In this document: positions 1 to 41,753 of the stretch, one piece after another
Layout of the letters: every line of letters starts with the position of its first letter
Position numbering within the stretch: the first letter of the stretch is position 1
Source of the DNA: a virus
Direction: 5' to 3' (one strand)
Virus record (IMG/VR): IMGVR_UViG_3300009167_000012
Coordinates: 1 to 41,753 of that record
DNA length: 41,753 bases
Position numbers and translations under genes: made by a program
The notes under the pieces: generated by a model
What the model saw: the letters and a program-made list of their open reading frames with translations, nothing else
The model's database searches: none
Told to the model about the DNA's origin: nothing

Positions 1-26
1 CGTGTTAGGTCGTGCCGCATGTGCGA

Positions 27-842
27 TCAGCGCCGTGCACGCCGCCCGCGACCGCCAAACGTCGCGATCGAGCGGCTTGGCGATGGCTCGGTCGTGCGCA
101 TCCAGCCGCTTCCGGATGAGATGGTTCCGCCCGATGCAGCCACTCTAAGCTTAGATCTTACACCTGCTGTGCCGCCGCTCACTGTGTTGCCGACTGCTGC
201 AACGTTGCGCGTCGTCGGATCCAGCTGTCCCGGAGGTGCGAAGGACCCGTTGGCCGACCCAGCGCCTGATAGCGTGTGGAGGTTCCCGGAGCTGTCTAAA
301 GTCGGCGCTGCAGCTTCGAGCTGCCACCACGCATACACATTGCTGGGCGCGTTTTGTGGTCGCCAGTAGAGTTGCTCGGTCGCGAGCTGCGCGGGAGATA
401 GCGCGACGCCTTGCCAGACTTTGACCTGCGCGAGCTCGACGGTGCTGGTGCCAGAGAGCGCGCCGATCGTGACCGTGTCGTACGAGCCCGACATAGCCAT
501 CGCTTTGGATGTGATTTCGTTGCCGTCCAAGTACGCGCGCGCGATGGCGCCGTCGTACGTGAGCGACATGAAGCTCCAGTCGCCGGTGACTACAGCGTCG
601 CTCTCGTTCAGGAGGTTGGAGCCGTCGCCGGATCGCCAGCGCAGCATGGGGCCGGCTGAGTAGCCGATGCGGATTGCGCGCGAAACGCCGGGGTTGGCCG
701 ACTGGCTGGCGAAGAACAGGTCGCCGTCGCCGCCCGCGTTGGATACGTTGTAGATCCAGCCACAGACCGTGTAGCCGGCCGCGGGGTTGAGCGCGAACGA
801 CGCTGCCGTGACGGATGTGGTGTTGGTGAATCGCTGGCTCAT
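27..842 (-). CDS. LamG-like tail/receptor-binding protein with C-terminal repeats (short paralogue)
   Basis: The first about 165 residues look like a LamG/concanavalin-A-like jelly-roll: a probable carbohydrate-binding fold, with the segment YDGAIARAYLDGNEI typical of the 'Y-DG...-YVDG' strand pair of this family. After it come two degenerate copies of the 20-residue repeat that fills the next gene upstream (VAAVGNTVSGGTAGV, then VAASGGTISSG). The C-terminus is an Arg-rich tail after a TEPSPS motif, and the neighbour has an equivalent tail. It starts at an ATG overlapping the upstream stop by four bases (ATGA), so the two genes are probably translationally coupled. Likely a tail-tip or tail-fibre component. 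The fold assignment is from sequence pattern only. Confidence 0.7.
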   Translation of the reverse strand: MSQRFTNTTSVTAASFALNPAAGYTVCGWIYNVSNAGGDGDLFFASQSANPGVSRAIRIGYSAGPMLRWRSGDGSNLLNESDAVVTGDWSFMSLTYDGAIARAYLDGNEITSKAMAMSGSYDTVTIGALSGTSTVELAQVKVWQGVALSPAQLATEQLYWRPQNAPSNVYAWWQLEAAAPTLDSSGNLHTLSGAGSANGSFAPPGQLDPTTRNVAAVGNTVSGGTAGVRSKLRVAASGGTISSGSGWMRTTEPSPSRSIATFGGRGRRARR

Positions 843-2650
843 CTTCGGGGCTGCCTTCTCAGTCGACGGTTTCCCGAAGAACCTCCGCCGCCACCTGGCG
901 ACGGTGCGTTGGTTCGGACGAACGCGTAACCGTTGGATGTCGTGTCGCCGCTAGCAGCGACACGGAAGCGCTGCCGTACGGTGGCGGCACCGTTGCTTAT
1001 GGTGTCGCCCACGGCCTGCACGCGTAGGTTAGCGGCGGGGGTGACGTTGGCCTGGCCGTACGAAACGGTGTCACCCACGGCCTGCACGCGGTACGTCAAG
1101 TCAGCGAACGCGCCGCCGTTGCTCACGGTGTCGCCGGCAGCCTGGACGCGCTGCTTCAGGCTCACGACGGCCGCGCCGTTCGAGGCGGTGTCACCCACCC
1201 CCGCGACGCGCGCGCTCAGGTTCGTGTTGGCCGAGCCGTCAGACCGGGTGTCTCCGGTCGCCTGGACGCGATATGGCTGGAGTCGGACCGCGGCTGCGCC
1301 GTTTGACACGGTGTCGCCTGCCGCAGCCACACGCGAGCGCTGGGCCACCGTAGCGCTGCCGTTGCTGGCCGTGTCGCCCGCTGCCTGCAATCGGAGCTTC
1401 TGGCCGACTGCAGCGGTGCCGCCTGACGTCGTGTCTCCGGTGGCGTGGATGTTCAACGCGGCCGTGTTCTGGGCGATCGTGGCCGTTCCGTTCGAGACCG
1501 TGTCACCGAGGGCTTGGACGCGGAGCTTTAGCGCGAGGCTCGCGGAGCCGTCCGTGTTCGTGTTGCCGAGCGCAGCGACCTTGGATCGCATGCGAACGAC
1601 GGCCGTACCCTCAGAGGTCGTGTTGCCAGTCGCTGCAACGCCCGCGCTCAGCTTGACCGCGGCCGTTCCTTCGCTGGTCGTGTCTCCGGTCGCCGCCGTG
1701 CGCTGCGTCTGGCGCACGACTGCGGACCCGTTCGAGGTCGTATCGCCGACAGCTGCAACGCGGCTTCTCTCTCGGACCGTAGCTGTGCCATTGCTCGTGG
1801 TATCGCCAGTGGCTGCAACGCGCCTGCGCTCGCGTACAACGGCTGAGCCGTTAGTCGTCGTGTTGCCAGTCGCTTGCACTCGCTGGCGAACGCGTACAAC
1901 CGCGGTGCCGTTGCTGACTGTGTCGCCTGTAGCAGCGACGTTGAGCGGCGGATTCTCCGGCTGCGGCGGGTTGTCGGCCGTGGAGTAGGTAAACCCTGTC
2001 CCGCCACCGTTCACAGCGGCTAGGTTGTTGCCGCTACCGCTGGTGTCTGCCGCGGCGCCTTCAGCGGTTCCTCCGGTGGAGTTTGTGTCCATCCGGTAGA
2101 AGCCAAGGCAGTTGCTTGTCACCGACTGGACCCGGTAACTCGCCATCTGCAAGACTTCGCCAGCCGTTAGCGCTCTGTTGTAGAGCGCTAAGTCTGCGAA
2201 CTTGCCGGTGCCAACGGCGCCGAACGCGCCAGCCGTATCAGTGCCAACGAACGAGGTCGTGGAACTGATGGTCCCGATAGACACACCGTCGATGTAGTAC
2301 TCAGCGATCTGCGTGGTGGCGTTGTAGACCATGCAGAGGTGACGCCACGTAGTGGTGTCACCGAACGAACCTGCGTGAGAAACCTTGTTGTACGTGCCGC
2401 CAGTACTGAACCGTGCGCCACGACTGCGGTTTGTGCCGTCAGGGTCGCTCGCCAAGCGGCCAACAAAGCTGCCTGATGTGGCGGCGGATGTACAAAGCAC
2501 CGCGGCGAAGTAGCTCGCGGTTGTCGTCGTGGTGGTCCACTTGACGCGCACCATGATCGTATGGCTGCCGCGCACGTCGGCGCCGGTGATGTTGTCTTTC
2601 GACAAGTAGTGGCCAGAGCCACCCCACGGGCACACCATGACTACAGCCAT
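839..2650 (-). CDS. LamG-domain protein with 17 tandem 20-residue repeats (tail fibre/adhesin-like)
   Basis: Residues 1-180 resemble a LamG/ConA-like lectin domain (for example AEYYIDGVSIGTISS followed by DLALYNRALTAGEV, the usual end of such domains). Residues 236-580 are 17 tandem copies of about 20 residues with the core RVAATGDTTSNGTAVVR. The invariant part is the G-D/N-T..(S/T).G.A core, while the residues joining repeats vary in charge. The protein ends with a Gly-rich stretch and an Arg-rich tail (GNRRLRRQPRR). AAGGAG lies nine bases before the ATG. It is followed by a shorter paralogue, and both lie at the distal end of the structural operon, where receptor-binding proteins usually are. 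The repeat probably forms a beta-structured shaft; this is inference. Confidence 0.75.
   Translation of the reverse strand: MAVVMVCPWGGSGHYLSKDNITGADVRGSHTIMVRVKWTTTTTTASYFAAVLCTSAATSGSFVGRLASDPDGTNRSRGARFSTGGTYNKVSHAGSFGDTTTWRHLCMVYNATTQIAEYYIDGVSIGTISSTTSFVGTDTAGAFGAVGTGKFADLALYNRALTAGEVLQMASYRVQSVTSNCLGFYRMDTNSTGGTAEGAAADTSGSGNNLAAVNGGGTGFTYSTADNPPQPENPPLNVAATGDTVSNGTAVVRVRQRVQATGNTTTNGSAVVRERRRVAATGDTTSNGTATVRERSRVAAVGDTTSNGSAVVRQTQRTAATGDTTSEGTAAVKLSAGVAATGNTTSEGTAVVRMRSKVAALGNTNTDGSASLALKLRVQALGDTVSNGTATIAQNTAALNIHATGDTTSGGTAAVGQKLRLQAAGDTASNGSATVAQRSRVAAAGDTVSNGAAAVRLQPYRVQATGDTRSDGSANTNLSARVAGVGDTASNGAAVVSLKQRVQAAGDTVSNGGAFADLTYRVQAVGDTVSYGQANVTPAANLRVQAVGDTISNGAATVRQRFRVAASGDTTSNGYAFVRTNAPSPGGGGGSSGNRRLRRQPRR
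911..1945 (-). repeat. Tandem 60-bp coding repeat, 17 units
   Basis: The DNA has a 60-base period encoding the 20-residue repeat of the LamG protein. Units are diverged, with conserved blocks such as the complement of GGCGACACC. Two units are slightly longer (one has NTAALN, another TPAANL, inserted at the joint). A long open frame on the opposite strand (933-1988) is a by-product of the periodicity. Confidence 0.9.
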
Positions 2651-2663
2651 CGATCAGGTCTCC

Positions 2664-2915
2664 TTACGCAGGCTCGCCCGCTAGGTCCGCTTGCGCGTTG
2701 TACGCATCGGCCTGGTCGGACGCGGCGTCGCTCTGAAAGAACGAGCGTTGCGCCTGGTCGCATGCGGCGATTGCCGCTTGAAGCTCTGCAGCGGTGGCCG
2801 TGTTGCTCTGCGGCAAGAGCGCGGCCGCGTCGTCCTGCAACTTGCCCAGCTTCGCGAGCGCCTTGGCTTGGCGATCGAAGTTCTTGGCGAGCTTCCTAAG
2901 TGGCGTGTGTGCCAT
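2664..2915 (-). CDS. Small Ala/Gln-rich helical protein, unknown function
   Basis: An 83-residue protein, predicted mostly helical (KNFDRQAKALAKLGKLQDDAAAL then AAELQAAIAACDQAQRS), with no recognisable catalytic motif. I place the start at the inner ATG (2915): GGAGG lies six bases before it, whereas it directly abuts the outer ATG at 2921. The start lies inside the end of the upstream gene. It sits between tail-protein genes, so a minor structural or chaperone role is possible. I do not recognise the family. Confidence 0.6.
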   Translation of the reverse strand: MAHTPLRKLAKNFDRQAKALAKLGKLQDDAAALLPQSNTATAAELQAAIAACDQAQRSFFQSDAASDQADAYNAQADLAGEPA

Positions 2916-3336
2916 CGGCATCCTCCGGATCAGTGTCGAGTTGTTCGTCGAGCTCGCGCTGTTTCTTCGTCGGGCGCTCGTACACGCCGCCCCACGCTTG
3001 GACGCGGAACGTCTGCGGCAGCACTTCGAAGTGCCGCTCTAAAATGGCGTTGTCGATGATGTATTCGCGACCAGGAATGGTCTGGCGGAGCCACTTGCCG
3101 ATCTTCTCGACGTCCTCCGCTGCGATGCTGCTGTCGGCGGCGAGTACCTGCAGAGCTTTGGTGATGACGCTTTCCTCGATTCGGCTGGCGTAGATGCCCG
3201 AGCCGTCTGGGTAGCGAACGACGTGGAACTGCGGGTCGCTGGGATAGCCCCAGGTCGTTGGAGTAAAGACCTCCACATCGACCTGAGGCTGCTCGTCCAG
3301 CGCCAACCTCTCGCGATAGCGTGTTGGTGCAGTCAT
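2896..3336 (-). CDS. Hypothetical protein in the tail module
   Basis: 146 residues, acidic at the C-terminus (LDEQLDTDPEDADG). The N-terminal half looks like beta strands (VDVEVFTPTTWGYPSDPQFHVVRYPDG) and a helix follows (AAEDVEKIGKWLRQT). No family recognised. The ATG lies one base after the upstream stop and has no strong ribosome-binding site, so it is probably translated by coupling. Position among minor tail genes suggests a virion or assembly role. Confidence 0.6.
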   Translation of the reverse strand: MTAPTRYRERLALDEQPQVDVEVFTPTTWGYPSDPQFHVVRYPDGSGIYASRIEESVITKALQVLAADSSIAAEDVEKIGKWLRQTIPGREYIIDNAILERHFEVLPQTFRVQAWGGVYERPTKKQRELDEQLDTDPEDADGTHAT

Positions 3337-3337
3337 A

Positions 3338-3778
3338 TCAGGTCGGCGTCAGGGTGAACTGCAGGTCGCCCGCGAGCGATTCCAGGGTGATGCCGGCCGC
3401 GTTGACTGCGCGCGGCACTGACACGCCCATGGCGCCGATGAACACGGCTTCTGTGCGCGTGGTCGCGTGGTTGAAGACGCCGACGACCGGAAGCGTACTC
3501 GCGCCGGTCGACCACGCAGCGGAACTCGCGCCCCAGTTGAACGTCGCAGAGTTGGCGAGCACAGCAGGCTGTCCCGCTGTCGGTGTTGGCGGAGAAGTCC
3601 ACGTGAGGTTAGGCGGCGTGTAACCTCCCGTCGCAGTCGGTTCGGCGAGACCCGATGCATCATCCGCGATCGTCGCCGTTGACATCGCCGCGTACCACAC
3701 CGTGGGCGACGCTGCCGGCGTGGCGTTGCCAACGTACTTCAAACATTCGACGCGCATGCGCCGTCCGAGACCTTGCAT
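3338..3778 (-). CDS. Phage tail fibre-like structural protein
   Basis: 146 residues. The segment WYAAMSTATIADDASGLAEP followed by GGYTPPNLTWTSPP resembles the small phage tail proteins that start with 'LYVALHTADP...EPTGGGYAR' and continue with a 'F.WG...G.ITHVGVF...T' beta region, here NWGASSAAWSTGASTLPVVGVF. These proteins are typically minor tail or fibre subunits. AGGAG lies eight bases before the ATG. It heads a run of small structural genes. Family assignment is by motif resemblance only. Confidence 0.65.
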   Translation of the reverse strand: MQGLGRRMRVECLKYVGNATPAASPTVWYAAMSTATIADDASGLAEPTATGGYTPPNLTWTSPPTPTAGQPAVLANSATFNWGASSAAWSTGASTLPVVGVFNHATTRTEAVFIGAMGVSVPRAVNAAGITLESLAGDLQFTLTPT

Positions 3779-3807
3779 AACCGTTTCTCCTGACTGTTAG
3801 AGGACCT

Positions 3808-4149
3808 TCACGGCCCGGAAAAGAAGATGTAGACGCTGCCGGCCGTGTCGCCGATCACGCGAAACCCTGTGTGTCCTGCTCGCAAGATGAAGTCTTGCCA
3901 GCCGTCTGTTGGTTCAAACAACGCGTCACCCGCTGTCGCCGCGCCAACGTCCGCATCGCCGAACACGATGTGACAGTTCGCTGTGACTTTGACCGACATG
4001 TAGATCGGCGGGTTCTTCTCGCGCGAGTCTGCAGCTCGCAGCTGCTGAAACGTGCTCGAGATCGTGGTGTAGTCGAACTTGACCGTAGAGCCAGGACCAC
4101 CCGGGCTGTATCGGTCGGCTGCGGATGCTGTATCGAGGCCCATGATCAC
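3808..4149 (-). CDS. Small structural protein (decoration/tail type), unknown
   Basis: 113 residues with a mostly beta pattern, including CHIVFGDADVGAATAGDALF and GFRVIGDTAGSVYIFFSG. Similar small 'fv-GD...G..v' proteins occur in podovirus structural modules, but I cannot name the family. The start used is a GTG overlapping the upstream stop (GTGA), with GGAG four bases before it. An ATG two codons later (4143) is a real alternative, ten bases from the same GGAG. Confidence 0.6.
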   Translation of the reverse strand: MIMGLDTASAADRYSPGGPGSTVKFDYTTISSTFQQLRAADSREKNPPIYMSVKVTANCHIVFGDADVGAATAGDALFEPTDGWQDFILRAGHTGFRVIGDTAGSVYIFFSGP

Positions 4150-5885
4150 TCTTCTCCGAAGCTGTACGTTATGCCGCTCTGCGGCCGTGACATCTGAGCG
4201 CTCTCGCTTTCGAGGTCGCGCATCAACTTGCGAAACATCGGCTCTTTGCCGAGGTTCGTGATCTTCGCGTCGAGCGCGGAATCGTTGGGGTCGAGCATCG
4301 CTGCGTATGGCCCGAGCTTGGCCGGATTGGACCGGAGCGTTTCGCGCACAAGCTTGTGCCCGACTGCGACGTCAGCGCCCGGCTCTTGCTGCTGCGAGCG
4401 GCGGGCGGTCGCGTCCATTGCCGCGCCGCGCATGGCAGGAAGCGCTCGATCAGCGGCGCCTCCGAGCCCCTGTAGCGCTCGCATCATGTTCGCGTCTATG
4501 TCAGCGCCACGCGTGCCCAGTGTTTGGCGGATGCCCGCGTTCGTGCCCGTGAGCGCTGCTCCACCGCCCGCGAGCAACGCTGTGTCGAGCGGGTCTTGTC
4601 CGGTCGCCACGCCGCCAAGCGCTCCGATGCCGCCGCCTGCAATAGCGCTCGCGATGATCGCGGGCGCGCCGCCGCTTTGCTCGCCGCCCGCTTTGTCCGT
4701 AAGCGACTTCAGCAGCGTTGCCAGCTCGCTGTATTGCTGGTTCTCCGCCTGGTACTCGTCGTAACGCGGAGTGGTCTGCATGATGCCGTGGAGCTCGTCG
4801 CGCATGAAACCGCCCGCGGTCGCGTTCGCCTGAGCGCTCGCTTTCTCGGGGACCGTTCCGGCTTTGCCTACGTGGCCTTTGGCCTGCAGGTTCGACTTGT
4901 TCGTGATGACGTCCCGCAGACTCTGCGCCGGGTCGGCCTTCGCGATCAGACCGGCCGATTCGCGGAATGCGTTCGCGGCTTGGACGTCCTCCTGCGAGCG
5001 CGCGTTCCGCAGCATGGCGTCGGCCTCTTGCGCCATCCTTTGCGAAACCGATGCGTCGACTAGTGGAGCTACTTTGCCCCGTCCCATTTGCTCAGCCTCG
5101 GCCACCATGTCGCCCAGTCGGCCGCCGCTAGCTGCGAGCTTGTCCTCGACCACGCGGGCGTGCCCGAGCGAGTCCATGCCCAGGGGCGGGCTCGGGCTGT
5201 ACTTCTCAAGCAAGCGCCCGGGATCGTCGATCGCGTCGAGGCCGTAGACCTTCGCCGCCGCCTTAGCGTCAGCGGCGGTCCCGCCCGCGACGACGTTGCG
5301 CCACCTGTCAGCCATGCGCCCTGCGCCTTGTCCGATCGCGCCGGCCACATCTCCGGCTGCTCCGAGCACGACGCTTGCGCCTGCGCCGCGCATAATCTCG
5401 TTCGCGACGTCCGAAAGGCTCCCGCCCTTGTCGACCGCGTCTCTGACGCCAGTCACTGCGCCCTGTGCGCCGCCCTCGAGCACGCGATTGCCTACGCTGG
5501 CGAGAGCACGGGCACCCAGGCCAGCGCCTTTCGCAGCTGCAAAGGGGCCCGACATCATGCCCATGTACAGGTCGGACGGCCCGAGCGCGTTCTCAGGGTG
5601 CACGCCTTGGGCGTTCATCCGCGCCTGATATTCAGCCGCTTGCTGCTGCGCTGGACCGTTCAGCAGCTGACGGGCAAACCCACGCACCCCGCCCTCCTCC
5701 TGCGGCGGCGGCTTGGATGCAGGGTCGTAGCCGACGAAGCTCGGCGCCTCGGGGATCTCCGGGTCCTGCGACGGGAGGTTCCGCGCCTCGTCCATCGCGA
5801 GCAGCCGATCGAGCTCGCTCTCGCCACCCTGCGACCGACGCAGGTTATCCTCGTCCTGCGCGATCAAGTCGTCGAGCGCACCCAT
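4146..5885 (-). CDS. Internal virion / DNA-ejection-type protein 3
   Basis: 579 residues rich in Ala, Gly and Gln. Several Gly/Ala hydrophobic stretches could insert in membranes (around residues 105-125, 165-190 and 400-440, for example PAIIASAIAGGGIGALGGVA), separated by long helical charged stretches. This is the usual look of podovirus internal or ejection proteins that build a trans-envelope channel, and it is the third of three such genes between the nozzle gene and the fibre genes. The start ATG overlaps the upstream stop by one base (TGATG), with GAGGTG five bases ahead. No catalytic motif was seen. Confidence 0.6.
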   Translation of the reverse strand: MGALDDLIAQDEDNLRRSQGGESELDRLLAMDEARNLPSQDPEIPEAPSFVGYDPASKPPPQEEGGVRGFARQLLNGPAQQQAAEYQARMNAQGVHPENALGPSDLYMGMMSGPFAAAKGAGLGARALASVGNRVLEGGAQGAVTGVRDAVDKGGSLSDVANEIMRGAGASVVLGAAGDVAGAIGQGAGRMADRWRNVVAGGTAADAKAAAKVYGLDAIDDPGRLLEKYSPSPPLGMDSLGHARVVEDKLAASGGRLGDMVAEAEQMGRGKVAPLVDASVSQRMAQEADAMLRNARSQEDVQAANAFRESAGLIAKADPAQSLRDVITNKSNLQAKGHVGKAGTVPEKASAQANATAGGFMRDELHGIMQTTPRYDEYQAENQQYSELATLLKSLTDKAGGEQSGGAPAIIASAIAGGGIGALGGVATGQDPLDTALLAGGGAALTGTNAGIRQTLGTRGADIDANMMRALQGLGGAADRALPAMRGAAMDATARRSQQQEPGADVAVGHKLVRETLRSNPAKLGPYAAMLDPNDSALDAKITNLGKEPMFRKLMRDLESESAQMSRPQSGITYSFGEE

Positions 5886-7447
5886 CAGAGCACCTCAAGC
5901 GAGGGGTTCAGTGCCTTGAGGCGCTTCGCGCGCTCGGGGTCGACCTGCATTGATTCGCCGCCGAGCCGGATCGTAACCATGCCGCCGCTCGGGGCTGGCG
6001 GAGCAGCCGGTTCGGTCGCTGCCGGCTGCGCTCGAGCTCGAGCACGGGGAGCGCTCCGGCGAGGCGCCATCGGTTCGACCCGCTTCGAGCCGTATGGGCC
6101 GAACCCGTATTCGCGCGCGGTGCGCTCATCGGCTGCCACGAGCGCGTCCTGTACGCCCTTCAGCTGGTCGAGCTTGATGTCGCCGCCCGTGAGTAGGCTT
6201 GCGATGTCGAGCGGGCTTGCTTCGGCTGGTAGGCCCAGGAACTTGGCCATTGACTGTCGGTCGCCCTCTTGGATCGTGGCCATGTCGTTTGCTTGTGCGA
6301 ACAAGCCTTCGAGATGCGAGCGCTCAGTGAGCATCCGAGACTTGGCCCGGCCCGGAGTGATTAGCTTCTGGGCTTCCTGCTCGCGGATCGAGACCATCTC
6401 GCCGATCGAATCGACGAGGCCGGCAGAAGCGCGCAGCCGCTTCTGCGCTTCCTTCGAGGCTTCGGGGCTCCGCTTGATGCGGTCCGCGCGCTCCGGGTCG
6501 AGCACCTCACGAGCGAGCGGATCGACGAAGCTCTCGGCGGCGACGTCGCCCTCGGCGCCGAGCCTTCCCGCTGTCGAGCCTGCCGCTTCCTTGGACTTGG
6601 TTTCGGCGGTGACGTCCGCGAGCTCGCTCTCGGTCTTGATTCGAGCTGCCGTGGTTGCCGCCGAGCCAGCGCCCGAGACTGTCGCGGTCGTTGCTGCGGA
6701 AGTCGGCGCCATCTCGGCCTCCGTCTTGATGCGCTGGCCTGTCGATGCCGCGGTCGTGCGCCGCGCCTTTTCGGCTGCGTCGCCCGCTTCGATGTTGGCG
6801 AACGCGTGGTCGACCTCGTGGCCAGTCACGGTGGCGCGATCGCGCAGCGCTGCCGCGGTCATGTTGCCGATCGACGGGTCAACGCCATTGGCGATGAGCT
6901 GGTCGCGCAGCTGCACCGTGCGCGGATCGTCCGGGTTGTGCAGATAGCTGTGTGCATCCTCGGCAAGCTTCGTGCGTCGCGCACCCTGGCTGACTTGCTC
7001 GCCGCGGTACCCCGCGTTCTGATTGGCGAGCCCGATGCGGTCGCGTTCGTTGAGCACGCCGAGCTGCTTGTAGGCGCGATCAAACGCGTTCCCGCCCAGC
7101 GACGACTCGCGCTGCTTGCGCTGCGCCAGCGCATATTCGCGGTCTGCAATCAGCCGCTTCTGGTCTCGGTCAGCGTTTGCGGCAGCCGAAGCGATGCCGG
7201 CTTGTGCGATGCCGCTGATGCCCTGCCCTTTGTTCGTCGCAGCGTCGAGCCCAATCCCGACTGCGCTCGGGAGCACGTCGCGCAGCAGCTGGCCGATGCT
7301 GTAGTCGCTCTGCCCGTTGAGACGGTCGAGCGATTGCGATTCCTCGCCGCGCCACCTGCCTTGCAGCTCCTGATCGCGAGGGTCGGGCGTGTAGCTGCCC
7401 ATCTGCGCCAGGAGTTGTTTGATCTGCTCGTCGTCTTCGCCGTACAT
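5885..7447 (-). CDS. Internal virion-type protein 2
   Basis: 520 residues from the ATG chosen here (7447), which has GAGGG five bases ahead. A TTG four codons upstream is also open but badly spaced. The protein is helical, Ala/Arg/Glu-rich, with repeated 'ATTA-RIKTE(S/A)E' segments in the middle (RIKTEAEMAPTSAAT and RIKTESELADVTAE), and it ends with a compact MVTIRLGGESMQVDPERAKR tail. No enzyme motif. Context and composition suggest an internal core or ejection component. It could instead be a tail-associated coiled-coil protein. Confidence 0.6.
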   Translation of the reverse strand: MYGEDDEQIKQLLAQMGSYTPDPRDQELQGRWRGEESQSLDRLNGQSDYSIGQLLRDVLPSAVGIGLDAATNKGQGISGIAQAGIASAAANADRDQKRLIADREYALAQRKQRESSLGGNAFDRAYKQLGVLNERDRIGLANQNAGYRGEQVSQGARRTKLAEDAHSYLHNPDDPRTVQLRDQLIANGVDPSIGNMTAAALRDRATVTGHEVDHAFANIEAGDAAEKARRTTAASTGQRIKTEAEMAPTSAATTATVSGAGSAATTAARIKTESELADVTAETKSKEAAGSTAGRLGAEGDVAAESFVDPLAREVLDPERADRIKRSPEASKEAQKRLRASAGLVDSIGEMVSIREQEAQKLITPGRAKSRMLTERSHLEGLFAQANDMATIQEGDRQSMAKFLGLPAEASPLDIASLLTGGDIKLDQLKGVQDALVAADERTAREYGFGPYGSKRVEPMAPRRSAPRARARAQPAATEPAAPPAPSGGMVTIRLGGESMQVDPERAKRLKALNPSLEVL

Positions 7448-7455
7448 GGAAACCC

Positions 7456-9699
7456 TCAAATCCTGTAGGTGGGGTTGAGCCCTCGCAGAGCGTCCTCGAC
7501 TTCTTTGTTCGTCGTGCGCGTTAGGTCGGTGCGCTTGCCCGCCGTGTCGATCTTCTTCCCGGCCATCCCCTCAGCAGCGCGGCGTGACGCCTCTTGGGCG
7601 TCGCGATCCATCCCGGCCTGAGTCGAATCGATCCCCCAGTTGTTCATCGCAACGCCGATGCCAGTCTGCGCGGCCGTGTTCGTTCGGCCGAAGCTTTGGT
7701 CAAGCGCGCGTTGCGTTGCGTCGTCGAGCCCAAACTCGTTGTCCGAGATGTTCTTGTTTACGGTGTTTTTGTTCTCAAACGACTGCTGCTGAAGCCCTGT
7801 CAACCGCTCGTACTCCGACTGCTTGAAGGACGTGTTGTAGCGGTCGGTGATGCCCTGCTGTTCATTGTTGAACATGTTCACGGAATCGTTGGCGCTGCGA
7901 ATCGCATTCGCCTGATTCGCCTGGATACCCGCGCCACCGAGCCGCGTAGACTGGTTGTTTGCGCTCGCGGTATCAGCACCCACGCCGCGCGCGTACTGCT
8001 CGTCGAAGCCTTGTTTGCGCTGGATCTGCGACGCATTCGTGTAGGCGCCCTGCGCTGCCAAGTCGCCGCTACGCAGTGCGTTCGACGAACTCTCCATGCC
8101 TTGCAGGCCGTAGAGAGCGCGTTGCACCGCTTGAGCCTGCGCTCCGATCGTGCCCGCGGCGCGCTCCTCACCGAGCTGTTGCTGAGCTGACTGCTGCTGA
8201 GCAATCTGCCCTGCGCCCGACATGACGCCACGCGCCTGGAGGTCGCGCGACACTGCATCGCGGTTCGCCTTGTCGTGGATCGCGAACTGTCGCTGAGACT
8301 GCGCGAGGATCGCGCGCTCCTCGGCCGTCATCTCCGGATGCGAGATGTCGCGGTAGCGGTTGAGGACCTCTTGCTGATTCTTGCCGCCCGTCAGCGCGTT
8401 CTCGCGCAGCATCCCGATGCCTTCGAGCGCGCGCGCGATGTCATCCGGGTTTGCGTAAGCCTTCGCAGCCTGTGACTCGTAGTCGAGGCTGCCGCCCGCG
8501 ATCGCCTGCGCCTGCGCGAGACTCGCCCGCTGCGCCGCCAAACCCTCGGGGTCGAACTGCACATTCTGCCGCGTCGTGCCCGCGATCTCTGTTTGATATG
8601 GCGCGATGCCGCTCTGATAGCTGCTGAGAGCGTCTCTATACCCTGCGTTCGAAGTGTTGACCGCGTTCGTGAGTCGCGCCGTGGATGCGCTCGACTTAGC
8701 GTTGGTATCGTCAGCAGCCTGCGTCAGCTTTTGGCTGATCGTGTTCATCTGCTGCTTGCTCAGCGCGCCAGACTCGGCGAGCTTGGCCAGCGTCTGCTTC
8801 GCCGCCTCGTCGGTCTCCTTGTTCTTCGATCCGAGGTCGGCGAGCGCGCGAGATGTGACGTTGTCGAAGTAGCCGAGGCTCGCGGCCTGCGTGATCGACG
8901 CGTTGTTTACGATCTGCTGCGAGCTGCCGCCTGCACCGGGGACTTTCGTCGGGTCGGTGAGGCCGGGGTAGGTCTTGGCGCCGCCGCTGAGGTTCCGAGC
9001 AACGCCGCTCGTGTAGCGCAGCGCGCCGTCTGGGTTCGCCGCCTTGACTTGCTGGGTGTACTCCTCAAGCGACATGCCCTGCTGCTTGGGGCCGTTCTCC
9101 CAGCCTTTTCGGATGTTGGCAGGATCTAACGGATCGGTTACCGGGCCGTTCTTCGCGAGCTCGGGATCGACCCACTTGCCGTTGATGTACTGGCCGGCAG
9201 GTTGCCCGCCGGCGCTTCCGCCGCTGGCTGTGCCGCGCAAGCCTTCGAGCGCCTGCAACGCTGACAGCGCCTCCTCGTCAGTCTTGGCGCCCTGCAACGT
9301 CTTCGTTGCCTGGTCCTGTCGCTGCGGCAGGTATTCCGCGTCGAGCTGGGCCTGCGTCTGACGAAGCTCGCGCTTCTTGTCGTCGCTGACAGCTGGCGAC
9401 GCTAGAGCCTCGTCGATCTTCGCCGTCTCGCGGTTGTAGTAGTCCATGCTGCCGTCACCCGGCGTTGCCCGTACGTCGGCACCCGGCAGCGTCGCGAGCG
9501 CGCCGAAAAACTCGGCATTCGTCCCCGGCACGTAGTCAGAGTTTTGCTTGCCAACAGGCTGGGCCTGACTGTGCCCGCTCACAGGCTGCCACTGCCCGTT
9601 GTTCGCGAGATAGTTCGCCTTGTAGTCCGGATACGGGACAGGCCGGCCGTCTGCCTCCCACGCTGCAACGATGATTTGATCAGAGGTGTTGGCGGGCAT
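7456..9699 (-). CDS. Internal virion-type protein 1, Gln/Asn/Ala-rich
   Basis: 747 residues. The N-terminal 60 residues are polar (PYPDYKANYLANNGQWQPVSG). The rest is a very long helical region rich in Gln, Asn, Ala and Ser (QQQSAQQQLGEERAAG; NNEQQGITDRYNTSF), typical of large podovirus internal virion proteins. I see no lytic transglycosylase or peptidase motif, so no muralytic activity is claimed. The ATG overlaps the upstream stop by one base (TAATG). It is the first of three consecutive proteins of this type downstream of the nozzle gene. Confidence 0.6.
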   Translation of the reverse strand: MPANTSDQIIVAAWEADGRPVPYPDYKANYLANNGQWQPVSGHSQAQPVGKQNSDYVPGTNAEFFGALATLPGADVRATPGDGSMDYYNRETAKIDEALASPAVSDDKKRELRQTQAQLDAEYLPQRQDQATKTLQGAKTDEEALSALQALEGLRGTASGGSAGGQPAGQYINGKWVDPELAKNGPVTDPLDPANIRKGWENGPKQQGMSLEEYTQQVKAANPDGALRYTSGVARNLSGGAKTYPGLTDPTKVPGAGGSSQQIVNNASITQAASLGYFDNVTSRALADLGSKNKETDEAAKQTLAKLAESGALSKQQMNTISQKLTQAADDTNAKSSASTARLTNAVNTSNAGYRDALSSYQSGIAPYQTEIAGTTRQNVQFDPEGLAAQRASLAQAQAIAGGSLDYESQAAKAYANPDDIARALEGIGMLRENALTGGKNQQEVLNRYRDISHPEMTAEERAILAQSQRQFAIHDKANRDAVSRDLQARGVMSGAGQIAQQQSAQQQLGEERAAGTIGAQAQAVQRALYGLQGMESSSNALRSGDLAAQGAYTNASQIQRKQGFDEQYARGVGADTASANNQSTRLGGAGIQANQANAIRSANDSVNMFNNEQQGITDRYNTSFKQSEYERLTGLQQQSFENKNTVNKNISDNEFGLDDATQRALDQSFGRTNTAAQTGIGVAMNNWGIDSTQAGMDRDAQEASRRAAEGMAGKKIDTAGKRTDLTRTTNKEVEDALRGLNPTYRI

Positions 9700-10043
9700 T
9701 ACGCATCCCCGTAGGTGATTCGGAACGTGAACTCGTAGACCGTGTCGGTGCCTGGCGTGACGTCCTGGATCGACGTGATGAGCGCATCACCGTTGGTCGC
9801 GAGGTCGAAGCTGACGGCGGCGCCGTACGCCACTGGCACTTTGGGCGCGCGCGGGTTGCGGCAGCGGATCAGCTCGATCGCGATCGGCTTGCCGTCCACC
9901 TTCAGCGCCATTCCGACGTTGTACAGACCGGTGTGAACGTTGATCTCGACGTCGGGGATCCGCTCGAAGATGCCGCGTAGGTCAAGCGACTGGTCGGCCA
10001 GCGGCTTGTCGTTCCAGATCGCTTTACGAAGGTGCCGTCTCAT
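9699..10043 (-). CDS. Small beta-rich structural protein, unknown
   Basis: 114 residues, starting at an ATG that overlaps the nozzle-gene stop (ATGA). A longer open frame extends upstream but lies within the nozzle gene and is not used. The sequence alternates strands (VEINVHTGLYNVGMALKVDG; TDTVYEFTFRITYGDA), consistent with a small beta-sandwich. It lies between the nozzle and internal-protein genes, so it is probably a virion component. Family not recognised. Confidence 0.65.
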   Translation of the reverse strand: MRRHLRKAIWNDKPLADQSLDLRGIFERIPDVEINVHTGLYNVGMALKVDGKPIAIELIRCRNPRAPKVPVAYGAAVSFDLATNGDALITSIQDVTPGTDTVYEFTFRITYGDA

Positions 10044-12583
10044 CGGTATTTCTGCTGTGTTGTGAGAGGCAGATAACGAAGCGAAAGCCCCTTGAGCACG
10101 GGCGGCCCATCCGATGATGTGCAGACCAAGTACCCCGAGAGCCGAATGCTCGGCCCGATCGCTGCGCGTCTGGTTATGCCGAGTGATGCACGCGCATCGA
10201 GCGACGCGTTTAGGCTTGTCATCTTGATCGGCGCAGAGCTCTCGGTAGAGTAATCGTTGTCCCGCTGCACCATCGTCGTGAACAACACGGCGCCGAATAC
10301 CCAGGTAGCGTCTATCCAGCGCTTGAGAACGAGCGGATCTCCCGCGTAGAACGGCTGCAGGGCGAGCGCTGGGAATGGGCGAAGCGCTTGCAGTGCGATC
10401 CCTTTGTCGTCCCACGAAAACGTTTTGGGCGGTCCGCCCGACGTTTGCGCGCCAAACACCGTGTAGTTCGGGACGCCTGCGGTCGCCGATGCGACAGAGG
10501 CAGCCGCTGTGATGGCCGAGTCGGAAAACACGATCGTGCTCCACTGCTTGTAGAGCGTCGAATACAGATACATTGTCGCCGCGCCGCCCTGCGTCGCGTT
10601 CTCGAAGATGACCATGATCTCTTCGGTCACCGGGTTCGCGTAGAGGTGGATCAGCGGGGTCTCTGCGAACGGCTGGCCAGGAAACTCGGCGTCGAGCACT
10701 CCGCGAGTGATCAGCGAGGTCGTGACGCCTGCCAGCGAGCAGATACCGCGCGATGTGTAGGCGTACACGATGTCATTCAGCACGCAGCACGCATCAGGCG
10801 CGACAGGGATAAACGTCGGATCGACGAGGTCCGCGCGCCATACGCCAGCTTCTCCGCTGATGCGATACGCACCATCGGTGCAGAGCGCCCACAAGCAGTC
10901 AGTGGTCGCGAGGAACCGGATGATCGCGCCTGCGCCGATGATGCCCTCGTTCGCGCTCGGCACAGCCTCGGGCTGGTTCTGCTTGCTCCACCGAAAGAAG
11001 TTCGGCCGCGCCACAGTCGAGATGGCCAGCGGCGAGGCAGCGATGTCCGGCAGCGGCGGCGAATAGTTGTCGCCGTTGGTCGCGCGGATCGACAACGTGG
11101 GATAAGCGCCGTTGCGCCGCGGGCGCAGCAGCACTGTTATCCCAGTCATGAAGTCCAGCGAGGAATACCCGCCGGTCGGGAATGGCTCGCTCGGGAAAAA
11201 CGCCATGTCCCCGGTGAGCCAGCTGTCGCCTCCGTCCAAGATGAGAGAAACCGCGCTCGAAATCTGGATCTCAACGCCGTTGATCTCGAGCACGTCGGCA
11301 ATCCCGCTCACGGTGCTTGAGCCGTTCGCCACAGCGTTCGATGCCAAGGTGATCGTCGAGGCCCCAACAGCGATAACCTTGGTTCCGCTTGGCCAACCCG
11401 TGCCGCTCCAATAAGTCTGCCCGACCTTGATCCCGACAATGTCGGCTGCCGACACGCCGTTGATCGTCGGGGACCCGATCGAAAAGCTCACGCCTGACAG
11501 CCTGCGCAACCCAATCCCGTATTGACGCACCCACGGCGTCACTCCAGACGCGGAGCTATCGAACACGCCGGCAGGAACGTCGAACGTCCAGCTTGGGTCG
11601 TCGGTAATGTTGCCGTAGAACGTATAGTTTCCCCACTGCGCCATGGCCTTGCAGACGGGCGGGGGGAGATTCGCTCCGGTCGAGCCTTCTTGGTACGGGC
11701 TCGTGTAGATCTCCGGCCCGGCCGTCTCGTACAACGGCGCGACCATCGGCTGCCGGTCGACAAGACTGGCAAACCTCGCGGAGATCTGAGACGCGGTGAG
11801 AGGCGCAGATGCGACCATGCGCATCGATGTCCCCGGGTCAGCGTCATAGGTAGTCGACGAAAGCCCAGCCGACCGGTAGAGCTCGAACACGTCGCCCGCT
11901 GCGTAGTCGTATTGACCGCCGAGCCCTTGGTACCAGCGAATAGCGAAGGTGATTTCTCGCGACGCCCCGGCTGCGTTCAGCACGCGAATCGGTGCGCTCG
12001 GCGTCGACACCATCACGTAGCCGTCCGCGCTCGTTCTGCGGATCACCGCCTGATAACAGACGACAGTGTTGTTAGGGATGGCATCGCCCGTGCCAAACGT
12101 CACGCTGTTGTAGGTAGGCGCCGGCAGCCCAGAGCTGCGGAACACTCTCTCCCCAGCGCTGGCCGGGTTGAGGTTGTCTAGGACAAACACGCCTTGCTTG
12201 CTGTTCAAATAGCAGCGCGAGCGCTTGACGATGCTCGTGAGGTATCCGCCCGTCTCGAAGACAAGGCTCATGAACGTGGGCATGTTCAGCGTGAAGCTGT
12301 TGGCGGAGTCGCCATTGCGATAGATCGACCACGTCGTGCCAGCTGCGTTCGATTGAATCGTGAGGAACACGCCGGGCGACAGCGCCACCACGCGTTTGAT
12401 GCGGTCGTTCGTCACCCCGCTTTGGATGATCTGGAAGCGGTTGCGAATGACCGTCCACTGGTTCATTGCCTCCGCGCGCCAGTTCTCCAACACCTTGCAC
12501 GAGCCCTCGGGATAGACCCCGTACTCGTTCGGCGTGGTCACGAGCCCCTTGATCGCAAGGGTCGTAAGTCGCGGTGCAGCCAT
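10040..12583 (-). CDS. Tail nozzle-like protein (podovirus tail tubular protein B type)
   Basis: 847 residues, beta-rich throughout. The N-terminus, APRLTTLAIKGLVTTPNEYG followed by EGSCKVLENWRAEAMNQWTV, matches the familiar opening of podovirus nozzle proteins ('GLyt.PNp.s.vP.Gal..adN.vid..g...pRrGf'). Later segments such as ICSLAGVTTSLITRGVLDAEF and EEIMVIFENATQ fit the beta-propeller and platform repeats of that family. It closes the portal-adaptor tube and contacts the fibres. It follows the adaptor gene with a TAATG overlap. The assignment is by pattern and gene order. Confidence 0.7.
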   Translation of the reverse strand: MAAPRLTTLAIKGLVTTPNEYGVYPEGSCKVLENWRAEAMNQWTVIRNRFQIIQSGVTNDRIKRVVALSPGVFLTIQSNAAGTTWSIYRNGDSANSFTLNMPTFMSLVFETGGYLTSIVKRSRCYLNSKQGVFVLDNLNPASAGERVFRSSGLPAPTYNSVTFGTGDAIPNNTVVCYQAVIRRTSADGYVMVSTPSAPIRVLNAAGASREITFAIRWYQGLGGQYDYAAGDVFELYRSAGLSSTTYDADPGTSMRMVASAPLTASQISARFASLVDRQPMVAPLYETAGPEIYTSPYQEGSTGANLPPPVCKAMAQWGNYTFYGNITDDPSWTFDVPAGVFDSSASGVTPWVRQYGIGLRRLSGVSFSIGSPTINGVSAADIVGIKVGQTYWSGTGWPSGTKVIAVGASTITLASNAVANGSSTVSGIADVLEINGVEIQISSAVSLILDGGDSWLTGDMAFFPSEPFPTGGYSSLDFMTGITVLLRPRRNGAYPTLSIRATNGDNYSPPLPDIAASPLAISTVARPNFFRWSKQNQPEAVPSANEGIIGAGAIIRFLATTDCLWALCTDGAYRISGEAGVWRADLVDPTFIPVAPDACCVLNDIVYAYTSRGICSLAGVTTSLITRGVLDAEFPGQPFAETPLIHLYANPVTEEIMVIFENATQGGAATMYLYSTLYKQWSTIVFSDSAITAAASVASATAGVPNYTVFGAQTSGGPPKTFSWDDKGIALQALRPFPALALQPFYAGDPLVLKRWIDATWVFGAVLFTTMVQRDNDYSTESSAPIKMTSLNASLDARASLGITRRAAIGPSIRLSGYLVCTSSDGPPVLKGLSLRYLPLTTQQKYR

Positions 12584-13572
12584 TAGCGGCGGCTCCAGTA
12601 TGGGCGCAGCCGGATGCTTCTTGGCTCCGACTTGACCCGCGGCTGGATCGACTGTGCGAAGCGCGCGAAGTCAGCGCTTGCCACTGTGCTTATGGTCTCG
12701 GCCTTCGAGGTCAAGTCCATCTCGCGGAGAATGTTCGCCGCTGTTGCGTCAGCGAGCATGCGGTGAAAGTCAGACGGCAGCGCAGGCCAGTCTGTTTGGT
12801 CCGCAACGCGCACGTAGTCGTTGACTCTGACCGCTTGGTTGAACTCGTCAGCGTTCAGCGCGCCCAGCGACGTTCCAGACAGGGTGATTTCGTTGCCAAC
12901 GATCGTGGCCGCTGCCGAAACAATCGTCGGCATGTGCCATCCAGTCGGCCGAACGAGGTCGACGATCGCGCCGGTTGTGATCGCCGCAGGCGTCGACAGA
13001 CTCTGATCGAAAGGCAGAGTGTTGACCGTTACCTTTTTGTTGGCGTTGTCGACGAAATCAACGCGCCCGCGGATAACGCCATCGCTTCCAGATACGAACG
13101 TTGTGGAGCTCTGCGACGTCACCAACAGCGACGGGCGAAGGTAGTACCGCAACCTGATCGTCACGCCCGACTGCGGAGCGCGGACCAGGTTTACCTTTTC
13201 GCCGTCGAGCCAGTAGCCGACCGGCAAGCCTGTGGCAGTGGAGCTTGACGTAACCTCCCACTTCGCCACCTCACGCGGTGACAGTTCGCGCAGGTGGTAG
13301 TATTCGCCGTTCAGATAATACTCGACAGACTCCAGGCCGCCGACAGCTGCACGCGATGGAATCCGAAAGCTGCCGTAAGTGACGTTTCCCGCGAACACGA
13401 CGGTCGTGAGCCAGTAGCCCGACCGCGCGCTGATGATCGCGTCGGAGAACACCGAACGCAGTCGATCATTCATCTCATCGAAGAGGACCTGGTTCGTGTA
13501 CGCAGAGTAAGCGTTCTCGTCACCGATGAATGCGGCTCGGCGCGTGCGTTCGAGAAGCTCGTCGCTCCTCAT
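12583..13572 (-). CDS. Head-tail adaptor protein
   Basis: 329 residues. The pattern YYLNGEYYHLRELSPREVAKW, then 'GYWLDGEKVNLVRAPQSGVTIRLRYY', with RPS soon after, is characteristic of phage adaptor ('tail tubular A'-type) proteins, which form the ring under the portal. I use the ATG at 13572: it overlaps the preceding stop (ATGA) and has GGTGG five bases ahead, while the more upstream ATG at 13584 has none. Gene order portal-scaffold-capsid-adaptor-nozzle supports the call. Confidence 0.7.
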   Translation of the reverse strand: MRSDELLERTRRAAFIGDENAYSAYTNQVLFDEMNDRLRSVFSDAIISARSGYWLTTVVFAGNVTYGSFRIPSRAAVGGLESVEYYLNGEYYHLRELSPREVAKWEVTSSSTATGLPVGYWLDGEKVNLVRAPQSGVTIRLRYYLRPSLLVTSQSSTTFVSGSDGVIRGRVDFVDNANKKVTVNTLPFDQSLSTPAAITTGAIVDLVRPTGWHMPTIVSAAATIVGNEITLSGTSLGALNADEFNQAVRVNDYVRVADQTDWPALPSDFHRMLADATAANILREMDLTSKAETISTVASADFARFAQSIQPRVKSEPRSIRLRPYWSRR

Positions 13573-14084
13573 CGACGCCACCATTGCTGAGCGTCTTCGT
13601 TGTCGAACTTGTCAGCCATGCCTCGGATGTATCCGCCGCCCGCTGGCCGCTCCTCGGGCTGGTACTCGACAGGCTTCCAATCGCTGTAGTTCACAGCGGG
13701 CGTGTAGTTCGGCGCGGCGCTGAAGTTGCGTCCCGGAACATCCTTGCCGCTGGGAGCTGCAGGGCCGTCCGGCTTCTGCGACATGTCGTAAACCGAGCTG
13801 GCGCCGGATGCCAGCGAGTTTACGAGCGGCATCCAGTTGTCCTGCATCGGGTTTTCGTCGATGTTTTTCTTGAACAGTTCGAGCGAACGACCGAACCGGC
13901 CCGCGTTCGGGTCTTGCCCGTTCATCGCAGCGATCTTGGCGCGGATCCCCTCGTTGCGGTCGTTCCACATCTTCTCTTCGGCCGCGTTGATCTCTTCTTG
14001 GCGTTGTCGCTTCTTGTCGTCGCGCTCCTTCAGCGCCCCGATGGCAGCGATCGCAGCCGCGACCAATCCAGCAACTCCAGACAT
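13569..14084 (-). CDS. Small membrane-anchored or head-tail protein, unknown
   Basis: 171 residues from the ATG with GAGG five bases ahead (14084). Upstream in-frame codons overlap the capsid terminator and are not used. Residues 3-19 are a short hydrophobic helix (GVAGLVAAAIAAIGALK), followed by a strongly charged helical segment (ERDDKKRQRQEEINAAEEK). The second half is Pro/Tyr/Trp-rich. It lies directly after the capsid gene and before the adaptor. It could be a minor head protein or a small internal protein; I do not recognise the family. Confidence 0.55.
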   Translation of the reverse strand: MSGVAGLVAAAIAAIGALKERDDKKRQRQEEINAAEEKMWNDRNEGIRAKIAAMNGQDPNAGRFGRSLELFKKNIDENPMQDNWMPLVNSLASGASSVYDMSQKPDGPAAPSGKDVPGRNFSAAPNYTPAVNYSDWKPVEYQPEERPAGGGYIRGMADKFDNEDAQQWWRR

Positions 14085-14112
14085 GAAAACCTCGACGAGT
14101 GAGAGACACGAG

Positions 14113-14145
14113 GCGGGGCGCGACTCGGTGAGAAGCGCGCCCCGC
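14113..14145 (-). terminator. Stem-loop downstream of the capsid gene
   Basis: A perfect 10-bp stem (14113-14122 paired with 14136-14145, sequence GCGGGGCGCG on the + strand) with a 13-base loop, ten bases after the capsid stop. There is no T-run on the - strand, so it may attenuate or protect the capsid mRNA rather than terminate fully. Confidence 0.55.
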
Positions 14146-14154
14146 AAAGACCGA

Positions 14155-15495
14155 TCAGCTGCCCGAGGTGTCTTCGCCAGTCGGCGTGATGCCGTAGACG
14201 CGAAGCGCGTGCGCCGGGACCTTGATCAACGGCGCTTGCTGCGCCATCGAGCGGATCTCAGAGCCCGTCTTGTCCTGCAACTCCAGGAAGATCTTCCCGT
14301 CGTCGATGCCGCGCATGGTGATGTCGGACGCGCCAACGCGCACCGTCTCGCCCTGCGGCAGGAACTCAGCCTCGCCCTGCTTCTGGTAGTTGTGCGAGAT
14401 GAGCTTCACCGGTCCGCAAGCGCTCATGAACTCGATGCGCTCGGAGCCGAACACCTTCAGGTCGCCAGTGCTGCCGCCGCCGTCAGCGTTCCAGCGAGTG
14501 AGCGCCGTGGTCTCGTTCACGAGGTCGGAGAAGTGCAGCGCGTGAATGAACCCGATCAGGCCATTCGTCACGCCGTTCGCCTTCATCTTGGCAAGTGCGA
14601 TCAGAAGCTTCGCCGCCGTCAGCGGACCAGCCGCGTTGAGCGCGCGCGAGCGCCAGAAGGCATTCGACGCCGCGGAGATGTTCGCGAACGTGCCTGTGTT
14701 CTTCAGGATGCCGCCGAGACCGATGCTCTGCGACTGGTACCAGCCTGCAGGCAGGAAGCGCTGGCCGGCAGCGACAGTCACTGCGCCAGTGGTCCCGCCC
14801 AGCATCTTGACCTGACACAGTGCCGGGTCGACCACGCCGATGATCTCGACGTTCGTCTCGACAAGCGCGGTGCCTGCGCTGTTGAGCACGTCGACGAGCA
14901 TGCCCGAGCCGGTTTGCCCACCGTTGCCGGCGTTGTTCCACAAGCCAGCTGCCCAGCTCGCTTTCGTGATCTGCACAACGGGACCGGTGCCGCCGTCGTA
15001 CGTGGTGGCCGAGCCGCCTGCGACCGGAGTCGTTGCGACAACGCCGATGTCATCGACGATCGTCGAGCCCGTGCCCGGGCCAAACTTCAGCGCGAGCTCG
15101 GTGTAGTAATCCATACCGAGCTGGAGATTCTTGACGATCTTGTCGTAAGGATCCCAGTACGCCGCGGCGTTGCCGTCTTTCGACGCGCCGTTGCTGCCGC
15201 GCATGTGCGAGTCGTACGAGATAACCTCACGCATGTAGAGGTTCGTCGCGTCGATCTCGGCCATCAAATCTACGCCGCTACGAGCGGCTTTCAGCGTGCC
15301 GATCGTACCGTTGGGCGTGACCGTTTGGCCGTGCGAGAACGCGGCCTGAACGGGGTACTGCATTTTGAGGCCGTTCCGTTGCTTGGGCGGAACGAGCGGG
15401 AGCCACTTGCGCATGCTCGTATCACCCGGAAGCGGGTTGATAAACGGCGCATATCTGATCGTGAAGTTGTTCTGAAACTGTGCTTCAAGAGCCAT
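14155..15495 (-). CDS. Major capsid protein (HK97-fold type)
   Basis: 446 residues. Position directly after the scaffold gene, the length and the pattern support a major capsid protein: an N-arm (QNNFTIRYAPFINP), an aromatic-rich E-loop region (YDSHMRGSNGASKDGNAAAYWDPYDKIVKN), a Gly-rich mid part, and a P-domain stretch GGILKNTGTFANISAASNAFW followed by a long helix (LTAAKLLIALAKMKANGV). It forms the icosahedral shell around the scaffold. GGAG lies nine bases before the ATG. It is flanked by a 141-base gap upstream and a stem-loop downstream, so it may be expressed as its own transcript at high level. Confidence 0.8.
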   Translation of the reverse strand: MALEAQFQNNFTIRYAPFINPLPGDTSMRKWLPLVPPKQRNGLKMQYPVQAAFSHGQTVTPNGTIGTLKAARSGVDLMAEIDATNLYMREVISYDSHMRGSNGASKDGNAAAYWDPYDKIVKNLQLGMDYYTELALKFGPGTGSTIVDDIGVVATTPVAGGSATTYDGGTGPVVQITKASWAAGLWNNAGNGGQTGSGMLVDVLNSAGTALVETNVEIIGVVDPALCQVKMLGGTTGAVTVAAGQRFLPAGWYQSQSIGLGGILKNTGTFANISAASNAFWRSRALNAAGPLTAAKLLIALAKMKANGVTNGLIGFIHALHFSDLVNETTALTRWNADGGGSTGDLKVFGSERIEFMSACGPVKLISHNYQKQGEAEFLPQGETVRVGASDITMRGIDDGKIFLELQDKTGSEIRSMAQQAPLIKVPAHALRVYGITPTGEDTSGS

Positions 15496-15636
15496 TTGCG
15501 GAAACTCCGACGGAAGGGGGTTAGGCCTCGCTCGGGTTCCGCTTGCTCAACCGTGCTTTGCTGGTTCTCTCCGCGGAGACGTCACGCGGGATTCAGCTAC
15601 TGGACGGGGGGCGTTCCTGCTTTGGTCCCTCGAATA
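15496..15636. other. Intergenic gap between scaffold and capsid genes
   Basis: 141 bases without an ORF. Such a gap in an otherwise tightly overlapping operon suggests a capsid-specific promoter or processing site. I cannot identify convincing -35/-10 boxes on the - strand, so no promoter is called. Confidence 0.4.
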
Positions 15637-16839
15637 TTACTGGCGTCCGAAGTGCGCGTCAAAGTCAGCCATCGACTTCGATTGATTCGAGACGTGCCCG
15701 CGTGTGGGTGCCGCGCCACCGCCCGCACCTTTGGGCGCTGCGGCCCTCGCCTTCGCCGCCGCTGCCGGCTGCTTCGTGCGTTCGGCCCGCTCGTCTTCGA
15801 GGTCTTGCCGGAGAATCTGCGCTGCCTCGGACACGATTTCGCGCGTGATCGCCTGCGCGCCTTGCTGCAGAGCCAACCGCTTCACGTACTGCGTGTGACG
15901 GTCCCGGTTGACCGCGTTGTCCCTGATTCGGTGCGCCTTGAAAGCTGTTGGCGTCAGCTGCGCGAGCTGTCGCTCCATCGTGGCGCGGATCTCAGCCACC
16001 CGTGCGGAAGTGTCCACCTCTTGCCGGCTGGATTCGAGCTCACGGTTGCGGGCTTCCTTCCGGCGCAGCTCGACGTCGAGCTTGCGCTCTCTGTCGATCC
16101 TTGCCTTCGTCGCCATCATGGCGTCACGCACGCGCGCGTCGGTCTTGTCGACGCCGAGCCGGCGCATGACCGCATATCCGGCAGCCTCGATCAGGCTGAC
16201 GTCCTCCTCGACGCGCTGGCGACGGATCTCGAGCGCCTGGTCGAGCACGCCATCCGGCAGCTGCCGCTCGAACACCTCCAGGAAGTTGCGAGGGTCCTCG
16301 ATCGACTTGAAGAACTCCTGGAACTTCTGCTCGCCCGCGGTGATCTGCTGCTCGCGTCGGTCCAGCTCCTGCGCGCGTCGGGTCGACTCGTTCAGCCGCA
16401 TGTAGCCCTTGGCCATCTCGCTGATCGTGACCTGCATCTCGCGACCGTTTGGCGTCACCGTCCAAAGCTTGTCACCGAGGTCGGGCGGCAGCTCCGGGCT
16501 GTCCTCGATCGCCTTCCACTTCTCGGCGGCGGCCGTGATCGCTTCGGGCGCGGCCGATTGCGCCTCGTCGTCGAGCAGCCCGTCGCTGTCGTCCACTTCC
16601 GGTTGCTCTGCGCCCTCTGTGGGCTCGTCGATCTCCGGGGCGTCCAGGTCTACCGGGTCGGTCGGCTTCGCCTGCTGGGGCGGATTCTGGTTGGACGGTT
16701 GCTGCGGCTCGGACCATGGCGTCGGCGTGTTGGCGTTCACCATCATCGAATCGAAGTCAGCCATCGAAGCTGACTTGGGTGCCGCGGCGGGTGCGGCTGC
16801 CGGCGCTGGTGCTGCTGCGGGTGCGGCTACGTCGCTCAT
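15637..16839 (-). CDS. Scaffolding protein
   Basis: 400 residues, very acidic and Pro/Ala-rich for the first about 110 residues, then long coiled-coil helices. The segment EMQVTISEMAKGYMRLNEST followed by RRAQELDRREQQI matches the 'v.vsEm.kGYmr..d.trr.qel' core of phage scaffold/capsid-assembly proteins. The basic C-terminal end (after an Ala/Lys linker) would bind the capsid protein. It lies between portal and capsid and overlaps the portal stop by four bases. A motif SMADFD occurs twice, at residues 25-30 and 389-394. It is expected to be absent from the mature virion. Confidence 0.8.
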   Translation of the reverse strand: MSDVAAPAAAPAPAAAPAAAPKSASMADFDSMMVNANTPTPWSEPQQPSNQNPPQQAKPTDPVDLDAPEIDEPTEGAEQPEVDDSDGLLDDEAQSAAPEAITAAAEKWKAIEDSPELPPDLGDKLWTVTPNGREMQVTISEMAKGYMRLNESTRRAQELDRREQQITAGEQKFQEFFKSIEDPRNFLEVFERQLPDGVLDQALEIRRQRVEEDVSLIEAAGYAVMRRLGVDKTDARVRDAMMATKARIDRERKLDVELRRKEARNRELESSRQEVDTSARVAEIRATMERQLAQLTPTAFKAHRIRDNAVNRDRHTQYVKRLALQQGAQAITREIVSEAAQILRQDLEDERAERTKQPAAAAKARAAAPKGAGGGAAPTRGHVSNQSKSMADFDAHFGRQ

Positions 16840-18968
16840 CGTGGAGATCCTCCGTTAGCTGGTTGCAGGTTCGCCGCCGCTGGCTGCTTGGCGGGCTTGG
16901 GTAGGTCGGGCGGCTCGTCGCGCTTCGGATGCGGCGGCGCCCCGTTGGCCGGCTGCTGCTGCGGCTGGCCGTCTGCTCCGGGGAGGAGCGGCGGCATGCC
17001 TGGCGGCGGTATCGGTGGGCCTCCGCCACCTGGCATCTGCTGCGCGGGCGGCACGCCGACCGAAGCGCCGAGCGTCGGGTCGAGCTGCAGCCACAGCACC
17101 ACGTGCTCCATCATGTGCTTGTTGATGAGCGCGATCGCGTCGATGCGTTGCTGCTCGACCTGCGGATCGTCGCTCGGCAGCTGACAGCGGAGCTTGTCGC
17201 GCGCGGTGCGGTGAGCGAGGTTGTGCAGGCGATGATCGTCGTCGGCCATCGCCGCGACGAGCATGCCCTCGTACATCTGCTCATTCTCCCAGCGAATCAG
17301 GAACGTCTGGGTGTCGTCGTCCTCGGTGAACGCGTCCATGTTGCCCGTCATGAGCAACTCGATCGCCTGGCGCTTCTGGTCCTTCGGCAAGTCGCGGATG
17401 CTATCGAACACGTCCTTGCGCACGGGGAACGTGGACATCAGCGGGTTTGCGCGTACGACCTGCACCCGACGAACAGACCGCACCTGCTCGTTCTTGAAGT
17501 ACTTCATGAACGGCTGATTGCTGACGCCGCTCACCTCGATCGCGTAGCCGTTCTCGGCGTTGTTGCGGATGAACTCGAGCGCGCCATTCGCGACGCGGTG
17601 CAGCATGTCGTCGTACGCGGCTTGCGTCGCGTGCTGGTAGCGCTCGGCGACGTTCACGAGCAGCGCCATAGCGGTGCCGCTCTGCACGTTGCCCTCGGGC
17701 TTGCCGAGCACTGTGGCGTTGAGCCCGCTGACCTGGTTCATCACGCCGGGCAGATACTCCAGCAGGTACTTCGCGATCTCGGGCATCGCTGCCCACTGGA
17801 TCGCCTGCGGAGGTTTCTGGCCTGCCCCGAGCGTGAAGAACCCGCCGCCCTCGGCGATCTTGTCCGCGTCCCACTCGACGCCGGTCTCGGCCCACAGCGA
17901 CTCGTTGCCGAACTTCATCAGGTTGTTGACGACCTGTGAGAGCACGTCGTCGAGCACCTCTTGCTGCGACACGAGATCGGACACCTCGGGGTAGCCGAGC
18001 ATCGTTCCGAAGTAGCGCATGGTGCACATCGGAAAGACGGGCATGTCCTCGTCGAGCGGGCACGGGTTGTCCTCGAGCGTGAGCTCTTCGAGGCACACCG
18101 CATGCCGACCGCCCGGAACCGCGGCGCAGTTCTTGTGATAGAAGTGCCGCACGATCACGAGGTCGGTCGTGGCGATCCCAGAGTTGAACGCGAACAACTC
18201 GCGGTCCATGTCCGCGTTGAAGTTGTCGATCGCAAGGATCTTGTCGGCGAGCTCGGGGAACTGCGCGGCAAGCTCGAACTTCGAGACCGATTCCTTGACA
18301 ATGAACCAGGCCGGCTCGTCGACGAAGATCTCGCTGATCACCTGCCACGGAAACAAGCGCTTGAGTCGGATCGTGCCCGAGCGCACTTGCGTGTCGACCA
18401 TGACAGGCTGCGGCTTGCCCGCCTGGTCAGCCCACATCAGCGGCTGGCCGGCCTCGTCCTTCGCCGGCACCTTGCCCGGGACCATGTTTCCGCCTGTTAC
18501 GTCCCACGTAAGCCACAGGTAGCCTTGGCCGAAGTAGCGGTCAGCCTCGACTGCGCTGTAAGCCTTCGCGTCAAACCTCGCTTCGCGCAGCGAGTAGTCG
18601 ATCAGCTTGTTCGTGATGTTGACTTGCGACAGCGATGCAACGTCGTTGTTCGCCGCAACACCTTGGAACTTGGGCCGCTCGCCGAGCGCGAGCATGATCG
18701 ACTGACGCACGTTCGGCCGCGACAGGTTCGTGCGGAACCGCAGCGAATCCATCTCGGGGCCGAGGTACTGCACGCCAGTCTGATGCAGCGTGCTCGGGTC
18801 GATCCCGTACGTCTGACACCAGACCAGATACCAAGCGCGCGGCAGCTGGTGGGTGTTGAGCGCTTCACGCCACGACGTCTCGATGGTTGGCAGCAGACCG
18901 GGCAGCTGCTCCTTTGGCGCGCTGCCGAAGTACTGCGCGCCGCTCAACACTGCTGTCTGCTGCTCCAT
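16836..18968 (-). CDS. Portal protein
   Basis: 710 residues, a size typical of the large podovirus portals. Segments such as TLHQTGVQYLGPEMDSLRFR near the start, the wing-like block IRLKRLFPWQVISEIFVDEP, YFGTMLGYPEVSDLVSQQEV followed by LDDVLSQVVNNLMKF, and QVSGLNATVLGKPEGNVQSG followed by TAMAL (the usual 'sG.aia.l' helix before the stem) support the call. The last 100 residues are Pro-rich and disordered. The portal is the dodecameric DNA gate at one vertex and docks the terminase. GGAG lies seven bases before the ATG. It overlaps the scaffold gene by four bases. Confidence 0.85.
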   Translation of the reverse strand: MEQQTAVLSGAQYFGSAPKEQLPGLLPTIETSWREALNTHQLPRAWYLVWCQTYGIDPSTLHQTGVQYLGPEMDSLRFRTNLSRPNVRQSIMLALGERPKFQGVAANNDVASLSQVNITNKLIDYSLREARFDAKAYSAVEADRYFGQGYLWLTWDVTGGNMVPGKVPAKDEAGQPLMWADQAGKPQPVMVDTQVRSGTIRLKRLFPWQVISEIFVDEPAWFIVKESVSKFELAAQFPELADKILAIDNFNADMDRELFAFNSGIATTDLVIVRHFYHKNCAAVPGGRHAVCLEELTLEDNPCPLDEDMPVFPMCTMRYFGTMLGYPEVSDLVSQQEVLDDVLSQVVNNLMKFGNESLWAETGVEWDADKIAEGGGFFTLGAGQKPPQAIQWAAMPEIAKYLLEYLPGVMNQVSGLNATVLGKPEGNVQSGTAMALLVNVAERYQHATQAAYDDMLHRVANGALEFIRNNAENGYAIEVSGVSNQPFMKYFKNEQVRSVRRVQVVRANPLMSTFPVRKDVFDSIRDLPKDQKRQAIELLMTGNMDAFTEDDDTQTFLIRWENEQMYEGMLVAAMADDDHRLHNLAHRTARDKLRCQLPSDDPQVEQQRIDAIALINKHMMEHVVLWLQLDPTLGASVGVPPAQQMPGGGGPPIPPPGMPPLLPGADGQPQQQPANGAPPHPKRDEPPDLPKPAKQPAAANLQPANGGSPR

Positions 18969-18972
18969 GGTC

Positions 18973-19659
18973 TTACTCCGCCTGCAACACGATCAGCTGA
19001 TCGGGAGGGTTTTGCCGGAAGACGCGGTAGCCCGGCGCAACCTCAGCGAGGCGCTCCACGAGCTCGTCTGTGTTCACTTGCGACGCGGAAACGAGCGACT
19101 GCGCCGAGACCTCGACCGCGTCACCGACCACGATCGGCGCTGACTCCAGCACCTCGGGCACGAGCTCGGTGAGCGGGACCTGCTCCTCGACCCACTTGTT
19201 GTCAGCGCGCAGCACCATCCGCACGTGCGGCGTGATTTCGCGCCCGGGGTCGGGGCGCCGACAGATCACCACGATCTGAATCTCGGGCATCTGCGGGACC
19301 AGGTTGTAGTTGAGCGACGAGCCGACGTTCACCGCGTTGGGATAGCGCTTCTGCAAGTACAGTTCTGCGATCCGATGCTCGGGCGCGTAGTCGGGAATCA
19401 GGAAGATCGTGCGGTACAAGTCATCCGCGGCTACCTGCGGCGGCAGCGTCATGTCGCGGCGCTTGGCGTCGTCGAGCCGACAAGCTGGGCAGTCGGCCAC
19501 GTAGTGCCGCTGTCGGCGGCGATCGTTGTCGTGCCGCACGTGCACAGTGGGTGCGATTTGCGGCGGCTTGGGCAGCTTCGGCGCTTTGATGCGCGGCGTC
19601 GCGTCCTTCGGTGGTGCAGGGCGATCGTCAAAGCCCGCGTCTTCTGTCGTCTGACTCAT
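18973..19659 (-). CDS. Hypothetical protein between terminase and portal
   Basis: 228 residues. The N-terminal 50 residues are Pro/Lys-rich and probably disordered (PRIKAPKLPKPPQIAPTVHV). A CPAC motif in ADCPACRLDDAKRRD could be half of a metal site, though no second pair is present. The rest appears mixed alpha/beta (EIQIVVICRRPDPGREI). The start ATG overlaps the upstream stop (ATGA). The gene ends four bases before the portal start. Family and function not recognised. Confidence 0.6.
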   Translation of the reverse strand: MSQTTEDAGFDDRPAPPKDATPRIKAPKLPKPPQIAPTVHVRHDNDRRRQRHYVADCPACRLDDAKRRDMTLPPQVAADDLYRTIFLIPDYAPEHRIAELYLQKRYPNAVNVGSSLNYNLVPQMPEIQIVVICRRPDPGREITPHVRMVLRADNKWVEEQVPLTELVPEVLESAPIVVGDAVEVSAQSLVSASQVNTDELVERLAEVAPGYRVFRQNPPDQLIVLQAE

Positions 19660-19976
19660 CGGTTGTATCCCTTGGATGGAAGGCTGGCGATCGCACCGCC
19701 GACCTTAGTTGCGAGGTCCTTCTCTCTCTTCGCGACCGATGCCTCGACCTGGTCGAAGCGCTTCAGCCAATCGATGCCCAGCGCTTCGGTAACCTTCGCG
19801 TTCTTGTCCGCTGTCGCCTGCGCGCGAAGCACGTCGACCGCGACCTCTTGCACGTTCGATTCGATCTGCGTGAGGCGCGCGTCGTACTTCTCGATCGCGA
19901 TGCCGCGCAGCTTTCGGCGTGCAATGTCCCACGCGAGCGCGCCGAGAATCACAAGCGCGATAGATACCTCTGTCAT
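19656..19976 (-). CDS. Small N-terminally anchored coiled-coil membrane protein
   Basis: 106 residues. Residues 4-17 form a hydrophobic segment (VSIALVILGALAWDIARRK) followed by positive charges, then a long amphipathic helix (ARLTQIESNVQEVAVDVLRA). This looks like a type II membrane protein with a coiled coil. It could be an inner-membrane spanin-like protein, but the location between terminase and portal does not specially support that. The ATG overlaps the terminase stop (ATGA). The much longer frame continuing upstream is inside the terminase gene and is not used. Confidence 0.55.
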   Translation of the reverse strand: MTEVSIALVILGALAWDIARRKLRGIAIEKYDARLTQIESNVQEVAVDVLRAQATADKNAKVTEALGIDWLKRFDQVEASVAKREKDLATKVGGAIASLPSKGYNR

Positions 19977-21675
19977 CTGCCGTATCGCTTTCTGCCCTGT
20001 ACCGGGCGCATGACCTTCCGCTGATATTCCTCGGGCACGATGAGGTCGGGCGCGTGCGGGTCGACGTGCGCCGGCTTCCACGGGTTCAGCTCCCACGCGA
20101 CAACGCGCACGCCGTACGCGAGTGCCATCAGTGCATCGAGGTGACCGAGCGTCTTCGATTCCTCGAAGTCGGTGCGCTTCTCGTTCCAGCGACCCGAGCG
20201 CAGCTGTGCGATCAGCGGCTTGTTCGCTTCGTTCTTGATGATGCGTAAGCGGCACTGCTTGAGCAGCACATCGAGGTTGTTGATGTGCGCGCGCTTCGAG
20301 CCTTTGCCCTTCACGGCAGTCTCGAAGCTCAGCCCGTGCAGCTGTCGGAGGTCGAGCTGCATCTGCGTGGCGACGTCCGAGATGCGGCGGGCAGGGTTGG
20401 CGCGTAGCGAGCGCTTCTCGTCGTCCCACCACGTGAGCGCGCCTTGTGGTGCGTCCCACACGACCGCGCCGGGCAGCACCTTTGCGCCGATGATCTCTGT
20501 CGCGTGCTGTAGACCTGCGCCGGGCGCGCGCATCTCGGTTGTTGGCTTGAGCAGGTCTTGGATCCGCAAGTCGCGCGGTGGCTTCTGGGCCAGCGGCTGC
20601 GCTTGCCACAGTTCCTGCTCGGTCGAGCGTATGACCTCGGCGATCACATCCGTGTTCTTGTTCGACTCGGCATACGTCGACTGGACCGTGATCAAGCCCT
20701 GGATGAAATCGAGATAGAAGAACACGATGCCGCACTTGTCGCGCACGCCCGGGTCGAGCGACGTGTATGCGAGCGCATAGAGCGGTAGCTCGACGTCGTT
20801 TGCTGGCACCACATGCAGCAACTCGTTGAAGCTCGGGCACACCGCGCGCTGCTCGTCCGCGATGATTCGGCAGTAGGCCTCGCGCTGAGCGATCGCAGTC
20901 TCGCGCCCGCCAAGCTCGGCGAGCTCCATCTCGATCTCTTCGGCTGTGAGGTCGGTCTGGTCGATCGTGCGGAGCACATGCGTGCCGCGACCCTCGCAGT
21001 CCTCTTTGAACCGCGTCTGAAACTCGTGGTCGGGCACCGGCGAGGTCGAGCTCTCGAACAGCGCCCACGCATGCGGCCGGCCGCGGAACTGCGGAGTGAT
21101 GACGCCGCGAAAGGTGTCGTCGAGCTTCCCCGGAGACACGAACCCCGCCTCGGTCACATACACAAAGTCCTGGAAGTTGCCGCGCGTCTTGTCGCTGTGG
21201 AGGTCGAGCCCCACGAGCGTGATCGTGCTGTTCGTCGCGGGAATCCAGAGCAGGTGATGCTCGCCGTCCTTGCTCGCGCGGTACACCGGGCAGTAGCCGG
21301 GCGGAGCTTCTGGCTCGAACACCGTGCGTAGAATCTTCAGGATGATCGAGCCAATCGAGTTCTGATAGGCGGTGCAGAGCAAGCCCACGCTGCCCGGCCT
21401 GCGTATGCAGAACTCGATGATGATCAGCAGCGCGAGCACGGTCTTGCCCCAGCGACGCGCGATCTCCAACACCACAGACGGTAGTACTTGAAGCCCGCCG
21501 CTCCCCACGCTCGACGCTTCTCGATCAGATGCTTCGTCGCCTGCCACGTCCAAAAGGCGTCGTACACATCGCGCTGATGCGGGAGCACCATGTAGCTCAA
21601 GTCTCCCGCTTTCCAACATATGTACCGTTGCTCCTGCTCGCTCAGATCGGCGAGCGCGATTGGGTCAGCTGACAT
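19973..21675 (-). CDS. Terminase large subunit, interrupted by a -1 frame change near 21475-21485
   Basis: Packaging ATPase/nuclease. The N-terminal frame starts at the ATG 21675 (MSADPIALADLSEQEQRYIC) and runs to about 21478. The main frame continues in the -1 register with SVVLEIARRWGKTVLALL, which holds Walker A (RRWGKT), then the Walker B-like VYVTEAG (the usual Asp before Glu is Thr). The nuclease domain has Asp in YTSLDPGVRDKCG and the third acid in LGHLDALMALAYG. Neither frame alone gives a whole protein: the 548-residue main frame has no sensible start near the ATPase core, and the other frame stops at 21424. Joined, it is about 567 residues, normal for the family. Probably a single-base deletion or sequencing error; programmed frameshifting is less likely, as no slippery heptamer is visible. 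Confidence 0.8.
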
Positions 21676-22030
21676 CAGTGCGCGACGCAGCGCGCTTGGC
21701 CTGGTAGCTGGCCGCTAGCTGCTGCGACACTTCCCCGAGCTGTCCGCGCTCTACAACCACCACGCGCACGTTGTCGTCGTCGTCGCTGTCCACGTCCGAG
21801 CGCTCTTGCAGCTTCAGCTTGGCGCTGTCGACTGTGCACTCGGCATACAGGCTGATGATCTTCGAGGCCGCTTTCTCCCGCACCTGCTCGCGCGCGCTGT
21901 TCTTAGCGAGGTGAACCAGCGTCGAGACGGCGCCGTCGATGTTCGGCTCGAGCTTCGCGCGCAGCCGATCGAGCCAGGTGATTTCCTGCTCGATGATGCT
22001 CACGCCTGCCGGTGTGCGGCCTTCCTTCAC
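21665..22030 (-). CDS. Candidate terminase small subunit
   Basis: 121 residues immediately upstream of the large terminase. The central helical part, DGAVSTLVHLAKNSAREQVR followed by EKAASKIISLY, resembles the helical repeat of small terminase subunits that precedes the oligomerisation region. An acidic run (SDVDSDDDDN) and a beta strand follow. The role would be DNA recognition for packaging. It has ATGA overlap with the upstream small HTH gene, which is an alternative candidate for the DNA-binding part of the packaging machinery. Confidence 0.55.
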   Translation of the reverse strand: MKEGRTPAGVSIIEQEITWLDRLRAKLEPNIDGAVSTLVHLAKNSAREQVREKAASKIISLYAECTVDSAKLKLQERSDVDSDDDDNVRVVVVERGQLGEVSQQLAASYQAKRAASRTDVS

Positions 22031-22260
22031 TGCGGCCTCCGCGTGCGAGCGATCAACGCGTCCTGCGCCGGCTTGGAGACTCGCTCACCACGAAGCGCGC
22101 GCGATATCACCGAGGCAGACACGCCAGCCAGCTTGCCCACTGCGGCCTGCGACGACGCGTTACACTCGGCTCGCAGTTCGGCGATCACGTCAGCGTCGAG
22201 GGGCGCGGCTCCACGTGAGAGCGGCGCCCCTCGGGGATGGCCCGTGCTCTTGCGCGGCAT
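22027..22260 (-). CDS. Small helix-turn-helix DNA-binding protein
   Basis: 77 residues from the ATG at 22260. The upstream in-frame extension overlaps two other genes and is rejected. The segment SSQAAVGKLAGVSASVISRA then LRGERVSKPAQDALIARTRR is a classical helix-turn-helix (helix 2 AAVGKLAGVS, recognition helix ASVISRALRG). The N-terminus is basic. Next to the terminase genes it may be a packaging DNA-recognition protein or a late regulator. The ATG overlaps the previous stop (ATGA). Confidence 0.65.
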   Translation of the reverse strand: MPRKSTGHPRGAPLSRGAAPLDADVIAELRAECNASSQAAVGKLAGVSASVISRALRGERVSKPAQDALIARTRRPQ

Positions 22261-22472
22261 CACTCGCCCCCGTCGACGTCGAGCTCGTCGAGCTTCACGG
22301 TGACGCCGCCGCCCGGGTGAGCGCGGTCCTCTGAGCAGAGCTTCGGGTCGTAGAAGTAGCAGGCGTACAGAATCCACAGCCACGCCGGCAGCAGCCACAA
22401 CTGCACCCGCAGCCATCCGCGGCGGAACCCACGCCAGAATGCTTGGCGCAGCGTGGGCTTGTCGCCGATCAT
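22260..22472 (-). CDS. Small single-pass membrane protein
   Basis: 70 residues. A basic N-terminus (RQAFWRGFRRGWLR) precedes one strongly hydrophobic, Trp-rich segment (VQLWLLPAWLWILYACYFY, about residues 23-41), then a polar, acidic tail. The arrangement suggests the N-terminus is cytoplasmic. It might belong to a lysis or envelope set with the two neighbouring membrane proteins at 22651-23173. No family recognised. It overlaps both neighbours by one to four bases. Confidence 0.55.
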   Translation of the reverse strand: MIGDKPTLRQAFWRGFRRGWLRVQLWLLPAWLWILYACYFYDPKLCSEDRAHPGGGVTVKLDELDVDGGE

Positions 22473-22654
22473 TGCGGCGTGCTCCCGTCGCGCTTGTCCA
22501 ACTCGTCCAAGACCTCGCGGTAGTCGAGCGGGTGCATCTCAACGCGGTTGCCCTGCTTGAGCTTGAACCACCCACGCTCGATCGACTCATCGGGGATGAT
22601 CGTGATCGTGCCGACGCTGGTGTGCATCAGCATGGGGATGGCCTCGCGGCTCAC
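22469..22654 (-). CDS. Small hypothetical protein
   Basis: 61 residues: a short beta region (MHTSVGTITIIPDESIERGW) then a helical tail (YREVLDELDKRDG). No recognisable motif. Kept because it is locked to both neighbours by ATGA overlaps and follows the same tight operon pattern. Confidence 0.55.
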   Translation of the reverse strand: MSREAIPMLMHTSVGTITIIPDESIERGWFKLKQGNRVEMHPLDYREVLDELDKRDGSTPQ

Positions 22655-23004
22655 TTGGGCGCCCCGTCCTTGAGCACCTTCTCGACCTCGGACGAGACCG
22701 CGTCGCTCGGCTCAGACGCTGCACTGCGGATGCGCTCCGCTTCGAGCTCTGCCGCAGTCTCGGCCAGCTTACGTGCCAATGCGCGGGCCTGCTCCTCCTC
22801 GGCCAGCACCGACTGCACGCACGCTGCGATGCGCATGCCCGTGACCGTGGTCTGCGTGCCCCTGTCGAGCAGCTGCTGTTGCGCTGGCGTGCACGAGCTC
22901 GCGAGCAGCACCACGATCACGACCACAAAGGCGCAACACAGCCCGGTGAACACGGTCCACACGTACTCGCCCAGCGTGGGCTGTCGATCTTCGCGGTCAG
23001 TCAC
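22651..23004 (-). CDS. Membrane-anchored coiled-coil protein (inner spanin-like)
   Basis: 117 residues from a GTG start with GGAGG five bases ahead; upstream ATG codons in frame have no such site. Residues 15-38 are a transmembrane segment (WTVFTGLCCAFVVVIVVLLA) and end with ASSC, a weak lipobox. The rest is an amphipathic coiled coil (LAEEEQARALARKLAETAAE). This is the architecture of an inner-membrane spanin subunit. The overlapping upstream gene encodes a very small lipoprotein, the usual partner. No homology check was possible; it could also be a lipoprotein itself. Confidence 0.55.
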   Translation of the reverse strand: MTDREDRQPTLGEYVWTVFTGLCCAFVVVIVVLLASSCTPAQQQLLDRGTQTTVTGMRIAACVQSVLAEEEQARALARKLAETAAELEAERIRSAASEPSDAVSSEVEKVLKDGAPK

Positions 23005-23173
23005 TCGGTCCTCCGTCGTCTTCGTCGAGCGCAGTGCGGCCGCCCCAGAGCGGCCGCGTGTCCAACTGGCACCCCGTCGCTGGCAACAACCACGGCAGCG
23101 AGACACACGCAGCGAGCACGAGCGTCGCGTAGAGCGTGGTCCGGACTCTGCTGTGGGGCTTAGCGCGGGGCAT
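22997..23173 (-). CDS. Very small lipoprotein (outer spanin-like)
   Basis: 58 residues. A basic N-terminus (MPRAKPHSRVR) precedes a hydrophobic stretch with a canonical lipobox LAAC (cysteine 23) and a second possible one, ATGC (cysteine 35). The short mature part ends acidic (ALDEDDGGPSD). It overlaps the following membrane coiled-coil gene by eight bases in another frame. Size and type fit an outer-membrane spanin subunit. The order (lipoprotein first) is opposite to the usual one. No clear ribosome-binding site is seen. Confidence 0.5.
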   Translation of the reverse strand: MPRAKPHSRVRTTLYATLVLAACVSLPWLLPATGCQLDTRPLWGGRTALDEDDGGPSD

Positions 23174-23409
23174 ACGTTAGGGGCGCTCCCGCGGGCTGAG
23201 AGGGGGGACTACTCAGTAGGTGACCCCCGCGAGAGACGCCGAGGCGCGAACTACGACCCATGGCCTCGACCGGAACTGTGACAGCACGGATGACACTTGT
23301 CTAGCCGTGGAGGCAGTAGGGCCGGTTTCGCGACTTGGCACAGACGATTGTCTGAGGACCAAACCTGTCCGCAGTACCTGAATCACCCTGAAGTTACGCG
23401 ACTATACGA

Positions 23410-23437
23410 ACCAGTGTCCGGACTTCCGGACACTGGT
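23410..23437. repeat. 28-bp near-perfect palindrome
   Basis: Arms ACCAGTGTCCGGA and its exact complement separated by two bases. A symmetric protein-binding or cruciform site is likely. It is the largest of four palindromes in 120 bases. Confidence 0.8.
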
Positions 23438-23460
23438 GACAAATAGACGTTTGTCCGGCA

Positions 23461-23530
23461 GCCTCGCCGAGGCGCCAGCGGGGCGGCAGTCTGTCCCCGA
23501 CGTCGGGGAATATCAGGCTGCTTGATATTC
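23461..23530. repeat. Three further inverted repeats
   Basis: GCCTCG-C-CGAGGC at 23461-23473; the perfect 14-bp palindrome CCCCGACGTCGGGG at 23495-23508; and GAATATCA (23508-23515) paired with TGATATTC (23523-23530). All lie in non-coding DNA and were seen directly. Confidence 0.75.
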
Positions 23531-23803
23531 AAGTGCCGGTCGGATGCCGTAGTGGGGCCACGAAGGCCGCGTGAATCGCGCGTTGGCACGGCTCTCGCAA
23601 TCTTAAGCTGACAGGTCAGCTCTGCTCAGATCGCGCTGCCCGCCCCATATCTCACCCCTGGCCCCTGCGGGCTTCTTCATGGTAGCTCCGCGTGGAGCGT
23701 GCCGGGAACCCCGCGAGCTTCCCAAGTCGACGTGGGCGGCGTACGGCGTGAGCAACGTCGAGGAGCGGGGATCCCTACACGCGCAACCCAAGGATGGCTA
23801 CGA

Positions 23804-24037
23804 ATGGTCCGATTGCTCGCAGTGCTCCTACTCCTGGCAGCTTGCGACGAAGACGACGGTCCGAACTCTGAGCACTGCGTCGAAGTGCGGATGCGTTGGT
23901 TGGAGCTCGACTACCAGCGGCGTGGCGCTCTCGCTGCCAACGATGGCCTCACGGCCTCACGGCGCGCGCTCGCACAGGACCTGATAGTCAGCGGCGACAT
24001 GCCTTGCTTCCCGGGCTTCACGTTGAGCACACAGTGA
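23804..24037 (+). CDS. Isolated small lipoprotein (possible lysogenic-conversion gene)
   Basis: 77 residues. The opening MVRLLAVLLLLAAC is a textbook lipoprotein signal with lipobox LAAC (cysteine 14), followed by an acidic DEDD, which in many Gram-negative bacteria favours retention in the inner membrane. Two further cysteines (in SEHCVEV and DMPCFPG) could form a disulphide. AAGGA lies nine bases before the ATG. It is the only rightward gene between two leftward blocks and is followed by a termination region, so it is a stand-alone unit of the moron type. It may alter the lysogen's envelope or block superinfection; this is inference from architecture and placement. Confidence 0.65.
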   Translation: MVRLLAVLLLLAACDEDDGPNSEHCVEVRMRWLELDYQRRGALAANDGLTASRRALAQDLIVSGDMPCFPGFTLSTQ

Positions 24038-24070
24038 GCCGATAGACTGCTAGGCTCTGCTGGCGCCTAG

Positions 24071-24142
24071 GGCTGGTCCAGCGAGCTTCTCCCTTCGGGT
24101 AGCGGCGTACGGTGCCTGAAACACCGGGGAGCTGGGCCAGCC
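24071..24142. ncRNA. Candidate structured RNA element
   Basis: The ends form an 11-12 bp stem (GGCTGGTCCAG at 24071-24081 with 24132-24142, one G-U pair on the + strand). Inside are CUCCC/GGGAG pairing, a CGGUG-CACCG hairpin and a CCC-UUC-GGG hairpin. No open frame uses it. It may be part of a bidirectional terminator or an independent RNA; the strand is unresolved. Confidence 0.35.
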
Positions 24143-24162
24143 GGCGGGCTGCTCCAAATGAA

Positions 24163-24194
24163 ACGCCCCGGCCGGACCATCCGACGCGGGGCGT
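24163..24194. terminator. GC-rich hairpin between convergent transcripts
   Basis: Stem ACGCCCCG (24163-24170) with CGGGGCGT (24187-24194), with a 16-base loop. It lies between the end of the rightward lipoprotein gene and the end of the leftward early operon, where a bidirectional terminator is expected. No strong T-run. Confidence 0.5.
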
Positions 24195-24233
24195 GTTGCT
24201 TGCTCACGAACAGGAACGTGGGGTGAAGCGGGC

Positions 24234-24467
24234 TCAGTCTACCACTGCGCGCTGATGCGAGGCGAGGGACCGCGCGGCGTTGTCTTTGACGTGCTTGGCG
24301 CAACGGCTGAACCCTGGCTTGGCGCGCTTGCCGCACATCACGCACAGGCCCTCTGCGCGGCGTGTGGCTCGCAGCTTGCGCCGCATCTCGGCCTTGCGCT
24401 CGCGGCATGCCTCGCACCGGTTCGTGGTGTCGATGCAATCGACGCAGCGGTAGCCTTCTTGCGGCAT
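24234..24467 (-). CDS. Small Cys-rich zinc-binding protein
   Basis: 77 residues with cysteine pairs CVDC and CEAC near the N-terminus and CVMC plus a CAKH further on (LCVMCGKRAKPGFSRCAKH), which could form two zinc knuckles joined by a basic helix (RERKAEMRRKLRATRRAEG). Such small basic zinc proteins are common in phage early regions and may bind nucleic acid, but no specific function can be given. Last gene of the leftward early operon; a GGGGG precedes the ATG. Confidence 0.6.
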   Translation of the reverse strand: MPQEGYRCVDCIDTTNRCEACRERKAEMRRKLRATRRAEGLCVMCGKRAKPGFSRCAKHVKDNAARSLASHQRAVVD

Positions 24468-24468
24468 G

Positions 24469-24651
24469 TCAACCCCCTGAGTGCCGCACTTTACACTGGT
24501 ACTCCCGTTGCGCTTCGTATGTTGAGTCCGCTTTACGGAAGGCTTCTTGCCGGGCCGATTCGTCCTCGATCAGCTTTGCCGCTGCGTATGCGCGCGCGTG
24601 CTCGGCTGTCGCCAAGTCGAACAGTTCGTCGGCCTTCTCCCGTGCGCTCAT
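24469..24651 (-). CDS. Small helical protein, unknown
   Basis: 60 residues, almost entirely helical and charged (REKADELFDLATAEHARAYA; ESARQEAFRKADSTYEAQRE). The start is the ATG overlapping the upstream stop (ATGA), not the more upstream in-frame ATG. No family recognised. Confidence 0.55.
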   Translation of the reverse strand: MSAREKADELFDLATAEHARAYAAAKLIEDESARQEAFRKADSTYEAQREYQCKVRHSGG

Positions 24652-24851
24652 GACGCCACCTCGACCACGCGCGCCAGGTAAGCGTGGTCGGCGGTGTCCT
24701 CGTCGTCTCTCGCTACGGTACCGTCGGCGTCTGTTTCGATGGTGAGCCACTCGACGTGGTCGTAGTCGGCTCGGAGTTGCGCGACTGCCGCGGCTAAAGA
24801 CTCGTATCCCGAGTCACAGCGCCCGTTGCTGTGTTGGATCGCGAAGATCAT
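24648..24851 (-). CDS. Small hypothetical protein
   Basis: 67 residues, starting at the ATG that overlaps the upstream stop (ATGA). A beta-alpha pattern (MIFAIQHSNG, then YESLAAAVAQLRADYDHVEW and LTIETDADGT) resembles small phage proteins of unknown role. Acidic C-terminal half. Confidence 0.55.
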   Translation of the reverse strand: MIFAIQHSNGRCDSGYESLAAAVAQLRADYDHVEWLTIETDADGTVARDDEDTADHAYLARVVEVAS

Positions 24852-25111
24852 GACACCACCTCGTTCTTGGTCTTGGTCTTGGGTAACGGCCCGAATGCCT
24901 TGGCGTGAGATGTTGGCACGTGCAGGATAATGAAATCGCGCGTGCGTGCGTCTTCCCAGCCGGGCATCAAGTCCCAGCCCTGCAGCCCGTGCTTGGCCGC
25001 GTAGTCGTCGGACGCTGCTCTCAGGCAATCATCGTGGTCCTCGTAGTCGCGCGCTGGGATCTTGACGTACTCGGTACCGCGAACGTTGTTGTAGCTATCG
25101 CGCCAGTTCAT
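24848..25111 (-). CDS. Hypothetical protein following a SAS-like leader
   Basis: 87 residues with no recognised domain. Aromatic and acidic residues are frequent in the first half (RDYEDHDDCLRAASDDYAAK). The start is fixed by the repeated leader element ending with GGGAGACCGGC just before the ATG. A promoter-like pair of boxes lies 38-66 bases upstream, so this may be the first gene of a short transcript of four small genes (25111 to 24234). Confidence 0.6.
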   Translation of the reverse strand: MNWRDSYNNVRGTEYVKIPARDYEDHDDCLRAASDDYAAKHGLQGWDLMPGWEDARTRDFIILHVPTSHAKAFGPLPKTKTKNEVVS

Positions 25112-25117
25112 GCCGGT

Positions 25118-25132
25118 CTCCCTTGGTTGGTT
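25118..25132 (-). promoter_or_regulatory. SAS-like start-associated element, copy 1
   Basis: The - strand reads AACCAACCAAGGGAG, seven bases before the ATG at 25111. It includes the ribosome-binding site. Confidence 0.8.
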
Positions 25133-25148
25133 CGTCGTGACAAGAGAG

Positions 25149-25177
25149 ACTATGAGGCGGCCCCATTGAAGAGTCAA
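25149..25177 (-). promoter_or_regulatory. Candidate sigma70-type promoter, leftward
   Basis: TTGACT (-35, at 25172-25177) and CATAGT (-10, at 25149-25154), 17 bases apart, on the - strand. Five and four matches to the TTGACA/TATAAT consensus. It would drive the gene starting at 25111. Confidence 0.5.
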
Positions 25178-25197
25178 GGGAGCCGCCTAACTTTTTT
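25155..25197 (+). terminator. Rho-independent-type terminator read rightward
   Basis: Stem AGGCGGCCCC (25155-25164) with 25178-25188 (one bulged A), 13-base loop, then TTTTTT at 25192-25197. The polarity is against the leftward genes, so it would stop rightward or antisense transcription; it also overlaps the leftward promoter. Confidence 0.55.
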
Positions 25198-25385
25198 CAC
25201 GACCCTGGGCGAGGGTGCTCTCCCTCCCAAGTCTTCATGTCGTCGCCAGCCTTGACGGCTTGGTGCCAATCGAAGAGCCACAGCGCGATGGCGAGCGCTT
25301 GCGACGACTCCCCGTCATGCCGCAGCTTCACGTCGACGTAAGCGCGTAGTTCGGTAAGCACTTTCTTCGCCTCGTCGTTGGTCAC
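25197..25385 (-). CDS. Small helical protein, unknown
   Basis: 62 residues from a GTG start with GGAGGG three bases ahead; the GTG overlaps the upstream stop (GTGA). Amphipathic helices (NDEAKKVLTELRAYVDVKLR; QALAIALWLFDWHQAV). No family recognised. Confidence 0.55.
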   Translation of the reverse strand: MTNDEAKKVLTELRAYVDVKLRHDGESSQALAIALWLFDWHQAVKAGDDMKTWEGEHPRPGS

Positions 25386-25837
25386 GTTCCCTCCGAGGGC
25401 TTGGGGTTGGTCATCTCCCAGCCGTTGAAGTCTGCCCATTCGCCATCCGCCTCGTCGACCTCGTAGCGCGCACGAACGTCCCTCACAAGCGGCCACGCCT
25501 TCTCGAACCACGCCAGCGTGGCCCTGAGCGTCTCGTTGTCCCCAACCGCCAACTCAGCTTCGGCCTCAGCATTCACGTTGCGCGCGCGCAGCTCCGCGTT
25601 CTCCGCTTCGAGCTGACGTTTGCGCTCGATCCACTCGTTGCGCTGCCGCACCATGCCGCTCACGGTCTCGACCGCTTCAGCGTTCTCCGCTTCGAGCTTG
25701 GCCACCTTGGCGAGCAGCGCGTTGCGCGAGGTCAGCAGCTCGTCGACGGACTTCTGAGCGTCTGCGTTTACCGCGCTCAGCCGCTCCACCTCGGCGCGGT
25801 ACCACTGCGGCGATCGGTTGTCTCCTAGTTCGTCCAT
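25382..25837 (-). CDS. Coiled-coil protein, unknown
   Basis: 151 residues. Residues 14-105 are a continuous heptad-rich coiled coil (VAKLEAENAEAVETVSGMVR; RKRQLEAENAELRARNVNAE). A short C-terminal segment with conserved-looking Trp and Asp (YEVDEADGEWADFNGWEM) follows. Probably dimeric, possibly an adaptor or regulator. TAGGAG lies seven bases before the ATG, and a degenerate SAS-like sequence (CGACCAACTAGGAG) overlaps it. Confidence 0.6.
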   Translation of the reverse strand: MDELGDNRSPQWYRAEVERLSAVNADAQKSVDELLTSRNALLAKVAKLEAENAEAVETVSGMVRQRNEWIERKRQLEAENAELRARNVNAEAEAELAVGDNETLRATLAWFEKAWPLVRDVRARYEVDEADGEWADFNGWEMTNPKPSEGT

Positions 25838-25847
25838 GTCTTCGCTC

Positions 25848-26195
25848 CTAGTTGGTCGGCCTGTACGATACACCCGAGTAGCCCTTGGCAGGCTTGCAAT
25901 GCGGGCAGGTTTTCGCGTCGTGCCCTGGCGCGTTGCGGTCGTGCACTTCGAGGTTGTTCGGCTCGACCGGCGCGTCGCAGGGTTTCCACGCGAGCTCGGC
26001 CTGCATCCACCGACCATCGGGCATGCGCTGCGGGCGCGAGATTGTCTGCACCGCAATCTGCCACTCGTCGGGCGGCATTTCCTGCTCGCTATTCCCTCCG
26101 AATATCCAGAGGAATACACGGCGCAATCCCGCGACGATTCCCCAAACAATAAGCACGCTCACCGCGAGCATGCAGAATGCCTCTACTCCGTTCAT
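25848..26195 (-). CDS. Membrane protein with a C-terminal Cys motif
   Basis: 115 residues. Residues 6-32 are a transmembrane segment (AFCMLAVSVLIVWGIVAGLR then RVFLWIFGG), followed by a polar domain of about 80 residues with a CPHC pair near the end. One Cys pair alone would need other ligands (nearby His residues are possible). Unknown role; possibly envelope-directed. Start fixed by the SAS-like leader immediately upstream. Confidence 0.6.
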   Translation of the reverse strand: MNGVEAFCMLAVSVLIVWGIVAGLRRVFLWIFGGNSEQEMPPDEWQIAVQTISRPQRMPDGRWMQAELAWKPCDAPVEPNNLEVHDRNAPGHDAKTCPHCKPAKGYSGVSYRPTN

Positions 26196-26202
26196 GACAC
26201 TT

Positions 26203-26218
26203 CTCCCTGGTTGGTTGG
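26203..26218 (-). promoter_or_regulatory. SAS-like start-associated element, copy 2
   Basis: The - strand reads CCAACCAACCAGGGAG, seven bases before the ATG at 26195. Confidence 0.85.
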
Positions 26219-26236
26219 AACGAAACGGTGCGGAGT

Positions 26237-26261
26237 AGGGCGGGGTTTGACGACCCGCCCT
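26237..26261. terminator. Hairpin upstream of leader copy 2
   Basis: Stem AGGGCGGG (26237-26244) with CCCGCCCT (26254-26261), nine-base loop, in the 126-base gap after the gene at 26322. A second small hairpin (CGCTCC-gag-GGAGCG) lies at about 26278-26292. Likely terminator, attenuator or leader structure. Confidence 0.45.
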
Positions 26262-26321
26262 CCCCTTCTATCCTCAACGCTCCGAGGGAGCGCTTGGGCA
26301 GACGCAGGAGCGTTCTGCCGC

Positions 26322-26522
26322 TTACGGCTGCAGCGCCCAGCGTTCGAGCCTGACCTGCTCGTGCAGGCTGAGCGGCGTGTGATGCCCTCTCAGGCTGACT
26401 TTGTCTGTTGGGAATCTGCAGCGCCTGACGTATGGGCCTCGTGCCCACTGTCGAGTGCCGCCGAGTCTGGTCTCTGCGCCGGCATCGCTTCCGCGTGCGG
26501 CGCTCCCTTTGGTGATGAACAT
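26322..26522 (-). CDS. Small basic protein, doubtful
   Basis: 66 residues, Arg-rich, no recognisable fold (RQWARGPYVRRCRFPTDKVS). I keep it because a well conserved SAS-like leader with a ribosome-binding site stands directly before its ATG, as for other genes here, and because no other frame covers this stretch. Codon pattern is not decisive. Could be non-coding. Confidence 0.4.
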   Translation of the reverse strand: MFITKGSAARGSDAGAETRLGGTRQWARGPYVRRCRFPTDKVSLRGHHTPLSLHEQVRLERWALQP

Positions 26523-26527
26523 GACTT

Positions 26528-26542
26528 TCCCTGGTTGGTTGG
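26528..26542 (-). promoter_or_regulatory. SAS-like start-associated element, copy 3
   Basis: The - strand reads CCAACCAACCAGGGA, five bases before the ATG at 26522, in a 43-base intergenic gap. Confidence 0.8.
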
Positions 26543-26565
26543 ATTGGTACGGCAGCTGCTGTTGC

Positions 26566-26814
26566 TCAGACCTCGTCTTCTTCGGTCGCCTCGCGCGTGG
26601 TCACCGAGACCACGCACCCAAGGCGTTCCGCGAGACTTTTCATCGCGTACGGAACCCAGTTCCAATCGCGCCTAAACGTGTTGTCCTCGGGTTCTCCTCC
26701 GCCGAGCGAACCGCCTGCAGCCTCCAGCGTCTCCCCGTCGACTGTGATGCGCATGCTCGCGCGGTCGCCTCGGTCGCACTCGTCAGTTACTAGTTCTATG
26801 GCTACGTGTCTCAT
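26566..26814 (-). CDS. Small hypothetical protein
   Basis: 82 residues. It begins with a beta strand (MRHVAIELVTDECDRGDRAS), then a hairpin (MRITVDGETLEAAGG) and a helix that ends in CVVSVTTREATEED. No family recognised. The start follows a SAS-like leader and overlaps the stop of the upstream Cys-rich frame (ATGA). The longer frame extending upstream runs through other genes and is not used. Confidence 0.55.
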   Translation of the reverse strand: MRHVAIELVTDECDRGDRASMRITVDGETLEAAGGSLGGGEPEDNTFRRDWNWVPYAMKSLAERLGCVVSVTTREATEEDEV

Positions 26815-26912
26815 TTTGCCTCTTTGGTTGGTTTGCGTGCCCAACAAGACCAGCATGGCGCTGGCCCTGTTGGTGGCGGCTCGTACTGTGAGCCGCAGTC
26901 GAGACAGGTTAC
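26811..26912 (-). other. Zinc-ribbon-like coding stretch without its own start (-1 relative to upstream gene)
   Basis: 33 codons encode VTCLDCGSQYEPPPTGPAPC followed by WSC and a basic tail: two CxxC pairs about 15 residues apart, a convincing zinc ribbon. No ATG, GTG or TTG opens it. It is in the -1 frame of the gene at 26909-27109, whose TAA stop overlaps its first codon, and its stop overlaps the next ATG (ATGA). It may be a C-terminal extension of that gene made by frameshift, or the product of a one-base loss. Confidence 0.45.
26821..26834 (-). promoter_or_regulatory. SAS-like start-associated element, copy 4
   Basis: The - strand reads AAACCAACCAAAGA, before the ATG at 26814; GAGG of the ribosome-binding site follows. 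Divergent copy that lies inside the zinc-ribbon frame. Confidence 0.65.
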
Positions 26913-27109
26913 GCGTCCGCTTCTTCGAGGTCTGAAGCCGACAGCTGCATGGCTCCATTCTTCCGCGGGCGCCCCGGTCCTTTTGGGGCGTCGATCATCC
27001 CGAGCGCCTCCTGTAGCTCGCGCATGCGGCGCTCGCCGTCTTTGCGGCCCGCGCTCATCGCAGCGTTGAACTCGCGGTCGGTCATCTCTTCCCAATCGAT
27101 AGCAGTCAT
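26909..27109 (-). CDS. Small charged protein with an AT-hook-like motif
   Basis: 66 residues. The segment APKGPGRPRKNGAMQLS contains GPGRPRK, close to an AT-hook (core GRP), which would bind the minor groove of DNA. The first 40 residues are a charged helix (TDREFNAAMSAGRKDGERRM). The ATG overlaps the upstream stop by one base (TGATG). In many bacteria 'GRPRK' segments also occur in proteins that do not bind DNA, so the role is tentative. Confidence 0.55.
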   Translation of the reverse strand: MTAIDWEEMTDREFNAAMSAGRKDGERRMRELQEALGMIDAPKGPGRPRKNGAMQLSASDLEEADA

Positions 27110-27417
27110 CACCAGGGGCCTCCATTGTTGCCCTTGTTGGCGTCGTAGTACCGCTGCGCTTGGTCGAGTGTCGTCCAGCCGAATGCCGTAGCGAATCGGC
27201 TGTACAGGTAGTGCGCCTTGTCTTTACCCACAACGTCACGCAGAGCGCGGTTAGGCGTCGAGTTGAACGTGGTCGGGTTCGAGAGCACCTTGCAGATGTG
27301 GCGCGCCTCTTGGGCGGTCTCCCCGTCGCCCCTCGTCTGCTCCTGCCACGGATTGAAGCCGCTGTTTGGGTCGGGCGCGACTTGCTGGAACCCGAAGAAC
27401 CTTAGGATTGCGCCCAT
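27109..27417 (-). CDS. Hypothetical protein
   Basis: 102 residues from the ATG at 27417; a GTG two codons earlier (27423) is possible. GGGGG lies seven bases before the ATG. The sequence includes an aromatic helix (AHYLYSRFATAFGWTTLDQA) and ends NNGGPW. No family recognised. Its start lies inside a short 20-codon frame that carries the SAS-like leader, so translation may be coupled to it. Confidence 0.55.
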   Translation of the reverse strand: MGAILRFFGFQQVAPDPNSGFNPWQEQTRGDGETAQEARHICKVLSNPTTFNSTPNRALRDVVGKDKAHYLYSRFATAFGWTTLDQAQRYYDANKGNNGGPW

Positions 27418-27464
27418 CGGCACACCCCCGCGCTTGCCGCTGATGGCGGCGTTTCGTTACGCAT
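27402..27464 (-). CDS. 20-residue leader peptide candidate
   Basis: An ATG directly after a strong SAS-like leader (with GGAG) opens a frame of only 20 codons (MRNETPPSAASAGVCRWAQS) ending in TAA, 15 bases past the start of the next gene in another frame. Since the leader elsewhere marks true starts, this peptide is probably translated and could control the start of the gene at 27417 by coupling. Confidence 0.45.
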   Translation of the reverse strand: MRNETPPSAASAGVCRWAQS

Positions 27465-27588
27465 ACACAGTCTCCTGGTTGGTTGGAATACAACAGTCAG
27501 GACACGCAAACGGCGTGCATACGTGCCCTGACCCGAACGCGTGAGCGCTCGCAGACGGGGCCTCTTTCGAGGCCCTCACTGCCAGTGC
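27465..27588. other. Intergenic region with two hairpins
   Basis: Besides the SAS-like leader and the stem-loop described with copy 5, this gap has GGGCCTC-TTTC-GAGGCCC at about 27558-27576, a tight 7-bp hairpin that may end the upstream transcript. No T-run follows on the - strand. Confidence 0.5.
27472..27486 (-). promoter_or_regulatory. SAS-like start-associated element, copy 5
   Basis: The - strand reads CCAACCAACCAGGAG, seven bases before the ATG at 27464. An 11-bp stem-loop (GTCAGGGCACG with CGTGTCCTGAC, one G-U) lies just upstream of it at about 27492-27528. Confidence 0.85.
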
Positions 27589-27891
27589 TCAGCAGAAGTC
27601 GCAGGTGCCGGGGATGTCGTGGCTGCAGCCAACGTCGAGCCCGAACAGCACCCGGTTGAACTCGGCTTCGCTGATTGCGTTCGGCGCTGCGAACCCCGCA
27701 GAGTCGGCCTCGTCGCTATCTGACGGCTCCTCGCCCTGCAAATGCAGTTCGGGCACGAGCAGCGCATGCAGCCGATTACGGAACACGTCCACCTGGTCAC
27801 TGCATCCGCGCATGTCATCGAACAGTTTTTCGAGGCCCAGCCGCTGGCTGTCGTGCGTGATTGCGATGTCCCGTGAGTCGAGCCTGTTCAT
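27589..27891 (-). CDS. Hypothetical protein with Cys-rich C-terminus
   Basis: 100 residues; helical N-terminal half (RLGLEKLFDDMRGCSDQVDV FRNRLHALLVP), acidic middle, and a C-terminal GCSHDIPGTCDFC that could bind a metal. No family recognised. The start follows SAS-like leader copy 6, and a pair of TGACNNNNGTCA operators lies 50-110 bases upstream, so its expression is probably controlled by the phage repressor. Confidence 0.6.
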   Translation of the reverse strand: MNRLDSRDIAITHDSQRLGLEKLFDDMRGCSDQVDVFRNRLHALLVPELHLQGEEPSDSDEADSAGFAAPNAISEAEFNRVLFGLDVGCSHDIPGTCDFC

Positions 27892-27900
27892 GTCCGATGT

Positions 27901-27915
27901 CTCCTGGTTGGTTGG
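27901..27915 (-). promoter_or_regulatory. SAS-like start-associated element, copy 6
   Basis: The - strand reads CCAACCAACCAGGAG, nine bases before the ATG at 27891. Confidence 0.85.
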
Positions 27916-27937
27916 TGCGACGTCACAAGGCTTACGA

Positions 27938-28004
27938 CATGACAAACGTCAAGGTCAAGGCGCCATCCCCGGGAAAACGGCACCTTGACCTGACAATCGT
28001 CATG
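27938..28004. promoter_or_regulatory. Paired operators within a 67-bp imperfect inverted repeat
   Basis: TGACAAACGTCA at 27940-27951 and TGACAATCGTCA at 27991-28002 lie at the two ends of an inverted repeat whose inner arms are AGGTCAAGG (27952-27960) and CCTTGACCT (27983-27991). The right operator includes the endolysin stop codon. On the - strand TTGACC and TTGACG sequences overlap it and could serve as -35 boxes; no good -10 was found. Confidence 0.65.
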
Positions 28005-28599
28005 AACGTTCCCACGTGCCCACTTCAAAATGCATGTCGTCGCGTGATTTCCCTGACCAATCCGCGCCGCACACAATGCCTGCTGGCCAGATGTGGCCGT
28101 GTGGCGTCTCGACGTCGACACGGATGGTGTGCGCGATGTCGATGATGCGATGCAGGCTGCCGGGCTCTCCCGGCGCTGCGCCTGGTTTGCCCATTGGGTT
28201 CTGCGCTGCGTTCAGGTCGATCGCTGTGCCGCGGCTGTGGTTGCTGAGGAGCTTGCCCCACGCTTCCTTTGGTGCGCCTGGCAGCGGTGCTGTGACGCCA
28301 CGTTTGAGGCGCGGATTGAAGCCGCCGTCGTAGCTGAGGACGTCGACGCCGATCCCGTGTGTGATGAATATCGCGCGCAGGAACTCGGACAGCACTGGCG
28401 CCGCTGCGAGGTTGACGCGCGGGGAGAACTTGCCGCCTTTCTGCAGCACGTACGGCCCGATTCGCGTCAGATTGAGCCCCTGCCACGTCGCTGGCACTGT
28501 GATTGCTGGTGTGCCGGACGCCAGCGACACAGCGAAGTCGAGCGGGAATCGTGCCGCGCGTTCCATGTACGTCAGCTGCCTTGGTCGCTCAGTCGACAT
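28000..28599 (-). CDS. Endolysin, M15-type metallopeptidase
   Basis: 199 residues. The zinc-site motifs of the M15 (VanY/D-Ala-D-Ala carboxypeptidase-like) family are present: GGFNPR at 92-97, SNHSRGTAID (His121, Asp128) and DDMHFE near the C-terminus (His190). Phage members cut the peptide cross-bridge or stem of peptidoglycan. No signal peptide, so it needs a holin, and two membrane proteins are encoded just upstream. The start chosen is the ATG seven bases after GGAG; a GTG two codons earlier is also open. The N-terminal 60 residues may be a substrate-binding or structural extension. Confidence 0.8.
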   Translation of the reverse strand: MSTERPRQLTYMERAARFPLDFAVSLASGTPAITVPATWQGLNLTRIGPYVLQKGGKFSPRVNLAAAPVLSEFLRAIFITHGIGVDVLSYDGGFNPRLKRGVTAPLPGAPKEAWGKLLSNHSRGTAIDLNAAQNPMGKPGAAPGEPGSLHRIIDIAHTIRVDVETPHGHIWPAGIVCGADWSGKSRDDMHFEVGTWERS

Positions 28600-28996
28600 A
28601 GTCACTCTCCAGTTGGTTGAGCCCTTCGAGCTCGTCGATGTGGTCGCCGACGCCGAGCATCGGAAGCATCCGAGCAGGCGCGGCGATGATGCGTGTTGGT
28701 GCTCCGCCGAGTGCGCTCTCGACGAACAGCACGCCGTTTGCGACGCGCGCGAGTAGGTAGAAGCCGATCGCTGCCACCGTCACCACGAGCAGCACGCAGA
28801 GCAGCACGAGCCCGAGCACGAGGCGCCAGCCGTTGTAAGCGACGGTGCCGAGGATCGCGCCCCACTGCGGGCCTGCGCCGTGCAAGCGCGGCACGTCCTG
28901 CATGGCGCCACCGTGGATGTGCAGGTCACGGCCTACGTTGATCTGCACTGGCGCGTTGCTGACCCAGCCAGGCATGTGCTTGTCGATCTTGGTCAC
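28589..28996 (-). CDS. Membrane protein of the lysis cassette
   Basis: 135 residues from a GTG that overlaps the holin-like gene stop (GTGA). Residues about 47-85 are one long or two short transmembrane helices (NGWRLVLGLVLLCVLLVVTV then AAIGFYLLARV). The N-terminal part contains NVGRDLHIHG and the C-terminus is acidic. It lies between a two-helix holin-like gene and the endolysin, so it may be a second holin, antiholin or lysis regulator. No family recognised. Confidence 0.6.
   Translation of the reverse strand: MTKIDKHMPGWVSNAPVQINVGRDLHIHGGAMQDVPRLHGAGPQWGAILGTVAYNGWRLVLGLVLLCVLLVVTVAAIGFYLLARVANGVLFVESALGGAPTRIIAAPARMLPMLGVGDHIDELEGLNQLESDYVD
28605..28620 (-). promoter_or_regulatory. SAS-like start-associated element, copy 7 (degenerate)
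   Basis: The - strand reads TCAACCAACTGGAGAG before the endolysin ATG. It lies inside the end of the upstream coding region and keeps the ribosome-binding site. Confidence 0.55.
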
Positions 28997-29166
28997 TCGA
29001 TCACCCCAGCGACGCAAAGGGCATTGAGGGCGACGCCCGCGACGTTGAGGACGCACAGCAGCACGCCGAACATGCGAGTTCCGATGTTGTTCGAGCTGTC
29101 GCGCGCAACGAGGAACGTGCACACGGCACCCGCGGTGCATACCGGCAGCGCTAGTACGTTCAGCAT
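28993..29166 (-). CDS. Holin-like protein, two transmembrane helices
   Basis: 57 residues: helix 1 LNVLALPVCTAGAVCTFLVA, a short charged loop RDSSNNIGTR, and helix 2 MFGVLLCVLNVAGVALNALC. This is the topology of a small class II holin. AGAGGAAG precedes the ATG and the stop overlaps the next gene's GTG. With the endolysin two genes downstream it forms a lysis cassette. The number of Cys residues (four, all in helices) is unusual for a holin. Confidence 0.6.
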   Translation of the reverse strand: MLNVLALPVCTAGAVCTFLVARDSSNNIGTRMFGVLLCVLNVAGVALNALCVAGVIE

Positions 29167-29168
29167 GC

Positions 29169-29342
29169 TCACTGCTTCCTCTGGCGCTGTTTCTTCGAGT
29201 ACTCGTTGAGCCCGTCGAACCCGTAGAAGTCGTCAGGGTGCGACGTTGGCGCGGTTCGCTTGCGCTTCGTCGTGCTCCGCTCACGCATCTTGCGGAGCTT
29301 GCGCTGGTCGGGCGTTTCCTTGAGAAGATCCCAGATGTTCAT
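29169..29342 (-). CDS. Small very basic protein
   Basis: 57 residues, highly basic (RKLRKMRERSTTKRKR) with an aromatic middle (DDFYGFDGLNEY) and KKQRQRKQ at the end. Probably nucleic-acid binding or an unstructured linker protein; no family recognised. It starts at an ATG overlapping the methyltransferase stop (ATGA). Confidence 0.55.
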   Translation of the reverse strand: MNIWDLLKETPDQRKLRKMRERSTTKRKRTAPTSHPDDFYGFDGLNEYSKKQRQRKQ

Positions 29343-29971
29343 TGCCACCACTCCACATTGACGCCGCTCGCGCTGACCTCGACTGGATGCAGCTCAGGGC
29401 GGCGCACGACGTCGATCGTGCACATGTCGGTCATGCCCCCGTTCTTGTTGCCGCTGTACTTCGGGCGCGAGGCGTGGATGACGAGCCGCTTGAGGTAAGC
29501 TTGCGACCACAGCCCGGCGCGCCGGTCTTGTCCTGCGAGCGTTGTCAGGGGGCAATGGCACACCGCCCGATCTGCCAAGTCGAGCGCGTGCAGGATGTGC
29601 TCCTCGGTCTGCCCACCCTCAAACGGCGGGTTGAGCACCGCGATGTGGAACGCTCCGAGCGTGTCTACGTGGAGTTGCAAGAAGTCGGCTTCATGCGTCT
29701 CGAAGCCGCAGCGACCGAGGTACTCAGCGTTCTGCGGGTCGATGTCCACGCAAGTCACAGACTTGACGAACGCGCGCAGCACCATCGCGAGCGCGCCACG
29801 TCCGGCGCTTGGTTCGAGCGCGCGCCACGTCGTCTTGACCATGCCGTCGTTGTACGGTCGCAGCGCCCATTCAGCGATTCGCGCTGCGAGGTACGGGTCG
29901 AGGTACCACTGCGATTTGCTCGGGTCGCACTTATCCGGGTTCTCCGGATTCACTAGTTGGAAGTCGATCAT
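29339..29971 (-). CDS. DNA N6-adenine methyltransferase-like protein
   Basis: 210 residues. Motif I LEPSAGRGAL (residues 52-61) binds S-adenosylmethionine, CVDIDPQNAEYL follows as the acidic strand end, and NPPF (114-117) is the catalytic motif of amino-methyltransferases acting on adenine. No target-recognition domain is obvious and no restriction partner is adjacent, so it is an orphan enzyme, perhaps protecting phage DNA from host restriction or marking replicated DNA. The start is fixed by a SAS-like leader and ATGA overlap. Confidence 0.8.
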   Translation of the reverse strand: MIDFQLVNPENPDKCDPSKSQWYLDPYLAARIAEWALRPYNDGMVKTTWRALEPSAGRGALAMVLRAFVKSVTCVDIDPQNAEYLGRCGFETHEADFLQLHVDTLGAFHIAVLNPPFEGGQTEEHILHALDLADRAVCHCPLTTLAGQDRRAGLWSQAYLKRLVIHASRPKYSGNKNGGMTDMCTIDVVRRPELHPVEVSASGVNVEWWQ

Positions 29972-30147
29972 GTGTCTTGTCCTGGTTGGTTGGTGTTGTC
30001 GTTCGCGGGCAAGCGCGCCTTGAGCGCGCACACCTCTAGTCGCATGTGGTCGACGCTCATTGACGGGCGTCCGTGATCGTCGAGCGTGTTCGCGAGCTCG
30101 CGGAGCGCGTCGATCACTCGGTCGTGGGCGGATCGAAGCGCAGCCAT
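29968..30147 (-). CDS. Small helical protein, unknown
   Basis: 59 residues (HDRVIDALRELANTLDDHGR; HMRLEVCALKARLPAND). It starts at an ATG inside the end of the RusA-like gene, 31 bases before that gene's stop, so start choice is less secure than for neighbours. The C-terminal codons (NTNQPGQ) are the SAS-like leader of the next gene. No family recognised. Confidence 0.5.
   Translation of the reverse strand: MAALRSAHDRVIDALRELANTLDDHGRPSMSVDHMRLEVCALKARLPANDNTNQPGQDT
29981..29993 (-). promoter_or_regulatory. SAS-like start-associated element, copy 8
   Basis: The - strand reads CCAACCAACCAGG, nine bases before the methyltransferase ATG, within the previous coding frame. Confidence 0.8.
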
Positions 30148-30743
30148 ATCTGGATTCCGAACATCCTTGGAAACGGTTCGTACTTCGCTTGCCTGTAAAC
30201 CCATTTGACGCCCTGTTGTTTGATCCAGCCGTCTGCTTGTCCGATCGTGTTGAGGTGCTCGCGCCACGCTGCGCCGTCACGCGCATAGCGGCAGAGCGAG
30301 TCGCGAATCGCCTTGAAGCAAAAGCCCAAGTTGTCGTCGTCCATCTCGGTTTTTGGATTGCCGGCGCGTGGCGATAGGCGCACGTAGTCGATCGCGCGCA
30401 AGCCATCGAGCCCGTTCGGGTAGTAGCCCTGGATGATCGTCGCGACGCTATCGCGCAGCTCGGCGTACTCCTCCTGCTCACGCTTCACGCGCCACTTCAG
30501 TTGTTTCGCTGTGATGTTGTGGATGCCAATCTTCTTCGGTTGTTCGAGAAAGATCGGCAGCTGCACGATGTGCACGCCGGTCGCGCGCCACACGCGATGC
30601 AGCTGCGGCACCATGCACTTTGGCCGCTTCGGCGCTTTCGGTGCCTTGGCCTCCTTGAGCCGAGGCTTGCCGCTGATGGCTGCGCGGATGTCGGCGGCCA
30701 GCTCGGGGTCGTTGATCGCGTTGCGCGCGTACGAGCGGGTCAT
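30114..30743 (-). CDS. RusA-like Holliday-junction endonuclease (probable)
   Basis: 209 residues. The segment EMDDDNLGFCFKAIRDSL (Asp135, Asp137, Asn138, Lys144, Asp148) matches the 'DxDN..K...D.L' signature of RusA-type resolvases, preceded by a strand (AIDYVRLSPR) and followed by strand-like FGIQIWLRF. It would cut branched DNA before packaging or during recombination. An extra N-terminal region (about 60 basic residues) is longer than in Escherichia coli RusA. It starts at an ATG overlapping the upstream stop (ATGA). Located among replication genes. Confidence 0.6.
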   Translation of the reverse strand: MTRSYARNAINDPELAADIRAAISGKPRLKEAKAPKAPKRPKCMVPQLHRVWRATGVHIVQLPIFLEQPKKIGIHNITAKQLKWRVKREQEEYAELRDSVATIIQGYYPNGLDGLRAIDYVRLSPRAGNPKTEMDDDNLGFCFKAIRDSLCRYARDGAAWREHLNTIGQADGWIKQQGVKWVYRQAKYEPFPRMFGIQIWLRFDPPTTE

Positions 30744-30910
30744 ATCCGACGCTCTCCCCAGAACAGCAGAACGTGCTCCGCGATTTTGTACGAGCCCCAA
30801 ACAGGCTCACGGTAAGATGACTTGCGCCCTGGGCCCGTCCAGTTCCACCAGCGGCGAGACGCGTTGAAGCGCACTCGTGCACGCCGAAGCTTCGTCCGGG
30901 TGATTCTCAT
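30740..30910 (-). CDS. Small Arg/Trp-rich protein, unknown
   Basis: 56 residues, strongly basic and aromatic (TRTKLRRARVRFNASRRWWN). Probably nucleic-acid binding or structural; no family known to me. ATGA overlaps on both sides support real coding. The longer upstream in-frame extension is rejected because it overlaps two genes. Confidence 0.55.
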   Translation of the reverse strand: MRITRTKLRRARVRFNASRRWWNWTGPGRKSSYREPVWGSYKIAEHVLLFWGERRI

Positions 30911-31116
30911 CGCCAACCGTCCTTTTCGTCCCAGTCGTAGATGATCTCGACGCACCCACCGAGCGCGGGCAGCTCGACCCGCTTGGGCGGAATCGGCGCG
31001 CACATCGGGACGAGTGGTGCAGCTGGTGGCTTCGGCGCTGGAGCCGGCTTGCGCTCCATGTTCTTGCTCGGCTTCGCATCCTTGAGGTGCTCGAGCAGCT
31101 GCTGCGCGGTGGTCAT
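30907..31116 (-). CDS. Small Pro/Ala-rich protein
   Basis: 69 residues: a short helix (AQQLLEHLKDAK), a Pro/Ala linker (KPAPAPKPPAAPLVP), and a C-terminal beta-acidic end (GGCVEIIYDWDEKDGW). It could be a small adaptor that binds the helicase encoded immediately upstream, which it overlaps by ATGA. Inference from position only. Confidence 0.5.
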   Translation of the reverse strand: MTTAQQLLEHLKDAKPSKNMERKPAPAPKPPAAPLVPMCAPIPPKRVELPALGGCVEIIYDWDEKDGWR

Positions 31117-32429
31117 GACGCCACCGAAAAGGTGGTTGTCACAGCATCGAACCGCATGGGCAGCGCACCGACGCGCCCCTTGCGATTCTTGCCGAAGATG
31201 ACCTCACACGCGCGCGGGTCGGCGTCCTTGTTGTAGACGCACTCGCGATACAGAAACAGGATGTTGTCCGCGTCGCACTCGATCTGCCCGGACTGCGCGA
31301 GGTCCGACATTACAGGGCGCTTGTCCGCGCGTTTCTCCACCTCGCGGTTGAGCTGCGCGAGCGCGATCACCGGCACGTCGAGCTCGCGCGCCAAACGTTT
31401 GAGCCCGGTGCTGATGTCGCTGACTTCCTCGAAGCGCGAGCGGTACGTCGCCCGCATGCGCATCAGCTGGAGGTAGTCGATCAGCACGATGTCGAGCTGG
31501 TTCTTGCGGCGGAGCATTCGGCACGTGTTCGCAAGGTCCTCGAAGCACAGCTTCGGGCTGTCGATCACGGCGAATGGCATCCCGTCGAGCTGGGCGGCGC
31601 TCTTCATCGCTCGCGCGGCCTCGAACTCGCTCAGTTCCCGGCTGAACGCAGCAACGGGCATCCGAGCGACCTGGCCAAGGACGTTCAAGGCGAGGTCCTG
31701 TGTCGGCATCTCGAACGAAAAGAACGCCGGCCGCAGGCCGTAGTCGGCAGCGTTGCGCGCCACCTGGATTGCGAGCGAAGTTTTTCCCATGCCAGGACGG
31801 GCCGCCACGATGCTCAGGTCGCCCGAAGCGAAGCCGCCGCGGGGTAGCGCCTTGTCGATCGGTTCCAGGCCACTCGGGGCAACCACGCGCGGGGAAATGG
31901 GCTTGTTGTCTGCGAGTGCCCGTAGGAACGGCTGCAAGGCGTCCGAAATGGTCTCGACCACGACACTCGACCGCCGGCTGTTCAGCGCGCTGGTCAGCCG
32001 CTCGGCGGCCTCGTCCAGGAACTTGGACGGGTCGACCTTGGCGGTGCCGTCGAGCACAGCGGCGCCGACCTCGAGCGCGACGCGACCGAGGTAGCGCGCC
32101 TCGCCGATTTGCTTGAGCCGCTCGAGCGCGCCCTCGTAGGCTTCGACGCTCATCACGTCGACGTGGTCACGTTCTAGGAACTCTTGGACCGCGGCGCTGT
32201 CGCCGTTCGCGCTCGCGAAGGTCAGCACGTCGAAACGCTGTTCAGCCGAGCGGTGCAACGCGCGGATCGCGTGGAACACCTCAGTGTTCGCCTGCGTGTA
32301 GAAGTCGCTACCGATCAACGTGTCTGCGAGAAGCGCGCGGTGTTCGTCGAAGTGCATGGCGACGGCGAGCACGCGGCGCTCGAGGTCGTGGTCGTGCGGC
32401 ATCCCGCGGTTTTGGATGTTCGTGGTCAT
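31113..32429 (-). CDS. dnaB: Replicative DNA helicase, DnaB type
   Basis: 438 residues, normal for phage DnaB. The N-terminal domain opens with the usual PHDHDLERRVLAVAM and the helicase domain has Walker A (RPGMGKTSLA), FFSFEMP (the conserved F-S-EM), Walker B (DIVLIDYLQLM) and the later LKRLARELDVPVIALAQLNR followed by EVEKRADKRPVMSDL, all typical of the RecA-like core. It unwinds the phage origin fork for host polymerase. No intein or insertion. It follows the loader gene with ATGA overlap and a SAS-like leader. Confidence 0.92.
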   Translation of the reverse strand: MTTNIQNRGMPHDHDLERRVLAVAMHFDEHRALLADTLIGSDFYTQANTEVFHAIRALHRSAEQRFDVLTFASANGDSAAVQEFLERDHVDVMSVEAYEGALERLKQIGEARYLGRVALEVGAAVLDGTAKVDPSKFLDEAAERLTSALNSRRSSVVVETISDALQPFLRALADNKPISPRVVAPSGLEPIDKALPRGGFASGDLSIVAARPGMGKTSLAIQVARNAADYGLRPAFFSFEMPTQDLALNVLGQVARMPVAAFSRELSEFEAARAMKSAAQLDGMPFAVIDSPKLCFEDLANTCRMLRRKNQLDIVLIDYLQLMRMRATYRSRFEEVSDISTGLKRLARELDVPVIALAQLNREVEKRADKRPVMSDLAQSGQIECDADNILFLYRECVYNKDADPRACEVIFGKNRKGRVGALPMRFDAVTTTFSVAS

Positions 32430-33190
32430 GCGGTCTCCCTGGTTGGTTGGAGCCAGCTGGTGTCATTCGGGTCGAGGTACTTCGGTGCCGGTGCAGCTGC
32501 TGGCTGCTGCACGCGCACAACTTGCTTGACGGGTCCTGCGAGGTACTTCTGCCAACTGCGCTGCAGGTGCGGCGCGTCGACGCGTGACGGGTTCTTCTGG
32601 CACCACTCGTCGGCGTTCACGGCTTTGGCGACGGCGGCGCGCTCGGCGTCGGGCTTGGTTGCGATCCACGCGTAGGCGCTCGAGTGCGCCCCCGCTGGAG
32701 GGACGCTCATCGTGTTTCGGCCAAGCAGGCTGGCGACGAAGATCAGACCCTTCGTTGCTTGCGATGCGTCGACGACTTGGGCAGCCGCCGCAGGAGAAGA
32801 AGCGGCAGCTTCTTCTCTATCTGGTACGGGTCCGGGTACGGGGCACGCGTTACTAACGGCTGGTGTAACGGCGTTACGGTGGCGCCTAACTCGTTGATTT
32901 GTCTTGGCTCTGTCTGCCAGAACCTCTGCCTTGCTGCGGATGATTTTCTGCCAGTCGACCGCCAGCCAACCGCCAGACGGCTGCCGAACCCAGTACCCCT
33001 CATGCTCTAACTCTTGGACGTATCGCGCCCGAGTTTTTAGGTACCTAATCGCGGACTCTGGAAGCATGCCGTCAAGGAGTTGATCGGCGAGGTAGCTGTT
33101 GGCTCGATGCCAGAGCGCTTGCGCGCCATCCGACATCGCGCAGAACTTCGCGTCGCACCACAGCCGATCATCCCCCTTGACCCATGCCAT
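32426..33190 (-). CDS. Replication initiator / helicase-loader-like protein
   Basis: 254 residues. The N-terminal about 110 residues (AWVKGDDRLWCDAKFCAMSD, a winged-helix-like block, then YVQELEHEGYWVRQPSGGWL) resemble the first domain of phage replication proteins with a winged helix that precede DnaB genes. A basic segment (RAKTNQRVRRHRN), an Ala-rich linker and a C-terminal part with the 'W..KNP.R.D' pattern follow. It likely binds the origin and loads DnaB. Start: ATG at 33190, overlapping the upstream TAA; the more upstream frame is within another gene. Confidence 0.6.
   Translation of the reverse strand: MAWVKGDDRLWCDAKFCAMSDGAQALWHRANSYLADQLLDGMLPESAIRYLKTRARYVQELEHEGYWVRQPSGGWLAVDWQKIIRSKAEVLADRAKTNQRVRRHRNAVTPAVSNACPVPGPVPDREEAAASSPAAAAQVVDASQATKGLIFVASLLGRNTMSVPPAGAHSSAYAWIATKPDAERAAVAKAVNADEWCQKNPSRVDAPHLQRSWQKYLAGPVKQVVRVQQPAAAPAPKYLDPNDTSWLQPTRETA
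32433..32450 (-). promoter_or_regulatory. SAS-like start-associated element, copy 9 (best match)
   Basis: The - strand reads CCAACCAACCAGGGAGAC, three bases before the helicase ATG at 32429. It lies inside the loader gene, encoding QPTRET in that frame. Confidence 0.85.
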
Positions 33191-33546
33191 TAGCTGAACA
33201 TCTCCTCTTGCGCGTCGACTGCTGACAACGGCTCGACGCGCACAGCTTCGTGCGTGTCCATGCGCCGCAGCACCCACTCGCGCTTTGAGCCGTCGCGCTC
33301 GATAGACCACTTGCAAACAACCGAGCGGATGCCCTTCCCGGTCTCGGTCTCGAGGTTGGTCTTACGGATGCGAAGCTTTGCGCCGTCGATCTGATCGCCC
33401 ATTGCCGCGACCAGTCGTTTCTTCTCGGCCTCGAGCGCTTCGAGCTTGTAGACCTCGCCGCTCAGTTCCTTGCGCAGCAACTCCAGCTCGTGCGGCGGCA
33501 GTTCGCACGTCAACTCCACTGACTCGTCGGGTTTGCTCCGTGCCAT
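33190..33546 (-). CDS. Early coiled-coil protein, unknown
   Basis: 118 residues. A coiled coil at residues 15-45 (ELELLRKELSGEVYKLEALE) is followed by a beta-rich half (CKWSIERDGSKREWVLRRMD) and an acidic end. AAGGAG lies eight bases before the ATG. First gene of the replication run. No family recognised. Confidence 0.6.
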   Translation of the reverse strand: MARSKPDESVELTCELPPHELELLRKELSGEVYKLEALEAEKKRLVAAMGDQIDGAKLRIRKTNLETETGKGIRSVVCKWSIERDGSKREWVLRRMDTHEAVRVEPLSAVDAQEEMFS

Positions 33547-33782
33547 GCGTAATCTCCTTTGAGTACAAACGTATGCTTGTTAGTTTGTGGGTACGCGAAC
33601 GCGGCAGCGGGCCGCTTCAATCGTGATCAGCCGTGGCACTGCCGCGTTCGGTACGTGAGCCAGCGCACTGCGGGCTGACCTACCCAGCGTGGCGTTTGCG
33701 CAATCGACATGGCTGACGCGCGTCAGTGGTTGTGGGGAAGCCCCGACAACGCTACAGGTTGTGCCCCATGGACAGACATGGG
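33547..33782. other. Leader region of the leftward replication operon
   Basis: 236 bases with no gene. It contains the large inverted repeat at 33591-33654 described separately. I could not identify reliable promoter boxes for the leftward operon; the boundary with the regulator gene at 33783 may contain its terminator. Confidence 0.5.
33591..33654. repeat. Long inverted repeat upstream of replication genes
   Basis: GTACgCGAACGCGGCAG (33591-33607, one bulged base in lower case) pairs with CTGCCGCGTTCGGTAC (33639-33654), a 16-bp stem with a 31-base loop that itself contains TGATCA. It could be an origin structure, an mRNA leader fold or a terminator of the regulator transcript. Confidence 0.7.
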
Positions 33783-34010
33783 TCAGCCACACCAGTCGAG
33801 CGGCGCGATTGCGTCACCGAGCTTCTTAGTCAGCTTGTGGATCGCGCACGCAATGGGGGTTCTGGGAATGCGGTTTACGGACGGATCGTCGGACTCGTAC
33901 CTGACGATCGCCGCGCCACTGCATCCCACTTTCGCGCCAAGCGCTTCCTGAGACAGGCCGTGCTTGTCTCGGAGAAGTCGCAGGCGCTCTCTCGCGGGTT
34001 TCTTTGCCAT
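33783..34010 (-). CDS. XRE-family helix-turn-helix repressor (CI/Cro-like)
   Basis: 75 residues. RERLRLLRDKHGLSQEALGA then KVGCSGAAIVRYESDDPSVN is the classic XRE fold (helix 2 SQEALGAKVG, recognition helix SGAAIVRYE). There is no peptidase domain, so it is Cro-sized. It is transcribed divergently from the regulator at 34029, with 18 bases between the starts and an operator in the gap. The ATG has no ribosome-binding site and sits within a few bases of the predicted transcription start, suggesting a leaderless message, as for several phage repressors. Which of the two regulators maintains lysogeny cannot be told from sequence alone. Confidence 0.75.
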   Translation of the reverse strand: MAKKPARERLRLLRDKHGLSQEALGAKVGCSGAAIVRYESDDPSVNRIPRTPIACAIHKLTKKLGDAIAPLDWCG

Positions 34011-34018
34011 GGCTGGAG

Positions 34019-34047
34019 AGTCTGACGAATGTCAGACGTCCCGTCAA
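34019..34047 (-). promoter_or_regulatory. Promoter for the XRE repressor
   Basis: TTGACG (34042-34047) and CAGACT (34019-34024), 17 bases apart on the - strand. Transcription would start at about 34012, essentially at the ATG (34010). The operator 34023-34034 overlaps the -10 box and spacer. Confidence 0.45.
34023..34034. promoter_or_regulatory. Operator TGACGAATGTCA
   Basis: Palindromic TGAC-N4-GTCA site, overlapping the start of the rightward regulator and the promoter of the leftward one. Binding would repress both. Confidence 0.6.
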
Positions 34048-34610
34048 GCGGCTTTGGCGCCTTGTCAGATCGACATCTGACAAACTACTCGGCCGTGACC
34101 ACAACAACTGATGAGGAGCGCCTGGTGGGGCTGCGCTTCTCGTATCTGATCAAGCAGCATCTTGATCGCGGCTGGAACCTTGAGGAACTAGCCGCCAAGA
34201 TTGGATGCCACGCGTCGTTGCTGTCCAAATGGAGGGACCCAGTCAAAGTGAGGAGCGGTCTGGCTGATCGAGCCAGCCTGCGCGCCAAAATAATCGGAGG
34301 TGTTCGGCGGGGATTGCGGATATCCTCCGAATACTTCTACGTGCAAGCCAAAGACCTACCCAACGTCGTTGCTCTGCCCGATGGTTCAGAACGCGCTTGC
34401 GATCCCGATGAGGTCGATTGCTACGCAGCGGTTTTGTCGCTCGATAAGAAGCGTGGCGAAATCGACGCAGCAGCGCGCAAACAAATCGCCGCGAACGAAG
34501 CGGAGATTGCTGATCTGCGCACGACCGTCTCTGTGCTCTCGGCGGATATGCGGCGAATGGTCGCACTGATGGAGCGCATGGTGGGAACGGACGCCGCCAA
34601 CAGGCGCTGA
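34029..34610 (+). CDS. Helix-turn-helix regulator with C-terminal coiled coil
   Basis: 193 residues. SYLIKQHLDRGWNLEELAAK then IGCHASLLSKWRDP (about residues 37-70) is a helix-turn-helix. The last 50 residues (KQIAANEAEIADLRTTVSVL) form a coiled coil, probably for oligomerisation. Start ATG at 34029 has GGAG ten bases ahead; GTG at 34095 is a later alternative that would place the everted operator 34063-34082 in the leader. Divergent from the XRE gene, followed by a strong terminator, so it is a single-gene transcript. It could be the lysogeny repressor. Confidence 0.7.
   Translation: MSDVPSSGFGALSDRHLTNYSAVTTTTDEERLVGLRFSYLIKQHLDRGWNLEELAAKIGCHASLLSKWRDPVKVRSGLADRASLRAKIIGGVRRGLRISSEYFYVQAKDLPNVVALPDGSERACDPDEVDCYAAVLSLDKKRGEIDAAARKQIAANEAEIADLRTTVSVLSADMRRMVALMERMVGTDAANRR
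34063..34082. promoter_or_regulatory. Everted operator-like palindrome
   Basis: TGTCAGATCGACATCTGACA: 8-bp arms around a 4-base centre. The half-sites GTCAG and CTGAC are those of the other operators but in the opposite order. Lies inside or just before the coding start of the rightward regulator. Confidence 0.45.
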
Positions 34611-34636
34611 CCCTGGAATAACGGCGCATTACGACC

Positions 34637-34674
34637 AGGCCCGCGGACGTCATCTGACGACGCGGGCCTTTTTT
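34637..34674 (+). terminator. Strong rho-independent terminator
   Basis: Perfect stem AGGCCCGCG (34637-34645) with CGCGGGCCT (34661-34669), then TTTTTT at 34669-34674. It ends the rightward regulator transcript and insulates the operon that begins at 34738. Confidence 0.9.
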
Positions 34675-34696
34675 CGCCCTTGGTCTGACAAATGGG

Positions 34697-34725
34697 TTGA
34701 CACCTCTCTGCGATCCTGACATACG
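34697..34725 (+). promoter_or_regulatory. Promoter of the rightward operon
   Basis: TTGACA at 34697-34702, a perfect -35, and CATACG at 34720-34725 as a weak -10, spacer 17. The -10 is inside the operator 34717-34728. Confidence 0.5.
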
Positions 34726-34730
34726 TCAGG
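34715..34730. promoter_or_regulatory. Operator CCTGACATACGTCAGG
   Basis: Best extended operator: 6-bp arms either side of ATAC, over the -10 region of the rightward promoter. Confidence 0.65.
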
Positions 34731-34737
34731 AAATCGC

Positions 34738-34941
34738 ATGACAAACGTCAGACCAAGCCGCGGTGACCTGATTATTGGCTGTTACCGGGCGCTCGACCTG
34801 GAACTCGGTCTGCGCATTCGTGGACCACGCCACACGCGTGTGTTCCGGGCGCTGGCAGCGCTCGAAGTGCGCAGCGCACGCCGCCGCCACGAAGGCGACG
34901 TCGCCGAGCTTCCGGTCAACCACTCGTGGAGCGCGCCATGA
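34738..34941 (+). CDS. Small basic protein at the start of the rightward operon
   Basis: 67 residues, Arg-rich (PSRGDLIIGCYRALDLELGL; RVFRALAALEVRSARRR). AGGA lies six bases before the ATG, and the start lies across an operator, so both transcription and translation initiation could be controlled. It ends by overlapping the next gene (ATGA). No family recognised, but the operon position suggests an early regulator. Confidence 0.5.
   Translation: MTNVRPSRGDLIIGCYRALDLELGLRIRGPRHTRVFRALAALEVRSARRRHEGDVAELPVNHSWSAP
34739..34750. promoter_or_regulatory. Operator TGACAAACGTCA
   Basis: Identical to the site at 27940-27951. It begins at the second base of the first start codon of the rightward operon and is 22 bases (two helical turns) from the previous operator. 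Confidence 0.65.
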
Positions 34942-35300
34942 GCGAGCCGTTCGACTTCGAGGTCGACGCGCTGATGCCGGCGCACTTCGCTAAGCCCGAG
35001 GGCTCGCGCACGCACACTGATCGCGACGCTCTGATCGCGAGTCTGGCGCGCGAAGCTGTGACTGCGTGGTGGATGACGGGCGGCCGCAATCCACGCGCTG
35101 ACGTGATCGCGCGCGCGTTCGGCAAGCCATCGGTGTTCAACCGATTCGGCCTCGTGAACCACGATTTCGCGGCGTTTCGCGCTGAGTGGCTCGCGGAGTT
35201 TCGCCGCCTCGACGTGCCTGCGCCTGCAGAGCCCGAAGTGTTTTTCTCGAAGCAAGTGACCTGCAACTGCGCCGAGTGCTCAGCGAAGCGCGCGGCCTGA
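34938..35300 (+). CDS. Hypothetical early protein with C-terminal Cys motif
   Basis: 120 residues. A helical region (TDRDALIASLAREAVTAWWM, FAAFRAEWLAEFRRL) is followed by VTCNCAECSAK, in which three Cys residues could bind metal. Start at the ATG overlapping the upstream stop (ATGA); an ATG four codons earlier is less likely. No family recognised. Confidence 0.6.
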   Translation: MSEPFDFEVDALMPAHFAKPEGSRTHTDRDALIASLAREAVTAWWMTGGRNPRADVIARAFGKPSVFNRFGLVNHDFAAFRAEWLAEFRRLDVPAPAEPEVFFSKQVTCNCAECSAKRAA

Positions 35301-35320
35301 CAACTAACAGGAGACCGAAC

Positions 35321-35596
35321 ATGGAAAAGCCAACGTACAACCCGCAACGCGCGCAGGAAATCCGCACCTTTCTCGAAGGGCTCAGCCCGCTGGAACTTCG
35401 CTGGACGCAACACGAGTGCGGCGAAGTCTTGGATCACAAGGTCGAGGTGCTGCGTAGCGCGTACCACGAAGCGCAGAGTGCTTCATACGCGTACGTCGGT
35501 CACATCCACTGGACCGCTGACGGTCGGCTGGAAAACAAGGCTGTCTACTCCGACGCTGAGCCGCCAGTCGACGTCGAGCAGGAGATGCCGCTGTGA
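35321..35596 (+). CDS. Hypothetical early protein
   Basis: 91 residues. Helical first half (QRAQEIRTFLEGLSPLELRW, then EVLDHKVEVLRSAYHEAQS), then a beta region (YAYVGHIHWTADGRLENKAV). AGGAG lies seven bases before the ATG at 35321; the in-frame extension upstream overlaps the previous gene and is rejected. Unknown function. Confidence 0.6.
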   Translation: MEKPTYNPQRAQEIRTFLEGLSPLELRWTQHECGEVLDHKVEVLRSAYHEAQSASYAYVGHIHWTADGRLENKAVYSDAEPPVDVEQEMPL

Positions 35597-35736
35597 AAAC
35601 CAAGTCGCGAACCGCACGCATCAAAGAACTGATGCGCGACGAAGGCATGTCACGCAAGGAAGCGCTCGCGTGGGTCGACTTCGAGGGTGACTACCAGGTC
35701 GAGCAGCGCAAACCGAAGGCCGAGGTGCAGCCGTGA
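35593..35736 (+). CDS. Short helical protein (47 residues)
   Basis: A GTG overlapping the previous stop (GTGA) opens VKTKSRTARIKELMRDEGMS then RKEALAWVDFEGDY. The 'KEL...EGM.R.EA' helix pattern is seen in small phage early proteins of unknown role. Too short for usual gene finders. Tight overlaps on both sides support it. Confidence 0.6.
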   Translation: MKTKSRTARIKELMRDEGMSRKEALAWVDFEGDYQVEQRKPKAEVQP

Positions 35737-35906
35737 ACTTCAAAGATTTTTTAGAGCAGTGCATCACCGATTGCATCGAAGGCGACGGCCCGGATGCCGA
35801 CCTGCATCGGGCCGCCCGTGCCCGATCGCAGCGCGAGCAGTCGTGCAACGCGCCCGAGTGTTGCTGTGACGAGTGCTGGGCGAAGCTCGGCGAGGTGCAG
35901 CCATGA
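35733..35906 (+). CDS. Cys-rich mini-protein (57 residues)
   Basis: GTG start overlapping the previous stop (GTGA). The N-terminal helix (NFKDFLEQCITDCIEG) and the C-terminal cluster CNAPECCCDECW contain eight cysteines in total, which could hold zinc. It overlaps the next ATG (ATGA). Unknown function. Confidence 0.6.
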   Translation: MNFKDFLEQCITDCIEGDGPDADLHRAARARSQREQSCNAPECCCDECWAKLGEVQP

Positions 35907-36166
35907 CCGGCAAGGTGATCGACTTCAACACGCGCAGCGTGGGCGATGTGCCTGCACCATCTGATGAGGAGTGCCCAAACTGCGGCGCGCACTGGCCTCA
36001 CGACGAGCGCTCGGAGTTGAGCGTGAAGCTGGCCACGAGCGTCGAGCGCAACGCGGTCGTGAAGTACCTGAGCGAGCAGGCTCTGTCGGGTTCGTGGTCG
36101 AAGGCGGCAAGCATGGTGCTCGTCACTGTGAGCGCGCGAATCAGAGCGGGAGAGCACACCAAATGA
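35903..36166 (+). CDS. Small protein with a zinc-knuckle-like motif
   Basis: 87 residues. The segment EECPNCGAHWPH provides Cys, Cys, His, His as potential zinc ligands. A helical C-terminal half follows (VKYLSEQALSGSWSKAASMV). ATG overlaps the previous stop (ATGA). No family recognised. Confidence 0.6.
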   Translation: MTGKVIDFNTRSVGDVPAPSDEECPNCGAHWPHDERSELSVKLATSVERNAVVKYLSEQALSGSWSKAASMVLVTVSARIRAGEHTK

Positions 36167-36264
36167 CCGAGCTACTCGCATTCATCGACAACCATCTCTA
36201 CCTGTCGACGTTCTGGCTGTTCATGGTCTGCTGCGCGGTCGCGTGCATCGGAGGTTCGAGATGA
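36163..36264 (+). CDS. 33-residue single-span membrane peptide
   Basis: MTELLAFIDNHLYLSTFWLF then MVCCAVACIGGSR: one transmembrane helix (about 12-30) and a very short basic end. Bracketed by ATGA overlaps with both neighbours. Small membrane peptides are often toxins or modulators of host membrane proteins; here the function is unknown. Confidence 0.55.
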   Translation: MTELLAFIDNHLYLSTFWLFMVCCAVACIGGSR

Positions 36265-37241
36265 CCATCGAAGTCGACGCAGAGGGATTTGTGCGCGGGT
36301 TCGAGATCGGCCGCCGCTCGTACCGCGAGCTGCAGCACCCGCCACTTAGCTTCAGCAAGGCGAAGGTTGTGCTCTCTTGTCCCGAGGATGCATGGCGCCT
36401 AACGCTCCGATCGGAGCGCGTCGAGCGCGAGACCTCAGACGCGATGGACGACGGGAACATCCTGGATTGCCTGCTCACCGCTAGTAATCCATACGACCCG
36501 ATCAACTATCCAACGCGGCAGATGACCGCGCCCACCAAGAAGGCAACCGAGCCGGTCAACTACAGCGACTGGAACGGCCTACGCATCATCGAAGCAGACA
36601 CGATGCAAACCGCAGCGGCGAAGCTCTGCGCGTCGACTGCTCGTGCCGAGGATCTAACGCCCGTACTTTTGAGCAAGTTCGTGCGCGAGGTCGAGCGAGC
36701 AAACGACATGCTCATCCGGATGGAGCTCGCAGGCTTCGACCGCAGCAAGTACCACTACCAGGTCAACCTGATGTGGACAGAGGACGCTCGGAACGGCATG
36801 CGAGTGCAATGCCGCGGGCGCCTCGACTTCCTCGCGAAGGACTGGACGGAGGTCGTTGACCTGAAGCGCGTCGAGGACCTCTCGCAGCTGTCGCTCGAGC
36901 GCGCTGTCGATCGGTACCGCTGGGCAATGCAGGCTGCGGCGTACTCGCGCGCGGTCGTGCTGCTGACTGCTGCTGGCTTGGGCGCGGAGCCAATGCCTGG
37001 CGGTGTCGGCGGTGTGCCGTCGTGGCGCTGGCTGTTCGCGCGCACGTCACCAGTGGTCGCGTGCACGTTGCGCCCGGCTGAGGCTGCGCTCCTGCAGGCC
37101 GGTGAAGCCGCTTGGAACCGCGCGGTGAACGACTGGGCCGAAGGGCTCGCGACCGGGCTGTGGCGCGGCCACGAGGCCGACCACACACCGCTGAATCCTA
37201 CGTCATGGGCACTGGAGCAAATGGAGGCTGACCTTGTCTGA
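36261..37241 (+). CDS. RecE/Exo VIII-like PD-(D/E)XK exonuclease
   Basis: 326 residues. CRGRLDFLAKDWTEVVDLKR (Asp189, Asp200, Lys202) is the active-site core and QAAAYSRA (Gln224-Tyr228) the conserved Q...Y motif of the PD-(D/E)XK / exonuclease VIII type. The usual early His of the family appears replaced (GNILDCLL, Asp at that place). It would resect double-stranded DNA ends for recombination, paired with the ATPase that follows. Start ATG overlaps the upstream stop (ATGA). Confidence 0.75.
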   Translation: MTIEVDAEGFVRGFEIGRRSYRELQHPPLSFSKAKVVLSCPEDAWRLTLRSERVERETSDAMDDGNILDCLLTASNPYDPINYPTRQMTAPTKKATEPVNYSDWNGLRIIEADTMQTAAAKLCASTARAEDLTPVLLSKFVREVERANDMLIRMELAGFDRSKYHYQVNLMWTEDARNGMRVQCRGRLDFLAKDWTEVVDLKRVEDLSQLSLERAVDRYRWAMQAAAYSRAVVLLTAAGLGAEPMPGGVGGVPSWRWLFARTSPVVACTLRPAEAALLQAGEAAWNRAVNDWAEGLATGLWRGHEADHTPLNPTSWALEQMEADLV

Positions 37242-38196
37242 GTTCACGCACGAAGTAGCGCGGCCGGGGAACCTGCCGCTCGCGATCAGCATCGCTGGCG
37301 GTCCGAAGTCCGGGAAAACCAAGTCAGCGCTGCGCATCGCGAAGGGAGTGCAGCAAGCGAAGGGCGGCGACATCTGGCTCATCGACACCGAGAACCGCGC
37401 GCACGAGTACGGCGACCAGATAGCGTTCCAACGCGTGCCGCTCAAGCCGCCGTTCAGCGCGGCGCGTTTCCACGCGGCCACCAAGTACGCCTACGACAAC
37501 GGCGCGCGAATCGTCGTGCTCGACAGCATGAGCGACGAGCACGACGGCGCAGGCGGGCTCATCGACATGCACGAGGCCTTTCTGCGCGATCGCACGGGCA
37601 GCACCGAGCCGACCGAAGGTGACCGCGGCCGGTACGGACAGCAGGGTTGGGCGCGTGTGAAGCCCGTTCGTAAGCGCATGGAGAACTACTTCCGCGAGCT
37701 TCGCGACTTCGAGGACGTTGTCTTCATCTTCTGCTTCCGCGCGAATCTCAAGTACGTGCCGAAAACGAAGGACGACAAGCTCCGCATGTCCGCTGGCGAG
37801 GTGAAGTCCGATCCCACCGACGTACAGTGGGAGGTCACGAGCACTTCGGACATCCCGTACATCTGCAGCGTGAGCTTTCTGCTGATTCCCGGAGAGTCTG
37901 GAACGCAGCTCGTGAAGGCGACCACCGAGGCCGAAAAGAAGCTCATCCTCCGCACGGACACGTACGGACCGTACCTGCAGACCGTGAAGCAGCTCGACGA
38001 GTCCGTGGGCCGCAAGCTGTACGAGCTCGCGAAAGGCTCAGCGCGCGCGAGCTCGCCGACGACGAAGCTCTACGAAGTGACCGACCAAAACGGCGAGACG
38101 AAGCCGAAAGAACTCACGCCAACGCAGGCCGAGGGCTTCCGCAAGCGCGGGTTCTCGGTCGTCGAGGTGCCGGAGCAGGAGAGCGCAGCCGAATGA
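37234..38196 (+). CDS. Sak4-like RecA-fold ATPase (single-strand annealing/recombination)
   Basis: 320 residues from a TTG start with GGAGG six bases ahead. Walker A GGPKSGKT (residues 22-29), an acidic strand end IWLIDTENRA and Walker B RIVVLDSM (Asp97) define a small RecA-like core as in phage Sak4 recombinases. A C-terminal extension is Lys-rich and ends acidic. It sits directly after the exonuclease, overlapping it by eight bases, the usual two-gene phage recombination module. Sak4 identity is inferred from fold and context. Confidence 0.7.
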   Translation: MSEFTHEVARPGNLPLAISIAGGPKSGKTKSALRIAKGVQQAKGGDIWLIDTENRAHEYGDQIAFQRVPLKPPFSAARFHAATKYAYDNGARIVVLDSMSDEHDGAGGLIDMHEAFLRDRTGSTEPTEGDRGRYGQQGWARVKPVRKRMENYFRELRDFEDVVFIFCFRANLKYVPKTKDDKLRMSAGEVKSDPTDVQWEVTSTSDIPYICSVSFLLIPGESGTQLVKATTEAEKKLILRTDTYGPYLQTVKQLDESVGRKLYELAKGSARASSPTTKLYEVTDQNGETKPKELTPTQAEGFRKRGFSVVEVPEQESAAE

Positions 38197-38576
38197 CAAC
38201 CCCATCGGAAGAAGCGCGAGCAGCGCTAGATGCAGCCGTTGAGGAAGCGCTCGACAGCTACGCAACGGACATGGTGCTCATCTGGTCTCGCGAGAGCGAC
38301 GAAGCCAAGACCGAGCGTGACGCGATGGAGCGCGAGCTGTTGAAGGTGAAACAAGAATTGCGTGTCCTGCTTGCGAAGCCCAAGGCACACGACCGCGTCT
38401 GCGCCGAGTGTGAGCGCAAGAAAGAGCTGTGGAAGCGCGAGCCGCTCGTGCAGTTGGTTCTTGAGAAATACAACGCGCTGACAGCGTGCGCGCTCAACGG
38501 GCAGACCAGCTGTGAGAACGAAGACGCCGCCCTGTTCGAAGCGCTGCGTCAGCTGCAGGACTGGAGCCCGACATGA
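38193..38576 (+). CDS. Coiled-coil protein with a CxxC motif
   Basis: 127 residues. A long charged helix (TERDAMERELLKVKQELRVL) precedes VCAECERKKELWKREPL, whose CxxC may bind metal with the later Cys residues. ATG overlaps the ATPase stop (ATGA). Unknown function, possibly an accessory of the recombination pair. Confidence 0.6.
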   Translation: MTTPSEEARAALDAAVEEALDSYATDMVLIWSRESDEAKTERDAMERELLKVKQELRVLLAKPKAHDRVCAECERKKELWKREPLVQLVLEKYNALTACALNGQTSCENEDAALFEALRQLQDWSPT

Positions 38577-38791
38577 GCCGTGAATCCTGCCTGCACTGCG
38601 CGTTCACATACGGCAGACACGACAACGAGTGCCCGCTGTACAAACCTACGCGCGCACTCGAAGACGCGCGCGTCGTGCTCGACGACCTGTTCAGAGACGC
38701 ATACGAGTTTGCCCGGAAACACCCCGACTGCGAGCAGCTGCTGCGCTCGCTGTTGAAGGTGTCCGAGTGGATGCGGGAGAACCCGCGGTGA
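38573..38791 (+). CDS. Small protein with N-terminal CxxC...C motif
   Basis: 72 residues: SCLHCAFTYGRHDNECPLYK supplies a CxxC plus His and Cys, a likely small zinc site, followed by helices (DLFRDAYEFARKHPDCEQLL). ATGA overlap with the previous gene. No family recognised. Confidence 0.6.
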   Translation: MSRESCLHCAFTYGRHDNECPLYKPTRALEDARVVLDDLFRDAYEFARKHPDCEQLLRSLLKVSEWMRENPR

Positions 38792-39243
38792 CCCGCTCCG
38801 AACCGTGGGCCACCGTCGACGACGTCAAGCGCGAGCTGCAGTGCGAGCGCACGAAGGCGACGGAGATCATCAAGCTTCACCTCGGCGGGTTTCGGCCCGC
38901 CGGGCTGAAGGGGTGGCGCTGTACCTGGAAGGCGATCCGCGAGTACAAGCGGAAGAATGAGCAAGGGGGCTCTCCGTGGCACAGCGACTACCCATTTTCT
39001 CCAGAAAAACCAAAGGCGGCGCCTACTGGTATTGCTACGTCCGCACCCCGGACGGCAGACGACTCCAGCGCGCCCTCCACATCCGAGACGACGGCAGTAG
39101 AGACAGCGAGCGAGCGGCGACAGCCGCCTACTGGCACGAGCAGAGCCGCGCAACGGCTGGTGAGCTTGATAAGCAACGATCAACGCGCACGCTCGTCTCG
39201 GCACTCGCAGCGCTCGCCGAAGCGCAGGAGGTCGCCGAAGTAG
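38788..39243 (+). CDS. Excisionase-like HTH protein overlapping the integrase gene
   Basis: 151 codons from a GTG (GTGA overlap). The first about 55 residues (EPWATVDDVKRELQCERTKA, then GWRCTWKAIREYKRKNE) form a MerR/excisionase-type helix-turn-helix. After residue 63 the frame runs 268 bases into the integrase gene without a stop; this part is Ser/Pro/Arg-rich and looks like a reading-frame shadow, yet there is no stop that would end the protein earlier. Xis next to Int is the usual order. Functionally it would bend attachment-site DNA and drive excision. Confidence 0.65.
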   Translation: MTRSEPWATVDDVKRELQCERTKATEIIKLHLGGFRPAGLKGWRCTWKAIREYKRKNEQGGSPWHSDYPFSPEKPKAAPTGIATSAPRTADDSSAPSTSETTAVETASERRQPPTGTSRAAQRLVSLISNDQRARSSRHSQRSPKRRRSPK

Positions 39244-40088
39244 GCGAACACACGCATCTGAGAACCGCACGCTGCGGGCTCTCGCTCTGTCGATTCTTCG
39301 GCAAGGACAGAGACATCGCGACGATCACGACAGAGGACCTGGTCTCGTACGCCTCTGCCTGCAAAGCCAAGCGCCGCGCAGTAACTGTTCTCGCTGAACT
39401 TCGAGCCTACGCGCGCGCATGCAAAGCGTGCGGCATCGCGCCGGCAAAGTTGCCTGACGTTGGCGACGTCTCGCCGAAGCCGCAGGAGCCATTCACGCTC
39501 GACGAAGTACGCCGGTTCCTGGTCGCGACGAAGCCGCGGCACCGACTGCTGGCGTACGAACTGCACTTCATGGGCTTGCGCGCGAGCGAGACGCGCAAGC
39601 TCAGCGAGCCGGACTGGCAGCGCCAACGCGTGTGGTGCGCGGGGACCAAGACGAAGAAAAGCGCGCGCTGGGTGCCGATTCCCGACGAGATGTTCGAGGT
39701 GATGCTGGAACTGCGCGATCGCGGCGAGTGGAAGGGCTGGCCGATCGAAACGAACCGAGTGATCGGCCATCTCGTCGCGCGAACGAGCAAGCGCGCCGGC
39801 CTCGGGCTGCGATCACCGAACGACTGCCGCGGTGGACTCGCGACACGTCTCGCGGCGCAAGGAGTGCCTGCAGCCATGCGCGGCGCGATCATGGGCAACA
39901 GCGAGCGGATGCAGGAGCAGACCTACTCGCAGCCTGGTCTGCTCGAGGACGAGCTCTCGAAGGCGATGAACCGGCAGCCCCGGGTCAGCAAGCGTCAAAA
40001 ACCGTGGGTCACCGGTGCATCAGCAAACGCGGGTGCAGCGGCAAACACGACCGGCTCAGACCAGAGCGACCCCACGAAATCACAGTGA
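38976..40088 (+). CDS. int: Tyrosine recombinase integrase with substituted active-site histidines
   Basis: 370 residues from a GTG start with AGGGGG six bases ahead. N-terminal strands (YWYCYVRTPDGRRLQRAL) form the arm-binding part; a core-binding helical domain follows. Catalytic residues: Arg202 (GLRASE), a Lys in GTKTKKSARWVPIP, Arg285 and Tyr317 (QTYSQP). The HxxR histidine is Asn282 (PNDCRGG) and the second His/Trp position is Asn308 (MGNSE). The fold is clear but two of the usual six positions are altered. It overlaps the Xis-like gene. The last 40 residues are low-complexity. Confidence 0.85.
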   Translation: MAQRLPIFSRKTKGGAYWYCYVRTPDGRRLQRALHIRDDGSRDSERAATAAYWHEQSRATAGELDKQRSTRTLVSALAALAEAQEVAEVGEHTHLRTARCGLSLCRFFGKDRDIATITTEDLVSYASACKAKRRAVTVLAELRAYARACKACGIAPAKLPDVGDVSPKPQEPFTLDEVRRFLVATKPRHRLLAYELHFMGLRASETRKLSEPDWQRQRVWCAGTKTKKSARWVPIPDEMFEVMLELRDRGEWKGWPIETNRVIGHLVARTSKRAGLGLRSPNDCRGGLATRLAAQGVPAAMRGAIMGNSERMQEQTYSQPGLLEDELSKAMNRQPRVSKRQKPWVTGASANAGAAANTTGSDQSDPTKSQ

Positions 40089-40116
40089 AAAGCCCGGCGA
40101 ATACCCCACAGGACGT

Positions 40117-40137
40117 TCAGGCGTCGATACCGCCTGA
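40117..40137. terminator. Hairpin after the integrase gene
   Basis: TCAGGCG and CGCCTGA separated by seven bases, in the 73-base gap between the integrase and the next gene. No T-run. It may be an attenuator or part of an attachment region; no attP core could be identified. Confidence 0.4.
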
Positions 40138-40161
40138 GAATGAGAACTGCACGAGGAACAC

Positions 40162-40782
40162 ATGTCAGAACAACAGGTTACAGAAGGTGAAAATCTGTGC
40201 ATCAACTGCGCATCAAGATGGACGCCTAAGGTGTCTGCCGATGCGCGGTTGATCGCTAAATACGTGTCGAGCATTGACGAAGGCGTCGGCGCGTTGGTCA
40301 ACGGTCAACGTGCGCTGATCGAAGCAGTGCGCTCGCTGAAGCCTGCGCCGACTGTCTCCGCGATTTCCGCCACGGAAGTGGACGCGTGGCAAACGGTCGA
40401 GCAACTCCGCAAAAAGCTCGAGTGCGTGCGCGTCCAGAGCGAAGCGCGCGGCGACAACTTGCGCCGAGCCCAGGACGAGATCGACCGCATGAACCAGGTG
40501 ATCGCCGACCAGGCGCTGACCATCGGCACGCTGAAGGATGAGAGCGCGCGGCTGCGCGCTGAGAACGCGGCTCTTGCCGAAAAGCAGTGCGCCCTCATGG
40601 AGGCGAATCGCGCCATCTCAATCGAGCAAATCGCCGAGCTGAAGCGCTTCCGCGAGCGCGAGGAGAAGGTGCTGGAACTCGTACGACTCGCAGACGACTA
40701 TGCCGGCGACACTCTGAGCGCGCAGGAGCATCCGCTGTGGGACGCAATCGAGGCTGTGCGAGACTTCAAGGTGAACACATGA
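40162..40782 (+). CDS. Coiled-coil protein with N-terminal CxxC, unknown
   Basis: 206 residues. NLCINCASRW provides a CxxC near the start. Residues about 80-165 form a long coiled coil (RRAQDEIDRMNQVIADQALT; LRAENAALAEKQCALMEANR). AGGA lies five bases before the ATG. Similar in layout to the coiled-coil gene at 25382. Unknown function. Confidence 0.6.
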   Translation: MSEQQVTEGENLCINCASRWTPKVSADARLIAKYVSSIDEGVGALVNGQRALIEAVRSLKPAPTVSAISATEVDAWQTVEQLRKKLECVRVQSEARGDNLRRAQDEIDRMNQVIADQALTIGTLKDESARLRAENAALAEKQCALMEANRAISIEQIAELKRFREREEKVLELVRLADDYAGDTLSAQEHPLWDAIEAVRDFKVNT

Positions 40783-40973
40783 CCAAAGGCCAGCTAATCC
40801 GCGAGCACAGGCTACGCAAACGCATGACCGAGCTGCAGTGCGCCAAGCACGCGGGGTGCCCGCACGCGGTGTGGCTCGGGCTCGAGCATGACGATGCGCT
40901 CGACATCGACCCGGAGTTGCGCGCCTACCTCGACCGGTTCACGGACGGCGATGTGCCGGTCTCGAGCTGGTGA
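40779..40973 (+). CDS. Small XRE-like DNA-binding protein
   Basis: 64 residues. QLIREHRLRKRMTELQCAKH then AGCPHAVWLGLEHDDALDID follows the XRE helix-turn-helix spacing (turn at HAGCPHAVW) with a terminal helix (PELRAYLDRF). It may act as a Cro-like or minor regulator. ATG overlaps the previous stop (ATGA). Confidence 0.55.
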   Translation: MTKGQLIREHRLRKRMTELQCAKHAGCPHAVWLGLEHDDALDIDPELRAYLDRFTDGDVPVSSW

Positions 40974-40997
40974 AACGTCCGCGCCGCGCTCCAGCCA

Positions 40998-41093
40998 ATG
41001 AGTTCAACCAACCAGGAAGAACACCTCAGCGGTGCGCAGGCGCGAACGGGTCACTTGTACGGGAGACCCCTGGCCCAGATCAATCAAAAGTGA
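40998..41093 (+). CDS. Short 31-residue ORF containing the SAS-like sequence on the + strand
   Basis: ATG opens MSSTNQEEHLSGAQARTGHL then YGRPLAQINQK and ends with TGA. The only + strand copy of the repeated sequence (CAACCAACCAGGA at 41005-41017) lies in its first codons. A GTG frame overlapping the previous stop (40970-41173, 67 codons) is an alternative but would run into the convergent gene. Neither is secure. Confidence 0.3.
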   Translation: MSSTNQEEHLSGAQARTGHLYGRPLAQINQK

Positions 41094-41102
41094 TCACCCG
41101 GG

Positions 41103-41396
41103 CTACTTCTGCTTGGCCTTCGCGATTTCCTCGTCGGTCACGCGCGGCAGTTCCTGCGTCAGCAATGGGTTGAAGTGCTGCGCGTGATGGCGGATGCGAT
41201 ACGGCGGAGGAGGCGGAACCTTCGCCTGTGTCGCGTGGCACCGATCGGCAACCATACGCATAGCCGTCGCTACCGCCTGGCCAAGCCGATCGGTTTCGGT
41301 GTGCGTGAGCCTCCGGCCGTGCGCGGACTCGATGCCGAGCCCGGCCTGACTCACAGCGCCGCTGATAAGCAGCTGCAGCTCGGCGTCGGTGATCAT
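41103..41396 (-). CDS. Hypothetical protein downstream of the holin-like gene
   Basis: 97 residues. Helical (ITDAELQLLISGAVSQAGLG; TDRLGQAVATAMRMVADRCH), then a Pro-rich stretch (PPPPPYRIRHHAQH) and a charged end. ATG overlaps the upstream stop (ATGA). No enzyme motif. It converges on the integrase operon, and on a circular molecule would be the last gene of the structural transcript. Confidence 0.6.
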   Translation of the reverse strand: MITDAELQLLISGAVSQAGLGIESAHGRRLTHTETDRLGQAVATAMRMVADRCHATQAKVPPPPPYRIRHHAQHFNPLLTQELPRVTDEEIAKAKQK

Positions 41397-41632
41397 TGGG
41401 GCGGTTGCGACTTCCCGGCGTCGATCAGTTCGACTTCGTCGGCGGTGAAGTCCGTCGAGCGCTGAAGCGCCTCCTTCCCGCCGAGCAGAGCCCCTACCTG
41501 CCCGAGCAGGAGCACCCATCGCGGATCGAGCAAACCAGGCAGACCGATCAACGCATGACTCACCAGGACCAGCATTCCACCTACGATTACAACCGCAGCT
41601 TGCAGAGTTTTGGGATTGAGAGCCGGCTTCAT
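41393..41632 (-). CDS. Holin-like two-helix membrane protein
   Basis: 79 residues. Helix 1 LQAAVVIVGGMLVLVSHALI, a short Pro/Gly/Leu turn (GLPGLLDPR) and helix 2 WVLLLGQVGALLGGKEALQR, then an acidic C-terminus. This arrangement is common in phage holin-type proteins. Start: ATG at 41632; two GTG codons just upstream are open but there is no good ribosome-binding site for any of them. It may be a second holin beside the one at 28993. Confidence 0.55.
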   Translation of the reverse strand: MKPALNPKTLQAAVVIVGGMLVLVSHALIGLPGLLDPRWVLLLGQVGALLGGKEALQRSTDFTADEVELIDAGKSQPPQ

Positions 41633-41675
41633 ACGCACCACAAACAGAAGCGCCGCCTACTTGCGGACCAGGCAT

Positions 41676-41753
41676 GTAGGCGCTCGTACGAGCGCTGCGC
41701 GGGAGAACTAGGCCGCGGCGTTCTGTATTCTGCCTAACAGTTTGACACGTGTA
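41676..41753. other. Right-end non-coding sequence
   Basis: It contains a perfect 16-bp palindrome GCGCTCGTACGAGCGC (41680-41695) and, just to the left, an inverted repeat CGCCTAC/GTAGGCG (41654-41660 and 41676-41682). If ends are joined, CCTAACA near 41732 pairs with TGTTAGG at 3-9, a possible hairpin after the LamG gene stop at position 27. Confidence 0.5.

Follow-up and report, generated by a model that had tools for sequence, protein, structure and literature searches.

Large terminase genes and recoded phage genes

The large terminase subunit of phages (TerL), assigned to phrog_2 and, in the relatives considered here, matching Pfam PF03237 (Terminase_6N), is usually, if not by strict definition, encoded in one continuous reading frame. 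The TerL locus described here resembles this family in its domain order, Walker A motif, catalytic glutamate and nuclease acidic positions, and likewise has a probable small terminase gene directly upstream, while it differs from the family by one frame change and by a threonine at the place of the Walker B aspartate. The closest relative recovered is the TerL of IMGVR_UViG_3300046535_001175 (L016), which is 30% identical over 555 columns and shares the long linker before IARRWGKT and the S/T-E-A-G form of Walker B, but is intact as a single frame of 603 aa. Proteobacteria phage MWH-Nonnen-W8red 1 (CP017838.1, host Silvanigrella aquatica) possesses homologous TerL and portal proteins and homologues of parts of the capsid and tail proteins; its TerL, about 25% identical, is unlike the present one in being intact and in having a shorter linker. 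Another system that invites comparison is the programmed −1 frameshifting in genes for tail-assembly chaperones (lambda G/GT type). Here too two frames overlap and are related by a −1 step, but the locus differs in having no slippery heptamer, in not encoding a tail chaperone and in not being conserved among relatives.

The window, meaning the whole stretch of DNA analysed, is an entire virus record of 41,753 bases, a metagenome-assembled contig of an uncultured phage with 64% GC. Its TerL is, with high probability, an ordinary phage terminase carrying one indel, whether through an error in the consensus or through a genuine mutation of recent date, and not the product of a new mechanism.

A terminase encoded in two frames

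The TerL locus lies on the minus strand, where the N-terminal segment (frame A) and the ATPase/nuclease body (frame B) occupy different frames. Frame A extends from an ATG at 21675 to a TGA at 21426-21424, and frame B is open after a stop at 21667-21665 through to the stop at 19973, with an overlap between the two of about 240 bases; reading from frame A into frame B requires a −1 step. The features of the locus are as follows.

21665..22030, minus strand: probable small terminase subunit, directly upstream of TerL (weak match to phrog_2538, E 0.0035)
21424..21675, minus strand: frame A open reading frame, 83 aa, TerL N-terminal part to about 21480 (WKAGDLSYMVLPHQRDVYDAF ... FKYYR)
21479..21664, minus strand: open upstream extension of frame B, considered non-coding (strongly negative codon score across most of its length; run length common off-frame)
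21471..21483, minus strand: favoured site of the frame change (codon-usage optimum 21480/21474, profile optimum 21477)
19973..21478, minus strand: TerL body in frame B, comprising the ATPase and nuclease domains, the Walker A motif ARRWGKT and the conserved acidic residues

The probable small terminase gene and the TerL start overlap by 11 bases. The frame change sits just before the ATP-binding motif (Walker A), and the last 17 or so codons of the frame A open reading frame are an out-of-frame reading.

Both parts are homologous to TerL. The frame B body matches the phrog_2 terminase large subunit in PHROGs (E 5.6e-17), while the 83-aa product of frame A taken alone gave no significant family match in Pfam or PHROGs. 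A TerL profile built from only seven relatives was run over every stop-to-stop frame in the window: frame A was aligned to profile positions 23-66 (E 2.8e-5) and frame B to positions 55-455 (E 7.5e-86), and none of the other frames was significant against it. These matches bear out the initial annotation, in which TerL had been described as split by a −1 change before Walker A.

The body carries Walker A ARRWGKT, and D242, D368 and D448 (P0001 numbering) are invariant in the alignment. At the N-terminus, the signature W-x-A-G-[DE]-L-S-Y followed by Q is common to the window TerL, the CP017838.1 phage and one further relative (L012). The stretch from this N-terminal Q motif to Walker A (21475-21560, minus strand) exceeds that of most relatives by some 17-20 residues; in L016 it is similarly long. 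Within VYVTEAGF (21140-21163, minus strand), the Thr takes the place of the Walker B Asp, a position at which L016 has Ser, L009 has Glu and the other relatives have Asp; the catalytic Glu beside it is retained, and Walker B is possibly relaxed in the lineage of this TerL.

Position of the frame change

When the two frames were joined in the profile comparison, the score rose from 284 bits without the N-terminus to as much as 308 bits, with the best join at 21477. Joins from about 21561 to 21471 lay within a few bits of each other, since the linker is poorly conserved, and the location is narrowed by codon usage. Under codon frequencies derived from twelve of the record's other reading frames, frame A was favoured from 21675 to about 21483, and the best switch from frame A to frame B fell at 21480 or 21474, within a region of about 21483-21471; a switch near 21516 was about 3.5 natural-log units worse, and frame B between 21619 and 21540 had a strongly non-coding codon score. 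The junction near 21478 proposed in the initial annotation agrees with both optima.

Relatives of the terminase

Seven TerL relatives (L002, L003, L006, L009, L012, L013 and L016) were assembled. Three of them (L002, L003 and L009) came from IMG/VR by searches with the protein body or an alignment, and L006, the TerL of the Silvanigrella aquatica phage CP017838.1, was reached via the portal protein. The remaining three (L012, L013 and L016) were reached by the pattern IARRWGKT, which gave the closest relatives; six of the nine loci found with this pattern were unrelated chance matches. No relatives were obtained by a phage DNA search, by protein searches with the TerL body or its alignment in phages, plasmids and genomes, by portal, capsid and tail queries against IMG/VR, or among solved structures. 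The TerL lineage of this virus is poorly sampled, and the collections searched contain no close relative.

In all seven relatives, every one of them distant (identity at most about 30%), both parts of TerL lie in one open frame, against two frames in the window. The comparison with related phages that had been proposed for this locus returned intact genes throughout.

Search for recoding signals

Programmed −1 ribosomal frameshifting, by which ribosomes would slip from frame A to frame B and make a full-length TerL as in tail-assembly chaperone genes, fits the direction of the step and the overlap of the frames. However, a scan of the overlap (21675 to 21424) in the zero frame for X_XXY_YYZ disclosed no slippery heptamer, in line with what had been noted at first reading. 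The 121 bases of RNA around and after the site showed no excess folding relative to shuffles among pseudoknot-free structures (z +0.85; 160 of 200 shuffles folded at least equally well). The length of the overlap is itself what chance would give: inside other genes of the record, stop-free off-frame runs of at least 62 codons precede 16-29% of positions, and at the offset of frame B runs equal to the upstream extension precede 28%. Because off-frame runs of this length are common by chance at 64% GC, the overlap needs no explanation. Together with the absence of the split from all seven distant relatives, and with a limited search of the open-access literature that returned no report of a recoded TerL, these results make a programmed frameshift very improbable.

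A second reading holds that two polypeptides are made separately, an 83-aa N-terminal protein and a 500-548-aa ATPase/nuclease, which then assemble. It can draw on an ATG of frame B at 21619 preceded by a ribosome-binding-like stretch (duplex −6.6 kcal/mol), and on GTG/GTG/TTG codons of the same frame at 21475-21469. Initiation at 21619, however, would add a leader of 47 residues whose codon usage looks non-coding and which has no TerL homology, and an equally good site precedes 3 of 32 off-frame ATGs in other genes; the starts adjoining the junction have no ribosome-binding site, and none of the seven relatives is split. Separate production is accordingly regarded as very improbable. Taken more broadly, the proposition that a functional terminase arises from the two frames through lineage-specific recoding or through the internal start at ATG 21619 is also considered highly unlikely. 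The initial annotation had kept a programmed shift and separate subunits in play; each retains a slight probability, and neither finds support in the relatives or in the signals.

Integrity of the rest of the genome

Around twelve structural genes, including those for portal, scaffold and capsid and genes of tail type, look intact, as do those for a DnaB helicase, a replication initiator, an exonuclease, a methyltransferase and an integrase. The positions of two of them are given below.

16836..18968, minus strand: portal protein, intact (phrog_156, E 8.8e-12; tblastn to CP017838.1, E 8e-29)
38976-40088, plus strand: integrase (phrog_1, E 8e-26)

The genes for an Exonuclease VIII-like protein, an AAA_24 ATPase and the integrase (36243-40088, plus strand) form a block on the strand opposite the structural genes, which suggests a temperate phage. 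Within the structural block, three large intact genes at 4146-9699 on the minus strand (579, 524 and 747 aa) gave no match in PHROGs at E 0.01 and may encode internal virion or tail proteins.

The presence of an integrase, whereby the element may be temperate and reside in a host genome, is what would favour a long-decayed prophage, a dead element in which TerL would be one damaged gene among several. However, no other broken gene came to light, and old decay is hard to reconcile with a body that runs for 500 codons and has no further stop, so that a decayed element is judged highly unlikely. A methyltransferase in 29339-30481 that seemed to be a second broken gene is intact but short, and lies within an ORF that was called too long; the overlap between 9699-10544 and 10040-12583 is of the same kind, a short gene with an ORF call that extends too far.

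A single indel as the preferred explanation

One indel is the best reading because every relative has the gene intact in a single frame and the search for recoding signals was negative, and the likely one-base loss first proposed for the locus is supported on the same grounds. The indel would lie at about 21471-21483, after the N-terminal segment and before Walker A, and would leave the sequence short by one base (modulo three); the frame change would have no regulatory part. The indel could have arisen by either of two routes: the metagenome consensus may be wrong at the site, through sequencing or assembly, or the sampled phage or prophage may have undergone a recent inactivating mutation. 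Coding codon usage on both sides, together with no further stop in 500 codons, implies that the change is recent or not real. Homopolymers are the commonest place for sequencing indels; as a point against this explanation, the likely site is not a homopolymer, the nearest upstream runs being GGGG at 21506 and TTTT at 21555. We infer an error or a mutation in preference to some unfamiliar form of recoding, an error being estimated as roughly twice as probable as a mutation.

Significance

Were this terminase made from two frames, it would have no known precedent among TerL proteins. The split ought not to be cited in support of recoding or of a two-subunit motor; the finding is an ordinary one of little biological weight. 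Its consequence lies in annotation, where the marker gene of the contig will be predicted as an ATPase that lacks the true N-terminus.
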